In this document: positions 1 to 48,100 of the stretch, piece after piece | Layout of the letters: each line of letters opens with the position of its first letter | How positions within the stretch are numbered: the first letter of the stretch is position 1 | NCBI GenBank assembly: GCA_026396415.1 | Contig: JAPLWX010000033.1 | Span: 1 to 48,100, forward strand | Direction of reading: 5' to 3' | Source of the DNA: Microcaldota archaeon | GTDB lineage: Archaea; Micrarchaeota; Micrarchaeia; Anstonellales; Anstonellaceae | Length of the DNA: 48,100 bases | The notes under the pieces: generated by a model | The model's input: the letters and a program-made list of their open reading frames with translations, nothing else | Told to the model about the DNA's origin: nothing | Database searches by the model: none | Translations under genes and position numbers: made by a program

Positions 1-135
1 AAATCAATCGAATGGGCTTGAAGGAATTGGCATCCATTCTCTCTGGAGCAACATTGCAGGAGAGCCGTATGCCTTAATAGGGCACGTACGGTTCGATGAG
101 GAGGGTAGGAGGGCGACCTCCTGCCTTTACTCTAC
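1..135 (+). mobile_element. Group II intron, 3' end only (domains 5 and 6)
   Basis: Bases 62-94 fold as a group II intron domain 5: an 8-bp basal stem (GAGCCGTA with TACGGTTC), the AGC catalytic triad near its 5' end, a 2-base CG bulge on the 3' side and a short distal stem. Bases 98-132 fold as domain 6: a 9-bp upper stem 104-112/117-125 capped by GCGA, and a lower stem with A129 unpaired, the expected lariat branch point. The intron would end at C135 (terminal AC), six bases after the branch A. The rest of the intron, including any reverse transcriptase, lies before the window. It sits tail to tail with tRNA-Asp. Domain 5 is distinctive, so I am confident of the class; the exact 3' boundary is inferred. 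Confidence 0.85.
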
Positions 136-149
136 TAAAAACGTCTTAT
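136..149 (-). terminator. T-run downstream of tRNA-Asp
   Basis: On the minus strand the bases right after tRNA-Asp end in a run of five T, an archaeal-type terminator. The group II intron begins immediately beyond it. Confidence 0.4.
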
Positions 150-221
150 CGCCCCGACCGGGATTCGAACCCGGGTCACCAGATCGACAATCTGGGATGC
201 TAACCACTACACCATCGAGGC
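150..221 (-). tRNA. tRNA-Asp (GTC)
   Basis: A 72-base cloverleaf without intron. The 7-bp acceptor pairs GCCTCGA with TCGGGGC, the anticodon loop is TTGTCGA (GTC, Asp), and the T-loop TTCGAAT lies on a CCGGG/CCCGG stem. The discriminator is G150. It is the last gene of a minus-strand unit that starts with tRNA-Tyr and passes through a hairpin array. Confidence 0.95.
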
Positions 222-425
222 ACTTTCAGATGCGAGGCATCTGGAAGGACAGCGGAACCACAGTTCCGCTGGATCGCAAACTGCGCAGCAGTTTGGGGGA
301 CAGTCGAGCGCAGCTCGACTGGACGGACAATTTGTGCTGCGGCGCAAATTGGACAAAACAGGCGAACGGCGACCCGCTCGCCTGGATCGGCAAATCCACG
401 AGGATTTGGCGCGCGCTTCACCCCT
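222..425 (-). repeat. Array of seven dissimilar hairpins between tRNA-Tyr and tRNA-Asp
   Basis: Seven short inverted repeats follow each other with almost no gap. Examples of their arms are CAGATGC/GCATCTG, AGCGGAAC/GTTCCGCT, CAAACTGC/GCAGTTTG, AGTCGAGC/GCTCGACT and CCAAATCC/GGATTTGG. Stem sequences are unrelated, but the short linkers between them are mostly GGAC or GGAT, and loops are 3-4 bases (GCA, CACA, ACGA); one has a longer loop. The array lies between two co-oriented tRNAs, so it would be transcribed as part of their precursor. There is no convincing ORF. This is not a CRISPR array: neither repeat nor spacer is constant. Confidence 0.8.
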
Positions 426-448
426 TTGTTTATAGAGTGAATATAAAA

Positions 449-689
449 TCCCGCCAGTGTGATCTGTTCAACCCCTTCTCTTGCTTTTCCGTGAACGCTT
501 CGCACTTTTTGCGCCTTCGCAAAAAGGCGCATCTTTTTCGCCGAGGCGAAAAAGTTCGTTGCGAGCGTACCCATCTGGAGCGAGCAAAAGGGTTCTTGAA
601 CACACAACATCTTGATGACTGCCAGCACAATCGCCGACGGCCGTTGTTTTTCTACAGCCAAGCACTCTACCAGGTTGAGTTATGGCGGG
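449..689 (-). tRNA. tRNA-Tyr (GTA) with two introns
   Basis: The acceptor arms 689-683 and 456-450 pair perfectly (CCCGCCA/TGGCGGG), with discriminator A449. The anticodon loop begins CTGTAG (GTA, Tyr). A 35-base intron (651-617) lies at the canonical site after position 37, and TCAAG (615-611) closes the stem. The T-stem GTGTG (605-601) and CACAC (461-457) are separated by 139 bases: the T-loop starts TTCAAG, is interrupted, and ends with T462. A second intron of about 132 bases (594-463) is therefore inferred at or near position 59/60, a site known for some archaeal tRNA introns. The second junction does not form a strict bulge-helix-bulge, so its exact ends are uncertain. Confidence 0.85.
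463..594 (-). other. Second intron of tRNA-Tyr, in the T-loop, made of hairpins
   Basis: The insert opens with AACCCTTT and closes with AAGGGGTT, which pair and bring the two tRNA halves together. Inside are two near-identical-looking hairpins (CTTTTTCGCC.. and CTTTTTGCG..; plus-strand 513-534 and 537-558) in tandem, enclosed by a weaker outer pairing. Their style matches the intergenic hairpin modules at 870-1080. It appears to be a tRNA intron enlarged by a hairpin module. Boundaries may shift by one base (595-464). Confidence 0.65.
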
Positions 690-740
690 AATTTGTGTCC
701 TGAAAGGTAACTACTCCTTCAGGAACAGAGAGATATAGTC

Positions 741-754
741 GATTATTTTAAATC
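741..754 (-). promoter_or_regulatory. TATA box of the tRNA-Tyr / tRNA-Asp unit
   Basis: On the minus strand GATTTAAAATAATC is a good archaeal TATA element. Initiation about 25 bases downstream would give a leader of about 30 bases before tRNA-Tyr. Confidence 0.5.
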
Positions 755-807
755 TCTTCGCTTTTGGAAAACGTTAGAGGATCCAAGGATAATATAGGGT
801 TGCAGTG

Positions 808-1110
808 TTAGTATCGACAACGTTGCCGTGTAACCCTCCTGACTTCTTCTGGGGTTCTTACCACCGTCATTTCACTGAATGACATCGGTGCGGAAGCCCC
901 TGGCTTCCTGATTCGAGCTGAAGCTCGAATGGGCCCTTTTTTGCTGAAAGCAAAAAGCGGGCAGCCAGTGGAGGAGCACCGAGGCTGAGGGGTTTCCCCT
1001 AAAGGATTAAGCGGAAGCCTCGCTATTTGCGCGAAGCGCAAATGCGCCCCTTTTTGCGAGGCAAAAAGCGGGCGGCCTTTAGGTCGAGGTCATTCACTGG
1101 CTAGACGATT
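808..1110 (+). pseudogene. Possible debris of an IS200/IS605 (TnpB) 3' end, interrupted twice by hairpin modules
   Basis: No intact gene. Two sub-regions share one layout. Each starts GCGGAAGCC, continues into a hairpin, a G/C-rich linker, a second hairpin of the form TTTTTGC..GCAAAAA, then GCGGGC and a closing GCC. If the inserts are mentally removed, the second copy reads GGAAGCCTCG followed by CCTTTAGGTCGAGG and GTCATTCAC, resembling the 3' hairpin typical of tnpB transcripts. A short open plus-strand frame (about 811-987) could be a TnpB C-terminal remnant. The match is from memory of the family and not verified. The rest of 690-1160 shows nothing else I can name. Confidence 0.3.
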
Positions 1111-1162
1111 TTAAGACAGTTGACTCCAGCCGCCAAAAGAAAGTGAGGGTGCCATAGCTCCC

Positions 1163-1181
1163 TAAGCGCTGTCACGCAACA
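1163..1181 (+). repeat. Left copy of a 19-bp inverted repeat flanking the TPR gene
   Basis: TAAGCGCTGTCACGCAACA here is matched in inverse orientation at 2588-2606 with one mismatch. The pair encloses exactly one gene, the TPR protein, and 1.4 kb in total. Confidence 0.75.
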
Positions 1182-1217
1182 GCTAGAGTCTGAACATGGC
1201 AAAGCCCCGCCACGGTG

Positions 1218-1228
1218 CAATATTTATA
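1218..1228 (+). promoter_or_regulatory. TATA box of the TPR gene
   Basis: AATATTTATAA fits an archaeal TATA box. Initiation about 25 bases later falls near 1250, which excludes the ATG at 1231 and favours the ATG at 1264 or 1276. Confidence 0.55.
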
Positions 1229-1263
1229 ACATGGTTAGCGCATTAAATCTCCATAGTGGTCTG

Positions 1264-2523
1264 ATGGTCGAAGCCATGACAAGTCAAAGGTTTGAAAAAA
1301 TAGAAGCACACGTGCATCGACCAGATGATTATCAGTATGGATTCGCACTGCCTTCTTCACTTAATGTAGTGCCTAAAAAGGTTCAACAGGAACAGCAAAA
1401 AGTCAAATTTATCGGGGATAAGCTCGAATTTGAATTTAGAATTTCTTCTCGCTTAGATGGAAGCGAAGCAAGGCAGAATGAAATAAATAAAATACTTAAA
1501 GATAAGGGGTTTGCGTATAAGAGAATAAGTGAATACCACGAGTATTATTCTGATGCCAACGGAAATCAATATTATACACGCGAGGTGAATGGGGACGTTA
1601 ACAATATAGGGCTTTACAAAATTCCCAGCGTCAAGGAGTTTGAAGAATTCATAAAGGAAAACAAATACACCGTTGTATACGATTATCAGTCAACCTGTCC
1701 CTCGTGCTGGGGGATAAAAAACAGGCTGGAAGACATGTTGGAAGAGCCGAAGTTATCGCAAAACGGAGTAGGATTCGTTATAGTCAGTGATCTCGGCTTC
1801 AGCTATTTTAAAAGAGTGCCGAGTGGCATATCCGTCTATAACAATGATGGCTGGCCCATTGCTCAATACAGCTTCAAATGGGAAGATCCGGTTTCAAATC
1901 TCGTCAATTTCCTAAAAGAAGAGGCGCCAGCCTTGGACTACAGCGAAGCGCTCCGCCGCAATCCAAAGGATGCATCCGCGTACGTCAATCGGGGCGATGC
2001 CAAAATATGGCTTCGTGACTCAGATGGTGCAATGGAGGATTACAACACGGCGATAGACCTCCTTGAGAAAAGCACTGGAAGCCCCGCACAAGACAAAATC
2101 CTGGCAAAAGCCTATCTGCATCGAGCCGATTTGATGAACGGGCTCGAAAATTACAAGAGCCAAATAGCTGACCTTACCAAGGCAATTGGGATTGACCCCA
2201 ATAATGCAAAAACATATGAAAACCGCGGCTTTGCCAATTATCGACTCAATCACTACAAGAAAGCAATTTCAGATTTGGACATGGCAATAACCCTTGACTC
2301 CAAAAACGTCAAATATTACTACATGCGCGCCAGAATCAAGCGAGATTACAAAGATTATACGGGAGCGATAGACGATTACGGTCGGGTTATAGAACACACC
2401 ACGGATAACGTTACTCGTGCAGATGCCTATAGTTATCGTGCCAATTGCAAGGCTGCAATTGGCGACCGCAAAGGTGCGAACGAAGACGTAAAAATGTATA
2501 AAACACTCATGCACGAGAATTGA
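1264..2523 (+). CDS. TPR-repeat protein with a thioredoxin-like domain
   Basis: The protein is about 419 residues. Its middle has a thioredoxin-fold signature, VVYDYQSTCPSCWG, with a CxxC pair, preceded by a hydrophilic N-terminal domain I do not recognise. The C-terminal half holds several TPR units (NPKDASAYVNRGDAKIWL, then DPNNAKTYENRGFANYRL, then DSKNVKYYYMRARIKRDY), expected to form a superhelical protein-binding scaffold. There is no signal peptide, so it is probably cytoplasmic. I start at 1264 because the TATA box lies too close to the upstream ATG at 1231. The gene is richer in A+T than the genes after 2785 and sits between inverted repeats, which suggests acquisition. The partner is unknown. 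Confidence 0.75.
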   Translation: MVEAMTSQRFEKIEAHVHRPDDYQYGFALPSSLNVVPKKVQQEQQKVKFIGDKLEFEFRISSRLDGSEARQNEINKILKDKGFAYKRISEYHEYYSDANGNQYYTREVNGDVNNIGLYKIPSVKEFEEFIKENKYTVVYDYQSTCPSCWGIKNRLEDMLEEPKLSQNGVGFVIVSDLGFSYFKRVPSGISVYNNDGWPIAQYSFKWEDPVSNLVNFLKEEAPALDYSEALRRNPKDASAYVNRGDAKIWLRDSDGAMEDYNTAIDLLEKSTGSPAQDKILAKAYLHRADLMNGLENYKSQIADLTKAIGIDPNNAKTYENRGFANYRLNHYKKAISDLDMAITLDSKNVKYYYMRARIKRDYKDYTGAIDDYGRVIEHTTDNVTRADAYSYRANCKAAIGDRKGANEDVKMYKTLMHEN

Positions 2524-2587
2524 GCCACGCGCCGTTGTGCAATTTTTCTGATTGCTATAAATATCTTCATTTCCATTAATCCGTAAT

Positions 2588-2606
2588 TGTTGCGCGACAG
2601 CGCTTA
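2588..2606 (-). repeat. Right copy of the inverted repeat flanking the TPR gene
   Basis: This is the reverse complement of 1163-1181 with one mismatch. The rest of 2524-2784 shows an AT-rich stretch just after the stop codon and no gene. Confidence 0.75.
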
Positions 2607-2784
2607 TGGAACGGTAGCACTTCGCTGCCCTTGCTGGTTTTCGCTCTAGTCTGTAGTGGCTCATCTCTTCAGCACTTTCCAGTGCCCTTCCATGCCCTCA
2701 CTCGCAATAGTTCCCGTCTCCGAGCTGCGCGGCTATGATGGGCACGCGCGCTGTTTTTTAATCCTTGGGCGCGCTTTCCATGCC

Positions 2785-3999
2785 ATGACACACAGGTGCG
2801 ACCGGTGCAGGGCGCCATACGAGTCCGGCGCTGACCTTGGCGGGCACGACTACTGCATGACTTGCTACACCCAGCTCAAGCAGGAAGAGGCGAGAAAGCG
2901 CATAGAGGAGGAAAGGCTGCGCCAGAAGCAGATAGATGCCAAGAAGCATTACCTTCACCAGGATTACATGGCGCAAAGCTCTGCGCGGCTGCTGCGGGCG
3001 CGCGGGGAAAGGGCGGAGGATGAGCGCCGGCAGGACATGTTCCAGTCCCAGTCCGCCAAAAGGCGCGACGAGCAGGAAAAGCTCCGCAAAAAGAAAAGGT
3101 GGGACGACAATAAGCCGAAGAACAGGGTGGTGGGCGAGGAGCTGCAGATTTTCACCCCCCTTGGCAGGAAGAAAAAGCCGGCTCACGCCCCGCCCCAAAT
3201 GAAAAAAGGCGAGCAAGCCGCATATGCCGCGCACCTGCTGCAGAGCGTGAAAAACGCTATGAAAAGAAAGACCAAGCCGCCGGCAAAGCCGATCCTCCAT
3301 GCCGGCCTGTCGCTTTCGGTTGCAGCAGGCCTGCCGGTTTCCCTTTCTGTCGGGCAAAAACAGGTGCAGGCCCTGCTGATTGGCAAGAATGCATCTGCTG
3401 CGCCCATTGCAGCCGTGCTTGAGGTCTCCATACTCGACTCCCAGAAAAGCGCAATCGCATCGAAAGCCGAGCCGCGCACCTGCACAATCGAGCCTGATGG
3501 GGAATCGAAGATCAAGGTGGCATTTGACCTGCCTGAGGATGCCGCGCGCGGAATGCTCTCATTCACCGCGCTCCTGAAGGAAAACGCCGTCTATATAGAC
3601 CGGCAGGCTGCGCAGAGCAATGCGGTTTCCCTTTCCTCCCAGGTCAAGACTTCCATGGACCTGCAGTACAAGCAGGGCAGCGCCCTGTTCGAATCAGGTG
3701 CGCTTATCCTCTCCTTCAACAATGTCGGCGAGAGCGGAGGCATCCTTGAAAAGTCCTCGTTTGTCACGTATTTCCAGAAGGAAAGCGCCGGCAAAAAAGC
3801 CGCGCTGGCAGGGCGCACCAAGATAAAGGGCGGGGAAAAGGGCATCCTGCTCGCCTTTGCGCCATCAGATGGGGCGGCCATCTCAAGGCTCGAGCTCAGC
3901 CTTGTGGGGACCGATTCCAACGGCAAGCCCTACCGCCTGAAAAGGAATATAGTCGAGAAAAAGGCGGATGCCCCTGAAGAAAAAAATGAGAAGGGATAA
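2785..3999 (+). CDS. Zinc-ribbon and coiled-coil protein of unknown function
   Basis: The product is about 404 residues. It opens with a zinc-binding motif, CDRC and 16 residues later CMTC, then a long Glu/Lys/Arg-rich coiled coil (about residues 35-120). A basic linker follows, and a C-terminal region of about 250 residues looks like beta-sandwich repeats (VSLSVGQKQVQALLIGKN and related lines) without transmembrane segments. The ATG at 2785 is chosen because a T-rich TATA-like element at 2752-2762 sits 25-28 bases upstream, giving a leaderless mRNA, and because it leads straight into the zinc motif. Known families are not evident. It is convergent with the gene at 4059. Confidence 0.65.
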   Translation: MTHRCDRCRAPYESGADLGGHDYCMTCYTQLKQEEARKRIEEERLRQKQIDAKKHYLHQDYMAQSSARLLRARGERAEDERRQDMFQSQSAKRRDEQEKLRKKKRWDDNKPKNRVVGEELQIFTPLGRKKKPAHAPPQMKKGEQAAYAAHLLQSVKNAMKRKTKPPAKPILHAGLSLSVAAGLPVSLSVGQKQVQALLIGKNASAAPIAAVLEVSILDSQKSAIASKAEPRTCTIEPDGESKIKVAFDLPEDAARGMLSFTALLKENAVYIDRQAAQSNAVSLSSQVKTSMDLQYKQGSALFESGALILSFNNVGESGGILEKSSFVTYFQKESAGKKAALAGRTKIKGGEKGILLAFAPSDGAAISRLELSLVGTDSNGKPYRLKRNIVEKKADAPEEKNEKG

Positions 4000-4058
4000 A
4001 AAAACAGGAAAGCAAGGGGAATAAAAAAAGGTAAAGAAAAATACGGAAAGAAACAGGG

Positions 4059-4901
4059 CTAATTCTTCCTGAAGAACGCAAATCCCCCTATGATGCCTAT
4101 GAGCGCGGTGGGCAGGCAGCAACATGTTAGCGCATTCGAGCTTCCTGCCGCGCCTGTCTCATTGCCTGAAACGCCGCCGAGCAGATCCGCTCCGCTTGCG
4201 CCGCCCAATATCGAATTGGTGCACTGCTTGCCAACGGCAGTAAGCCCTTCAGGGCAGCCGCACATCGTGGCATTGTCAAGCAAATAGCCGTTCACGCACT
4301 GCTTGGGCAAGGTGGCGGAGCACGCGCCGTCCTTTGTGCCGTCCAGGCAAACTATCCCGCACGCCTCGCCCTGCTGTATCTGGCCATTCGGGCATCCGCA
4401 GAATGTCGCATTGTTCACAAGCTGCCCGTTCACGCACTGCTTCGGCTTATTCGCGGAGCAGGTGCCTTGGGACACGTTTGAGCCTCCGTCAGTGCAGGGT
4501 ACGAACTCGCAGAATATGCCGCCTGCCGCAACCCTCTTCCCTGCAGGGCACCCGCATTTCGTGGCATTGTCGGCATAAGTGGAGCTGCCAACGCACACGT
4601 TGGGCTTGGTAACTGCGGAGCATTGCCCGTTCAGCGTCCCGTCCGCGCACTTTTTCTGCACGCAGACCGCATCAACGCCAGTTCCCTGCTGCTCCCAGCC
4701 TGCGACAGCCTCGCATGGGCACTGTTTTCCATTTGGGTTGTATATGCTCAATGATGGCCCGGAACCGGTGCAAAGATAGCCGGGGTTTATTTTGGAACAT
4801 TCAAAATATTTTGTGCCATCCGGGCAATTATTAGTTGTTACCGCATGCGCCATGCCGAGCGCAAGCGCCGCAAATGCCAAAACGAATGCAAAACTTTTCA
4901 T
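4059..4901 (-). CDS. Secreted, C-terminally anchored cysteine-rich repeat protein
   Basis: About 280 residues. A classical signal peptide (MKSFAFVLAFAALALGMAHA) is followed by about four cysteine-rich units built on C-x-DGT, C-S-A, KPKQCVNG, NAT-x-CGCPxG patterns, and a C-terminal hydrophobic segment ending FFRKN. It should be an exported surface protein held by its C-terminus, stabilised by disulphides. The start follows a purine-rich GAGGCGGTCGAG; upstream start codons in frame would precede the signal peptide and are unlikely. Its repeats closely match those of the element gene at 45946-47319, including a shared GCPAGKRVAAGG stretch. Function (adhesion, cell-surface layer) is inference. 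Confidence 0.7.
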   Translation of the reverse strand: MKSFAFVLAFAALALGMAHAVTTNNCPDGTKYFECSKINPGYLCTGSGPSLSIYNPNGKQCPCEAVAGWEQQGTGVDAVCVQKKCADGTLNGQCSAVTKPNVCVGSSTYADNATKCGCPAGKRVAAGGIFCEFVPCTDGGSNVSQGTCSANKPKQCVNGQLVNNATFCGCPNGQIQQGEACGIVCLDGTKDGACSATLPKQCVNGYLLDNATMCGCPEGLTAVGKQCTNSILGGASGADLLGGVSGNETGAAGSSNALTCCCLPTALIGIIGGFAFFRKN

Positions 4902-4954
4902 CTCGACCGCCTCATGCTGGTTTTTTCGTTGAAACAATAAAAAGCTAACGGGCA

Positions 4955-6322
4955 TCAGGCGATTTTCGCAAAGAAATAGTCCGACAGGAACTCCGCGTAT
5001 TTTTTCGAAAGCAGCTTTTCCGCGCCAAGGGCCTCGCAGCGCGCCATTGCCTTTTCCATGTTTTCCGGGATTCCTGCGCCGTGCGGGTGGCGGCACGCAT
5101 GGGCAAGCGCCATCAGGGCGCCGCGCACCTCCCTTTTCTCCACTGCCACCATCCTGTCATGCTCGATGTGCATGTTGAGCGCGGATTTGTGCTTTTTCAC
5201 AAACGATTCGCAGTCGCGCGCAAACCGGATGGACGGGCCCACTGCCTTTGCCACGGCAGGGAGCTCCCACCTGTCAATCTCGAAAAGTATGGCGCATTCC
5301 TGCCCGTCGCTCCAATGATAGCAGCCAAACACCGAAAAGCCCTGCTCGCCAAGCTTCCTTGACAGCGCCTGCGCTGTTTTCCGAAGCTGCGGCCAAAGCA
5401 CGTCAGGCACCACCTTGGGCGCAGGGAAACGCACTGCCAGGCACTTCGTTCCCCTCTCCTTCATCGCCTTGGCGATTTCCCCCGGGCTTCTCACGATTTT
5501 CTTGGCGAAAAAAAATTCCTCGGAAGGCTTGGCAAGGAAGCGGCGGCACTCGAAAATGAACCGCGAGAGCGACGTGTGCGCCACCACAGCCGCAACGTTC
5601 CTGTTCGGGTCGGCCGGGTCCACAACGATAAGCGGCGCGGGAAACTTCCTGCGCGCGGCATCCTCGCTCAGGTGCCCCTCGGTGTCGATGGCAGGCGCAT
5701 GCCACGCCGACGCTGCTTTCATAAGCCCAAGAAGCGAGCCATACTGCACGATGAGGAGCTCGCACAGGTAGCCTGAGAACCCCTCGACGCGGAGCTCGGC
5801 CCCGTAAATGCCGAAGTTCTTCATGAACCGCTTGAGCAGGCGCACATCCCCCTTTGCCGCAGCGCCGAGCTTTGCATTGATGTAAGCGGTGTGCAGCTGC
5901 GACCTGTCCACGGACGAGCCGCGCTCGGAAATGTCGCTTATCTTGTAGGCAGGCACGATGTCCGCATGGTAGTCCCGGTAGAACACCTGCAAATAGGGGT
6001 GCTCGGCATAGCGCGCCTCGCAGCGCATGCCTGCAAACGCGCGCCGGGCATACGACATGCCCATCATGGTCATCTCATGGTGGGGATAGTGGCGGGGAAA
6101 AAGCATGAAAATGTCAAACTCGTTGTTGCCCGCCAGGTTGGTCCCCTTGGCAAGCGAGCCTGCAAGGCGCACCTCCACAGCGGGGGGCACCACGCGCTCA
6201 AGCTTTTTCGCCATCGCCGCCGCTGTCGCAAAGCATTCCGCTGCCTCGCGCCTGCTAGGCGTTATCTTTGGAAGCACCTTTGCAAATACTGCGCGCGCTT
6301 TCGCGCCGCTGTCGGGTTTCAT
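4955..6322 (-). CDS. cca: CCA-adding enzyme (archaeal class I tRNA nucleotidyltransferase)
   Basis: This enzyme adds or repairs the 3' CCA of tRNAs from CTP and ATP without a nucleic acid template. The 455-residue length is normal for the archaeal class. The nucleotidyltransferase motif is seen at about residues 54-75: LAGSLAKGT, then NEFDIFMLF carrying the acidic metal ligands, with a third acidic residue in the following ADIVPAYK strand near 115. The tail and body domains follow. None of the tRNA genes in this window encodes CCA, so the enzyme is needed to mature all of them. It is a stand-alone gene, divergent from nothing and followed at 4901 by the surface protein gene. Confidence 0.93.
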   Translation of the reverse strand: MKPDSGAKARAVFAKVLPKITPSRREAAECFATAAAMAKKLERVVPPAVEVRLAGSLAKGTNLAGNNEFDIFMLFPRHYPHHEMTMMGMSYARRAFAGMRCEARYAEHPYLQVFYRDYHADIVPAYKISDISERGSSVDRSQLHTAYINAKLGAAAKGDVRLLKRFMKNFGIYGAELRVEGFSGYLCELLIVQYGSLLGLMKAASAWHAPAIDTEGHLSEDAARRKFPAPLIVVDPADPNRNVAAVVAHTSLSRFIFECRRFLAKPSEEFFFAKKIVRSPGEIAKAMKERGTKCLAVRFPAPKVVPDVLWPQLRKTAQALSRKLGEQGFSVFGCYHWSDGQECAILFEIDRWELPAVAKAVGPSIRFARDCESFVKKHKSALNMHIEHDRMVAVEKREVRGALMALAHACRHPHGAGIPENMEKAMARCEALGAEKLLSKKYAEFLSDYFFAKIA

Positions 6323-6498
6323 GGAAGCCTTTCTCAGGCTGCTTTAAAAACGATTGCTCCCGTCGGCGGCTCCCCTTCCTTCCCTGCAAGCTACTGCTTC
6401 TTCTTGGTTGGAGCAGAGCGGCGACCCGCTCTGCTGCCGAAGAAAATCCTCAGATTTTCCTCGTTGGAGCAGAACCGCGGTTCTACTGCCGAAAAAAC
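6323..6498. repeat. Intergenic hairpin module with a repeated frame
   Basis: Two units at 6417-6441 and 6463-6493 share the frame GTTGGAGCAG at the start and CTGCCGAA at the end but have different stems inside (GAGCGG..CCGCTC versus GAACCGCGGTTC). A third hairpin, GAAAATC/GATTTTC, lies between them. This constant-frame, variable-stem style recurs elsewhere in the window. TTTAAAA at 6343-6350 on the minus strand could be the cca promoter. Confidence 0.7.
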
Positions 6499-7149
6499 TC
6501 AAGAGAGCTTTTTCGCGGCTTCCCAGTCGTCGTGGAACTTCCTTATGCCCGCGTCCGTCAGCTTGTGCGCGAACATCTCATCCATCACATTTGATGGCAC
6601 TGTGGCAATGTCGGCACCAGTTGCTGCCGCGCGCACCACGTGCGCAACCGAGCGCACCGACGCGACAATCACCTGCGTCCTGTAGCCGTAGTTCCTGTAT
6701 ATCTTCATTATTTCTTCAACAATCGCCATGCCGTCCTCGCCGATGTCGTCCAGCCGCCCCACGAACGGGGAAACGAACGTGGCGCCTGCCTTGGCAGCCA
6801 GCAGCGCCTGCGCAGGTGTGAAAACCAATGTCACATTCGTCTTTATCCCCTTTTTCGAAAGCGCGCGCACCGCCTTGAGCCCCTCGGGGGTCATGGGCAC
6901 CTTCACCACCACGTTCTTCGCCCACGAGGCGAAAACCTCTCCTTCCTTCACGATGTCCTCGGCGCGCTCCGCATTCCCCTCTGCGGAAACAGGGCCTTCC
7001 ACGAGCTTGCAAATCTCGCGCGTGGCATCCTCCTGTTTCCTTCCAGACTTGAGTATCAATGTGGGATTGGTGGTGACCCCGTCCACCATGCCCATCTCCG
7101 CATATTTTTTTATCTTGCCTGCATCCGCCGTGTCAAGGAAAATCTTCAT
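6499..7149 (-). CDS. tal: Transaldolase, small (fructose-6-phosphate aldolase-like) type
   Basis: The 216-residue length and the start [20 protein letters not shown] are characteristic of the short transaldolase/FSA family. [15 protein letters not shown] is the phosphate-proximal loop, and VVVKVPMT (about residues 84-91) carries the Schiff-base lysine. The enzyme moves a dihydroxyacetone unit between sugar phosphates in the non-oxidative pentose phosphate pathway. It is the last gene of a three-gene minus-strand operon with both transketolase subunits, 36 bases after the preceding stop, so it probably serves ribose-5-phosphate supply. Discriminating transaldolase from fructose-6-phosphate aldolase needs active-site comparison; the context favours transaldolase. 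Confidence 0.92.
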
Positions 7150-7185
7150 GTTGCCACCCCGAAATATACCCGCCCCTCTTTGCCA

Positions 7186-8175
7186 TCACTGCTTCTTCCT
7201 TCCCATCTCTTCCTTCGCCGCTTTAATAATGCCATCCTTATCCAGCCCGTATTTTCTCATCACTTCGCTTCCTTTGCCTGACTCCCCGAATTTCATTTCC
7301 ATTCCCATCCTTCTCACGCGCGCCGGGTAAGCGTCGGCAAGCGCCTCGCACACCGCGCTTCCCAAGCCCCCTTTCACCTGGTGGTCCTCCACTGTTATCA
7401 TGCTCCCGCACTTCCTTGCCAGCTTTTCCAGCAAAGAGGCATCTGGCGAGGAAATGGTGTGCATGTTTGCAACAGCAGCGCTTATGCCTTCGCGCGAAAG
7501 CGCATCTGCGGCAAGCAGCGCGTCAAAAACCAGCCTTCCTGCTGCGACAACCGCAATATCCGCCCCGTCGCAAAGCAAATTCATCTTGCCCACATCAAAC
7601 GGCGTTTCCGCAGTGGTGAAGGTGGGTGTCGCGTTCCTGGTGCACCTTATGTAAAACGGGCCAGGCGACTTCCAAGCCGCATAAACAGCCTTTTTCGCCT
7701 CCTCAAAATCGCAGGGGGAAATCACCGTCATGTTGGGAAGCGTCCGCATGAGCGACACGTCCTCAAGCGCCTGGTGCGTCGCGCCGTCCTCGCCCACGTC
7801 CAGCCCCACGTGCGAGCCCTCGATTTTCACGTTGGCATTCGCATAGCAAATTGTAGTCCTTATCTGCTCCCAATTCCTGCCGGGGGAAAACACGGCAAAC
7901 GCGCCGATGTAGGGCTTTTTGCCTGAGTATGCCAGTCCTGCTGCGACCGCAGCCATGTTCTGCTCTGCAACGCCGACCTGGATGAACCTGCCTGGGAATT
8001 TCTTTGCAAACTCCGACATCTGCACCGAGCCTGAAACGTCTGCCGACAGCGCCACTACCGTTTCGTCCTGCGCGCCGATTTCAGCGAGGGCCGCGCCAAA
8101 CCCGTTCCTTGTGGCGGCTTTCTTCAGGTCCGGCGAAAGCGGGTCCAAAAGATGCATATCTGGGTTCAGTTTCAT
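7186..8175 (-). CDS. Transketolase, C-terminal subunit
   Basis: A 329-residue protein equal to the pyrimidine-binding and C-terminal domains of transketolase. Residues from about 15 onward (KKAATRNGFGAALAEIG, DETVVALSADVSGS) and FIQVGVAEQNMAAVAAGLA with the catalytic Glu are typical. The ATG at 8175 is chosen because it overlaps the stop of the N-terminal subunit gene as ATGA, a translational-coupling arrangement; longer upstream frames are within that gene. It pairs with the product of 8172-9020 to form thiamine-diphosphate-dependent transketolase. The two-gene split is common in archaea and some bacteria. Confidence 0.93.
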   Translation of the reverse strand: MKLNPDMHLLDPLSPDLKKAATRNGFGAALAEIGAQDETVVALSADVSGSVQMSEFAKKFPGRFIQVGVAEQNMAAVAAGLAYSGKKPYIGAFAVFSPGRNWEQIRTTICYANANVKIEGSHVGLDVGEDGATHQALEDVSLMRTLPNMTVISPCDFEEAKKAVYAAWKSPGPFYIRCTRNATPTFTTAETPFDVGKMNLLCDGADIAVVAAGRLVFDALLAADALSREGISAAVANMHTISSPDASLLEKLARKCGSMITVEDHQVKGGLGSAVCEALADAYPARVRRMGMEMKFGESGKGSEVMRKYGLDKDGIIKAAKEEMGRKKQ

Positions 8176-9020
8176 TGTCCTGCCTCTAATTTTTTCCTTT
8201 CCTCTGTCAATTCCGCAAGCGCCTTTTCCGCCTCCTCCTGCTTTGGCGCAACCCCGTGCCACTTGTAGTCGTTTTCGGCAAACGACACGCCCTTGCCGGG
8301 CACTGTCTTGGCAATTATCATGGTGGGCTTCCCCTTCGTCGCCCTCGCCTCGTGAAGCGTGCGCATTATCGCCCCATAATCATGCCCGTCCACGGTGATT
8401 GCATGCCACCCGAACGCGCGGTATTTTCCCGCCAAATCGCCAAGCGGCATCACGTCCTCTGTGCCGCCATCAATCTGTATGCAGTTCCTGTCGCAAATCG
8501 CAACCAGATTATCCAGCTTGTATTTCGCCGCAAGCATCACCGCCTCCCATGTGCTTCCCTCCTGGTGCTCGCCATCCGACATCGCGCAATACACGCGCCA
8601 CTCGGACTTGTCCATCTTTCCTGCCAGCGCCATGCCGCATGCAATTCCCAGCCCCTCGCCCAGCGGGCCCGAGGAATTCTCAATGCCTGGAAGCTTTGCG
8701 CGGCTTGGGTGCCCCTGCAGCCTGCTTCCAAGTTTCCTCAGCGTGGAAAGCTCCTCAAGCGGGAAAAAGCCAGCGCGCGCCATTGCGGAGTAAAGTATGG
8801 GGCAGATGTGCCCGTTCGAGAGCACGAGCCTGTCGCGCCCCTCCCAGCCAGGCTCATCCGGCTTATAGCTCATCTCATGGAAAAAGAGGACGGAGAAAAC
8901 ATCCGCCATTCCCAGCGGGCCTGCGGTGTGCCCTGACTGCGCGGACACCAGCATGCGCACCACGTCCTGGCGCATGGAGTTTGCCATGAGCGCAAGCTCC
9001 TTCACGCTTTCCAGTTTCAT
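8172..9020 (-). CDS. Transketolase, N-terminal (thiamine diphosphate) subunit
   Basis: About 282 residues. Thiamine-diphosphate-domain motifs are visible: SAQSGHTAGPLGMADV, LSNGHICPILY, GPLGEGLGIACGMALAG and the metal-binding SDGEHQEGSTWEA. It transfers two-carbon ketol units between sugar phosphates together with the C-terminal subunit. The start at 9020 is preferred over an upstream ATG because a TATA box (TTTTTAAAT on the minus strand, about 9041-9049) lies about 25 bases away, giving a leaderless transcript for the whole tktN-tktC-tal operon. No oxidative pentose phosphate genes are seen nearby. Confidence 0.93.
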   Translation of the reverse strand: MKLESVKELALMANSMRQDVVRMLVSAQSGHTAGPLGMADVFSVLFFHEMSYKPDEPGWEGRDRLVLSNGHICPILYSAMARAGFFPLEELSTLRKLGSRLQGHPSRAKLPGIENSSGPLGEGLGIACGMALAGKMDKSEWRVYCAMSDGEHQEGSTWEAVMLAAKYKLDNLVAICDRNCIQIDGGTEDVMPLGDLAGKYRAFGWHAITVDGHDYGAIMRTLHEARATKGKPTMIIAKTVPGKGVSFAENDYKWHGVAPKQEEAEKALAELTEERKKLEAGQ

Positions 9021-9066
9021 GCCAAGATAAGGGCTGAAGAATTTAAAAATAGCCATACGCGCGCTT

Positions 9067-9819
9067 CTACGTCATCACATTCACGCTTATCGGGATGTTT
9101 ATGACCTCCTCTGTCCCGCTCTCATTGCCGACCGCATCCAGTGTTATCTGCGAATTGTAGATGCCGGCGGCGGCAGGGGTGGCGCTCACCGAAACAGTAA
9201 TCAATGTCTTGAACTGGTCCTGGGCGGACGTCAGGTTCAGCGCCACATCCGTAAAGCCCCAGTTCTGCGACACATCCAGGGCCACCTGTTCCGCGGACAC
9301 GCGCGTCACCGTGATTTGCGAGCTCCTTGTCTCCCCGCGCGCCATCGCTATCGCAACCGAGTTCCTGTCCACGTCCACAAGATACGGGTATATCTCCACA
9401 TACGCCCCCCGCGAGGTCACCCTCATGGGGTATATGCCGGATTTTGCCGGGAAATGCCCTGAGAGCGGGGCGCGCGAAAGCCCGAACATGTCGGTGCCGT
9501 TCACGTTGATGTTTATTGCGTTCTGCGCTGCATACAGGCTTGAGGGCGCGCCGATGTACGTGTAGTTGCTCCCGAAGTTGGTGTCGCCGGGAAGCGTTAT
9601 TGCCACCTTGCGCGTCGCGCCCTCCCCCTGCGCATAGACAGAGTCCGCGGCCTCGACAAGCGACTGCACCGATATGCGCGCGCCATCGTAGTTCTGCTGC
9701 GTCCTGGCGCCCGTCAGCATGTTTGCCGACAGGACGAAGAACAGCATCACCACTATCAGCGCAACCCCCAGTATGATGATAAGCTCGGTCGCCGCCTGCC
9801 CCTGCCTAAATCCATTCAT
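9067..9819 (-). CDS. Type IV pilin-like / class III signal peptide surface protein
   Basis: About 250 residues. The N-terminus is short and basic, then GQAATELIIILGVALIVVM: a prepilin-type cleavage region with Glu five residues into the hydrophobic helix, as in archaeal pilins and archaellins processed by a class III signal peptidase. The remainder is rich in beta-prone sequence and ends in a region reminiscent of an immunoglobulin-like domain. It is likely exported and assembled in, or anchored by, its N-terminal helix. The start at 9819 is chosen from the TATA spacing; ATGs at 9828 and 9834 are possible. Divergent from the DNA ligase gene. Confidence 0.7.
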   Translation of the reverse strand: MNGFRQGQAATELIIILGVALIVVMLFFVLSANMLTGARTQQNYDGARISVQSLVEAADSVYAQGEGATRKVAITLPGDTNFGSNYTYIGAPSSLYAAQNAININVNGTDMFGLSRAPLSGHFPAKSGIYPMRVTSRGAYVEIYPYLVDVDRNSVAIAMARGETRSSQITVTRVSAEQVALDVSQNWGFTDVALNLTSAQDQFKTLITVSVSATPAAAGIYNSQITLDAVGNESGTEEVINIPISVNVMT

Positions 9820-9840
9820 AAAGCGCATACTCATGCGGGG

Positions 9841-9849
9841 TTTAAATAG
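9841..9849. promoter_or_regulatory. Palindromic TATA box shared by the pilin-like and ligase genes
   Basis: TTTAAATAG contains the self-complementary core TTTAAA. It is about 25 bases from the leaderless start of the ligase gene (9870) in one direction and about 25 from the pilin start (9819) in the other, so one element may serve both. Confidence 0.45.
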
Positions 9850-9869
9850 TTTCTATATGTTCTTTTCCC

Positions 9870-11699
9870 ATGCTCTTTTCAGGCGTTGCGCAGCATTTTT
9901 CCGAAGTCGAGGGGACTGTCTCGCGGCTTGCGATGTCAGGCATCGTAGCGAAGCTTTTTTCAGGGGCAACGCCTTCCGAGGCGCGCCAGCTCGTCTATAT
10001 AATGGAGGGCAACGTGGCGCCATCGCACGAGGGGCTGGACGTGGGCATCGGCGAAAAGTTCGCCATCCGCGCAATCGCCAGGACATCCGGCTACACGGAG
10101 CGCCAGGTCGCATCGGGCTGCAAGAAATCAGGCGACTTGGGCGAAACAGCGGAGGCGCTCCTTGAAAAGAAGGCGCAGCTCTCGCTGTCATCGTCCGAAA
10201 ACACGCTTTCCAAGGTTTTCTCGTCCTTCCTCAAAATCGCGCGCATGTCCGGCTCGGGCAGCCAGGAGGCGAAAATCTCCGTGCTTTCCGAGCTTCTCAA
10301 CGGCGCCACCCCTCTTGAGGCGAAATACCTGGTGCGCTTCTGCCTGGGCAGGCTGCGTCTCGGCGTGGGCGACCCCTCGATTATAGACGCGCTTTCCATG
10401 GTGCGCCATTCCGACAAGACGGATAAGATAATGCTTGAGCGCGCCTTCAACCTCTGCTCGGACTTGGGCGAGGTTGCGGAAGTTTACCTGTCTGGAAGCG
10501 ACCTCTCCCGCTTCTCCGCCCAGCCGGGAAAGCCCATCCGCCCTGCGCTTGCCGAGCGGCTGCCGAACGCAAGGGAAATAATTGAAAAATTGTGCGGCGA
10601 GGAGGCAAAAGGCGAGCCTGGCAGGGAAAAAGCCGGAAGAAAATGCGCCGTCCAATCGGCGCCTTCGGCACCGATGGCCCCCGCACTGCGGCGGCAGTGT
10701 GCGGTCGAGGCAAAATACGACGGGCTGCGCATGCAGGTGCACCTGAAGGATGGCGCTGTCGGGATATACTCGCGCAAGCTTGAGAAGATGACGCACATGT
10801 TCCCGGAGATTGTAAAAGCCGCAGCCGCCCTTCCGGCAGCAAGCGCGATTTTCGAAGGCGAGGCGCTGGCATACAACTCATCGGAAAAGCGCTACTACTC
10901 CTTTCAGCAGACAATGCAGAGGAAGAGAAAGCACGGGGTGGAAAGGATGGCGGAGGAATTCCCGCTCCGCCTGTTCGCATTCGACATAATGTACCTTGAC
11001 GGGAAAGACCTCACGATGGCTCCATATTTGGAGCGGAGGCGCGCGCTTGAGGGGCTTGTGAAAGGCAGCAGGACGATTGTTCCATCCGACCTCATCTACA
11101 CCGGCTCGCCAAAGAAGCTCGATGAATATTTCCAGCGCGCCTTGAGCGAGGGGCTGGAGGGCATTATAGCAAAAGACCTTGCGCAGCCCTATGTGGCAGG
11201 CGCGAGAAAGTTCGCCTGGATAAAGCTGAAGAAATCCTACGGCGCGATGGCGGACAGCGTGGACGCAATCATCGTGGGCTACTACCTGGGGAAAGGCGCG
11301 CGCGAGGAATTCAAGTTCGGCGGCGTGCTTGCCGCTGTGCCAAACGAGGAAACGGGAAAGCTCGAAACCATCGCGAAGATAGGCGGAGGCTTCACCGAGG
11401 ATGAGATGGCATCGCTTGCTGAGGCGCTTGAAAAGATAAAGACAAAGGAGAAGCCCAAGGCACTAGTGTCGAAGCTCGAGCCTGACTTCTGGGTGGAGCC
11501 GAAGATTGTCATCACGATTGCCGCGGACGAGATAACCCTCTCGCCCATGCACACTTGCGGAATGGTCGGCGAAACCGGCTATGCGCTGCGCTTCCCGCGC
11601 ATGGTGGCTATGCGCGATGACAAGTCCCCATCTGATGCCACCACGGTGCGCGAGGTCATCTCCATGTTCGAGATGCAGCGGAGGAAGAATGCGCAGTAG
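9870..11699 (+). CDS. lig: ATP-dependent DNA ligase
   Basis: A 609-residue protein with the archaeal ligase architecture: N-terminal DNA-binding domain, nucleotidyltransferase domain, OB-fold domain. Motif I, VEAKYDGLRMQVH, near residue 280 holds the lysine that is adenylated by ATP. GEALAYN and RLFAFDIMYLDG are later nucleotidyl-transfer motifs, and AWIKLKKSY is motif V. EGIIAKDL is motif IV. It seals nicks with 3'-OH and 5'-phosphate ends in replication and repair. The ATG at 9870 fits the shared TATA box. The following 20 bases to the convergent gene at 11720 contain no other feature. Confidence 0.95.
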   Translation: MLFSGVAQHFSEVEGTVSRLAMSGIVAKLFSGATPSEARQLVYIMEGNVAPSHEGLDVGIGEKFAIRAIARTSGYTERQVASGCKKSGDLGETAEALLEKKAQLSLSSSENTLSKVFSSFLKIARMSGSGSQEAKISVLSELLNGATPLEAKYLVRFCLGRLRLGVGDPSIIDALSMVRHSDKTDKIMLERAFNLCSDLGEVAEVYLSGSDLSRFSAQPGKPIRPALAERLPNAREIIEKLCGEEAKGEPGREKAGRKCAVQSAPSAPMAPALRRQCAVEAKYDGLRMQVHLKDGAVGIYSRKLEKMTHMFPEIVKAAAALPAASAIFEGEALAYNSSEKRYYSFQQTMQRKRKHGVERMAEEFPLRLFAFDIMYLDGKDLTMAPYLERRRALEGLVKGSRTIVPSDLIYTGSPKKLDEYFQRALSEGLEGIIAKDLAQPYVAGARKFAWIKLKKSYGAMADSVDAIIVGYYLGKGAREEFKFGGVLAAVPNEETGKLETIAKIGGGFTEDEMASLAEALEKIKTKEKPKALVSKLEPDFWVEPKIVITIAADEITLSPMHTCGMVGETGYALRFPRMVAMRDDKSPSDATTVREVISMFEMQRRKNAQ

Positions 11700-11719
11700 G
11701 GCGAACGGCAAAAAAGCGC

Positions 11720-12154
11720 TTAGCCTGCCTTCTCCTGAATCATGCCCTGGGCGAATGACGCGCCTACATATCCTGAGATGCCTGCAATTGCGGCATCGGC
11801 CGAAGTCCATATCGCGAAGTCCGCCGCATTGCCGTCAAAACCGTAAGTAGCATAAACTGCCGTGGCGACCATGCAAATCCCTGCAGCGGCAGCCGGCAGC
11901 ATGCCGAACCTGGAGGCTGCAACATAGCCTGATAGCAAACAAGCAGCCAGCGAAAAGGATATGGCAGCTGCAAAGGCGATCAAGGCAGCTACGCCAAGTT
12001 CCACCCCCATATTCTCAATCATCCCGCTGGAACCTATTGCTAGTAGCAGAATAAAGGAGATTATTCCCCCGGCGATTTTCAATGCTATGAGCAGAAGCGC
12101 AACCAGGATGCCGTTTTGTATCGCATTGCTTATCGGTTTTTTCTTTGATGCCAT
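11720..12154 (-). CDS. Small multi-pass membrane protein, unknown function
   Basis: 144 residues with a basic N-terminus and about four hydrophobic segments rich in Ala, Ile and Gly (about 15-43, 52-77, 82-103, 118-140). No catalytic motif or family is recognised. It is 17 bases downstream of the exchanger gene on the same strand and may be cotranscribed with it. Confidence 0.6.
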   Translation of the reverse strand: MASKKKPISNAIQNGILVALLLIALKIAGGIISFILLLAIGSSGMIENMGVELGVAALIAFAAAISFSLAACLLSGYVAASRFGMLPAAAAGICMVATAVYATYGFDGNAADFAIWTSADAAIAGISGYVGASFAQGMIQEKAG

Positions 12155-12171
12155 AGTCTCCCTTCCGCCGT

Positions 12172-13188
12172 TTACAGCAGCCCCAGCTGGGACGCGCTTA
12201 TCGCGATGACATAGAGGACGAAAAAGCCCACCAGCACCATGCCCTCTCTTTTTCCGATTTTCCCCTTCACCGCGGCATAGTAGAAGAACAGGACATTCGC
12301 CAGCACCGCGAAAAGCATGGCAATGCCGAACACGTTCAGGTGGAGCGATATGGGCCGGATTATCGCCGCCGTGCCCAGGGCGAGCGTGATGTTTGTCATT
12401 ATGCTTCCCATCACATCCCCAAGCATCAGGCCGTACATCTTCTTTTTTATCGCCTGGAAGCCTATCATTATCTCCGGCAGCGATGTGCCAAGCGCGATGA
12501 GCGTGGCGCCTATGAAGCTTTGCGCAAGCCCGAGGCCGGCGGCTATCGATATTGCCGAATTCACCACGATATTCGCACTCACGTAGACTGCCAGCACGCT
12601 TGCGGCGAACACAAGCGCAATCACGGGGCCCGAGTCATCCATTTTCCCCGGTCGCAGGACTTCGGGCGAGCCCGTGTTGAAGTGCGCCATGTCCTCCCCT
12701 GCCTTCCGCTTGCTGATTGCCTTGTCAAGCACCGTCTTGGCCGCATACCACGTGAATATGATGAACAGCGCCACACCCTCCAAAAAGCCGATGGAACGCC
12801 CTGCAATCTGGGTGGCGAATATCATGTACATGGAAATGAGAAACGTCATCAGGAGCACAAAGCCCACGTCCTCCAGGTATTTCCGCTCTATCCTGATTCC
12901 ATATGCAATTGCGCCCACGCCCATCGCGAACAATATGAGCACCACGTTTGCGCCAAATACGTTTCCTGCCGTGATCTCGCCCTGGCCTGCCGCCGAGGAT
13001 GTGATTGCCACGGAAAGCTCCGGCAGCGACACCATCGCCCCCACGATGAGCATGCCTATCGCCATCCTGCTCAAGCCCAGGTAGCCGGAAAGCTTCCCTG
13101 CCTGCTCCACGGCGATGCATGACATCTTCGAAAGCACGAAGGTGAAGGAGACCAGCAGCGCGAATTCGAAAAGCAACATGACCGTCAT
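12172..13188 (-). CDS. CaCA-family cation exchanger (Na+/Ca2+ or K+-dependent type)
   Basis: About 338 residues with roughly ten transmembrane helices in two halves separated by a polar loop (about residues 155-185). Each half carries an alpha-repeat: VGAMVSLPELSVAITSS in the first and ALGTSLPEIMIGFQA in the second, the ion-binding signature of calcium/cation antiporters. It should exchange Na+ or H+ for Ca2+ across the membrane. The start at 13188 is chosen because a TATA-like TTTTTATAATC lies about 20-27 bases upstream; a much longer open frame on this strand runs antisense through ftsZ1 and is spurious. Confidence 0.85.
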   Translation of the reverse strand: MTVMLLFEFALLVSFTFVLSKMSCIAVEQAGKLSGYLGLSRMAIGMLIVGAMVSLPELSVAITSSAAGQGEITAGNVFGANVVLILFAMGVGAIAYGIRIERKYLEDVGFVLLMTFLISMYMIFATQIAGRSIGFLEGVALFIIFTWYAAKTVLDKAISKRKAGEDMAHFNTGSPEVLRPGKMDDSGPVIALVFAASVLAVYVSANIVVNSAISIAAGLGLAQSFIGATLIALGTSLPEIMIGFQAIKKKMYGLMLGDVMGSIMTNITLALGTAAIIRPISLHLNVFGIAMLFAVLANVLFFYYAAVKGKIGKREGMVLVGFFVLYVIAISASQLGLL

Positions 13189-13276
13189 TCTCGCGAGGAT
13201 TATAAAAAAGTATCCTTCGCGCAGTGCAGGTGGCGCCCTCCGAGCCTGCCCGGGCGATTTTTGCAATCTTGGATTT

Positions 13277-13304
13277 TTTTTCACGCCGTGAAAATTTTCC
13301 CCCG
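13277..13304 (+). promoter_or_regulatory. Palindromic motif upstream of ftsZ1, shared with ftsZ2
   Basis: TTTTCACGCCGTGAAAA (13277-13293) is an inverted repeat with 7-bp arms, followed by TTTTCCC. The first 12 bases, TTTTCACGCCGT, recur with TTTTCCC at nearly the same spacing upstream of ftsZ2 (19080). It lies just upstream of the TATA box, where an archaeal activator or BRE-region factor would bind. Confidence 0.55.
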
Positions 13305-13310
13305 CATATA

Positions 13311-13321
13311 TGATATATAAA
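13311..13321 (+). promoter_or_regulatory. TATA box of ftsZ1
   Basis: GATATATAAAT is a near-consensus archaeal TATA box; initiation near 13345 leaves a leader of about 10 bases with AAGGCGAT before the ATG at 13355. Confidence 0.65.
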
Positions 13322-13354
13322 TTTAATCCGCGAATTCCAGTCAAGGCGATAGGT

Positions 13355-14416
13355 ATGGACAGCTTAGTAAGATCAGTCCTAGGCGAGCAAGAGCCAGCTC
13401 CAGCCGAATCTTTTGGCTCAGACCAGATTAAGATAGTTGTAGTAGGAGTAGGAGGAGGCGGAAACAACACAGTGAACCGGCTTATCCGCTCGGGCGTGAA
13501 GGGATGCGAGCTTATCGCGGTAAACACCGACAGGCAGCACCTCAACATGATACACGAGAAGGCTAAGAAAATCCTCATCGGCAAGACCATCACCAAGGGC
13601 TTGGGCGCGGGCGGATACCCCGAAACAGGCTGCAAGGCCGCGGAAATGGACAGGCCGCTTCTCGAGAAAGAGCTTGAGAACGCGCACCTCGTCTTCATCT
13701 GCGCCGGAATGGGTGGAGGCACGGGAACAGGCGCGGCGCCGGTAATCGCAGAGATTGCCAAGGCGCAAGGCGCGATTGTCGTCGCCATGGTCACATACCC
13801 CTTCAACCTTGAAAGGGCGAGGAGGGTAAAGGCCGAAGAGGGAATTGCAAAGCTCCGCAAATACGTCGACTCGGTAATCGTTCTGGACAACAACAGGCTG
13901 GTAAAGCTCGTCCCGAACCTGCCGATGAACGAGGCATTTGCAGTGGCGGATGAAATTCTCTCAAAGGCGGTCGGAGGACTGGTGTGGACTATCACGCAGC
14001 CGTCGCTCATCAACATCGATTTTGCAGACGTCCGCTCCATCGTGCAGGGAGGCGGCGTGGGCTTCATCGCTGTTGGCGAGGGCAAGGGCACCGACAAGGT
14101 CCGCGGAGCCGCGGAAGGGGTGCTCAAGAACAAGCTGCTGGATGTCGACTACGAAGGCGCAAACGGCGCGCTCATCCACATTTCGGGAGGCGCGGACCTC
14201 ACACTTGGAGACGCCATCAAGGCGGGAGAAATCATCACTGAGAAGATGGACCCGCAGGCAAACGTCAAGTGGGGAGCGAGGCTCATCCCTGGATACGACG
14301 GCAAGCTGGAAATCGTTGCCATCGTGACCGGAGTGAAGGGAGCGAACGTGTTTGGCGCAGGGAACGACGAGCCGAAGAAGGAAGTGTCGTACAGCGACAT
14401 AGAAATCATTGGCTAG
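13355..14416 (+). CDS. ftsZ1: Cell division GTPase FtsZ, first paralogue
   Basis: 353 residues with tubulin/FtsZ motifs: VVVGVGGGGNNTVNRL (nucleotide-binding T1), the glycine-rich GMGGGTGTGAAP T4 loop (about residue 115), NIDFADVRS, and the C-terminal GTPase-activating domain. It polymerises with GTP at the division site. The ATG at 13355 is preferred to one 45 bases upstream, which would overlap the TATA box. Archaea with two FtsZs use them for different steps of constriction; by sequence alone I cannot say which this is. It and ftsZ2 share an upstream palindrome-like motif. Confidence 0.95.
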   Translation: MDSLVRSVLGEQEPAPAESFGSDQIKIVVVGVGGGGNNTVNRLIRSGVKGCELIAVNTDRQHLNMIHEKAKKILIGKTITKGLGAGGYPETGCKAAEMDRPLLEKELENAHLVFICAGMGGGTGTGAAPVIAEIAKAQGAIVVAMVTYPFNLERARRVKAEEGIAKLRKYVDSVIVLDNNRLVKLVPNLPMNEAFAVADEILSKAVGGLVWTITQPSLINIDFADVRSIVQGGGVGFIAVGEGKGTDKVRGAAEGVLKNKLLDVDYEGANGALIHISGGADLTLGDAIKAGEIITEKMDPQANVKWGARLIPGYDGKLEIVAIVTGVKGANVFGAGNDEPKKEVSYSDIEIIG

Positions 14417-14489
14417 TCGGACCAGACGACCGAACCTATAACAACTGTCTTTGGAAAACACAAAGGGGCGCCGGACCCAACCCCCGCGC

Positions 14490-14509
14490 GCCTTTTTGGA
14501 TTTTTTTTA
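14490..14509 (+). terminator. T-run terminator after ftsZ1
   Basis: A GC-rich stretch is followed by two T-runs, CCTTTTTGG and a run of eight T. Confidence 0.5.
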
Positions 14510-14528
14510 TGAAAAGATTAGCGGGAGC
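14505..14528. repeat. 24-bp direct repeat, copy 1
   Basis: The 24 bases here, centred on ATGAAAAGATTAGCGG, recur exactly at 16057-16080. Each copy lies within 6 bases of the stop codon of a minus-strand gene (14534 and 16082). The pair brackets the methyltransferase-like gene and the hairpin region beyond it. Confidence 0.9.
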
Positions 14529-14533
14529 GCTGA

Positions 14534-15712
14534 CTATTTTTTCTTCTCGAGAAGCAGGTTTTTCGGCGCGTAAATAGGTCCGTCTAGCCACCTTAGCACA
14601 GTCGTGTTTATGTTTTCCATTTCCAGAAGCTCGACCACGCTTTTGGTCCAGGCAAGCACCGATTTCAGGTAGGGCTCGGGGAATCCGGCTGCGATTTTCA
14701 TCTGTTTTTCAAAACTTTCCCGCATTCCTTCTGTGATTTGCATGGATTTGCGCACCGATTTTAGGAGCCGCACGACCTCGCGAGGCACGGTGCTGCCTAG
14801 GTATTTTCCAATGGCTGCACCCAATTCGTCCGGCAAGAAGCTGACGTAGCGCCCATCAACCCAATGCTCGATTGGAAGCCTGCCGTCGTTCCAGCTGACC
14901 AGCGCCCTGCCGCCCGATGCAAGCGAGCATGCGATGTTTTGCAGCCCGCGGTAGGCGAGGGGCGCATATTCCAGCGCCATCTGGGTGACCACCAGATCGA
15001 AATAGCCTTTGAAGGCCTTGGGCACGCGCTCGGCAGCGAGCATGTGGTAATAGTCAGAGGCAAAATGCGGCTCATCAAACAGGCTGAGAGCATGGGTTTC
15101 TACCTTATTGCCCATGATTGCCTTGAGTTCGTAGAGCATCTTCCCATGGTTTGATCCAACATCCAATACGCGGATGGCCTTGCCCTTTTTTGCATAAAGC
15201 TCGCTTGCGTGTTCAAGCACACCGATTTCCGACTTGGAAAAATAACCGCTTAGGCCCCGGGAGCCGTCAGTAATGCCGCACGCAGAAGTTTGATAGGCAT
15301 TGCCCTCCTTTATCAACCAATCATTATCAGGGCCGCCCGAGATTATCTTTATGATCTCTTCCCGGGTGGCGCATTTGTACTGGGCATCCAAATAGGATAC
15401 TCTTGTCCCTTTTTGTACGGGCGCGATTTCAATCTTTCCGGAAAGAAGATTGTTTGAAAAATCCAAGTAATGCTGATAGTTGTACCTGATTACTGAGTCC
15501 AAATAAGTCCTGAGAATCTGTTCCTCCTCTGGAAGTAGGGAAACCAGCGGCTCGAAGCTGAACATGCGTCTTAAGGCTCGCTGCGGGGCTTTCATATCTG
15601 GCACAATCTTCCTAATCCCTGGGTCTTTCAGTTGCCTGATGATATTCCCGCGCAAAGGCGCGCCCCTGACCGAGGAATATGGTTTTACGGCGCAAGTATC
15701 CTGCATTTTCAT
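14534..15712 (-). CDS. Class I SAM-dependent methyltransferase-like protein
   Basis: 392 residues. The segment IRVLDVGSNHGKMLYEL (about 195-212) is a class I methyltransferase motif I with the Gly-rich SAM loop, and YFDLVVTQMALEY with a later GGRALVSWNDG fit motifs IV and VI. The N-terminal 190 residues show no known domain; a C-terminal helical part follows. The substrate is unknown. A TATA box (plus-strand 15742-15752) sits about 35 bases upstream, with purine-rich AAGGAACG before the ATG. It lies between two exact 24-bp direct repeats and might be a mobile cargo gene. Confidence 0.6.
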   Translation of the reverse strand: MKMQDTCAVKPYSSVRGAPLRGNIIRQLKDPGIRKIVPDMKAPQRALRRMFSFEPLVSLLPEEEQILRTYLDSVIRYNYQHYLDFSNNLLSGKIEIAPVQKGTRVSYLDAQYKCATREEIIKIISGGPDNDWLIKEGNAYQTSACGITDGSRGLSGYFSKSEIGVLEHASELYAKKGKAIRVLDVGSNHGKMLYELKAIMGNKVETHALSLFDEPHFASDYYHMLAAERVPKAFKGYFDLVVTQMALEYAPLAYRGLQNIACSLASGGRALVSWNDGRLPIEHWVDGRYVSFLPDELGAAIGKYLGSTVPREVVRLLKSVRKSMQITEGMRESFEKQMKIAAGFPEPYLKSVLAWTKSVVELLEMENINTTVLRWLDGPIYAPKNLLLEKKK

Positions 15713-15834
15713 GCCTATCGTTCCTTATTGTTGTTATATGTGTTTATAAATATATAAGTGTGTTGACAGACGCTGCCAACGGTGCCTGCGCAAGCCCCAA
15801 CCTTCCCGTGGCATGTGCATTTTGCAGCAGCAAA

Positions 15835-16056
15835 ACGCATCAGATGTGCAACGCGCAAGCGTTGCACAATTGTCGAGCCTGGCTCGACAAGTCATCGAGC
15901 GAAGCTCGATGCTGAAACTTGGGGCAAGTTTGCCAGATGCCGCCTGATTCGTCAGGCGGCTGTATCGCGCATTTTGACTTTTTTTATTGTATTGTAAATT
16001 CTATGCCCGCAGGCATATCATTTACAATGCGGACAAAGCTTTGCGAAGCTTTGTCC
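15835..16056. repeat. Intergenic cluster of hairpins
   Basis: At least six perfect or near-perfect hairpins in sequence: GTGCAACG..CGTTGCAC, TTGTCGAGCC..GGCTCGACAA, CATCGAGC..GCTCGATG, GCCGCCTGA..TCAGGCGGC, TTGTAAAT..ATTTACAA (enclosing a smaller GCC/GGC stem) and GGACAAAGC..GCTTTGTCC. The 24 bases at 15893-15916 recur exactly at 26886-26909 beside rps10. There is no gene in 15713-16080. Confidence 0.8.
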
Positions 16057-16080
16057 TTTTATGAAAAGATTAGCGGGAGC
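16057..16080. repeat. 24-bp direct repeat, copy 2
   Basis: Exact copy of 14505-14528, ending one base before the stop codon region of the gene at 16082-17047. Confidence 0.9.
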
Positions 16081-16081
16081 C

Positions 16082-17047
16082 CTATTTCGCAGCCTTTGGC
16101 GCAAGATAGTTTTCCTCCAGTTCCCGCATCTCCTTCGACGCTTCATCTATTTCTTTCCAATCTTCCGGGCGCATGGCATGCGGAGTGGAAAGCAAATTGA
16201 TTATACCCGTCCGGATGGCAGCGGACCTTGCCATGATATCTGCTGCAGCTTTTTCTTTCCAGCGTTTGGAAAGGGGCTCGGCATCTGCGTCCAGGATAAG
16301 CGCCGGGCTGTCATTGTCAGCCCACGGCCGGCCAACTATACAACTATAATTTTGATCTTCAGTGAGATTGAGGCTGAAGTGAAACCACTTATTAACCCGT
16401 AAAAATCCATTCCAATTGCTCCCATTCCGTTCGTTGTATGAGAGAAAACCCTCTTCATCCCAAGATGATTTAGTAAAAAACCCATTTCTATATGTATAGG
16501 CGCCCTCCTTTAACCTCGGTGAGACTGCCAGGGCATTTTCGTCCGGCCAAACAACCATTGCCTTCTCCTTCCTGTCATATTCACATCCGCAATTCGGCTT
16601 TCCATCAGTTATTTTGAGCTCAAACCACAACATATGGTCTGCCAGAGGAAGAATGTCCACATGCTTCCAATTTTCCCTCGGGGCATTCCCGTCGGCCATT
16701 GGGGCCTTTTTGCCTATTTTGAGAAGGATTTTATCGTTCCATCCGGTCTCTGAAACAAAATATCCCGTGTATCTGTTTCCGAACTCTTTATTCGCTTCAG
16801 AAAAAGATTGCCCGTGGTTGGCACAAGAACAATGAAGGGAGGTTGAAGCTGGCAAATAGTCATTAGGGAATTCATGAAAATGCCTGATGAAGAATTCCAA
16901 TGATATCGGCATTTCCCCCCTGTTCACAAATCGTTCCAAAATCCTATTGTAATTGCCGCATGAAAAGCGAGGTTGCTTTTGAAGCTCGAATGGCTTGAAT
17001 GCCAAGCGCACCTTCTGCCCGCCGATTTCGATGATTTTTCCCACCAT
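16082..17047 (-). CDS. Uncharacterised protein
   Basis: 321 residues, soluble, with no signal peptide or membrane segment. Several cysteines occur in CSCANHG and PNCGCEY contexts in the first half, which could bind metal but do not form a standard zinc finger. The C-terminal third is helical and charged. The ATG at 17047 follows a good ribosome-binding site AGGTGG, and a TATA box (AATATATATAG on the minus strand, about 17080-17092) lies upstream. I recognise no family. Its stop codon abuts the second copy of the 24-bp direct repeat. Confidence 0.6.
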   Translation of the reverse strand: MVGKIIEIGGQKVRLAFKPFELQKQPRFSCGNYNRILERFVNRGEMPISLEFFIRHFHEFPNDYLPASTSLHCSCANHGQSFSEANKEFGNRYTGYFVSETGWNDKILLKIGKKAPMADGNAPRENWKHVDILPLADHMLWFELKITDGKPNCGCEYDRKEKAMVVWPDENALAVSPRLKEGAYTYRNGFFTKSSWDEEGFLSYNERNGSNWNGFLRVNKWFHFSLNLTEDQNYSCIVGRPWADNDSPALILDADAEPLSKRWKEKAAADIMARSAAIRTGIINLLSTPHAMRPEDWKEIDEASKEMRELEENYLAPKAAK

Positions 17048-17153
17048 CTTATCCACCTTCTGCCACTTTTATGATAAGTTCTATATATATTATTAATGAT
17101 TGAAAAATTGGACAAACAGAACTATTTTAAACATAAAGTGCAATATATACAGC

Positions 17154-18152
17154 ATGAGCGTGGACGCCAAAGGCCTCAAAATCCTTTCCGAGATTGACAT
17201 GAGCGCGCGCAAGCCGCTATCGGAGATATCGAAGCGCGTCAAGCTTCCCAAGCAGGTGATATGCTACAGGATGAAGAGGATGGAAGAGGATGAGGTGCTG
17301 CGCGGATGCCGCACCATGGTGGACCTGCACAGGCTCGGCTATTACACCTACAGGCTTTACGTCAGGCTGCAAGGCGTGGAGCCGCAGAACGAGAAGCAGG
17401 TGCTGGAAAAATTCGCGCGCTTTCCCAATGTAGTATGGTTCATCCTCACCACCGGAAGGTGGGACCTTGAAATCATCTTTGCAGCGCGCAACAGCGTGCA
17501 CTTCAACAGGCTGCTCTCACAGGTGAAAAACGAGGTCGGGAAATACATCCACGAGTTTGTGATTTCCCCTGCCGTGGTGAACTACCATTTCGGGAGGAGG
17601 TACCTCTCAGGGAAAGAAAGCGTAAAAATTGCCCTGCCGCCATATGGATTTGAGCCCGAGATAGAGAAGCTGGGCAGGAAGGATTTTGAAATCCTCAGGT
17701 TCCTGTCCGCCCGGGGAAACGCCAGCTTCACCGACATAGGGAAAGCGGTGCGCCTGACCTATAATGGCGCGAAAAAAAGGGTGCGCGCGCTTGAGGCGCG
17801 GGGCATAATCTCAGGCTACAGGGCGTGGATTGAGCCTGGGAAAATTGGCAGGCATTTCTACAAAGCGCTGGTGTCGATGGAGGGCATGGATGAAAAGGCG
17901 GAAAAGAGGCTCCTGGGCTTCTGCTCGCTCGAGCCTTCCATGCTCTACCTCGTGCTCTGCTCAGGCGCGTGGGACCTGGAAATAGAGGCCGAGGTCGAAA
18001 ACGAAGCCGAATTCCGGAAGCTCCTGGCGCGCTTCAGGAACGAGTTTAGGGGATTTGTAAAAGATTACGACATCCTGCATGGATATGAAGAGCTTGTGCT
18101 GGACTATTTCCCGTTTTCTGCATACGAGGACTTCAGCCTGAGGATAAAGTGA
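17154..18152 (+). CDS. Tandem Lrp/AsnC-like transcriptional regulator
   Basis: 332 residues that look like two Lrp/AsnC units in one chain. Each unit starts with a winged helix-turn-helix (about 5-55: KILSEIDMSARKPLSEIS..; about 180-230: FEILRFLSARGNASFTDIG..) followed by a ligand/oligomerisation-like domain with VWFILTTGRWDLEI and LYLVLCSGAWDLEI at equivalent places. The internal duplication argues for a pseudo-dimer. It probably binds DNA as a repressor or activator. A TATA box ACTATTTTAAAC at 17120-17131 is about 27 bases upstream of the ATG, so the mRNA is leaderless. Target genes unknown. Confidence 0.75.
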   Translation: MSVDAKGLKILSEIDMSARKPLSEISKRVKLPKQVICYRMKRMEEDEVLRGCRTMVDLHRLGYYTYRLYVRLQGVEPQNEKQVLEKFARFPNVVWFILTTGRWDLEIIFAARNSVHFNRLLSQVKNEVGKYIHEFVISPAVVNYHFGRRYLSGKESVKIALPPYGFEPEIEKLGRKDFEILRFLSARGNASFTDIGKAVRLTYNGAKKRVRALEARGIISGYRAWIEPGKIGRHFYKALVSMEGMDEKAEKRLLGFCSLEPSMLYLVLCSGAWDLEIEAEVENEAEFRKLLARFRNEFRGFVKDYDILHGYEELVLDYFPFSAYEDFSLRIK

Positions 18153-18217
18153 TGAAAACCTGGTGCGCGCCGCAAGCGTTTTAAATCTTATTATATCAAC
18201 TGATATAAGTGATTAAA

Positions 18218-18574
18218 ATGGCATCCACTGCAGCCGCAACAAAAACCGCCCCAAGGGCAAGGAAATTCTCCCGCCCGAGCTTAAGCGCGCGAAGGAAAGC
18301 AAGGTTCGCGCCTAAAAACATACTGCGTTACCCTCGGCTGGACACCATCCTTATGGTGGAGGATGCGATAAAGGACGCGGACGACTACATGACAAAGACG
18401 CAGCTTTGGAAAAGCCTGAAGAAGAAAGTGATGTACCAGACGTTTTGCGTCATCATGGACTATTTCGAGCACTCTGGAAGGATAATTATTGACCGGGACC
18501 GCAAAATCGAGTGGATTTGGGACCCTGAGGGTGTGGCATATTACAAAGCACACCCGGAACTCAACGCAAGATAG
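18218..18574 (+). CDS. Small winged-helix-like protein
   Basis: 118 residues. A basic, Ala/Arg-rich N-terminus of about 35 residues precedes a domain with the pattern of a winged helix (MTKTQLWKSLKKKVMYQTFCVIMDYFEHSGRIIIDRDRKIEWIWD), so DNA binding is likely. The ATG is chosen over a GTG 9 bases upstream. It is convergent with the RelE-like gene, the stop codons being only 2 bases apart. Confidence 0.6.
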   Translation: MASTAAATKTAPRARKFSRPSLSARRKARFAPKNILRYPRLDTILMVEDAIKDADDYMTKTQLWKSLKKKVMYQTFCVIMDYFEHSGRIIIDRDRKIEWIWDPEGVAYYKAHPELNAR

Positions 18575-18576
18575 CC

Positions 18577-18927
18577 TCATCTCTCATGGTAGCCGAACCT
18601 TCTTTCATATGCGGAATGGTCAAGCCATTCAAGGACAATTGCGACGACTTCGATGGAACTGCCCCTTAATGTGTAAATAAGCCGCCATCCTTTCCACAAG
18701 TCGTATTTCCTAAGCGTGGTGATTCCATATTTCTGCACGTAAATTCTCGGCCAGACGCGCCTGGGGATTTTTATCCCTGCTGCCGGGTTCTTCTCAAGCT
18801 CCCTTATGGCATTGTCAATCTGTGAATAAAGCTCCTTTTCCTCATGCCTGCCGTTTTTCAGCCTTTCAAATGCCTCCTTTAGTGACAAATCTGCAAACTT
18901 GACTGATTTTGCGCGGGCGTCCTGCAT
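18577..18927 (-). CDS. RelE/ParE-superfamily toxin-like protein
   Basis: 116 residues. The central and C-terminal part, NAIRELEKNPAAG, then KYDLWKGWRLIYTLRG, then VVAIVLEWLDHSAYERRFGY, follows the RelE-fold order of helices, beta-strands and a terminal Tyr/Arg-containing strand typical of mRNA interferase toxins. No antitoxin gene is adjacent on the same strand; the neighbouring winged-helix gene is convergent. It may be a solitary or domesticated toxin. Function is from fold resemblance only. Confidence 0.6.
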   Translation of the reverse strand: MQDARAKSVKFADLSLKEAFERLKNGRHEEKELYSQIDNAIRELEKNPAAGIKIPRRVWPRIYVQKYGITTLRKYDLWKGWRLIYTLRGSSIEVVAIVLEWLDHSAYERRFGYHER

Positions 18928-19079
18928 ATTTCAACGATATTTTTTCCTTATTTTTGGCTTATAAACATTCGCAGGGTGGAATGCCGGTGCTCCAGGCAGG
19001 CATTTGCCCATTTTCCGCGTTTTTCCCATTTTTCCAAAATTCGCGTTTCCCGTTTCCCCAAAATTGCCCATTTGCGTAA
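18928..19079. other. Non-coding stretch with imperfect AT/C-rich repeats
   Basis: No gene. Two imperfect repeats of about 23 bases with the shared cores TTTTTCCAAAATT and TTTCCCCAAAATT lie at about 19030-19075, upstream of the ftsZ2 motif. Confidence 0.5.
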
Positions 19080-19105
19080 TTTTCACGCCGTAGATTTTTC
19101 CCGCC
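19080..19105 (+). promoter_or_regulatory. Motif upstream of ftsZ2, shared with ftsZ1
   Basis: TTTTCACGCCGT followed by TTTTCCC, as upstream of ftsZ1, though here the right half of the palindrome is lost. It is about 30 bases before the TATA box. Confidence 0.55.
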
Positions 19106-19132
19106 AAGAACGCGCGCATTCTGCAAAAAGAA

Positions 19133-19142
19133 ATCTATTTAA
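19133..19142 (+). promoter_or_regulatory. TATA box of ftsZ2, with a long leader
   Basis: CTATTTAAAC is a good TATA box. Initiation near 19165 would leave a 5' untranslated leader of about 105 bases, unlike the leaderless genes around it. Confidence 0.5.
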
Positions 19143-19270
19143 ACCTGTTATGCGAATTAGGTCTGGCGATCAGATGGACTGTGCATTTTCCCTCGTGCAA
19201 TGAGATTTTATCGAGCGGATGCGCTGGCCGGATATTAGTCAGGTACAAACAAACAAGGCGGGGGTTGGAT

Positions 19271-20317
19271 ATGTTCGAAAACGTGGTTGGGGAAACTAAG
19301 GCGGACGAGCTCATGAGCAATGAGGGCGTCAGGATTGGCATCATCGGCGTGGGCGGCGCAGGCTGCAACACGGTCGACAGGATGATGAAGAACGGAGTGA
19401 AAAGCGCGCAGACTATTGCTGTTAACACCGATCAGCTTCACCTCAAGATTGTGCAGGCTCACAAGCGTGTGCTCATCGGCTCCACGATAACGAGGGGCCT
19501 GGGCGCGGGCGGCTTCCCTGAAGTCGCGACCAAGTGCGCGGAAATGAGCCGCGACAAGCTTCGCGAGGTAATCGGGGAAAAGGAGCTAGTCTTCATCTGC
19601 GCAGGCATGGGCGGAGGCACGGGAACAGGCGCGGCGCCGGTCATTGCCGAAATCGCAAAGGAGCAAGGCGCAATCGTCGTTTCGGTGGTCTCCATCCCCT
19701 TCCGCCTTGAGCGCGCGCGCGTGCAGAAGGCAAAATGGGGCCTGGAGCGCCTTGCGGCAAAGTCCGACACGGTCATCGTGATTGAGAACGACAGGCTGGT
19801 GAACTATGTGCCCAACCTGCCAATCAGCGAGGCGTTCAACCTTGCCGACGCAATAACCGGCAGGGCGATAACCGGCATTGCCGACACCATAATGCTGCCT
19901 TCGCTGATGAACATCGACTTTGCGGACGTGAAGTCCGTGATGGAAAACGGAGGCTTCGCCCTCATCTCGATGGGCGAGGCGCACGGCACTGACAGGGTAG
20001 AGCAGGTGGTCAGGAACACCATGGAGCACCCGCTCCTCGATGTCTCCTACGAGGGCGCAAAGGGCGCGCTTTTGCACATCAACGGAGGCACGGGCCTCAC
20101 GCTTGGCGAGGGCATTGAAATCGGCGAGAAAATCTCCGGAAGCTTCGACATGAACGCCGATGTCAAGATAGGCGCAAGGCTTGACCCGAGCATGGGCGAC
20201 GGGATATCCGTCACCGCGGTGGTGACGGGCATCAAGAACCCATACGCCATCAACCCTGCCGAGCCCAAGCAAAGCACCAGCAGGGCCGTGACGATGGACG
20301 CGCTGAACTACATCTGA
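19271..20317 (+). CDS. ftsZ2: Cell division GTPase FtsZ, second paralogue
   Basis: 348 residues, clearly homologous to the protein at 13355 over its whole length: IGVGGAGCNTVDRM in T1, GMGGGTGTGAAPVIAEIAK in the T4 loop, NIDFADVKS and the same C-terminal domain. It assembles into GTP-dependent filaments at the division plane. The ATG at 19271 is chosen by homology and follows the purine-rich GGCGGGGGTTGGAT. The upstream in-frame ATG at 19181 would add a poorly conserved extension. Which FtsZ class each copy belongs to needs a phylogeny. Confidence 0.95.
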   Translation: MFENVVGETKADELMSNEGVRIGIIGVGGAGCNTVDRMMKNGVKSAQTIAVNTDQLHLKIVQAHKRVLIGSTITRGLGAGGFPEVATKCAEMSRDKLREVIGEKELVFICAGMGGGTGTGAAPVIAEIAKEQGAIVVSVVSIPFRLERARVQKAKWGLERLAAKSDTVIVIENDRLVNYVPNLPISEAFNLADAITGRAITGIADTIMLPSLMNIDFADVKSVMENGGFALISMGEAHGTDRVEQVVRNTMEHPLLDVSYEGAKGALLHINGGTGLTLGEGIEIGEKISGSFDMNADVKIGARLDPSMGDGISVTAVVTGIKNPYAINPAEPKQSTSRAVTMDALNYI

Positions 20318-20334
20318 TTTTTTCCTTTTGGCGG

Positions 20335-20367
20335 CGCCCCTCCCCAACAGGGGCGTTTTATTTTTTT
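20335..20367 (+). terminator. Hairpin and T-run terminator after ftsZ2
   Basis: CGCCCCT (20335-20341) pairs with AGGGGCG (20349-20355) and is followed by a T-rich tract. It resembles a bacterial-style intrinsic terminator. Confidence 0.6.
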
Positions 20368-20420
20368 CAAACTCCCTATCACATCTTTTATAAACTCTTC
20401 AATTCCAAGAGTCGACGAAT

Positions 20421-20492
20421 GGGCTGGTAGCTCAGCGGTAGAGCGCGTCGTTCGCAACGACGAGGCCACGGGTCCAAATCCCGTCCAGTCCA
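20421..20492 (+). tRNA. tRNA-Ala (CGC)
   Basis: A complete 72-base cloverleaf without intron. Acceptor GGGCTGG pairs with CCAGTCC (one G-T pair), the anticodon loop is TTCGCAA (CGC, Ala), and the discriminator is A. The T-loop reads TCCAAAT, so position 55, normally U and converted to pseudouridine, is C. A TATA box TTTTATAAAC (about 20385-20394) lies about 30 bases upstream. Two hairpins form the trailer. Confidence 0.93.
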
Positions 20493-20496
20493 TCGA

Positions 20497-20542
20497 CATT
20501 TTCGCAGACGAAAATGGCGAGGCATTTTCCGCAGGAAAATGC
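20497..20542 (+). repeat. Two hairpins in the tRNA-Ala trailer
   Basis: CATTTTCG/CGAAAATG (20497-20515) and GCATTTTCC/GGAAAATGC (20522-20542), separated by GCGAG. The next T-run, at about 20545, may terminate the tRNA and also overlaps the promoter of the next gene. Confidence 0.75.
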
Positions 20543-20575
20543 ACCTTTTTTATTTTATCCTTCCCAGTGTGCACC

Positions 20576-21274
20576 ATGAAAGTCGCAGTGCTGTTCTCAG
20601 GAGGGAAAGACTCCGTCTTCGCCGCGTTCGCGTGCGCGTCTCAGGGCTGGGAAGTCTCGCTCCTCACAATAATGCCCGCAGAATACTCGACGATGTTCCA
20701 CCACCCCAACATACAGTGGTGCGCAGCGCAGGCTGAGGCGATGGGCATGCCCCTGAAAACAGTGGAAGCCGACGGCGAGCGCGATCTTGCCGAACTGAGT
20801 GAGGCAAGAGACGGGAGAGCAACAGCTCTCACGGAGGAGGACGAACTTTCCGCAATAAAGGAAGCGCTGCGCGAGATGCGCGTGGACGGCGTTGCAACAG
20901 GCGCGATTGAAAGCGAATACCAGAAGCAGCGCATCGACAGGATTGCGCACGAGCTGTCCATCCGCTCGTTCTCCCCCATATGGCGCACCGGGGGCGTGCT
21001 TCTTTCAGAGCAATGCGCCTTCCTCGAAACGTACGTCGTGGCAGTCTCGGCAGAAGGCCTGGGAAAAGATGACTTGGGCGCGCGCTTTGACGAAAAATTC
21101 GTATCGCGCCTCAAGAAAATGAAGCCATCAGTAAGCCTGCACCTGGAAGGGGGCGAGGGCGAAACATTCGTGGCAGGCGCCCCGTTCTTCTCAAAGGCGC
21201 TCAAAATCGGGGAAATGGAAAAGGAGTGGGATGGCTCGCGGGGGGTCGCACGCATAACAGCGCTCCGCGCCTAG
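20576..21274 (+). CDS. dph6: DPH6-like diphthine-ammonia ligase (PP-loop ATPase)
   Basis: 232 residues. The N-terminal VAVLFSGGKDSVFAAF is an N-type ATP pyrophosphatase P-loop, and residues about 110-125 (DGVATGAIESEYQKQRID) and SPIWR match the archaeal DPH6/MJ0570 family, which amidates diphthine on elongation factor 2 in the last step of diphthamide synthesis. The ATG is placed at the start of the P-loop domain; a TATA-like TTATTTTATCC about 25 bases upstream fits a leaderless transcript. No other diphthamide gene is in the window. Confidence 0.88.
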   Translation: MKVAVLFSGGKDSVFAAFACASQGWEVSLLTIMPAEYSTMFHHPNIQWCAAQAEAMGMPLKTVEADGERDLAELSEARDGRATALTEEDELSAIKEALREMRVDGVATGAIESEYQKQRIDRIAHELSIRSFSPIWRTGGVLLSEQCAFLETYVVAVSAEGLGKDDLGARFDEKFVSRLKKMKPSVSLHLEGGEGETFVAGAPFFSKALKIGEMEKEWDGSRGVARITALRA

Positions 21275-21285
21275 CGCCCGGGCAG

Positions 21286-21903
21286 CTAATTCTTCGCAAC
21301 GGATTCGAGCTTGTCTATTATATTGTTCAGGTCCTGCCCGTACGCAGCGCGTATCTTTATCGAAGATGTAAATTTCGCCTCGACAGGGAGCTCCTTCTGT
21401 ATCTGTATGCTGCTGTTGCCAAACGCACTGGCGCTCGAAATCGGGATTGTCACCTGGATAGGCACCTCGTCCTGCACGCGGAATTGAACCGGCTGGCCGG
21501 TTCCGGAAAGGCCCACAAGCTGGGTATCAATCGGGATGATGAACGAAAGCGGGATATTGAACTCCGAGGGGAACAAATCCTTTATCGGGTAGCTCCTGTT
21601 CAGGGTTATGGTTGTGGAAACCGGCGCAGTCATCACTATGTCCCTGTTCTGCAGCGTCCTTAGGTCGCCCGCAATGCCCAGCAACTGCGTTTTTTGCGAG
21701 GCCGAGAGAGGCCTCTCCATGAAATACGCCCCGTACACGCTCAGGAGGGCAAGCGCGAGCGCGAACACGGCCACAATCATGGTGATGTTGCTTGCGCCTC
21801 CCTGGGGCGCTGCCTCTTTTGCCTGCGCGGGCGCCGCCTCGGGCGCTGAATATGGCTTGCTTGCGCCAGGGTGCGAAAAGCTCGATGGGAGGTTGGACGG
21901 CAT
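21286..21903 (-). CDS. Single-pass membrane-anchored protein, unknown function
   Basis: About 205 residues. A Pro/Ala-rich N-terminal region of about 40 residues is followed by one transmembrane helix (about 42-63, NITMIVAVFALALALLSVYG) and a long exterior-type domain of about 140 residues rich in Ile, Val and Thr, probably beta-structured and extracytoplasmic. There is no signal peptidase site. The ATG at 21903 follows GGCGGTGAT; a TATA-like element lies at about 21935-21945. No family recognised. Confidence 0.6.
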   Translation of the reverse strand: MPSNLPSSFSHPGASKPYSAPEAAPAQAKEAAPQGGASNITMIVAVFALALALLSVYGAYFMERPLSASQKTQLLGIAGDLRTLQNRDIVMTAPVSTTITLNRSYPIKDLFPSEFNIPLSFIIPIDTQLVGLSGTGQPVQFRVQDEVPIQVTIPISSASAFGNSSIQIQKELPVEAKFTSSIKIRAAYGQDLNNIIDKLESVAKN

Positions 21904-22028
21904 GCGTATCACCGCCAAACATACGCCTTCCCCATTTTTATTACATTCGCATCGCTTCGCTCTCCGGATGCTAAAAAGCTGTCTGCAGCTTTTTAAACTC
22001 TATCTGCAAATTTTTGCCAAGGTAAGCC
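21904..22028. other. Divergent promoter region with a hairpin over a TATA box
   Basis: AAAAAGCT..AGCTTTTT (about 21972-21993) forms a hairpin that ends in CTTTTTAAACT, a good TATA box for the ferredoxin gene direction. No gene. Confidence 0.5.
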
Positions 22029-22103
22029 CTATGCCAAAAGTGATCGCCAAACTTGCATGTTTGGCGAGCCTTTGGCAGGCGAACGGAGTGAGACTATGCC
22101 AAA
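22029..22103 (+). repeat. Hairpin module between 10-bp direct repeats at the ferredoxin start
   Basis: CTATGCCAAA occurs at 22029-22038 and again at 22094-22103, the second copy holding the ferredoxin start codon. The 55 bases between contain the hairpin CGCCAAAC..GTTTGGCG and a second partial one. The first copy lies at the expected position for a leaderless or short-leader start from the TATA box at 21990, so the module looks like an insertion that duplicated the start of the gene. Confidence 0.6.
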
Positions 22104-22374
22104 GGTAACATTCAAAAGCGACGGAAAGACAGCGGAGGTGCCTGCCGGCACCCCGCTCGTGCAGGCTGCCGAGGACAACGGCGCCTCAATACCGTTCTCC
22201 TGCAAGGCAGGCGTATGCGTCTCCTGCCTCATCAACGTGGTGAAGGGCATGGAGAACCTCACGCCGCCCACAGACAACGAGAAGGCAACGCTCGAGGGTT
22301 TCGGCGCCAAGCCAAACCAGCGCCTCGCGTGCCAGGTTACAATTAACGGCGACGTTGAAGTGGAAAATCCCTGA
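22096..22374 (+). CDS. [2Fe-2S] ferredoxin
   Basis: 92 residues, the usual size of a plant-type ferredoxin. The cluster-binding cysteines are seen in SCKAGVCVSCLIN (Cys-x4-Cys-x2-Cys) and LACQV near residue 80. It carries single electrons between oxidoreductases in the cytoplasm. The ATG at 22096 is required by the domain start; an upstream duplicate of the same start context exists at 22031 but runs into a stop after 25 codons. The arrestin-like gene follows after 16 bases and may be cotranscribed. Confidence 0.93.
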   Translation: MPKVTFKSDGKTAEVPAGTPLVQAAEDNGASIPFSCKAGVCVSCLINVVKGMENLTPPTDNEKATLEGFGAKPNQRLACQVTINGDVEVENP

Positions 22375-22390
22375 TTGGCAAGGTGCCATC

Positions 22391-22849
22391 ATGATATCCG
22401 TCTCGCTTGACCGCGCATCCTATGCCGCCGGCGACACCATAACTGCAACCATCAGCGTGAGCCAGCAAAAGCCGCTATCAGCGCGCGGGCTTTCCGCCGC
22501 GCTTTCCTGCACCGAGCGCAGGCAGGTGAAGACCGAAGTGCAGCTTGACAAGTACGATTTTGACCGAGACGAGAAGCTGGGCATTCCCTACTCCTCCAAT
22601 ATGGCTACAAAAACAGAGGAGCTTGACAGCGTCATCTCCAGCCAGGAGAAAGCCCTGTCCGGCGCGCGCGAGTTCTTCGGAGAGGAAAAGTTCACGGCGC
22701 AGTTCGCCCTCCCTCCCGATGCCGCGCCCACAAGCAGGGAGTTCGGGCACGACAGCACCATCCACATCTGGAAGCTGCGCGCCAAGCTTGACATCCCAAT
22801 GGCAATGGACGAAAATGCCGAGACCGAGGTCTTCGTGGAAGGGCTCTGA
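22391..22849 (+). CDS. Arrestin-like / Spo0M-like beta-sandwich protein
   Basis: 152 residues, soluble, with a beta-rich pattern. The start ISVSLDRASYAAGDTITATISV resembles the first strands of Spo0M/arrestin-N domains, and FTAQFALPPDAAPTSREFG resembles the conserved FxxxFxLP turn followed by strands in that superfamily. It should be a protein-interaction domain. A ribosome-binding AAGGTG precedes the ATG. It is the second gene after ferredoxin. Confidence 0.5.
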   Translation: MISVSLDRASYAAGDTITATISVSQQKPLSARGLSAALSCTERRQVKTEVQLDKYDFDRDEKLGIPYSSNMATKTEELDSVISSQEKALSGAREFFGEEKFTAQFALPPDAAPTSREFGHDSTIHIWKLRAKLDIPMAMDENAETEVFVEGL

Positions 22850-22867
22850 CGTCCCATTTCCGCCTAT

Positions 22868-22884
22868 CATATATATTTATATTC
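22868..22884 (+). promoter_or_regulatory. TATA box before the gene at 22915
   Basis: An AT-rich run with TATATATTTATATT about 35 bases before the ATG. Confidence 0.5.
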
Positions 22885-22914
22885 TTTTTCCCACATCAGT
22901 TCTTCTGTGGGATT

Positions 22915-23256
22915 ATGGCAGTGCTTACTTACAAGGAAGCCAGGCAAGTCGCAGGATTTGTCGAGGGCAGGAATGGAAAGTCCAGCGAAAAGCGTGCGCG
23001 CATAGTGGACAAGGCTGTCAGCAAGCTGGTTTGGTCCAACAGGATTTACGGCGGGACGGTGGAGGAAACGCAGGGGATATGCAAACGCACAATTTTCAAG
23101 CTGCAAAACGAGAACAATGCCTTTCTCCAAATGCCTGGAATGCCCCCTGCCGAGCTCGTGCTGTTCGCGCCACTGACTCCTGAAAAAAAGAAATTCATCG
23201 AAGGCGTCGAGGGCGTCATCATCGGCCAGGCCAAGGCGGCAAGCGGCAAAGCTTAA
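22915..23256 (+). CDS. Uncharacterised small protein
   Basis: 113 residues, charged, without membrane segments. The C-terminal third is LysAla-rich. No motif is recognised; VRLVWSNRIYGG-like and EETQGICKRTIFKL stretches suggest an alpha-helical fold. It has a good TATA box and overlaps by 4 bases with the convergent lipid reductase gene. Confidence 0.6.
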   Translation: MAVLTYKEARQVAGFVEGRNGKSSEKRARIVDKAVSKLVWSNRIYGGTVEETQGICKRTIFKLQNENNAFLQMPGMPPAELVLFAPLTPEKKKFIEGVEGVIIGQAKAASGKA

Positions 23257-24515
23257 GGCAAAAGAAGCTTCAGGTAGAACAGTGGCGACTGCGTCTTCTT
23301 CTTTTCCTCGTCAGAATTCACCATGTTGACCAGCATCTGGCGCGCTTCCGGCTTGTCCGCAGCCTTTCCAATGAACATGTTCAGGAGGAAGCGGAAGCGG
23401 CTCGCGCGCTGCAGGCGGTAGGAATCCACCATCTCCGGGTAAATGTACTCGTCAAGAAGCTTCCCATATCCTGCAAGCGCCGATTCGGAAAGCGGCGCGC
23501 TCCCAGGCGCCTTCACAATCGCCTCTCCTATCGTCACCGCGGCATACTTGCCAGAGCAAAGGGAGTTCCCCACCCCTTCGCCGGAAAAAGGGTCCACAAG
23601 CGATGCGGCATCCCCGATAAGCATCCATCCATCCCCAAAACACTTCTTCCTATATGAGCCTAGAGGGATTGCCCATCCGCCCATCCTTCCGTCAAGCAAT
23701 GCGTTCTTGAAGCGCGGCGCAATGGACGAGTTCTTTTCAATTGCATCGGCAAGCATGGCATTCGGGTGCTTCCTTTCCCTGTTCAGGTCCGAGGACAGTA
23801 TTCCCAGCCCCACATTCGCCCTGCCATTTGCCATGGGGAAAATCCAAAGATAGCCTGGCAGCACGCCGTCAATGAAGAAAAGCTCAATATTCTCCGTTAG
23901 CCCCTCCACGCCGGTATAATAGCCCCTCACTCCCGAATAGACATGGTTTACAGGCTGGTTAGGCAGCTTCAGCAGCCGAGACACTGCAGAGGCTGCGCCA
24001 TCCGCGCCCACCACCACTCTTGCCTTGAAAGCCATTCTCTTCTTATCAGCTCCAAGTGCGCCTGCCACGCCAGTTATTGCATCTCCCTCGCGCAGCAACT
24101 CATCTGGCGAAAAGCCAAGCAGCACAGCAATTTTCGGGTGCGCGCTTGCAGCCCTAAAAAACACCTCGTCGGTGTCAAAGCGCGCCACAGTATAGCCTGC
24201 AAACGGCATGCCATCCGCATTCGGAAAAGGCACTGAGACATGCTTTCCATTCGGGGCAATAAGTGTCAGCCCCCTCACAATGCCATGCGGCTTTTTCTCA
24301 AGATTAGGCAATACGCCAAGCTCGCGCGCCACGCCAATCGACTTTCCGGAAAAAGCGTCGCCGCACACCTTTTCGCGGGGAAATGACGCGGCTTTGTCCA
24401 CAAGAAGGACTTCCCTCCCAGCATTGGCAAGGAAGAGCGCGCAGGAGCAGCCTGCAGGGCCTGCGCCCACCACTATTGCGTCGTATATTTTTTCCTCGGT
24501 TGGATCATTTGCCAT
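23253..24515 (-). CDS. Geranylgeranyl reductase family flavoprotein
   Basis: About 420 residues. The N-terminal dinucleotide-binding motif AIVVGAGPAGCSCALFL, the VGADGAASAVSRLL segment and the FAD-contacting GDAASLVDPFSGEGVG are characteristic of the GGR family. In archaea such enzymes hydrogenate the isoprenoid chains of ether lipids. A role in lipid or quinone side-chain saturation is likely, substrate unproven. The ATG at 24515 is chosen because a TATA box (TTTATATTTG on the minus strand, about 24533-24541) lies about 25 bases upstream, giving a leaderless transcript. Confidence 0.88.
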   Translation of the reverse strand: MANDPTEEKIYDAIVVGAGPAGCSCALFLANAGREVLLVDKAASFPREKVCGDAFSGKSIGVARELGVLPNLEKKPHGIVRGLTLIAPNGKHVSVPFPNADGMPFAGYTVARFDTDEVFFRAASAHPKIAVLLGFSPDELLREGDAITGVAGALGADKKRMAFKARVVVGADGAASAVSRLLKLPNQPVNHVYSGVRGYYTGVEGLTENIELFFIDGVLPGYLWIFPMANGRANVGLGILSSDLNRERKHPNAMLADAIEKNSSIAPRFKNALLDGRMGGWAIPLGSYRKKCFGDGWMLIGDAASLVDPFSGEGVGNSLCSGKYAAVTIGEAIVKAPGSAPLSESALAGYGKLLDEYIYPEMVDSYRLQRASRFRFLLNMFIGKAADKPEARQMLVNMVNSDEEKKKTQSPLFYLKLLLP

Positions 24516-24531
24516 GGAAACACGCCTTGTC

Positions 24532-24541
24532 AAATATAAAC
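24532..24541. promoter_or_regulatory. Shared TATA region of the lipid reductase and its divergent neighbour
   Basis: CAAATATAAA can be read as a TATA element in both directions: about 22-25 bases from the start at 24515 and about 26 from the start at 24563. Confidence 0.45.
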
Positions 24542-24562
24542 TATTGCCTTAAAAATGCTCTC

Positions 24563-25672
24563 ATGGGGCGCCAAAACAGGGAAGAAATCCTGGAAAGCAT
24601 CTGGCAGCCGCCGCGCCAGTGGAAAACACCCGGCGCGTGGCTGTGGTGGTTCTGGCTTTTCTTCATCCACGATGAAAACACCAAAAAAACAGGCAAGTGC
24701 CGCCAGCTCATGATACTCTGGTCTATAAAGAAAGACAATGAGATAATGTGCAACTCGCTTGACATCCGGCAGCCACGCCAGCTTGAGGCGCGCGCGGACG
24801 GAACCTATTGCCTCAACGGTGCGGCTGCTGCATGGTATTTTGACGGCGAGCAAATGCACGAGGACATTGTGCTTGAGGCCTCGCACATGTCGCTTGACCC
24901 CCGCCGCCGCTCCCTGTCCGCGCCTGGCAGGTCTCCAAGCTCCTTTTTCATGCGCGGCAGCGACTTTGTGACAAGAATAAAATCAGGCGAGCATGAATTT
25001 GAGTTTGTGGCGCGCCAAAAAGACCTGCATCCTGCAGTGGGGCCCACGCACGGCGCCACTTCCCTTCCTGCAGGCATGCTGATAGAGGGCACGCGCATTG
25101 AAACGCTTGAGCTTTCAGGCACCGAGGCGCACAATGGGAAAAAATGCGCCCTTTCGGGGACCGCCTACTTCCAGAAAATCCTGCTTGCCGCGCCCCCGCC
25201 CCAGTGGTACTGGGGGCTTTACCATTTTTTCGACGGCAGCTTTTTCACCTACATGGTGCCCTATTCAGGCAGGGCAATGCTTGCTGACAACGCCTGGAAA
25301 GGCGCCCGCCTGAAAACTCCTAGCCTGCCCCTGAAGCAGGACATATTCCTCTATCATGCGCCAAGCAGGCGCGTATTTGAGGGCAGCCAGCTCACAGTCG
25401 CGCCATCGCGGATAGGCAAAACTGAGAACTACCTCCACGAGCTGACGGGCGGGGGGAATGACTTTGGCATCACCGCAACCGCGCGCGCATACTCGCACGC
25501 ATGCTGGTCCTTCAGGAAAAAAATAGGCTCGCTTCCCGCGCGCTCAAACTTCAGGTACAACGAATACCCAGCCGTGCTTGAGTCCCTCGAGCTCACCACA
25601 AGAGACGGAGAAGTAATTACTCTGAAAAACGGCTGGGGGAACATGGAGAATTCGTGGGGGTTCATAATATAG
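24563..25672 (+). CDS. Lipocalin/CrtC-like beta-barrel protein (putative)
   Basis: 369 residues, no signal peptide or membrane helices. The pattern PPPQWYWGLYHFFDGSFF and the preceding LSGTAYFQ recall the WxWxxxxLxDG region of the CrtC/AttH and tocopherol-cyclase-like proteins, beta-barrels that bind isoprenoids. Its divergent partner is a geranylgeranyl reductase, a suggestive isoprenoid context. The match is weak and from memory; an unrelated fold is possible. The ATG at 24563 fits the shared TATA box. Confidence 0.45.
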   Translation: MGRQNREEILESIWQPPRQWKTPGAWLWWFWLFFIHDENTKKTGKCRQLMILWSIKKDNEIMCNSLDIRQPRQLEARADGTYCLNGAAAAWYFDGEQMHEDIVLEASHMSLDPRRRSLSAPGRSPSSFFMRGSDFVTRIKSGEHEFEFVARQKDLHPAVGPTHGATSLPAGMLIEGTRIETLELSGTEAHNGKKCALSGTAYFQKILLAAPPPQWYWGLYHFFDGSFFTYMVPYSGRAMLADNAWKGARLKTPSLPLKQDIFLYHAPSRRVFEGSQLTVAPSRIGKTENYLHELTGGGNDFGITATARAYSHACWSFRKKIGSLPARSNFRYNEYPAVLESLELTTRDGEVITLKNGWGNMENSWGFII

Positions 25673-25689
25673 GAATTTTCAAGTTCCAT

Positions 25690-25712
25690 ATTGGCAAAAA
25701 GAAAAAATTAAA
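25690..25712 (-). terminator. T-rich terminator of tRNA-Ser
   Basis: On the minus strand the tRNA is followed by AATTTTTTCTTTTTG. Confidence 0.6.
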
Positions 25713-25842
25713 CGCCGACGAGGAGATTTGAACTCCTAAGCCCCGAAGGGCACTAGATTTCCAGCCGTGCTGGGAAAGACAGGGGGCACGCATGCCCCCT
25801 GGATTTCAAGTCTAGCGCGATACCAGGTTCTGCCACGTCGGC
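25713..25842 (-). tRNA. tRNA-Ser (TGA) with an intron
   Basis: Acceptor arms GCCGACG and CGTCGGC pair, with discriminator G as is usual for serine. The anticodon loop is CTTGAA|A (TGA) on a CTAGA/TCTAG stem, and the long variable arm GCCCTTCGGGGC is diagnostic of a class II tRNA. A 46-base intron (25804-25759) sits after position 37 and itself forms hairpins CAGGGGGCA..TGCCCCCTG and CCAGC..GCTGG. The T-loop is TTCAAAT. Confidence 0.92.
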
Positions 25843-25985
25843 ACGGACAATTCCCGCAGGAATTGGACAGCTGGTCGGGCGACGGCAGTTTTGCGCTGCA
25901 AAACTGCGCCCATTCGCCCGCAGGCGAATCGGGAGCCCGACCGGATCGTCATCGCCGCGAGGCGATGGCGGTTCTACTTGGCAAA
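25843..25985 (-). repeat. Hairpin array in the tRNA-Ser leader
   Basis: Hairpins CAATTCC..GGAATTG, a GGTCGGGC..GCCCGACC pair that encloses GCAGTTTTGC..GCAAAACTGC and ATTCGCC..GGCGAAT, and ATCGCC..GGCGAT. Linkers GGAC occur as in the array at 222-425. It separates the tRNA promoter from the tRNA by about 130 bases, so it should be transcribed as leader. Confidence 0.75.
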
Positions 25986-25989
25986 GAAA

Positions 25990-26001
25990 GGGTTTTAAAG
26001 C
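25990..26001 (-). promoter_or_regulatory. TATA box of the tRNA-Ser unit
   Basis: On the minus strand GCTTTAAAACCC is a TATA-like element ahead of the hairpin leader. Confidence 0.45.
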
Positions 26002-26090
26002 TCTTTCAATGAAAATACCAATCAAGGCGATAGGCTACGGCCAGCAAGGCAATCAAAAAATAGGCGATCAAGGAAAAGAAGGCGATATCG

Positions 26091-26822
26091 ATGATTTCAA
26101 CATCAGTTAGCCTGCCATCCGGCAAACCCGGCTCGCGCGCAGGCAATGCATTTGCATCCCAAAACCCGATAGGGCATGCTGACAGGAGCGAGAGGCGCAT
26201 GCTTGCCGGCCTTAAATTTCCCCAGTATATCGGGCTTATCGGCGGCATGCACGGCAAGGCGCCAACGCAAGGCGAAATACGCAGGCTTGCACAGCTTCGC
26301 GAGCAGGAATGGAATGCGCGGCACTGCGAAAGCAAGTCATATGAACAGCACCACGCAGATCTTCTCGAAAGATTCAATACGCTCTCCGCCCCCATGCTTG
26401 TGGCGCGGGGGACAGGCGGCTGGATTGACGCATCAATTTCGCCAAAGTTCGCCTCAAGGCTTCCGAAAGACGACAAAGAAATACTTGGCGACGCATATTG
26501 GAACGCCAGCGAGCCCGAGGGCCGGGCGTTCGTGGCAAGGATGGCATTCTATGACCATAACTATGCTTCCCAGGAATTGAACGAGAAGCTAATGTCTGAG
26601 GGATGGCTTCCCTATGCGCGCGGGCTTGCCTCAATAGGCAAAATAAGCGAGGCGGTCTTCTACACCTGGTACCTCAACGGCAGCTTCAATTCCAGGCTGC
26701 ACCAGGAATCAGCCGAGATGCACCTGCGGCTGGGGGCCCTTCGGGCAAGGACGTTCGCAGAAGGCAGGATAGAGGAAATGGATTATTCGCACCTGCTTGA
26801 CGGAAAGCAAGGCTTGCGCTGA
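26091..26822 (+). CDS. Uncharacterised protein
   Basis: 243 residues, mostly alpha-helical by composition, no membrane segments or signal peptide. No motif recognised. The first 40 residues are of lower complexity and an alternative start may lie at a later ATG (26200). GC content and codon use resemble the host. Stand-alone gene between tRNA-Ser and rps10. Confidence 0.55.
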   Translation: MISTSVSLPSGKPGSRAGNAFASQNPIGHADRSERRMLAGLKFPQYIGLIGGMHGKAPTQGEIRRLAQLREQEWNARHCESKSYEQHHADLLERFNTLSAPMLVARGTGGWIDASISPKFASRLPKDDKEILGDAYWNASEPEGRAFVARMAFYDHNYASQELNEKLMSEGWLPYARGLASIGKISEAVFYTWYLNGSFNSRLHQESAEMHLRLGALRARTFAEGRIEEMDYSHLLDGKQGLR

Positions 26823-26860
26823 TTTTCGCAAAAATAAAGAACTCAGAACGGAAAATGTGC

Positions 26861-26909
26861 TTTTTGCCCTGCAAAAAACATCAGACATCGAGCGAAGCTC
26901 GATGCTGAA
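26861..26909. repeat. Hairpins downstream of rps10, one shared with 15893-15916
   Basis: TTTTTGC..GCAAAAA (26861-26877) and CATCGAGC..GCTCGATG (26886-26904). The latter with its flank (26886-26909) is identical to 15893-15916. A similar TCAGACATCG..CGATGAAG hairpin lies on the other side of rps10 at 27243-27270. Confidence 0.75.
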
Positions 26910-26914
26910 GAAAC

Positions 26915-27220
26915 TTACTCCAGGCTTATGTTCACCTGCACATTCTCGGGCACGCGCACCCTCATGATCTGCCTCAGGGTCCTCTCGTCCCCTGCGACGT
27001 CGATGATGCGCTTGTGTATCCTCATCTCCCAGTGCTCATAGGTATCCGAGCCGTCCCCGCAGGGCGTGCGCCGTGTCGTGACCGACATGCGGTGGGTGGG
27101 CAGCGGGATGGGCCCCTTGATTTCCACTCCTGTCGCCTTTGCAATCTCCACAATCTGCTTGCAGACCTCCTCGAGCTCTTCGGGGATCTTTCCAATCAAC
27201 TTGATTCTTGCCTTGCCCAT
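26915..27220 (-). CDS. rps10: 30S ribosomal protein S10 (uS10)
   Basis: 101 residues, the usual archaeal length. ARIKLIGKIPEEL at the start, VEIKGPIPLPTHRMSVTTRRTPCGDG in the middle and HWEMRIHKRIIDV are the conserved uS10 segments. It sits in the small-subunit head. It follows the elongation factor 1A gene, the standard archaeal tuf-rps10 order. The ATG at 27220 is placed by homology; a GGAG ribosome-binding site lies in the loop of a hairpin just upstream. Confidence 0.96.
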   Translation of the reverse strand: MGKARIKLIGKIPEELEEVCKQIVEIAKATGVEIKGPIPLPTHRMSVTTRRTPCGDGSDTYEHWEMRIHKRIIDVAGDERTLRQIMRVRVPENVQVNISLE

Positions 27221-27222
27221 GT

Positions 27223-27242
27223 AAATTTTCCTCCGAAAATTT
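27223..27242 (-). promoter_or_regulatory. Ribosome-binding site in a hairpin loop before rps10
   Basis: AAATTTTC and GAAAATTT are perfect arms around a 4-base loop. On the mRNA the loop reads GGAG and is extended by the next G/A, so the Shine-Dalgarno sequence is displayed on an A/T-stemmed hairpin about 10 bases before the start. It may tune rps10 translation independently of aEF1A. Confidence 0.5.
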
Positions 27243-27347
27243 TCAGACATCGCCCTTCAGGGCGATGAAGATCGTTTCACCGATTCTCCGTTCCGATTCG
27301 CGCCGACCGGACACTTTTCCATAAAAATCAATTAAAAAAATAAAAAA

Positions 27348-28622
27348 TTAAGCCTTCTTCTCCACGACGTCAAGGACGACGCCTGCAGCCACGGTCTGGC
27401 CCATGTCGCGGATTGCAAACCTGCCCAGCGGAGGGAAGTCGGAGAACTTTTCCACTACCACGGGCTTGAGCGGCTTTATCCTCACGATTGCAACGTCGCC
27501 CGACTTGAGGAAGTCCGGGTTCTTCTGCATGGTCGCGCCTGTCTTGGGGTCCTTCTTCTCGATGAGCTCCACGAAGGTGCATGCGACCTGCGCCGTGTGA
27601 AGGTGGAACACTGGCGTGTAGCCCTTGCCAATTGCGGTCGGGTGCTCGAGCACCACGATTTGCGCCGTGAACTCGGCAGCGACCTTTGGCGGGCTGTTGA
27701 CAGGCCCCACCACCTCTCCGCGCTTGACATCCTTCTTGTCGACGTTCTTCACATTGAAGCCGACGTTGTCGCCGGGCACTGCCTGCTGCAGCTCCTGGTG
27801 GTGCATCTCTATCTTCTTCACCTCTCCCTTTGCGCCGGAGGGCATGAAGACGACCGTCTCGTTGAGGTGCAATATGCCTGTTTCCACGCGGCCCACCGGC
27901 ACCGTGCCGTGGCCTGTGATTGTGAAGACGTCCTGGATGGGAAGCCTCAACGCCTTGTCGGTTGGCTTCACTGGCGCCGTGAGCTTGTCAAAGCACTCAA
28001 GAAGCGTCGGGCCCGCGTACCATGGCATCAGGTCCGCTGCCTTGTTCTTGATGTTGGTGCCCTGATAGCCGGAAATCGGGACGAACGGGATGTCCTCGAC
28101 CTTGTAGCCGATGTTCTTCAAAAGCGTGGAGAGCGCCACCTTGGTCTCGTCGAACTTGAGGTGGTCGTAGTTGACCGCGTCCATCTTGTTGACCGCCACG
28201 ATGATCTGCTTGATGCCCAGCACTTTCGCAAGGAACGCGTGCTCCTTGGTCTGCGCCTGCACGCCTTCCTTTGCGGAGCACACGAGCACCGCGGCGTCAG
28301 CCTGCGATGCGCCGGTAATCATGTTCTTCACGAAGTCCCTGTGCCCTGGCGCGTCGATGATGGTGAAGTAGTACTTGTTCGTCATGAACTCCTTGTGCGA
28401 CAGGTCAATGGTGACACCGCGTTCGCGCTCTTCCTTGAGCGTGTCCATTGTGAATGCGAACTCGAATGTCGCCTTTCCGACCTTCTCCGCCTCCTCTTTC
28501 AGTTTCCTCAGCTGCTGTTCGGTGAGGGCGCCCGTCTCGTAAAGGATACGGCCCACAGAGGTGGACTTGCCGTGGTCCACATGCCCTATGAATATCAGGT
28601 TAAGATGCTCTTTTTCTGCCAT
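27348..28622 (-). CDS. tuf: Translation elongation factor 1-alpha (aEF1A)
   Basis: 424 residues with all GTPase motifs: GHVDHGKST (G1, about residue 13), ERGVTIDLS (G2), DAPGHRDF (G3) and VNKMDAV (G4), then the two beta-barrel domains. It delivers aminoacyl-tRNA to the ribosome with GTP. The start at 28622 matches the family and is preceded by the strong ribosome-binding site GGAGGTG. An upstream in-frame start would lie in the leader. A TATA box is at 28711-28725. Confidence 0.97.
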
Positions 28623-28629
28623 TTCAATA

Positions 28630-28725
28630 CACCTCCTACTATCATGAACTTTGACCCCGGGCAAACAAAAGCCAGTCTGCTGCAAGTCGAAAGCACCTCT
28701 ATTTTAGAGGATTATTTTATAAAGG
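28630..28725 (-). promoter_or_regulatory. aEF1A promoter and leader
   Basis: On the minus strand CCTTTATAAAATAAT is the TATA box (28711-28725); a small CCTCTAAAATAGAGG hairpin follows at about 28699-28713, partly overlapping it; GGAGGTG (28631-28637) is the ribosome-binding site. Confidence 0.65.
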
Positions 28726-28760
28726 TTTACTTCTGGGCGATTTTGGGGAACGGATTGCTT

Positions 28761-30107
28761 TCAGCCTGTCCGCAAAAGCGGGCGGGGCGCTTGCCTGCCG
28801 ATAACCGGTCGTCTCCTGATCTCCGGCACCAGCTTCCCGTCTCTGTTTGGGTCCTGCGGTTTAAACGCCATCATTTCCTTTATCCACAAGTCATAGTCGG
28901 GGTGTGCCTTCATTATCCTGTCCCTTTCCACCTTGGCTTCCAGCAGGCCCTTTGCCTCTGACGCGTACTTTTCCATCGTGTGGGGGGCGAACACCACCAT
29001 GTCCGACAGGACGGGCTTTGCAGCCAAATTGCCGCACCTGCCCATTATTATTTCCGCGAGAAGCACGGCTTCTGGGGCGGAAGACTTTTTCGAATGGTTC
29101 CCGACCGACTCGAACATGCGGCCCCTTATCGCTGAAATGATTTCGCCTTGGAGCGCTCCGTCCTTCAGCCTGGCGCACGAAAGGAAAAGCAGCGCAGCGT
29201 CCTGCTCGTTGCTTGGGGCGCGGCTGTCGCGCATTATTGAGAGCAGGTACGATACGAACTGCCTGTTCGAGGCAAGAAGCCGTGAGCATTGCGCCCAGAA
29301 CATGTCGGAGGAAAGCTGCCTGTACTCCTTCGTGAAGGATTCTGCCGAGGGGCTGCGCCTGTTTCTCGGCTTTTTCCCCTTTCCATCTGCATCGGAAAAG
29401 CCGGCCTGGTCGCTGTAATAAAACTTGTAATTGTAGGAGTGCGTGAATATGCGCATGAATTGCTTGCGCTCCGCCAGCTTGCACGCTTCCGCAACAGCAT
29501 CAAACGCAGCCCCAAGCGCCTTTCTCTCAAGGTGCCGGGGCGCGGTGCGGAGAAGCGCGGTCGCCAGGGGCAAAATGTTATCTACCGGCGCATCGCTTTG
29601 CCAGACGGGCTCCTCTTTGGCGCCAGAAAGCCTTTTTTTCAGCACATGGAGGATGCGCCCGTAGGATTCTTGCCTGCGAAGGCTGCCCAGGGCGGCTGCG
29701 GCGCAGGCTGAGACTGAGGCGGAATCATCGTGGAGCGCCTTCTCAAGAAGGGGCATTGCGCCTTCCTCCTTGCCAATGCCAGCCATCAGCGCGGAAATGA
29801 ACGTGAGGTAATAATAGCGGAATGATTTCCGGACTTTGCCCTTGTAATTAGGATAGATAGGAGACTGCAATTCGCCTGCCAGCCGCGCCTCGTCAAGCAG
29901 CACTTGAAGCGAGCTTTTGCAAGGCACTCTGCCCTCAAGGTGCTTTTCCATGTACGCCATTGCCTTCCTGATCCTAAGCGCCCTTGCCATTGCCGTGTCT
30001 GCCGGGGGGGTTGTCATTGAATTGCAAAAGGTATTGCCCTGAAAGAGCTCTGGGTAAATGTGCCTCATGAGTTTCATCATGAATGCGCAGTCGAGATGTT
30101 CCTCCAT
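28761..30107 (-). CDS. HEAT-like alpha-helical repeat protein
   Basis: 448 residues, wholly alpha-helical by composition. Between about 105 and 165 there is a HEAT-like unit (GAMPLLEKALHDDSASVSACAAAALGSLRRQ). The rest lacks clear repeats. No catalytic motif is seen. It probably serves as a protein scaffold. The ATG at 30107 follows the purine-rich GGAAGG; further ATGs lie in frame downstream. A TATA-like TTTTTTAAAC is about 50 bases upstream on the minus strand. Confidence 0.55.
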   Translation of the reverse strand: MEEHLDCAFMMKLMRHIYPELFQGNTFCNSMTTPPADTAMARALRIRKAMAYMEKHLEGRVPCKSSLQVLLDEARLAGELQSPIYPNYKGKVRKSFRYYYLTFISALMAGIGKEEGAMPLLEKALHDDSASVSACAAAALGSLRRQESYGRILHVLKKRLSGAKEEPVWQSDAPVDNILPLATALLRTAPRHLERKALGAAFDAVAEACKLAERKQFMRIFTHSYNYKFYYSDQAGFSDADGKGKKPRNRRSPSAESFTKEYRQLSSDMFWAQCSRLLASNRQFVSYLLSIMRDSRAPSNEQDAALLFLSCARLKDGALQGEIISAIRGRMFESVGNHSKKSSAPEAVLLAEIIMGRCGNLAAKPVLSDMVVFAPHTMEKYASEAKGLLEAKVERDRIMKAHPDYDLWIKEMMAFKPQDPNRDGKLVPEIRRRPVIGRQAPRPLLRTG

Positions 30108-30198
30108 AGAAGTGCCTTCCTCGCCAGCATTTGCCCTCTAATGTGGGATGAAGTGTTTAAAAAATAGACCTGTGCAACCCAGCAGCAGAATAAGCCGC

Positions 30199-30660
30199 CT
30201 ACGGCTTTTTCTTTTTCTTCCCGAAATTCCCGCGGGGCTTTGTAACCTTTATTTCCGGAAACGTGCCTGACAGCGTCTCGGTGTCAAGGTTCGTCTTGAA
30301 GCCGAGGTTGTCCAGAAGGCACTTCACGAAATAATTCTCCGCAATCGGAAGGTGCGCCGGCGTCGGGCAAGCCGTGAGGAGCTGCTCCTTGAACGCTGAT
30401 GGCTTGAGCGCAGAGAGCGCCTCGGAAAGCGAAACATAGGACTTCCGCTTGCCTGCGGACAGCTTCGCGGCAATCTCCTCTACCGCATTGCGGTTGATGC
30501 CGGTGAACTCATAGGACTTGCGCGAGATTGTTGCCTCCATTCCAGCAAGCGCCGCAGCCACTTCCTGCGGCGTTGTCTTCTCATCGATGGACAGCTTCTT
30601 TATCACCATCCAGCCGCGATAGCGCGCAGTGAACACTACCATTTCTTCTTCCATAAACAC
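30199..30660 (-). CDS. DUF2666-like archaeal protein
   Basis: 153 residues. FTARYRGWMVIKKLSIDEKTTPQEVAAALAGM and the following KSYEFTGI fit my recollection of the archaeal DUF2666 family, whose function is unknown. The tail is very basic (GNFGKKKKKP), suggesting RNA contact. It follows the eL40 gene on the same strand by 16 bases, so a translation-linked role is plausible. Confidence 0.55.
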   Translation of the reverse strand: MFMEEEMVVFTARYRGWMVIKKLSIDEKTTPQEVAAALAGMEATISRKSYEFTGINRNAVEEIAAKLSAGKRKSYVSLSEALSALKPSAFKEQLLTACPTPAHLPIAENYFVKCLLDNLGFKTNLDTETLSGTFPEIKVTKPRGNFGKKKKKP

Positions 30661-30676
30661 ACCTTGCCTTGCCTCT

Positions 30677-30829
30677 CTACTTCTTGACGCGTATGTCCTT
30701 GCGCTTGGGGCGCATGTAAATAGAGCCGCACTTCCTGCATTTCTTGGCAGTGTCCTTGTTCCTCGCCTTGCATTTGCGGCAGATAGTTATCTTTGATATG
30801 ACTGCGTCAGCTTCCGCGAATTTTCCCAT
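30677..30829 (-). CDS. rpl40e: 50S ribosomal protein L40e (eL40)
   Basis: A 50-residue basic zinc-ribbon protein with the pattern CRKC, 12 residues, CRKCGS, followed by MRPKRKDIRVKK, the typical end of archaeal eL40. The ATG at 30829 follows the ribosome-binding site GGGTGAAAAAA. It binds 23S rRNA in the large subunit. It is first in a two-gene unit with the DUF2666-like gene. Confidence 0.88.
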   Translation of the reverse strand: MGKFAEADAVISKITICRKCKARNKDTAKKCRKCGSIYMRPKRKDIRVKK

Positions 30830-30875
30830 TTTTTTCACCCTCTCTAAGTATGATTGCGCGTCAATTCAACTGACC

Positions 30876-30886
30876 AAAGTTTAAAT
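30876..30886 (+). promoter_or_regulatory. TATA box of tRNA-Thr
   Basis: AGTTTAAATTC lies about 45-50 bases before the tRNA, giving a leader of about 20 bases. Confidence 0.5.
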
Positions 30887-30928
30887 TCTTATGTATGAAG
30901 AAGATTCCGGCGCATTATGTTCAAAATC

Positions 30929-31023
30929 GCCCCTGTAGCTCATCGGTAGAGCGGTTGTCTTGTATTCCGCGCACGCGCGGGCAGGCAAACAACAGGCACC
31001 GAGTTCAATTCTCGGCGGGGGCT
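30929..31023 (+). tRNA. tRNA-Thr (TGT) with an intron; integration target
   Basis: The acceptor GCCCCTG pairs with CGGGGGC. The anticodon loop is CTTGTA|A (TGT, Thr) on a GTTGT/ACAAC stem, with a 23-base intron at 30965-30987 containing CGCGC..GCGCG. The T-arm is CCGAG-TTCAATT-CTCGG. The last 14 bases (31010-31023) form most of the att core of the element that follows; integration leaves the tRNA intact. Confidence 0.93.
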
Positions 31024-31024
31024 T
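31010..31024 (+). other. Left attachment site (attL) in the tRNA-Thr 3' end
   Basis: TCTCGGCGGGGGCTT is repeated exactly at 47936-47950. The integrase gene starts 85 bases inside the element, as is usual for tRNA-targeting tyrosine recombinases. Confidence 0.85.
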
Positions 31025-31069
31025 ACCACGAAACGAGTGGTTTTGCTATCTTTACGACGTTAAAAGCTC

Positions 31070-31080
31070 CTCTTTTAAAG
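31070..31080 (+). promoter_or_regulatory. TATA box of the integrase gene
   Basis: CTCTTTTAAAG lies 30-40 bases before the ATG, and GGTGGTC is the ribosome-binding site. Confidence 0.45.
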
Positions 31081-31109
31081 TCATCTGACCATATAATCCC
31101 GGTGGTCAT

Positions 31110-32390
31110 ATGCCCTATTGGGAAGTGCGTCTAGCTAAGCAAGAATGCTTTACCGACGAGGATAAGGAACTGTTCACTAAATTTGCGAAGGATGCCCTAT
31201 TACACGACATACATGACGTGCGTATTGACAAGTACAGGGGGGACCTTACCATCTGCAACACCATCACTGGGATGGGTCTTGCAGAGATGGTGAAGAACGA
31301 AGCAAACCTGAAGAAAGCCATCTCAAAGATAAACGCAGACAAGGTCTATGAATTTGCCACCAAGAAAGACGCTAAAAGGACTCTGGGGAGCATGTACTGT
31401 CTTGTCCACTACAAGGACCGCAGCCTAGATGCTGCACCTCTACCGCTCAGAAAGCTGACATGGCACACTGCAAAGGGGTCTGATAAGAAGCTTGCACGGC
31501 CAATAATAACTAGAGCAGAGATAGCAGACCTATGCAAGCAAGCAACGACAACGATGGATAAAGCTCTGATTTGGCTACTTTTTGAGAGCGGAATGCGCAT
31601 TGGTGAGTTTATCCAGTTGAAGAAGTCCAACATTACACAGATAGACGAAGGACTAGAGGTCAAGGTTCCGGCAGGCAAGACTGGAGAACGAAAGGTTGTT
31701 GTTGTCGCAGCAGCAAAGTACGTTATTGCTTGGCTCGATGAACACCCACTGAAAGAGGCCGATGCTCCACTGTGGTTCTATTCACAGAAGAAATGGCGAG
31801 AGAATGAAAAAGGGAAGAAGGTCCCGTATACAATCCGTGAAGGCAGTTTGACAGCAGCAGGGGTTGTCACGCACCTAAAGAAGACAGTGGCACGTCTCAA
31901 TAACTATAGGAAGAAAGATGGCATTCCGTTATTTGCAAAGGATACCAACCCTCATAATTTCAGGCATTCGCGTGCATCTGAGCTTGGCGGTGAGCCTGGA
32001 ATGACAGAGCAGATACTCTGTCGTTATTTTGGATGGGAGATTGGCTCAGATATGCCTCGAACCTATTTGCACCTCACTGATGAGCAGGTCAAGCGTGCAG
32101 TGTTAAGGACCTATGGACGCGCAAGCAAGGAAGAGGACAAGAAGATTATAACCGAGTGGGAATGCGCTAGGTGCCACAACAAGACCCCACTTACAGTTAA
32201 CTATTGTGGGACCTGTGGTGCAAATCAGCACTCTGATAAGCTTCCGAGCAAGATAGAGACCTTGCAGGTGCGCGTGGAAGAGCTTGAAAGCAAAAATAAG
32301 AAGATACTCGCTTTCCTCGCCAAAAATTATGCCCTTGTCAAGAAGAAGGACTTTGAAGTGCTGATGGGCAACGACGATGCGGACGACTAA
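31110..32390 (+). CDS. int: Tyrosine recombinase (integrase) with a C-terminal zinc ribbon
   Basis: 426 residues. The catalytic core shows the first Arg in FESGMRIGEFIQL (about residue 160), HNFRHSRASELGG with the His-x-x-Arg pair (about 290) and the nucleophilic Tyr in DMPRTYLHLTDEQ (about 320). A C-terminal zinc ribbon (CARC, then CGTC) and a short coiled coil follow. It should insert and excise the element at the tRNA-Thr site through a covalent 3'-phosphotyrosine intermediate. The gene is intact and not split by integration, so it is unlike SSV-type integrases. Position next to attL supports the role. Confidence 0.92.
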   Translation: MPYWEVRLAKQECFTDEDKELFTKFAKDALLHDIHDVRIDKYRGDLTICNTITGMGLAEMVKNEANLKKAISKINADKVYEFATKKDAKRTLGSMYCLVHYKDRSLDAAPLPLRKLTWHTAKGSDKKLARPIITRAEIADLCKQATTTMDKALIWLLFESGMRIGEFIQLKKSNITQIDEGLEVKVPAGKTGERKVVVVAAAKYVIAWLDEHPLKEADAPLWFYSQKKWRENEKGKKVPYTIREGSLTAAGVVTHLKKTVARLNNYRKKDGIPLFAKDTNPHNFRHSRASELGGEPGMTEQILCRYFGWEIGSDMPRTYLHLTDEQVKRAVLRTYGRASKEEDKKIITEWECARCHNKTPLTVNYCGTCGANQHSDKLPSKIETLQVRVEELESKNKKILAFLAKNYALVKKKDFEVLMGNDDADD

Positions 32391-32455
32391 GCAGTGGAGG
32401 AGTCAGTCCAGGTCTAATTCTCTCTACACAACTTAGTTCATCCCGTTGAACATAT

Positions 32456-32514
32456 CGTTTTATAAACACTTCTTAATGTAAATGGTATTTGAGGGTATAC
32501 CTACAAGGTATAGC
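32456..32514 (+). promoter_or_regulatory. Promoter with GGTAT repeats before the small-gene operon
   Basis: GTTTTATAAAC (about 32457-32467) is a TATA box. Downstream, GGTATT, GGTATACC (32494-32501, a palindrome) and GGTATAGC follow at intervals of 10 and 13 bases, near the expected start site. They could be repressor sites for the operon that begins at 32529. Confidence 0.45.
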
Positions 32515-32528
32515 TTCGAGGTGTATGT

Positions 32529-32672
32529 ATGCAAGTGAAACTGAACGGGTTTGGATGTGAACGGTGCGGCCACCAGTGGATTCCGAAAAAGAAGGACACG
32601 GTGCCCGTAATATGTCCAAAATGCAAATCCCCGTATTGGAATCGCCCAAGGCGGAAGTCAATGAAAAAGTAA
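32529..32672 (+). CDS. Small zinc-ribbon protein
   Basis: 47 residues. Two CxxC pairs (CERCGHQW and CPKCKSPYW) form a rubredoxin-type zinc ribbon, and the tail is basic (RPRRKSMKK), typical of small DNA-binding proteins of archaeal viruses and plasmids. A ribosome-binding site GAGGTG precedes the ATG. First gene of the operon. Confidence 0.75.
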   Translation: MQVKLNGFGCERCGHQWIPKKKDTVPVICPKCKSPYWNRPRRKSMKK

Positions 32673-32686
32673 GTGGAGGTATATCT

Positions 32687-32917
32687 ATGAAACAAACAAA
32701 AAATGAAGAACTAAAAACAGTGGAGAGTGGTCAAACGCTTGATGACGAGATACCGTTTTGCGTGAGTCCTACAGACTATGTCGACCGTGCAACCGTGTGT
32801 GAGTACATTATGAAAAACTTCGGCGTAATTGCTCTCAAAAACTGCAAGGTCGGCGGCAGGCAGGTCATCGCCATGGCGGTGATGAAAAACGACATGTTGT
32901 TCACTGTAATGGTGTAG
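32687..32917 (+). CDS. Small element protein, unknown
   Basis: 76 residues, acidic N-terminal half and a mixed hydrophobic C-terminal half. The ATG at 32687 follows GGAGGT at a good distance; a longer reading frame upstream overlaps the zinc-ribbon gene and is rejected. Confidence 0.65.
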   Translation: MKQTKNEELKTVESGQTLDDEIPFCVSPTDYVDRATVCEYIMKNFGVIALKNCKVGGRQVIAMAVMKNDMLFTVMV

Positions 32918-33028
32918 ATGGACGCAGAGACGGTGAAGCATGACATACCAGTTGGGGACCTAAAAACCGACCTTGTTATTATGAGGTATACACTAAGTAG
33001 GACACAGTTGGCGTGGATTTTTTTGTAG
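32918..33028 (+). CDS. Very small protein (36 residues)
   Basis: The start ATG follows directly on the preceding stop (TAGATG), which suggests coupled translation. No motif. It may be a chance ORF. Confidence 0.35.
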   Translation: MDAETVKHDIPVGDLKTDLVIMRYTLSRTQLAWIFL

Positions 33029-33073
33029 CGTGGTTTGGTTTCGAGAGGTGAGCGTAAGCATTGAGGTGGAAAA

Positions 33074-33448
33074 ATGAATGAAATAGAACTAGAAGAATTG
33101 AGTCGGGTATTGCAGCACACGCGGCGCAGCAAAATACAGGTATTCCAGCCAGCAGTGGGTTCACCTGTACAAGTCAGAGTCGTGGACGCAAAGGTGCGCA
33201 TAACCAAGACCAAGCGCAGCAAGGGCGATGAAGTCAGGGAGTGGGAGTTCCCCATCATCACCCTGACCATTGACCAGGTCGATGGCAAAGTCCCTGCAAC
33301 AGGCACATGTAGGTTCCGTACTGCAAGCAAGCAGTTGGCAATCGAGATGTATCCATACCTGAACAGCTGCAAGGGCAAAACCTTTGTACTTGGGTACAAG
33401 ACAACAGGTGCGCGGACGAAGCAGTGGAAGTTTGAGCCTGTAGATTGA
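33074..33448 (+). CDS. Unknown protein, possibly OB-fold-like
   Basis: 124 residues. After a helical N-terminus (about 1-30) the sequence alternates as beta-strands (VQVRVVDAKVRITKTKR, FPIITLTIDQVDGKV, KTFVLGYKTTGARTKQW), a pattern compatible with an OB fold as in single-stranded-DNA-binding proteins of replicons. This is an inference from strand pattern only. Ribosome-binding site GAGGTGG before the ATG. Confidence 0.55.
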   Translation: MNEIELEELSRVLQHTRRSKIQVFQPAVGSPVQVRVVDAKVRITKTKRSKGDEVREWEFPIITLTIDQVDGKVPATGTCRFRTASKQLAIEMYPYLNSCKGKTFVLGYKTTGARTKQWKFEPVD

Positions 33449-33459
33449 AGGTGGTTTAG

Positions 33460-33717
33460 ATGGATGAAAAATCAAAGAACAGAACGAGAGACCTGCCACG
33501 TGATTTGGTTAACCGGTTGGGCGAGGTTGAATCGGAATTTGGTAGTAGCAGTATATCAGATAAACGGTGGGTTTTGGCTCTTATTGTTGGGTACGCGGAG
33601 TATAGAACGCGTGAAATAGACGGCCTGTACAGTTTCCAAGCATCAGGTGCCGTATCCAGAGCCATGTGTGATATACGTAAACAGCAAGGGCACGGTGAGC
33701 CTAAGATTGAGTGGTGA
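33460..33717 (+). CDS. Small element protein, unknown
   Basis: 85 residues, charged and helical. It begins just after the preceding gene with GAAGGTGG as ribosome-binding site. No family recognised. Confidence 0.55.
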   Translation: MDEKSKNRTRDLPRDLVNRLGEVESEFGSSSISDKRWVLALIVGYAEYRTREIDGLYSFQASGAVSRAMCDIRKQQGHGEPKIEW

Positions 33718-33722
33718 TTTGG

Positions 33723-33824
33723 ATGAAGGTAAAAAAGATAGAAACGTTAGGAGAATTTATGAAAAAACTGGGATGTACGCACATGGTCCCGTCGCGGAGC
33801 TGGCGGAGTTCGAGGGCGGTTTAG
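33723..33824 (+). CDS. Very small basic protein (33 residues)
   Basis: Starts 5 bases after the previous stop with GGTGATTTGG as ribosome-binding site and ends in TAG directly followed by the next ATG. A different open frame (33647-33850) overlaps here; the tight spacing favours this reading, but neither is certain. Confidence 0.35.
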   Translation: MKVKKIETLGEFMKKLGCTHMVPSRSWRSSRAV

Positions 33825-33929
33825 ATGAGATGGAGAGCAGACAAATGTGACAAATGGCAGCAAGGTACAGTGGAGCAGTATCTTGCGTGGAAACGACAGG
33901 GAGATACAAAGCAGACGAAATTAGTGTGA
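33825..33929 (+). CDS. Very small protein (34 residues), Trp/Lys-rich
   Basis: Its ATG abuts the preceding stop and its stop (TGA) lies 11 bases before the next ATG, with GAGGTGG between. The composition (four Trp, many Lys/Gln) and the position in the gene chain support translation. No function suggested. Confidence 0.4.
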   Translation: MRWRADKCDKWQQGTVEQYLAWKRQGDTKQTKLV

Positions 33930-33939
33930 GGTGGATACA

Positions 33940-34311
33940 ATGGACGCAGAATTTGAAGAGATGATGTGTAACGATGTGGATGAAGATGCCGAATGTGTGA
34001 AAGACATTGAGGCAGTGGCGGTCAAGCGGAAACCGACCCAGCTCACACAAAACGAGATACACGACTTTGCAGTAAAGCTGCACTGGCTATTGTCAGACCA
34101 CAAGCTGAACAGTGACCACATCATGCTGCTCGGTCAACTCTTGGTGAGGAAACGTTCGATGTACTGTCAATTCTATACGGTAGACCAAACGGACAGTGAG
34201 CTGGTATCCAAGATAGACGCAAGCTATCAACAGGTGCTGTGTTCTGCGGCAGCAGACGCGGTTGAGAACGCACGGGCAAAGAACGTGCGTGGTGATGGTG
34301 TGGACGGGTGA
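33940..34311 (+). CDS. Acidic element protein, unknown
   Basis: 123 residues with a strongly acidic first 25 and a helical remainder. Start at the ATG at 33940, 6 bases after GAGGTGG; the GTG at 33931 lies within that site. Gap 34312-34476 after it is AT-rich and shows only possible promoter elements. Confidence 0.55.
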   Translation: MDAEFEEMMCNDVDEDAECVKDIEAVAVKRKPTQLTQNEIHDFAVKLHWLLSDHKLNSDHIMLLGQLLVRKRSMYCQFYTVDQTDSELVSKIDASYQQVLCSAAADAVENARAKNVRGDGVDG

Positions 34312-34476
34312 GTGACTATTATGTCGATGGTGTATTTTCACTATTTTTTATTTTTTCAAAATTCATTAAAATATAGATAATCATTTTTGGAAGTGGGGTT
34401 TTCCCGATGAAATGTTTTTCGATTAATAGCATGTATTTTTTCCAAAACAGCTTTGTTATTATGAGAACATTTAGAT

Positions 34477-34746
34477 ATGGTATTATCGTCTGATGGCAAG
34501 ATGGTTTTTATGGCGCAAACAGACCGGAAAAAGGAATTCGAGCAGTTCATGCAGCGAGTGCACACCTTCCCCATCACGTTGAAGCAACTTGCCTATGTTG
34601 CAGATGCTGAATATCCTAAATCACTCAGTGGGCAGAGTGTCGTGAAGTGGGCGCATATTCTAGCAGTACAGAACAAGATTATCCTGCGTCGCGTCGGGCG
34701 CTGCAATGTAATTTTTGCATATAATCCTGAAGGCAAGTCAGTCTGA
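34477..34746 (+). CDS. Small winged-helix-like protein
   Basis: 89 residues. The part FPITLKQLAYVADAEYPKSL followed by SVVKWAHILAVQNKIILRRVGR resembles a helix-turn-helix with a wing, so it may be a DNA-binding regulator. An alternative start exists at 34501 or 34510. Confidence 0.5.
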   Translation: MVLSSDGKMVFMAQTDRKKEFEQFMQRVHTFPITLKQLAYVADAEYPKSLSGQSVVKWAHILAVQNKIILRRVGRCNVIFAYNPEGKSV

Positions 34747-34798
34747 GTCGTTGTTTCCATTTACGACTATAGAATTAAGTGGAAGGATTTGATGCGGT

Positions 34799-35110
34799 AT
34801 GGACTATGAAATTTTCAAGGTTGCTAACAGGTCCGCGTACATACATCGGGCAAATCCAAAGGCACCAGTAAAGCCAGTTGCAAAGTATGAGCCTGAGTTC
34901 CCCTGTCTTGAAGGCCGCAAGCATCGGTACAGGCTTGTTGGACACGGTAAGGTTGACATGTATGACAAAATCTGTGTTCATTGCAGCTATCTGGTCGCAT
35001 TCATAGCGATACGGTCCAATGAAGGACATTATGCACATAAGGGCGCGCAGTGGCGTCCGCGCAAGGTGGGTAGATTTGATGGGAACGGAATGGCGAAAGG
35101 TAATATTTGA
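34799..35110 (+). CDS. Small element protein with a potential metal site
   Basis: 103 residues, basic. Cys and His in PCLEGRKHRYRLV and YDKICVHCSY could coordinate zinc. No family recognised. It overlaps the next gene by 32 bases. Confidence 0.5.
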   Translation: MDYEIFKVANRSAYIHRANPKAPVKPVAKYEPEFPCLEGRKHRYRLVGHGKVDMYDKICVHCSYLVAFIAIRSNEGHYAHKGAQWRPRKVGRFDGNGMAKGNI

Positions 35111-35264
35111 CGACTATGGCAGACCGACCCCAAAATCGGGGGAGTTTGTCAAAGAGGATGCACTGTTCATTTACCTCAAGACAGACCGGGGCATTGAGGC
35201 TATCTCCAAATCAAAGATAACGCGAATGGAAATCAGTGGAGGGGACGGGAATGGAAGACAGTGA
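35079..35264 (+). CDS. Small element protein, unknown
   Basis: 61 residues. The ATG at 35079 is chosen because AAGGTGGG precedes it; a longer frame from 35019 is less likely. The stop overlaps the start of the helicase gene (35251) by 14 bases, suggesting translational coupling. Confidence 0.5.
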   Translation: MGTEWRKVIFDDYGRPTPKSGEFVKEDALFIYLKTDRGIEAISKSKITRMEISGGDGNGRQ

Positions 35265-36693
35265 TTGCAATACAAATAATGTAGACGACGCAAGTTTCAG
35301 ATTCCTAGTAAATGATGCACGGAATCCAAAGAACAAGACAAAAATTCCTATGCATCTAGCGAGACATATGCTGTCAAGAGATAGGTACATTTCTCTCAAC
35401 GATGCAATGATATACAAGTACAAAAACGGGATATATGAAAGACACTGGGATATGATTAGCAGTGATGCACATAAGACGTTGGTGCGAGCAAACATCTCGA
35501 ATGAAATTAACGCGACAACACATATTGTCAATGAGACTGTAAGCAGGATATCAAGAGAAACGAGAAAAGAAGCTAGTGTCGTTGAATGCAGACCCAACCT
35601 AATATGTCTCTCGAATAAAGTGTTGGATGTCAACACTAGTGAATTGAAAGACCACACACCCGATGTAGTTTTTTTCAATAAGATACCAGTTAAGTATGAC
35701 TCTAAAGCAAATTGTCCAAAATTTGACAAATTTCTAAGTGAAGTCGTTTCTGAAGACGACACAAGAGTCGTATATGAATTATTTGGATATTTGCTCTATC
35801 GTGGATATCCAATACAAGTAGCATTCATGTTAGTTGGAGAAGGCAGCAATGGTAAAAGCACGTTGATAAGGGCAATGAATGCGTTTGTTGGCGAAGAAAA
35901 CATGACACATATTTCTCTCCAAGATATATGTAACAAAGATTTTGCAGTGGGAAATCTTCATGGCAAGCTGCTCAACTCTGATGCAGACTTGAAGGATATA
36001 GAATTGACAGACACGGGTATGTTCAAGAAAGTAACAGGAGGGGACATGATTAGTGCAGATGTCAAAGGAAAAGAAAGAATTAGTTTTATGAACTATGCCA
36101 AGCTGGTGTTTGCCTGCAACAAAGTCCCAGTACCTAAAAAATCAGAATACTCATACACACGAAGATGGGAAGCAATTATGTTTAACAATAAGTTTGAAGG
36201 AGCTAGAGACAACAAGAACCTGATAAATGAAATCACAACACCGGAAGAACTCTCAGGTATATTGAACAAAGCACTCCAAGGACTGAAAACTATAATGGCG
36301 AACGGACGGTTTAGTACCAATGACAATGACCGCGATAAAATATCCAAGTTGTTTGCACCTGTGAAGTACTTTGTTGACATGGAATGTTTTACAGCATTCG
36401 ATGCTAAAGAAACGAAGGGACGTATGTACTCGGCATACATAGAGTTTTGTAAGAAGCATAACATTCCCTTGTTATCTGACAAAGCATTTGGAAAATCTCT
36501 AAATGAGTATATACGCATACAAGAAGGACATATTTATGTGGGTGGAGTACAGTGTGAAACTTGGCTCGGAGTAAGATTAAAGACGATGGAGGAAAAACGT
36601 ACAAAGACAGAAGAAGAACTTGAAGAAGAGAGACGACTAATAGAGGAAGATAAACAAAGGATGCAAGAAATGCAAGAACCTGACCCATTTTGA
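35251..36693 (+). CDS. D5/P4-family superfamily 3 helicase (replication initiator)
   Basis: 480 residues. The N-terminal part (about 20-190) matches the D5_N-type domain that precedes the helicase in phage P4-like and poxvirus D5-like proteins. The Walker A motif is GEGSNGKSTL (about residues 200-210), then LLNSDADLKD (Walker B-like) and the SF3 motif C KLVFACNKVP. An Arg finger candidate follows in TRRWEAIMF. The C-terminal 50 residues are a Glu/Arg coiled coil. It should unwind the origin for element replication. No primase active site is visible in the N-terminus. The ATG at 35251, 6 bases after GGAGGGG, is preferred over an upstream GTG. Confidence 0.9.
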   Translation: MEDSDCNTNNVDDASFRFLVNDARNPKNKTKIPMHLARHMLSRDRYISLNDAMIYKYKNGIYERHWDMISSDAHKTLVRANISNEINATTHIVNETVSRISRETRKEASVVECRPNLICLSNKVLDVNTSELKDHTPDVVFFNKIPVKYDSKANCPKFDKFLSEVVSEDDTRVVYELFGYLLYRGYPIQVAFMLVGEGSNGKSTLIRAMNAFVGEENMTHISLQDICNKDFAVGNLHGKLLNSDADLKDIELTDTGMFKKVTGGDMISADVKGKERISFMNYAKLVFACNKVPVPKKSEYSYTRRWEAIMFNNKFEGARDNKNLINEITTPEELSGILNKALQGLKTIMANGRFSTNDNDRDKISKLFAPVKYFVDMECFTAFDAKETKGRMYSAYIEFCKKHNIPLLSDKAFGKSLNEYIRIQEGHIYVGGVQCETWLGVRLKTMEEKRTKTEEELEEERRLIEEDKQRMQEMQEPDPF

Positions 36694-36703
36694 TTTTTAG
36701 GGT

Positions 36704-36840
36704 ACTGTTATGACTCTTTTCTTATATCTACTTTAAAAATAAAAAAAGAAGAAAATTAAATTTAATATAGTGTGAACAAAAAGACTCATAACAGTCATTC
36801 GAAAAGTCCCAGTCATTCATCTAGTGGAATTTTATCGATG
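36704..36840. other. Candidate replication origin of the element
   Basis: ACTGTTATGACTCTTTT (36704-36720) and its complement at 36779-36795 form an inverted repeat with one mismatch around a strongly AT-rich 57-bp core. The direct repeat AGTCATTC follows twice (about 36793 and 36811), then ATCTAGTGGAATTT (36819-36832), which recurs at 37231-37244. The site lies just after the initiator-type helicase gene, a usual place for such origins. The rest of 36841-36990 is without a gene. Confidence 0.5.
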
Positions 36841-36990
36841 CAATCTTGGAGATGTATTCTATTCACGTGTGTGGTGTCGTCTATGAAGCAAGGTAGTGTG
36901 GCAGCAAGCACGTCTGTTTTAATATCTCAGTAAGAAGTCCGCGAACAGTCGAATGCAACGTTAGTATGTCAGCGCAAGCGAGGTGGCAAT

Positions 36991-37206
36991 ATGGAACATA
37001 TGAAGAAGACAATCGCAAGGAAGTATGCAGTTGAGTTGTGGCCTGTTGACAATACAAAATGGGTCCTATCAATTGTCAAGGTGGGTGCAGACTTCAAGTA
37101 TTTGCTTGAACGTGAAGGTGCATACAACAAGCTCTTGACCGTCTATAGGTCCATCAAGACCGTGAGCGACATCAAGAGACTGTCAGGAAGGGACTTCGTT
37201 GGTTGA
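36991..37206 (+). CDS. Small basic element protein
   Basis: 71 residues, Lys/Arg-rich with several aromatic residues, no motif. The start follows GCGAGGTGGCAAT. It lies between two copies of the ATCTAGTGGAATTT repeat. Confidence 0.55.
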   Translation: MEHMKKTIARKYAVELWPVDNTKWVLSIVKVGADFKYLLEREGAYNKLLTVYRSIKTVSDIKRLSGRDFVG

Positions 37207-37222
37207 AGGACGAACAACGAAA

Positions 37223-37244
37223 GTCCACTAATCTAGTGGAATTT
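37223..37244. repeat. Second copy of the ATCTAGTGGAATTT repeat, inside a small palindrome
   Basis: TCCACTA-ATC-TAGTGGA is a perfect 7-bp palindrome that includes the repeat. No gene in 37245-37391; a TATA-like CGCTTTAAAACG is present near 37282. Confidence 0.55.
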
Positions 37245-37391
37245 CAATGTTCAAGGTTTCATGTCAACATCTCAAAATATCGCTTTAAAACGCAAATCTC
37301 ACGTGTTCTCGCGCATAAAATCAAGGGACTAGCGAAGAGTTGAAGTAAACTCGGTAAATCCTGTCAACTGACCCTAAAAACAATAGAAAAG

Positions 37392-37706
37392 ATGGTTCTG
37401 ATGGAAAATCAACAAGACCTTAGTCAAGATGCTGAACGTACTCGTAAGTCGAGGACACCACGTGTTGGTAAGTTTAGTCTGGCAAGGTCACTCCAATACA
37501 TTCGTGATGAGACCAAGATGAAACATGATAGTCTGGACACGATAGGACCCTATGAAGGACAAAGAAAGTTCACACTCTATTGGTTTAACGGACCGAGTGA
37601 CCGTTGGGTCGTCAAAGTAGAATTCTCTTGGACAAAGTTGCTCGAAGTATGCGGCGACATGTATTGCAAAGATGATGATGCGTTGAAGTGTGGAAATGCT
37701 GAATGA
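37392..37706 (+). CDS. Small element protein, possibly continued beyond a TGA
   Basis: 104 residues, basic N-terminus, then a Trp-containing strand-rich part (FTLYWFNGPSDRWVVKVEFSW). After its stop the same frame stays open for another 66 codons (to 37907) with protein-like composition. Start at 37392 or at the ATG at 37401. Confidence 0.5.
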   Translation: MVLMENQQDLSQDAERTRKSRTPRVGKFSLARSLQYIRDETKMKHDSLDTIGPYEGQRKFTLYWFNGPSDRWVVKVEFSWTKLLEVCGDMYCKDDDALKCGNAE

Positions 37707-37907
37707 GAGCTGCACCAAGAAGTATCAGGGAACAAGTTCTTTTCCCCATCTACCTCCGAGTTACCCCGATACTTGGTGATACAGCGACTAGAACAGCTAA
37801 AGGAGAACAACATCAATGTGAGAGAAGGACCATACTATCCTCCAATTTATGGTGTTGTTTTTCGGCTAATGCAGTCAGCTAAGATAGAAATAGGAAACAA
37901 AAGGTGA
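37707..37907 (+). pseudogene. Open frame in phase after the TGA of the previous gene
   Basis: The translation contains FFSPSTSELPRYLVIQRL and YYPPIYGVVFRLMQSAKIE, which look like genuine protein (winged-helix-like). No good start codon or ribosome-binding site precedes it, so it is probably the C-terminal half of the 37392 gene cut off by a nonsense mutation or separated by a readthrough stop. Alternatively it starts at an internal GTG or TTG. Confidence 0.4.
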
Positions 37908-37912
37908 AACAA

Positions 37913-38176
37913 ATGGAAGAAGAACAAAACGAACAGCGGATGCCAGAGCAGCAGAAGATAAGCAAGGAAGAACAAGAGGCGATGGCTTCAGCAGGTCTGA
38001 AAAGAGTCAGACGATACGGTGGCAAGGTCTACGAACTGTATGGACTCGCTTTGTTAGATGACACACGGAAGTGTCAAGAGCTAATGGAACTTGCACAAGG
38101 TTTCAAGACGCAGGGAATTCCATGCCGCACTGAAGAGAAGGCTTCATGTGTCGCAGTGTACATCAGGGTCTCGTAG
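37913..38176 (+). CDS. Small acidic element protein
   Basis: 87 residues; the first 30 are Glu/Gln-rich, the rest mixed. Start ATG at 37913 after AAGGTG. No family recognised. Confidence 0.5.
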   Translation: MEEEQNEQRMPEQQKISKEEQEAMASAGLKRVRRYGGKVYELYGLALLDDTRKCQELMELAQGFKTQGIPCRTEEKASCVAVYIRVS

Positions 38177-38184
38177 GTGTTGCT

Positions 38185-38361
38185 ATGGTCAACAAAAAAT
38201 GTATTTTGATGGTAGACTGTCCGACAAGGGGCCCCGTCAGAGTGATGTTTGAGAATCACATGAAGCTTGAGTATCTATTGTTGATGGGGAGAGGGCTGGT
38301 GGAGTTGGAGGAGAAACACAAACACGACCTTGCAATACTGAAGAAAAGGAAGGTGAAATGA
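38185..38361 (+). CDS. Small element protein (58 residues)
   Basis: Start at 38185 after TAGGTG; the product has a hydrophobic strand followed by a Leu/Glu/Lys coiled-coil-like end. It overlaps the protease gene start by 4 bases (ATGA type), suggesting coupled expression. Confidence 0.5.
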   Translation: MVNKKCILMVDCPTRGPVRVMFENHMKLEYLLLMGRGLVELEEKHKHDLAILKKRKVK

Positions 38362-38699
38362 TGCCTATAATCAGAAAGATGACCCTCATTGGTTCAAGTG
38401 GTCGACAAGTCATTGAGGTCTTAGTGGACACGGGTGCAACTCGTACGATTGTCCGACAAGATGTTGCTGAAGCAGTCGGATTGCCTAAGAGCGGAGAGAA
38501 TAAGGTCTTCACCGATGCTTCGGGCCATGATAACCCTGCAATTGGCGGCAAGCTTGTATTGAGATACATGCGCAAGGTCTATCCAGTCTATGGTTTTGTA
38601 TCAGACAAGTTGGATTGTCCTTGTCTTCTTGGCATGGATTTTTTGCAGATGTACAAGGTCAGAATAGATTCAAGGTCTCAAAGACTGTATTTCAAGTGA
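38358..38699 (+). CDS. Retropepsin-like aspartic protease
   Basis: 113 residues, the length of one retropepsin monomer. VLVDTGATRTIV (Asp at about 24) is the DTGA active-site loop, and CPCLLGMDFLQMYKVRID near 92-108 is the second signature (LLGxDFL) of clan AA proteases. It should be active as a homodimer, each subunit giving one Asp. Related stand-alone proteins (clan AA, archaeal AF_0612-type) are known in archaea. Here it lies in a mobile element after two small genes; a virion maturation role is possible but no structural genes are seen. Either of two adjacent ATGs may be the start. Confidence 0.8.
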   Translation: MMPIIRKMTLIGSSGRQVIEVLVDTGATRTIVRQDVAEAVGLPKSGENKVFTDASGHDNPAIGGKLVLRYMRKVYPVYGFVSDKLDCPCLLGMDFLQMYKVRIDSRSQRLYFK

Positions 38700-39307
38700 T
38701 ATCGTCGACAAACAGGCAAGCTCCGAGGTCAATTCTTGCTTGAAAAAAGGATGTTTTACGTCGTAGAAAGTAGAAATAGGTCTTGGAAGGCTACTACCTG
38801 TATGGAATTAGTCTTGGATGTCGACAGAACAGAGAAAAAACTCATAATTTGTGGTTGAAAAACACCTGACTGCTTATTTCTGAACAAAAAAAGTCTCGTA
38901 GTTTGAGTAAATAAATGCATAATTGTTTAGTGAAGGAGATATGCTCCCGTGCTACCAACATTATTTACACAATTATTTAGACGAGTAATTATTTACAGGA
39001 GTTTTTTACTTGTTCATGTTGACCTGATTCAACTGGTGTCAAATTGACGTTCTTGAAACAGGTGTCAAATCTTTCAGAGTTTGAGCTGTGGTTTTGCTAG
39101 GCGAATCGAAAGAAAAACAATAGTTCTGTGGATAGAATTCTATGAATTGTACAACGTGTTTTGTTCTTGTCGGCTTTACACGAGCAGATTTGCTGGTTGG
39201 AGTATTAATTTTCAAGTACAAACAAAGCTCTTCTTTTATATATCAGACGTTGGAAAGCCCGCCCGCAACGAGGCGATTTTGCGGATATAACCCAACTAAA
39301 ACAGGAA
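38700..39307. other. Gene-free region with AT-rich direct repeats
   Basis: No convincing gene in 600 bases. Three ATTATTTA units (38960, 38972, 38988) and two GGTGTCAAAT units 26 bases apart (39035 and 39061) stand out. A TATA box TTTTATATATC (39233-39244) lies near the end. It could hold a second origin, a centromere-like site or a non-coding RNA. Confidence 0.4.
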
Positions 39308-39622
39308 TTGGAGCAATTCATAGGGACGGAATATTACCATAAACATTGGTTAGGAGGCAAATACACTGACGGAGTGGCATATCTTGCCAAGACGATTGAC
39401 TGTTTTTGGCTGCTCGATGCCATCTTCTCCTATTCACGCCCGGAACCCTTCCAGCTTTGGGAATTGACCGTGAAACACAACAAGAGCGCTGTCTTGACTA
39501 TGAAGGAAGACAGTAACTTGGAAGCAAAGGTCATGCAAGAAATCAAATGGACTGACTTCCCAGAAGGAAAATTGAAGCTGTATGTGTGTGATGGCGTTCT
39601 GTTATTGCCAAGTGAGTATTGA
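39308..39622 (+). CDS. DUF6876-like protein
   Basis: 104 residues from a TTG codon. FIGTEYYHKHWLG, then GVAYLAKTIDCFWLLDAIFSY and the end VCDGVLLLPSEY are, from memory, the pattern of DUF6876, a family common on phages and plasmids of bacteria. No ATG, GTG or TTG occurs upstream in frame, although the sequence stays protein-like for about 7 codons before it (TQLKQELEQ). A TATA box at 39233-39244 puts initiation at about 39265-39270, so a non-standard start is possible. Function unknown. Confidence 0.65.
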   Translation: MEQFIGTEYYHKHWLGGKYTDGVAYLAKTIDCFWLLDAIFSYSRPEPFQLWELTVKHNKSAVLTMKEDSNLEAKVMQEIKWTDFPEGKLKLYVCDGVLLLPSEY

Positions 39623-39631
39623 GGTGGTTGA

Positions 39632-39805
39632 GTGAATGTGAGAATAGAAAGCACGAAAGGCAGGCTTCAGGCATTTCTAAGGTATTTCTATTATGTAGAA
39701 CGAGCTGCGCAACACGAAGGTTACGATACAAGTACTTTGTGGACCGACGCGGCAAGCGATTTTCACGAATTGTTGATGAAAGCTGAGAAACGGGCAAGGC
39801 GATAA
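39632..39805 (+). CDS. Small element protein (57 residues, GTG start)
   Basis: Begins 9 bases after the DUF6876-like stop, with GAGGTGG as ribosome-binding site before GTG. The product is helical with many Arg, Glu and aromatic residues. The next gene starts 1 base after its stop. Three small genes form a tight operon. Confidence 0.55.
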   Translation: MNVRIESTKGRLQAFLRYFYYVERAAQHEGYDTSTLWTDAASDFHELLMKAEKRARR

Positions 39806-39806
39806 A

Positions 39807-40013
39807 ATGATTGTGATTCTTCCGACGTTTAAGGGATATACGATTGATGTCCGATTGGGGCAGTTTAGGAAGGTGTCTCGTGAAAACGGTATTGAGTTCC
39901 TTGACTTTGATGAAGAAGAAGGTGACGAGCTGCTGGCGGAGTATTTAGGCACGTTGAATTTGAAGAAGGCTAAGGACAAAGCGATGTTTGATAAAATCGC
40001 TGATATTTTCTAG
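39807..40013 (+). CDS. Small acidic element protein (68 residues)
   Basis: Beta-strand-like start, then an acidic helical region (FLDFDEEEGDELLAEYLG) and a Lys-rich end. Start ATG directly follows the previous stop (TAAAATG). Last of the plus-strand run; convergent with the PUA-like gene. Confidence 0.55.
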   Translation: MIVILPTFKGYTIDVRLGQFRKVSRENGIEFLDFDEEEGDELLAEYLGTLNLKKAKDKAMFDKIADIF

Positions 40014-40017
40014 AACA

Positions 40018-40407
40018 TTATTGAAAAAAGCTCAACTCTTTCTTTCCACTTTCTATTTCATGCTTAATTTGATTAAATTCAGTATCACTTAATTGAACTA
40101 GATTTGGAGAAGCTCCGTTTAATTTTTGCATTTTTATCTTGTGTTGAAGTGGTCGTGCAGTAATTCCCTCATTAGCCACAATAATTGGCTCTATTTTGAT
40201 TTGAAAAGGGTATTTCTTTTCCCATCCATTAAATTCGTTATCAACAATTTTTACAACTCTAAATATGCCAAAAACTAGACCCTCGCCATAGTAAACAACA
40301 CAATCGTTCACAGTAATTTCGTTGCGTTCTTTTGAATATCGAAACCCACAATATTCTTGTGTTTTATAAAATGCTTCAAATGAATGATTTACGAGCCAAG
40401 TAGCCAC
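40018..40407 (-). CDS. PUA/EVE-like accessory protein of the restriction system
   Basis: About 129 residues. The start ATWLVNHSFEAFYKT and CVVYYGEGLVFGIFRVVKI suggest the beta-barrel of EVE/ASCH-type PUA domains, which bind modified bases. An ATG at 40440 is possible but lies inside the upstream res gene; the GTG at 40407 preceded by AGTGAT is preferred. It follows res with a small gap, so it is part of the mod-res operon and may sense or protect modified DNA. Confidence 0.5.
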   Translation of the reverse strand: MATWLVNHSFEAFYKTQEYCGFRYSKERNEITVNDCVVYYGEGLVFGIFRVVKIVDNEFNGWEKKYPFQIKIEPIIVANEGITARPLQHKIKMQKLNGASPNLVQLSDTEFNQIKHEIESGKKELSFFQ

Positions 40408-40415
40408 TATAATCA

Positions 40416-42611
40416 CTAGGAGAAGGCAAGAAATTCCCAATCCTTACCTAAATTCTTCTCATCAAATGTGTATGTTTTACTTCCGTTATAACGCCAACTT
40501 CCATCTTTGATAATCGCAATGCCGCCAAAGAGCTTCTTGCCATGCCTTTTGTTCTGGTCCTCAATGTAATTGGCAAGGGCTTCCGCTTTCTCCTTAGCTA
40601 CTTTGGCAGTTATACCGCTTTTAGTGTCAAATAAACCTATTCTACCATCCTTTAGCATCACAATAAAGTCAATGTAAAAGCCATGTTCTACACCGTTGTC
40701 ATCGTTATATAGAACGGCAAAGAAGTTCTTTTCGCTTTCACCATTCTTGAACCACCACTTGACCTTATTTGAAGAAGAATCTAACAAGTCAATGAACTCT
40801 TTCTCAGGCTTGCTAGGTGTTTTTGTAAAGTAGGGTTGCATGACTGATTTTGGACACTTAGCTTCGGTATATTTACTATTGTAGCTGATGTCTTCAGGAA
40901 CGTTCCATGGTTCTCGTTCTATTTCTTTCTTCTCTCCTAACTGGCCTATAACTTTTGTTTTGTAACTCTCTTTTGCTTCGTTAATATATTCTTTAATTAC
41001 GTCATTATTTCCCTTACTTAAGACAATTATCTGAACTTTTGTCCAATCATCTATCCTCAATACGTCTTCAAAAAACTTGTAAATGGAGTTTCTAATTATC
41101 TCACTTGAACGAGTTGGTGCAAATGGTGAACAGGCTGAACGTGCAAATAGGTCAAAACGATATTGTAAGTCATTTTCACTTATTGGTACTGTTAGCTCTC
41201 CTTTATGCTCAACGATTTGAACCTTGTCTAGTTTCTTTATCAAGCCGTCAACCATCATGTCACCTGATAATTCTGTTGGCTTGAGACTTATTCGTGTCTT
41301 GATTAGTTCTCGTTTAGCAATATCAATAAAGAGTTTCTTGAATTCTCCAGTTAAGCGAGTCCTTTCTCTTTGCCTTCTCAGATAAATTGATGTGATGTCT
41401 ATGTTTTTGTAATCTTCTACTCTCCTAGAAAAGTTTGTCATTAAGTAATCCTTAGTTATATCCTGCGCAATTTCTATGTCCGCTAGATTGGTAAAGACGT
41501 ATCCTTTATTCAAAACTTCATTGTTATAATGTTTAAATTCAGGCATACGCATTATTCTACCAACTGTTTGTATTGAGAAGGTAATACTCTTCCAATCCCT
41601 AAACAGAACAAGTATGGCCGCTCTTGGGCAATCCCACCCAACAGCTATGGCTTGCTTAAAGATTAAAACTTCTGTTTCATTGTCTGGTTTTTCTATATTT
41701 TCAAGGTTGACCTTATCGTCTTTATCTGAAAGGTAAATAGCAAGTTTTCTATTTTCAAATGTAATTTTGAATTTGTCTTTGAGGAGTTTGATTAAGTCGT
41801 CCTTCTTGTCTAGAACACCAGAACGATTGTCTGATATTTGGATTAGAACCAGTGGGTTAATGTTAGCCCCATCTTTTTTGTAAGCGTTTTCCAATTCCTT
41901 TCTCTTCTTTAATGCACAGGAAATAACGATGTCGTCTTGGCTATCCGCACCAACTTTTTCCTTATCTATATTGGGGTTTATTGCTACTTCTTTCTTTATC
42001 ATACCATCTGCTATTACATCTTCAAACTGAACAGTAACTTTTTCATCCATTTTAGTAATCTTAGGTGTAGCTGAAACTTCAAGTGTAATCTTTGGAGCAA
42101 TTGCCTCTTCTATAATCTCTATGGACTTCTCAGAAGTTGCGGTGTGATGACTTTCATCTATAATTAGGACAATTTCTATTCCATCTTCTTTTGTATTAGC
42201 TATTACTGTTGAAAGGTTGTTTTCCTGCTCATTCTCTCTTATGTAGATGTTATCTTCCTTATTTATACTCTCCCAATTGAAGAAAAGAATCTCATTATTT
42301 CCTATCCGTTTATCAGTTAAATCTTCAAATTCGCAACAATGCAATATACGAGTGTCTTCGAAATATTTTTCTAATTTTTCTCTACTTTGATTGCTCAATT
42401 GCCTTACAGATATCCAAATAAATGCTATTTTCTTATCATCATCTCTGTGTAAGACTAATCGCTTTAGGAATTCAGCTACCATAAGTGTCTTTCCAGAACC
42501 AGTTGGGGCTTCAAAAACACAGACTTTACGGTCATCATATTTGAGAAGTTTATTGACTTTCTCTTTGAGTTCTTCTACTGTTTTTTCTTGAAAAGGTTTG
42601 AGGCTAATCAT
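40416..42611 (-). CDS. res: Type III restriction enzyme, Res subunit
   Basis: 731 residues. N-terminal SF2 helicase: Walker A FEAPTGSGKTLMVAEF (about 33-48), DEAH-type box IDESHH (about 150), and SATPKI motif III. A PD-(D/E)xK endonuclease domain is seen near the C-terminus (GFYIDFIVMLKDGRIGLFDTKSG, about residues 655-680). It cleaves DNA when two unmodified sites are bound by the Mod-Res complex and uses ATP to move along DNA. It overlaps mod by 8 bases, as expected for one operon. Confidence 0.93.
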   Translation of the reverse strand: MISLKPFQEKTVEELKEKVNKLLKYDDRKVCVFEAPTGSGKTLMVAEFLKRLVLHRDDDKKIAFIWISVRQLSNQSREKLEKYFEDTRILHCCEFEDLTDKRIGNNEILFFNWESINKEDNIYIRENEQENNLSTVIANTKEDGIEIVLIIDESHHTATSEKSIEIIEEAIAPKITLEVSATPKITKMDEKVTVQFEDVIADGMIKKEVAINPNIDKEKVGADSQDDIVISCALKKRKELENAYKKDGANINPLVLIQISDNRSGVLDKKDDLIKLLKDKFKITFENRKLAIYLSDKDDKVNLENIEKPDNETEVLIFKQAIAVGWDCPRAAILVLFRDWKSITFSIQTVGRIMRMPEFKHYNNEVLNKGYVFTNLADIEIAQDITKDYLMTNFSRRVEDYKNIDITSIYLRRQRERTRLTGEFKKLFIDIAKRELIKTRISLKPTELSGDMMVDGLIKKLDKVQIVEHKGELTVPISENDLQYRFDLFARSACSPFAPTRSSEIIRNSIYKFFEDVLRIDDWTKVQIIVLSKGNNDVIKEYINEAKESYKTKVIGQLGEKKEIEREPWNVPEDISYNSKYTEAKCPKSVMQPYFTKTPSKPEKEFIDLLDSSSNKVKWWFKNGESEKNFFAVLYNDDNGVEHGFYIDFIVMLKDGRIGLFDTKSGITAKVAKEKAEALANYIEDQNKRHGKKLFGGIAIIKDGSWRYNGSKTYTFDEKNLGKDWEFLAFS

Positions 42612-44301
42612 TTTTGAACACCTTTCTGTAAACGTGTAATATTACTTCAGGTATTGGACATAAGTTTATTTTATGTCTAATAGCTTTGAATTCATCTTCT
42701 GGTACTGTGTCATCTAACGAGAATACATACACATTAATATGCCCATCAATTTCTTTTACTTCATCGATAAAATCTTCGATATAATCTGGGTCAAAAATTA
42801 TTCCAAGATGCGTCTCTGAATTCTTAAAAATCTTATACTTGTTATTCTTATCTTTAACTAGATTAAATGCGTTTTCCTTTAGACAAATCATCTCAGTTGA
42901 TTTATCTACGATTTTACGCTTGTTTTTATCAGTAGGTGAAGAATCTACAAAATCTGTTGTTAGGTACTTTAGATTGCCACCTAGTCCATCTACTTTATTT
43001 CCTTCTGGTGTTTTGTACCCTTTAATTACTTTTTCTAAACGCGGATAACAGACATTGGTGCAAATATCGCCTTCGTTATTTGTGCAAAGTATAAACTTTC
43101 TATCTCCGTCGTCTTCCTTATTTAGCTCCAATACGGCGTGTCCAGTTGTGCCTGAGCCAGCAAAAAAGTCAAGAACAATTAAATCTTTTTTATTAATCAA
43201 ATTTACCAAATATTTGATTAAACTAGTAGGCTTTACTGTGTCAAATACTTTTTCTCCAAAAATGTTTTTTAGTTCTATTGTTCCTGTTGCAGATGTTCCA
43301 ACACCTTGAAGAAAGGTACCATATGCCGTCTTTGTAATCTTACCATCTCGCTTCTTTGCATATGCTTTATACTTTCCATCAGATAAAACAAAATCAACAT
43401 CGCCATTTTCAATCATTTCTTTCATTCTAGATGCACTTACTCGCCAACACCCCTCTTTTCCATCTTCTCGCATCGGCAATATTGATGAACCATCTGGTGC
43501 AATAAGAGGATAAAACATGGTGGGACGGTCTTTTCTAGTATCGTGTGTCCCCCACTGACGAAGTTGTTCTCTACGATATGCCCCCTTTGCGTCCCTATAA
43601 TTTCCTCCGCTTGATACTCGTTCATCCTTTTTTATATTCAATTTAGATATATTTTTGGAAAAACAAATAACATACTCATGACTAACAGAAACATTAACGG
43701 CAGTATGGTCTCTCCCAGACCTTCCTTCCCAGATATAATTTGCTACAAAATTTTTTTCATTAAAAATTTCATCACACAATACTCTAAGTTGTGCAAGTTC
43801 GTTATCGTCAATTGAAATAAAAATAACACCCGATTCCTTAAGCAAAGTTCTTGCCAACTTTAACCTCTTTTCCATAAAAGAAAGCCATTTACTGTGTCTA
43901 TAGGCATCTTCTTTGTCCACCCACACATCATTATATTTGAAATCTTTGTTGCCCGTATTATAAGGCGGGTCGATGTAAATTACATCTATTGCTTTGTTGT
44001 GTGTAAAATTTAGAACGGCTAATGAATGATAGTTATCTCCTTCTATTAAGTGGTTATATGGTTGGTCTTTGGCAGTTGTGATATCTTTCGTCTTAACTTC
44101 TTTCAAAACAGGGAATTTGTGTTGGGTCTTATCAAAATTCTCCTTATTCTTAATCCCGTCCCAATTCATATAGTAATCAAATACTTCTTTTGTCTTATCC
44201 TCTTCCCAAACAAGACCATATGTCTTCTGCTTTTTGAGTGCTTCGACTTCTCTAACTAGCTCTTCTTTACTCCAGGTTGAATAGTCTCTCTTCTTGCTCA
44301 T
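42604..44301 (-). CDS. mod: Type III DNA methyltransferase, Mod subunit
   Basis: 565 residues. DPPYNTGNKDF (about 125) is the catalytic DPPY motif of N6-adenine methyltransferases and FFAGSGTTGHAVLEL (about 385) is the SAM-binding motif; their order is the beta class typical of type III Mod. It recognises the target sequence and methylates one strand. Its start is preceded by a promoter region that also contains the imperfect palindrome at 44354-44378, shared with the end of the element. The recognition site cannot be read from sequence. Confidence 0.93.
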   Translation of the reverse strand: MSKKRDYSTWSKEELVREVEALKKQKTYGLVWEEDKTKEVFDYYMNWDGIKNKENFDKTQHKFPVLKEVKTKDITTAKDQPYNHLIEGDNYHSLAVLNFTHNKAIDVIYIDPPYNTGNKDFKYNDVWVDKEDAYRHSKWLSFMEKRLKLARTLLKESGVIFISIDDNELAQLRVLCDEIFNEKNFVANYIWEGRSGRDHTAVNVSVSHEYVICFSKNISKLNIKKDERVSSGGNYRDAKGAYRREQLRQWGTHDTRKDRPTMFYPLIAPDGSSILPMREDGKEGCWRVSASRMKEMIENGDVDFVLSDGKYKAYAKKRDGKITKTAYGTFLQGVGTSATGTIELKNIFGEKVFDTVKPTSLIKYLVNLINKKDLIVLDFFAGSGTTGHAVLELNKEDDGDRKFILCTNNEGDICTNVCYPRLEKVIKGYKTPEGNKVDGLGGNLKYLTTDFVDSSPTDKNKRKIVDKSTEMICLKENAFNLVKDKNNKYKIFKNSETHLGIIFDPDYIEDFIDEVKEIDGHINVYVFSLDDTVPEDEFKAIRHKINLCPIPEVILHVYRKVFKND

Positions 44302-44353
44302 AGACGTTAATATGGAGCTATTGTTTTTATGGGTTCCTTTAGCTTAGGTGTTG

Positions 44354-44378
44354 TTAACCTTTCTTTATGGAAGGTTAA
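44354..44378. promoter_or_regulatory. Imperfect palindrome between mod and the membrane protein gene
   Basis: TTAACCTTTC..GGAAGGTTAA with 9 of 10 pairs. A close relative lies at 47711-47734. Located between divergent genes, so it is a candidate operator. Confidence 0.5.
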
Positions 44379-44387
44379 AAAGCAAAG

Positions 44388-44396
44388 AAGATAAAA
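44388..44396 (+). promoter_or_regulatory. TATA box of the membrane protein gene
   Basis: GATAAAATA is a TATA-like element about 30 bases before the GTG start. Confidence 0.4.
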
Positions 44397-44424
44397 TAGA
44401 TTGAGAGTTAAGCTGGGTGAAGCC

Positions 44425-45636
44425 GTGGGAACAAAAGCGAAATATCATTGTAACGGTTGTGGAAACGACTTTGACCAGCTAAAAACCGCGATTAAGAATG
44501 GAGAGTGGTCAAAAATAGGAAACGTCGCCCTTCGCGCGCTGCCCTCGGCCATTTGGAGCTGCAATCTGACTATTCTTGTTATCGTTGTCTTGGTCGCCTC
44601 AACCATCTTCCAGATGGCTCCCGCGTGCAGTCCTGCTTTTACCCTTCTCAGCCCCTTCAACATCAGATATGAGATGCAGGGCGACGGTCTTTTCCAGAAC
44701 TACTGGTTCTTCGCCTTATTGGTAGTTGTGTATGAACAGCTATGCAACATCGGGAAATGGAAGAACAAGTTCCTCGTATTCGCGCTTGCTGTACTGGCGA
44801 GCTATGCAACGTCTGCCTTCAGTTGCCACTACTTCAATACGGTGGGGGCGGGCAGCAGCATCCTCGCATTCTCCATGGCGATAATGCTCATGATTTGGCT
44901 CCTCGGCATCATTCCAACCGTCAAGGGCTGGGCAAAGCTCGCGTTTTTCGCGTCTGCCATCTTCCTAGTCATCATTTTCACTTACTCTTTTCTCATGGGC
45001 TCAAGCGCGCGCGAACACGCTTTGGGCGGTGCCTATTTCCTATCTTTCGTGTATCTAGCTTTGTTGCTTGGCCACGAGATTCCGTTCATGAAGAAGAAAC
45101 TGGATTCAGGTATATCTCAAGATAAAAAGAATGAAAACATGACACTTGAAAAGATGTGGAGCCGACTGTTGAACCGAGATGAAAATGCGCTTGATATCGA
45201 GAACATCTTGGAACAGGGCATAAACCTCAAGCATTTCAAGAAGCTTATGATGCTGATGCACCACGGCTTTCCCAATACCATGTTCGCAGAAGGGCAGATT
45301 AATGCTGTAGTTATTACTAAAGATGTTCGCCAACGGCTAATTGATGATGGATATTTGATTCGGGAGAAGCATGATAGTAATACCTATACATACACCATCG
45401 GCCCGAAGGGTTTGGAATTGGTAAGCTCGTGGATTGCTGAAAACAATTCTAAAAGACAAGTGGGGTTGTCATACGTTGTCCTCATATTTGCATTTGTTCA
45501 AATTGTATTTGTATTTATACAGATTTCATATGGGCCCAAAATCGATTTAACTATCTATATTGGGGCTGTGTTGGCGCTTTTTCTTGCGATTATATTATAC
45601 GTTGGTATAGCATTCAATATGCTGTTGGAACGATGA
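44425..45636 (+). CDS. Rhomboid-like membrane protein with a C-terminal winged helix
   Basis: About 403 residues. A short N-terminal zinc-ribbon-like piece (CNGCG) precedes six or so membrane helices. Helix segments with VGAGSSILAFSMAI (Ser candidates at about 144-145) and SAREHALGGAYFLSF (His at about 198) recall the Gly-x-Ser and His motifs of rhomboid intramembrane proteases, but a full match is not seen. After the helices is a soluble part with RLIDDGYLIREKHDSNTYTY, a winged-helix pattern, then two more C-terminal membrane segments. The GTG at 44425 is chosen from GGTGA and TATA spacing; a TTG at 44401 is the alternative. Confidence 0.5.
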   Translation: MGTKAKYHCNGCGNDFDQLKTAIKNGEWSKIGNVALRALPSAIWSCNLTILVIVVLVASTIFQMAPACSPAFTLLSPFNIRYEMQGDGLFQNYWFFALLVVVYEQLCNIGKWKNKFLVFALAVLASYATSAFSCHYFNTVGAGSSILAFSMAIMLMIWLLGIIPTVKGWAKLAFFASAIFLVIIFTYSFLMGSSAREHALGGAYFLSFVYLALLLGHEIPFMKKKLDSGISQDKKNENMTLEKMWSRLLNRDENALDIENILEQGINLKHFKKLMMLMHHGFPNTMFAEGQINAVVITKDVRQRLIDDGYLIREKHDSNTYTYTIGPKGLELVSSWIAENNSKRQVGLSYVVLIFAFVQIVFVFIQISYGPKIDLTIYIGAVLALFLAIILYVGIAFNMLLER

Positions 45637-45689
45637 TATGATAAAATGGAAATAGAACTATTCAGAGGCTTAACTACAAACATCTACAA

Positions 45690-45941
45690 TTACTTCCATT
45701 CATCTTTTAATCCTGAAATATCGCCTTGTGAAGATGCCATTCCAGATATTAAATCAGAAACGTTAGGAGCAACAGCCGCAGACATATTTGAGGAGGCGTT
45801 GTATTGAGTCTGAGGACTCACGCAATCGCTTTGACTTGCCTGAGTACTCCCATCAGAGCAGACGTAGCGTGTTTGGGGCGTAAGCGTTTGACAACAGCCA
45901 AATGCCAATAAAAGAGCCAAAATTAATAGCACGGTTTTCAT
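45690..45941 (-). CDS. Small secreted or lipoprotein-like protein
   Basis: 83 residues. Signal sequence MKTVLLILALLLAFGCCQ ends in a Cys-Cys pair that looks like a lipobox. The remainder is Ser/Thr/Asn-rich with two further Cys. It follows the gene at 45946 by 4 bases, so the two are likely cotranscribed and both exported. Confidence 0.6.
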   Translation of the reverse strand: MKTVLLILALLLAFGCCQTLTPQTRYVCSDGSTQASQSDCVSPQTQYNASSNMSAAVAPNVSDLISGMASSQGDISGLKDEWK

Positions 45942-45945
45942 AATC

Positions 45946-47319
45946 TTACACCTTGATTATCTTCTGGTAGATACTCGAAACGTGCGCGTCCAGATTTTTA
46001 AGATTTGAATTCACGTTGTCCTTGAAACTACAATCATTCAAGGTATAACTCTTCAGGGTTCCAATAAAGGAGTCTATCTCCAGTTGTGCTGAATCAAGGT
46101 CGCTTGCAATGTCCCTCCACGAAGCCGACTTACTTTTGTCAATACTCGCATAATAGTTTGCTAGAGAGCTTGCGACGTCTCCAAACTTGACAAAATTCAA
46201 CTTCATGCTTTCAAGCTTCATTTTGGTTGTGGCTACAAGTTCTAGGGAAACGGTGCAATTGGTCGTGGAGGGTTCCTGCGTCTGGTTGGACTGAGTTTCT
46301 GGGGTAGTAGAGGCTGAAATACAGCTCTCTCCCACGGTAGTCATACTGGACGGACATCCGCATTCCGATGCCTTGTTTACCAAAACGCCACTCACGCATT
46401 TCTTCTGCTTCTTTGCAGAGCACATGCCTTCAGGCACGCTCACGTCTCCATCAGTGCAGGGAATGAACTCGCAGTATACGCCGCCTGCTGCAACTCTCTT
46501 TCCAGCCGGGCAGCCGCATTTCGTGGCATTGTCATAATAAGTGGAACCGCCCACGCACACTTTTGGCTTAGTGATTGCGCAATTGCCAGAGGGTGTTCCA
46601 TCGCTGCACGTCTGCTGCGACCCGCTTACTGTGCATGTGGCTTGGCCGATGAGTTTCGCAGATATGGTCTTAGGGTTTACACGGTTGAAGTGAAGTGTTA
46701 CTGTTTGTGCGTTAGCTGGTTGTATAACCGCAGTAAGACTCGTTGTACTCACACTACAAGTATTTCCTGATACAGTGCAGGTCGGAATTCCTGAAATAGA
46801 CGCTGTAAGAGTCCTTGAAATTACACTTCCGTCGAATATAGTGTTGCCATTGTCGAAAGTATCTCCTGGAACATTTACGTATGCCGTGTTGTCAGGCATA
46901 ATCACTGCACTGAGACCCGATGAATCAGTTGTACACGTGTTGCCAGATACTTGGCACGTCGGCGTACCTGACATGGTCGCATACAATATTTTATCTGGTG
47001 CATAGCCTTTAACATACTCGTAAACAGTCGCAGTTGCCTGATTATCAGGCATTATAACAGCTCTAACGGATGACATATCCACTATGCAGCTATTTCCATT
47101 CACAGTACAAGAGGGCATGCCCACTACCGATGTAGTAATGGTCTGTTTCTGATATATGTCACCTGTCGAGTCTCTTGTTAGGTATCTATAAGCATCTGTA
47201 GATGCCATGTTTGTATCTGAAAATACCGCTCCAACGCCACTTAAGTCAACAGTACAAGAAACTGCAAAATTTATGCTTGTTATAGATAGCAATATCAAAA
47301 ATAGCGTTGTTGTTTTCAT
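45946..47319 (-). CDS. Secreted cysteine-rich protein with host-like repeats
   Basis: About 457 residues. Signal peptide MKTTTLFLILLSITSINFAVS, then about five repeats built on CTVNGNSC.. AVIMPDN (about residues 20-220), then cysteine-rich units with CGCPAGKRVAAGG and CVGGSTYYDNATK, and a Thr/Ser-rich linker and helical C-terminus of about 100 residues without a membrane anchor. The Cys-rich units closely resemble those of the host gene at 4059-4901. The ATG at 47319 follows GGTGAATTTG; an upstream start codon is possible but would not give a signal peptide at the N-terminus. A cell-surface or spike-like role on the element is inference. Confidence 0.7.
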   Translation of the reverse strand: MKTTTLFLILLSITSINFAVSCTVDLSGVGAVFSDTNMASTDAYRYLTRDSTGDIYQKQTITTSVVGMPSCTVNGNSCIVDMSSVRAVIMPDNQATATVYEYVKGYAPDKILYATMSGTPTCQVSGNTCTTDSSGLSAVIMPDNTAYVNVPGDTFDNGNTIFDGSVISRTLTASISGIPTCTVSGNTCSVSTTSLTAVIQPANAQTVTLHFNRVNPKTISAKLIGQATCTVSGSQQTCSDGTPSGNCAITKPKVCVGGSTYYDNATKCGCPAGKRVAAGGVYCEFIPCTDGDVSVPEGMCSAKKQKKCVSGVLVNKASECGCPSSMTTVGESCISASTTPETQSNQTQEPSTTNCTVSLELVATTKMKLESMKLNFVKFGDVASSLANYYASIDKSKSASWRDIASDLDSAQLEIDSFIGTLKSYTLNDCSFKDNVNSNLKNLDAHVSSIYQKIIKV

Positions 47320-47382
47320 CAAATTCACCTTCGTGTTATCCGTTCTTGTACTTGCATTCTTAGCAAACGCCCTCAAAACACT

Positions 47383-47398
47383 ACACCATTAATGGTGT
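47383..47398. promoter_or_regulatory. Perfect 16-bp palindrome between divergent genes
   Basis: ACACCATTAATGGTGT. It lies between the surface protein gene and the regulator gene and is a likely operator, probably of the adjacent winged-helix protein. Confidence 0.65.
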
Positions 47399-47407
47399 TG
47401 TATTGAG

Positions 47408-47415
47408 ATATATAA
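47408..47415 (+). promoter_or_regulatory. TATA box of the regulator gene
   Basis: ATATATAA is 27 bases before the ATG at 47438, giving a leaderless mRNA. Confidence 0.6.
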
Positions 47416-47437
47416 GGCTTACCCCATTTTCGGAGTA

Positions 47438-47713
47438 ATGAGGAGCAATCAAACGGTTCAAAATATTGAACTTTATAGGAAAATCAGAGTGCTAGCTAAT
47501 AGCTTTAGGTTCAGAATAATTGAGCTGACAACGGATGAAAAGATTAGTATAACCAAACTGAGTTCAATTTTGAAATTGTCTTATACAAAATGCGCTGATT
47601 ATGTCAGAATGCTTGAGAAAGAGGGCCTAGTGAAAAAAACGAGAGTTGGGAAAGAAGTGATGGTGGAGAGCAAGATTTCACTTATAAGCTCTGGATTGAA
47701 AATTGAAAAATAA
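47438..47713 (+). CDS. Winged-helix transcriptional regulator
   Basis: 91 residues. LANSFRFRIIELTTDEKISITKLSSILKLSYTKCADYVRMLEKEGLVKKTRVGKEVMV is an ArsR-like winged helix: recognition helix in LSYTKCADYVRMLE and wing around KKTRVGKEV. It is probably a repressor of the element, binding the 16-bp palindrome in its own promoter region and possibly the TTAACCTT palindromes at 44354 and 47711. Last gene before attR. Confidence 0.75.
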   Translation: MRSNQTVQNIELYRKIRVLANSFRFRIIELTTDEKISITKLSSILKLSYTKCADYVRMLEKEGLVKKTRVGKEVMVESKISLISSGLKIEK

Positions 47714-47734
47714 CCTTTCTCTAAAGATGGTTAA
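47711..47734. promoter_or_regulatory. TAACCTTTCT..GGTTAA element, relative of 44354-44378
   Basis: Reads TAACCTTTCT, an internal CTAAAGAT, GGTTAA; shares the TAACCTTTCT half with the site at 44354. It starts in the stop codon of the regulator gene. Confidence 0.4.
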
Positions 47735-47850
47735 CTCCTAGTTATTGAGCTACTTTTAGCTACTTTTATCTAAATCCGGTATTTCTTGCCAAATCTGTTT
47801 ATTTTTGCAGGGCTTTTAACGTCATAAGAATGCCAAAACCGTGCGTTTCG

Positions 47851-47935
47851 TTCGGAGCCCGGCGGGGGCTAAGCTTCGCTTAGCCAGCCCGCCGTTTTGC
47901 GCTCTGGCGCAAAATCTCGCCCGCTTCGCGGTCGA
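47851..47935. repeat. Hairpin module at the right end of the element
   Basis: CGGCGGGGGCT..AGCCAGCCCGCCG encloses AAGC..GCTT; next come ATTTTGCG..CGCAAAAT and CCGCTTCGCGG. The module lies between two partial copies of the tRNA-Thr end: CGGCGGGGGCT at 47860-47870 and the 15-bp att core at 47936. Confidence 0.7.
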
Positions 47936-47950
47936 TCTCGGCGGGGGCTT
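47936..47950 (+). other. Right attachment site (attR)
   Basis: Exact copy of the 15-bp core at 31010. A T-run (TTATTTTTT) follows at 47956-47963 and is probably the original terminator of tRNA-Thr, now separated from it by the element. Confidence 0.8.
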
Positions 47951-47966
47951 GAGGTTATTTTTTACG

Positions 47967-48100
47967 TCGGCACGCCCAGCAGGTCATGAATCCAGCTGGT
48001 TAAAGTCCAGCTTGAATTGAGGTGATGTAACCCAGCCTTATTCAATAGCCAAGATTGTAGGTGGCACGTCGGTGACGATGTGTCTGAAGGCTCTGAGGCA
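47967..48100 (+). mobile_element. Group II intron, 5' end only
   Basis: The sequence CACGCCCAGCAGG, then ATGAATCCAGCTGGTTAAAG and GTCCAGC, and later GATTGTAGG, GTCGGTGACGAT and GTGTCTGAAGG, follow the 5' domain 1 of bacterial-type group II introns (as in CGCCCGGCAGG..ATGAATCC..GGTTAAAGTCC). The exact 5' splice site is uncertain (about 47967-47971). It lies just after the T-run of the tRNA-Thr terminator, a typical target for introns of class C. The rest is outside the window. Confidence 0.75.

Follow-up and report, generated by a model that had tools for sequence, protein, structure and literature searches.

Rickettsia palindromic elements are selfish short palindromes of several families, which occupy spacers as well as in-frame sites in protein genes (summarized in PMC10969869). 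The double-hairpin elements of Allomyces mitochondria and the repetitive hairpin-forming elements of sponges are small, dispersed in spacers and variable between close species (PMC2800124), and the short palindromic repeats of Volvox organelle DNA are hairpins of about 50 nt that sit in spacers and introns and are often inserted into one another (PMC2670323). No description of comparable elements was found in the open-licence literature on Micrarchaeota palindromes and DPANN mobile hairpins.

Here we analyze hairpins in a 48,100-nt stretch of archaeal DNA (the window), contig 7 in a genome of 1.74 Mb (G000), and in related genomes. The source organism is a micrarchaeon: the named organisms with the nearest DNA ligases all belong to Candidatus Micrarchaeota or elsewhere in that group. 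Judged from sequence comparison, they are probably (at a rough probability of 0.8) short selfish mobile DNA elements, mostly doublets of about 45–60 nt, that have multiplied in some Micrarchaeota. The case is a rich one: the elements are dispersed and patchily distributed, with more than 100 copies of one family (family A) in related species, orthologous sites are found empty, elements nest within one another, coding copies lie in frame, including in ribosomal protein genes, and stems change on both sides at once. If the reading is true, they would be the first archaeal selfish palindromes of the Rickettsia or double-hairpin type found, as far as the open-licence literature goes. Like the Rickettsia elements, they are dispersed palindromic repeats in several families, inserted in frame in unrelated protein genes. 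However, the Rickettsia elements are bacterial and about 100–150 bp long, against doublets of 45–60 nt here (about 55 nt in family A), and the archaeal elements nest in hairpin loops and have stems covarying between copies. With the mitochondrial double-hairpin elements they share two hairpins joined by a fixed linker, but those are organellar, whereas the archaeal elements lie on chromosome contigs, invade coding sequence and show pair-by-pair covariation over 63 family A copies. Because size differs in the first case and compartment in the second, we assign the archaeal elements to neither class; the likeness is one of way of working. The Volvox repeats are likewise organellar and, apart from one rRNA module, non-coding; neither a hairpin-loop register nor in-frame protein insertions are described for them (PMC2670323), whereas the archaeal elements show both.

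A hairpin scan and locus comparison place an array of seven hairpins, in a GGA-stem-GA frame, at window positions 227–408, between tRNA-Asp (149–222, minus strand) and tRNA-Tyr (450–689, minus strand). The latter, which contains an anticodon intron and a T-loop intron, was read by eye without an ARAGORN call and has orthologues in congeners. The array, which the first-pass annotation had reported at 222–425, is real: six hairpins are perfect (stem ≥7 bp) and the seventh has an internal loop, against no more than three perfect hairpins in any 210-bp segment when the window is dinucleotide-shuffled 100 times. The repeating flanks it described are equally genuine, as GA borders both sides of 18 hairpins versus 6.1 expected. 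The array linkers GGGGA, GACGGA and GAC are identical in G008, and GACGGA and GAC in G005 too; where the array is shared, linkers are kept and stems covary, CAGTCGAGC/GCTCGACTG becoming CGGGCGAGC/GCTCGCCCG in G008. Seven genomes entered this comparison, three further congeners having no usable locus, and hairpins are present in the Asp–Tyr spacer of three of the seven (G000, G005 and G008) but missing from that of G001, G004, G006 and G007. The T-loop intron of tRNA-Tyr holds a hairpin doublet in the window (505–554), a different doublet in G001 and none in G008, and the intron itself is absent from G006. An earlier suggestion that such hairpins are substrates of tRNA-processing enzymes is not supported, given the four genomes lacking the array, the distance of most copies from tRNAs, the presence of the same families in protein genes and their random orientation to genes. 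As a DNA query the array found no second copy within its own genome, and an Rfam search matched tRNAs and a group II intron fragment but none of the hairpins. Hairpin 1 (227–243, CAGATGC-gag-GCATCTG) is the empty form of a hairpin that carries another doublet, E*, in the uS2 gene (L107). The array is probably a pile-up of mobile hairpins that drifted at a site common to three species; since some sites are common to several species, not all copies have been recently active. The group II intron match lies at 60–135, where the contig begins. Because the initial 141 bases are found again at the ends of further contigs, the assembly was broken by a repeated element.

Hairpins are also in excess over the window as a whole, where 67 perfect ones (stem ≥7 bp, loops 3–10) compare with 17–34 in five shuffles, and 16 stems of ≥9 bp with 0–3. 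The genome was scanned as 20-kb stretches. Over the 787 kb that the count covers, with coding regions masked by our own simple gene finder, stems of ≥8 bp number 168 in intergenic DNA against about 8 in shuffles (~20-fold) and 69 in coding DNA against 48 expected. The intergenic excess recurs in G003 (29 vs 2.4), G012 (103 vs 2.6) and G008 (37 vs 1.6), unlike in the congener G006, which shows no such excess (4 vs 2.2). Intrinsic transcription terminators would also be intergenic, and a few of the hairpins are followed by T runs; yet hairpin density is alike in convergent (46 per 23.6 kb), codirectional (172 per 93.8 kb) and divergent (60 per 40.7 kb) spacers, and hairpins are found within coding DNA as well as ahead of start codons. 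We rejected a terminator role on the spacer densities, and it has next to no chance of being the explanation. As a separate observation, a perfect 10-bp hairpin lies at 2440–2463, within and close to the 3′ end of the gene for a predicted TPR protein.

The stems, at first described as unrelated, are not wholly so: most fall into recurring families, and many of the clusters are dispersed copies. The best defined of several families is family A, with the structure ATG-{TGCATTTTGC hairpin}-TCAGA-{CATCGnnC hairpin}-CTGA. A pattern search for it found TCAGA between two hairpins at 41 places and at none in reversed sequence; linkers between adjacent hairpins include TCAGA 27 times, GC 16, GA 11, A 9, GCCC 8 and GGACC 6. 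A family A covariance model gave 37 matches in G000, 61 in G012 (a related genus), 17 in G008 and 16 in G003, some of the matches being partial or palindromic reverse ones, with fewer in G001, G002, G004 and G005 and none in the three congeners G006, G007 and G009. Across the phylum, 18 of 295 sampled genomes contain family A, and strong matches extend beyond the order, within the class; the viral contigs (exact pattern) and plasmids searched gave no match to the element.

The similar modules noted earlier in the window, at 463–594, 870–1080, 6417–6493, 15835–16056, 20497–20542, 22039–22093, 25843–25985, 26861–26909 and 47851–47935, were all confirmed, and a further copy beside the S10 start codon (27219–27271) had been missed. 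At 870–1097, a family D/E element composed of doublets with GGGCCC and GCGCCC linkers has a 95% identical copy at L106:13234-13463. A hairpin pair lies upstream of the CCA-adding enzyme gene (6412–6459). The family A element at 15813–15915 (plus strand), with genome copies at 89% and 81%, has a family B doublet inserted after TCAGA, and the family C-type 78-nt repeat at 15979–16057, with an GGACAAAGCTT hairpin, has at least five genome copies, several at 92–100%. The trailer of tRNA-Ala contains a hairpin doublet (20497–20542) with a weak family A match on the minus strand, while two hairpins at 21972–22067 are absent from the orthologous spacer of G003. Further members are a hairpin in the anticodon intron of tRNA-Ser (25780–25801), the doublet E* (25881–25934) nested in a GGTCGGGC/GCCCGACC host hairpin (25873–25942, plus strand), a family A copy at 26855–26908 (plus strand) and two hairpins at 47867–47914. 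Elsewhere in the window, positions 30929–46560 look like an integrated island: the region is poor in genes, and an intron-containing tRNA-Ala (tgc) precedes an integrase of phage type and a DNA methylase.

The copy at 27219–27271 (family A-type, plus strand) lies between EF1A and the S10 start codon. The element is present in this spacer in G000 and G003, and six congeners have a short empty spacer instead. In G000 it separates a GGTGA motif from the start codon, and a new loop contains GGAGG. The junction shows no clear target-site duplication, few exact empty sites being available for comparison. Insertion also extends to other hairpins. One doublet, E*, is found in the loops of seven different host hairpins, and its flanks pair over 7–12 bp in seven of nine copies, essentially in one register, whereas permuting the flanks gives an expectation of 0.8 copies. 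Three hosts are recognizable: one is a family A hairpin (L082:17322-17424), another is a family B-like stem, and the third is an CCCTTTCTTT hairpin that is also seen empty at another site. This placement is confined to E*, as family A does not, as a rule, occupy the loops of host hairpins (2 of 39 copies versus 0.9 expected).

The elements had been thought to lie always outside genes, which proved wrong. In-frame copies occur in the essential ribosomal protein genes uL24 (L093) and uS2 (L107) and in topoisomerase I (L088), and an indole-glycerol-phosphate-synthase-like protein (L183) has two in-frame family A copies, these four genes being named from sequence and not by family search. Each E* copy in coding sequence, of which there are three, measures 57 nt, a multiple of three, within a size range of 54–57 nt for this doublet. 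Riboflavin synthase (RibC) of G012 has an insert absent from 13 relatives and a PyrK-like (oxidoreductase) protein has a 20-residue insert that G003 lacks, which gives two further empty sites; in a TYW1-like protein the insert is about 14 residues long. Taken with the sites above, the targets of insertion would be spacers, tRNA introns, loops belonging to other hairpins and, with the reading frame kept, protein genes.

Over 63 family A copies, 97.9% of the cells pair, and two-sided pair changes number 170 versus 38.9 in shuffles (none of 500 shuffles reaches this value), with about 30 one-sided changes; the model-fitted alignment leans towards structure, and an independent tally on 33 copies agrees. 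One pair takes all four Watson–Crick types without any one-sided change. The earlier proposal of a structural repeat or mobile hairpin in which pairing counts for more than sequence is thus borne out by this covariation together with the dispersed copies and empty sites. It also withstood the conditions meant to refute it, as shuffled DNA does not hold hairpins at equal frequency and relatives share some of the sites. Departures from pairing in family A comprise 11 G·T, 13 A·C and 15 others, whereas the counts for tRNA stems in these genomes are 28 G·T, 4 A·C and 23 others; in stems with one internal mismatch, 6 of 23 mismatches are of the transition type. Since two-sided changes come without a preference for G·T over A·C, we infer that pairing matters, or is produced by copying of the palindrome, at the DNA level rather than through selection on RNA. 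Orientation to genes is random (8 same, 9 opposite); either strand could thus be the source of an RNA, and the G·T argument is the weaker for it. Stable loops are favored, with GNA or its complement in 62 of 121 triloops and no bias to the sense (transcribed) strand.

Could the stems instead be functional RNA structures, such as tRNA-precursor processing signals, stabilizers or regulators, kept by selection on the transcript? Covariation is indeed very strong, several copies do lie in tRNA leaders, trailers and introns, and the S10 leader copy has in its loop a GGAGG that resembles a Shine-Dalgarno sequence; but the mismatch spectrum is unlike that of tRNA stems, orientation and loops follow no sense strand, copies occur in coding sequence, orthologous sites are empty and no Rfam family fits, all of which makes this explanation quite unlikely. 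Two-sided change would also arise if replication slippage or template switching created palindromes where they stand, with family likeness only apparent, and at the EF1A–S10 site G000 and G003 do differ in both arms of one stem, by a single base pair. Such formation does not account for the constant linkers and frames, such as ATG..TCAGA..CTGA, that are found again and again at dozens of loci unrelated to one another and also in other families and orders, and we regard a non-mobile origin as very improbable. Since the two-sided changes occur without wobble intermediates, the question of selection versus copying becomes testable for palindromes.

No transposase was found for the elements and, with few exact empty sites to compare, no clear target-site duplication. 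Hairpin DNA is the natural substrate of the Y1 (RAYT/IS200-IS605) enzyme family, and REP/BIME palindromes with their RAYTs resemble the archaeal elements in being small, dispersed palindromes in prokaryotic spacers. REP-like palindromes mobilized by a Y1 transposase would accord with this substrate and with the two Y1_Tnp genes of G000, one of which has an adjoining hairpin. Unlike REP/BIME, however, the archaeal elements have no matching tag, no consistent Y1 gene and no conserved stem sequence: the alignment, read by eye, has no GTAG or CGTC tag beside family A, the hairpins adjoining Y1 genes fall, also by eye, outside families A–E, and family A is carried by G012, G008, G004 and G005, incomplete metagenome-assembled genomes (MAGs) in which no Y1 match was found. 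In G012, a 90% complete MAG that carries 61 copies, nothing scored over the cut-off for Y1, RVT_1, IS110 or TnpB. MITEs are marked by target duplications and by terminal inverted repeats in common with an autonomous transposon; here none of the four enzyme families (Y1, reverse transcriptase, IS110 and TnpB) tracks the elements across the genomes, which as MAGs are incomplete. Mobilization by Y1 is therefore unlikely, although less so than the RNA or in-place explanations.

Selfish mobile DNA is most likely present here as a non-autonomous or host-replicated element that is active as a DNA hairpin. The hairpin would act as folded DNA, either as an extruded cruciform or as a single strand during replication, and a putative recombinase, or replication itself, would copy it to new places; hairpin loops may be favored targets for one family. 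With less certainty, arm complementarity might be kept by one arm templating the other, through template switching or snap-back synthesis. It is possible, though rather doubtful, that these elements constitute an unrecognized class of mobile DNA that moves as a folded hairpin by means of an enzyme or replication, targets hairpin loops including those of tRNAs, where it would seed introns, and recopies arm from arm.

Introns cut by the tRNA endonuclease have a bulge-helix-bulge where they meet the exons and are spliced out. Some elements lie inside tRNA introns, and insertion into such introns and into hairpin loops would suggest an origin for the numerous odd tRNA introns found in these archaea. 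A single perfect hairpin, CAGGGGGCA-TGCG-TGCCCCCTG, makes up most of the anticodon intron of tRNA-Ser (tga) at window positions 25712–25843. A G008 contig opens with a foldback of 69 bp (L204:1-142), probably an artefact of assembly, in which a family A element adjoins tRNA T-arm sequence, and at L101:15555-15672 there are two tandem tRNA-like copies with an CCAACTCC hairpin adjoining the T-arm.

What the first reader, a model, noticed from the sequence alone, without database searches (positions are those of the whole stretch)
449..689. tRNA-Tyr with two introns, one a long hairpin-filled insert in the T-loop
The T-stem GTGTG/CACAC is separated by a 139-base stretch that starts TTCAAG and ends with T. 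Complementary ends AACCCTTT/AAGGGGTT and two internal hairpins make it a plausible second intron near position 59/60. T-loop introns are rare, and one that carries two tandem hairpins of the intergenic type is unusual.
Basis: partly seen in the sequence, partly recalled or inferred. Interest (0 to 1): 0.7.

Follow-up and report, generated by a model that had tools for sequence, protein, structure and literature searches.

The report
Mobile hairpin intron inside tRNA-Tyr T-loop
The tRNA-Tyr gene of this Micrarchaeota archaeon is split by two introns, and the one in its T-loop is a copy of a tiny hairpin element that has spread through tRNA, rRNA, small-RNA and intergenic sites across the class, leaving duplicated target sequence at several non-tRNA sites, which opens the unsolved question of how archaeal tRNA introns move.

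Summary
Window 450-689 (-) is the only tRNA-Tyr(GUA) found in this Micrarchaeota genome. It has a 35-nt intron at 37/38 (617-651) and a 132-nt intron in the T-loop at 58/59 (464-595). In-silico splicing gives a 73-nt tRNA identical, base for base, to that of a relative with no T-loop intron. The genome encodes a three-unit (epsilon2, ARMAN-2-like) splicing endonuclease. The T-loop intron is one copy of a dispersed family with a ~54-nt core (nRACCCTTTT...AAAAGCGtYnACGGAAAA): a hairpin whose basal pair covaries, about 10 copies in this genome, present in 29 of 301 phylum genomes. Copies sit at 37/38, D-loop and T-loop of many tRNAs, in 23S rRNA, in a C/D sRNA, and between protein genes. Four non-tRNA copies are flanked by significant direct repeats; one empty site in a sister genome supports a target-site duplication. 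The window's two hairpins belong to a sub-family seen in other tRNAs. Transposition of tRNA introns is known in Thermoproteales. The Micrarchaeota family, its conserved core and the non-tRNA copies appear undescribed. The mobilising enzyme is unknown: neither reverse transcriptase nor Y1 transposase was found in two copy-rich genomes.

The parts
450..689 (-). tRNA-Tyr(GUA) gene with two introns (C1-G72, G37, position 73 = A downstream)
   Evidence: ARAGORN on the spliced sequence, mature 73 nt cloverleaf; orthologues in 11 relatives
617..651 (-). canonical 37/38 intron, 35 nt
   Evidence: homologous intron in L036, L039, L040 and others
464..595 (-). T-loop intron (58/59), 132 nt, a copy of the mobile element family
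   Evidence: BHB register and ARAGORN call after splicing; blastn to element, 97% over the left half; CM R1 33.7 bits
587..594 (-). 5' arm AACCCTTT of the intron helix of the BHB
   Evidence: inner helix 8 bp
470..477 (-). 3' arm AAGGGGTT of the intron helix of the BHB
598..601 (-). exon side GTTC of the 4-bp central helix
466..469 (-). intron side GAAC of the 4-bp central helix
559..595 (-). left half of the conserved element core (GAACCCTTTTGCTCGCTCCAGATGGGTACGCTCGCAA)
485..501 (-). right half of the core (GAAGCGTTCACGGAAAA)
   Evidence: (486-500)
533..554 (-). sub-family hairpin 1 (CTTTTTCGCCTCGGCGAAAAAG)
   Evidence: fold; shared with L104, L106, L108
505..526 (-). sub-family hairpin 2 (CTTTTTGCGAAGGCGCAAAAAG)
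   Evidence: fold; shared position in L104, L106, L108
149..222 (-). tRNA-Asp(GUC), conserved downstream neighbour of tRNA-Tyr; intronless here, carries an element copy in G016

Best explanation
The window holds a single-copy tRNA-Tyr whose pre-tRNA is spliced twice by an epsilon2-type splicing endonuclease. The T-loop intron is a copy of a small non-autonomous mobile element. Its core is a ~54-nt hairpin ending in ACGGAAAA, with an apical loop that tolerates extra hairpins; this copy has two. When such an element lands, in sense orientation, in a loop of a tRNA, rRNA or C/D RNA, the base of its hairpin, or a 3' repeat complementary to its 5' end, becomes the intron helix of a bulge-helix-bulge motif. 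A few nucleotides at its 3' end pair with the exon. The insertion is therefore removed from the RNA and is nearly neutral. Shown by sequence: the intron and its spliced product, the dispersed family, the presence/absence polymorphism, the BHB geometry, and direct repeats at several non-tRNA copies. Inferred: that splicing occurs, that the element moves as DNA or cDNA, and that the BHB fit is selected afterwards. Unknown: the mobilising enzyme.
For: Splicing: mature product identical to the T-loop-intronless orthologue L036, BHB, endonuclease matching ARMAN-2 4fz2/9w2k over nearly its full length, E 1.5e-126. Family: blastn and CM hits, 9 CM hits in own genome, 29 of 301 genomes of the phylum. 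Structure: covariation score 0.202 vs 0.064 in shuffles (0/500), basal pair GC/CG/UA/AU. Intron use: 29 of 76 copies give a BHB plus an ARAGORN tRNA on splicing, vs 1-4 of 76 with the cut shifted. Other hosts: 23S rRNA, C/D sRNA whose relatives lack the insert. Mobility: non-tRNA copies with flanking direct repeats L095, L103, L109, L163 (p<=0.01); empty site of L095 in G016; L103 and L163 are independent insertions in the same gene of sister genomes. Sub-family with the same two hairpins in L104, L106, L108.
Against: No RNA data; splicing is inferred. The window BHB is relaxed (3' bulge 5 nt). Only about 4-6 of 12 non-tRNA copies tested show a direct repeat, and tRNA copies show none that adjoins the element on both sides, so tRNA copies may have arisen by another route (for example gene conversion between introns). 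No transposase or RT was found to be shared by all copy-rich genomes. The 5' exon-adjacent bases and 3' complement differ between copies, so the exact mobile unit is not fixed. Many tRNA copies failed the automatic BHB audit, often because the tRNA has a further intron.
Confidence: 0.85

Rival explanations
1. An ordinary, vertically inherited noncanonical BHB intron of tRNA-Tyr with no mobility; similarity between introns reflects convergent selection for BHB-compatible ends.
For: The T-loop site of Tyr carries some insert in most relatives, with unrelated sequences.
Against: The core is about 90-98% identical between different tRNAs, positions and genera, extends well beyond BHB bases, and occurs in intergenic DNA, where no BHB is needed.
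Confidence: 0.07
2. Intron spread by gene conversion or homologous recombination between tRNA genes (or intron RNA reverse splicing plus cDNA recombination), as proposed loosely for Thermoproteales; the intergenic copies are secondary debris.
For: Most order-level copies are in tRNA genes, in sense orientation, at intron-compatible sites, and without adjoining target duplication. Archaeal BHB introns are known to circularise (PMC12558985).
Against: Exon sequences around different copies share no obvious homology for conversion, hosts include rRNA and a C/D sRNA, and several intergenic copies have repeats adjoining their left end. RT genes were not found in G013 and G014.
Confidence: 0.3
3. The core hairpin is a functional RNA or protein-binding site (for example a splicing or maturation signal, or an sRNA made from circular introns) kept by selection, rather than a parasite.
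For: Strict conservation of CCCTTTT/AAAAGCG and ACGGAAAA across a class, with compensatory changes at the stem base.
Against: Orthologous tRNAs exist without it, copy number varies from 0 to 11 within one family, no Rfam match, intergenic and tandem copies exist (L219).
Confidence: 0.15
4. tRNA-Tyr here is a pseudogene disrupted by an element, with the real gene missing from the assembly.
For: The assembly is 92% complete and the gene is near a contig end.
Against: All stems, the anticodon and the spliced sequence are intact and identical to a relative's; the same T-loop site is occupied in most relatives, which also show no second copy in the pattern search.
Confidence: 0.04

Closest known systems
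Transposed tRNA introns of Thermoproteales (Fujishima et al. 2010, as described in PMC4033280 and PMC4090602)
   Same: Near-identical introns in different tRNAs and at canonical and noncanonical positions; mechanism unknown
   Different: Different phylum; conserved hairpin core with ACGGAAAA tail and internal hairpin inserts; copies in rRNA, C/D sRNA and intergenic DNA with direct repeats. I did not have the Thermoproteales sequences to compare
Noncanonical BHB introns processed by epsilon2 (ARMAN-2) or (alpha beta)2 endonucleases (PMC12397907, PMC4033280)
   Same: Relaxed BHB at a T-arm site, several introns per tRNA, three-unit endonuclease in the genome
   Different: Introns belong to a dispersed repeat family
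Introners (mobile spliceosomal introns of eukaryotes; mentioned in PMC11782384)
   Same: A transposable sequence that makes ready introns in many genes
   Different: Protein (endonuclease/ligase) splicing instead of the spliceosome; hosts are mostly stable RNAs; about 50 nt
REP/BIME-like and IS200/IS605-derived hairpins (from own knowledge)
   Same: Short hairpin with an internal mismatch, non-autonomous, dispersed, tandem arrays possible
   Different: Y1 transposase not found in G013 and G014; direct repeats present, which IS200/IS605 insertion does not make

Membership tests
Archaeal BHB tRNA intron | Removal restores a standard tRNA | tested here: met
   73-nt tRNA-Tyr identical to L036
Archaeal BHB tRNA intron | 4-bp central helix flanked by bulges, with intron helix | tested here: met
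   GUUC/GAAC, AA|G, 8-bp intron helix; but the 3' bulge is 5 nt (relaxed BHB)
Archaeal BHB tRNA intron | Cleavage by splicing endonuclease and ligation | not testable with these tools
   enzyme gene present, no RNA data
Transposed tRNA introns (Thermoproteales type) | Same intron sequence in different tRNAs and positions | tested here: met
Transposed tRNA introns (Thermoproteales type) | Sequence homology to the Thermoproteales introns | not tested
   reference introns not held; no Rfam match for the element
Transposable element | Dispersed repeats with presence/absence polymorphism | tested here: met
Transposable element | Target-site duplication | tested here: inconclusive
   4 of 12 non-tRNA copies significant, one with an empty site; none adjoining at tRNA copies
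Transposable element | Identified transposase or RT | tested here: not met
   RVT_1 and Y1_Tnp not found in G013 and G014, which hold 6-7 copies
IS200/IS605 or REP-RAYT element | Y1 transposase in copy-rich genomes | tested here: not met
Group I or group II intron | Conserved catalytic core | tested here: not met
   no Rfam hit in the intron; the group II hit at 60-135 is separate

The most novel reading that the evidence does not exclude
An archaeal 'introner': a ~54-nt hairpin transposable element that inserts as DNA or cDNA with target-site duplication and is a ready-made BHB intron when it lands in a tRNA, rRNA or C/D RNA loop, spread over the class by an as yet unknown enzyme, and thus the source of many noncanonical tRNA introns.
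Probability: 0.5. Interest if true: 0.88.

Novelty: new variant of a known kind. Interest (0 to 1): 0.72.

Why it matters
How archaeal tRNA introns spread is an open question; [quoted passage not shown] This family supplies what was missing: a defined core that can be searched, empty and filled sites, copies outside RNA genes with direct repeats, and a nearly complete genome (G014, six contigs) in which to look for the enzyme. It would also link tRNA gene disruption in archaea with eukaryotic introners. In practice, a standard tRNA finder misses such genes, so tRNA sets of these genomes are likely under-counted.

Tried and rejected
Y1 transposase (PF01797) and reverse transcriptase (PF00078) as the required mobiliser: neither found in copy-rich G013 and G014. 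Viral carriage: no hit in IMG/VR with the core pattern. Known RNA family: no Rfam match. The idea that the three bases left of CCC are target-derived: not supported at the Tyr T-loop, where the empty site reads TTCAA|AT and the filled one TTCAAGAACCC. Splicing of the copies in the 2-oxoacid oxidoreductase mRNA: one possible BHB was checked by eye and would shift the frame, so these look like 5' insertions with an intact gene copy downstream. The first alignment of copies failed because the window copy has the two-hairpin insert; solved by using insert-free copies.

Full report
What is there. On the minus strand, window 450-689 encodes a tRNA-Tyr(GUA) with a 35-nt intron at 37/38 (617-651) and a 132-nt intron in the T-loop (464-595, position 58/59). 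Neither ARAGORN nor Rfam sees the gene unspliced. After removal of both introns the sequence is a perfect 73-nt cloverleaf. It is identical over 73/73 bases to the tRNA-Tyr of genome G014 (L036), which has a 37/38 intron but no T-loop intron. No other tRNA-Tyr was found in the 92%-complete genome.

Is the T-loop insert an intron? Relatives show the same gene with TTCAAATCACAC (L034, L036, L037, L041) or with inserts of mostly unrelated sequence and different length at the same place (L035, L038, L039, L040, L042, L043; L111 has a related insert), with AT-CACAC (or AT-CACGC) after the insert. In the window the splice-site structure is: exon GTGT-GTTC-AA | G-AACCCTTT ... AAGGGGTT-GAAC-AG | ATC-ACAC. 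That gives a 4-bp central helix and an 8-bp intron helix, with a 3' bulge of 5 nt, so it is a relaxed BHB. The region folds at -98.2 kcal/mol, z -5.1. The genome has one splicing endonuclease ORF, 435 aa, matching the ARMAN-2 epsilon2 enzyme (4fz2, 9w2k) over residues 37-435 at E 1.5e-126. That type accepts relaxed motifs and noncanonical positions (PMC4033280, PMC12397907).

The intron is one copy of a family. The left part of the intron (GAACCCTTTTGCTCGCTCCAGATGGG.ACGCTCGCAA) and its right part (GCGTTCACGGAAAA) recur in the 37/38 intron of tRNA-Tyr and in tRNA-Asp of G016, a different genus. A 69-nt query found strong copies in at least eight genomes of the genus and family, several per genome in most. 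The insert-free core is a hairpin, nRAC-C-CUUUU...AAAAG-C-GUYn with a C/C mismatch, followed by ACGGAAAA. Across 23 copies the covariation score is 0.202 against 0.064 in shuffles (0/500), and the basal pair occurs as GC, CG, UA and AU. The rows are related, so the significance is approximate. A covariance model found copies in 22 of 84 genomes of the order (E<=0.01) and 29 of 301 of the phylum (E<=1e-5), all listed as the same class. No IMG/VR contig had the core pattern. Records with the pattern are named Candidatus Micrarchaeota or archaeon, such as LFW-35.

Hosts. In the own genome copies lie in tRNA-Tyr (T-loop), Gln, Leu (two genes), Ala (two genes) and Glu at 37/38, in a Val-like D-loop fragment, and in a C/D sRNA (assignments that the audit did not make were read by eye). 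In relatives also Ile, Arg, Asp, Gly, Pro and others, in 23S rRNA (L185; L218 by eye), and between or at the ends of protein genes. The C/D host is supported by relatives that keep both guides and lack the insert (L229, L230, L234). One tRNA can hold two copies (L110, L214), and L219 is a tandem array of four 50-nt units.

Do tRNA copies act as introns? I required a cut within a few bases of the element, a 4-bp central helix, extra outer or inner pairs, and an ARAGORN tRNA across the junction. 29 of 76 copies pass. With the cut shifted by 14-30 bases, 1-4 pass. The failures include the non-tRNA copies and tRNAs with further introns; the window copy itself passes only when its second intron is allowed.

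Mobility. Non-tRNA copies allow a test for target duplication. Four of twelve (L095, L103, L109, L163) have direct repeats of 11-52 nt that adjoin the left end of the element, each with at most 1 of 100 shuffles as high; two more are weak; tRNA copies have none adjoining both ends. For L095 the orthologous site in G016 is empty and holds one copy of the repeat. L103 and L163 are separate insertions, at different codons, near the start of the same gene (TPP-binding enzyme, by its neighbours and sequence a 2-oxoacid:ferredoxin oxidoreductase beta) in two sister genomes, each with the gene start repeated. These are strong signs of insertion of the element as a unit; the repeat lengths vary, which is unusual for a DNA transposase. 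RT and Y1 transposase families were not found in G013 and G014, though these assemblies are 78% and 89% complete.

The two hairpins. The window copy carries two hairpins between the halves of the core. L104 (tRNA-Leu), L106 (another tRNA) and L108 (non-tRNA) of G016 share the same two-hairpin block, and the orthologous T-loop intron L111 of G001 has a related one. So the hairpins travel with the element as a sub-family.

Interpretation. The best account is a small mobile hairpin that serves as a BHB intron when inserted in an RNA loop. The intron, its family and its polymorphism are shown by sequence. Splicing is inferred from structure and enzyme content. The route of movement is open: direct insertion with duplication fits the intergenic copies, while conversion between introns or reverse splicing may fit the tRNA copies.

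Comparison. Transposition of tRNA introns is known from Thermoproteales, and its mechanism is unknown (PMC4033280, PMC4090602). T-arm introns are known in several archaea (PMC4090602, PMC12397907). No paper found in the held library describes this family in Micrarchaeota; most subscription papers are not held. I file the window intron as a BHB tRNA intron, and the family as a new variant of transposing tRNA introns.

Noticed in passing
window 225-420: Spacer between tRNA-Tyr and tRNA-Asp is an array of palindromic hairpins with about 9-10 bp arms joined by TCC/GTCC/ATCCA linkers; similar arrays in the same spacer in L040 and L043, and similar hairpins inside T-loops of tRNA-Val 3' halves in L076.
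   Followed up: partly
window 1-141; L077 1-141: Two contigs of the genome (C7 and C41) start with the same 141 nt, which include a group II intron domain (Rfam RF00029); both lie next to a tRNA gene (Asp, Leu).
   Followed up: partly
L076 430-1010: tRNA-Val cluster: an intact tRNA-Val(TAC) with a D-loop intron, degenerate 5' halves (one with an element copy), and tandem repeated 3' halves with hairpins inserted in the T-loop.
   Followed up: no
L161, L173, L040, L094 (T-loops): A second recurring T-loop intron type (AAGGGGCTCCGCCCCTTAG...CCCAAACCCC) in tRNA-Ala, Glu and Tyr; and a third (GGCTGGCGCC...CTGTCAATCCC) in L194, L112, L042, L079, L081. These may be further mobile intron families.
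   Followed up: no
L219 (G296 C123): Tandem array of four element copies with a 50-nt period in intergenic DNA.
   Followed up: no
L103 and L163: The repeated gene start upstream of the element is open in frame through the element and stops 4 nt before the true start codon in both genomes; possibly translational coupling.
   Followed up: no
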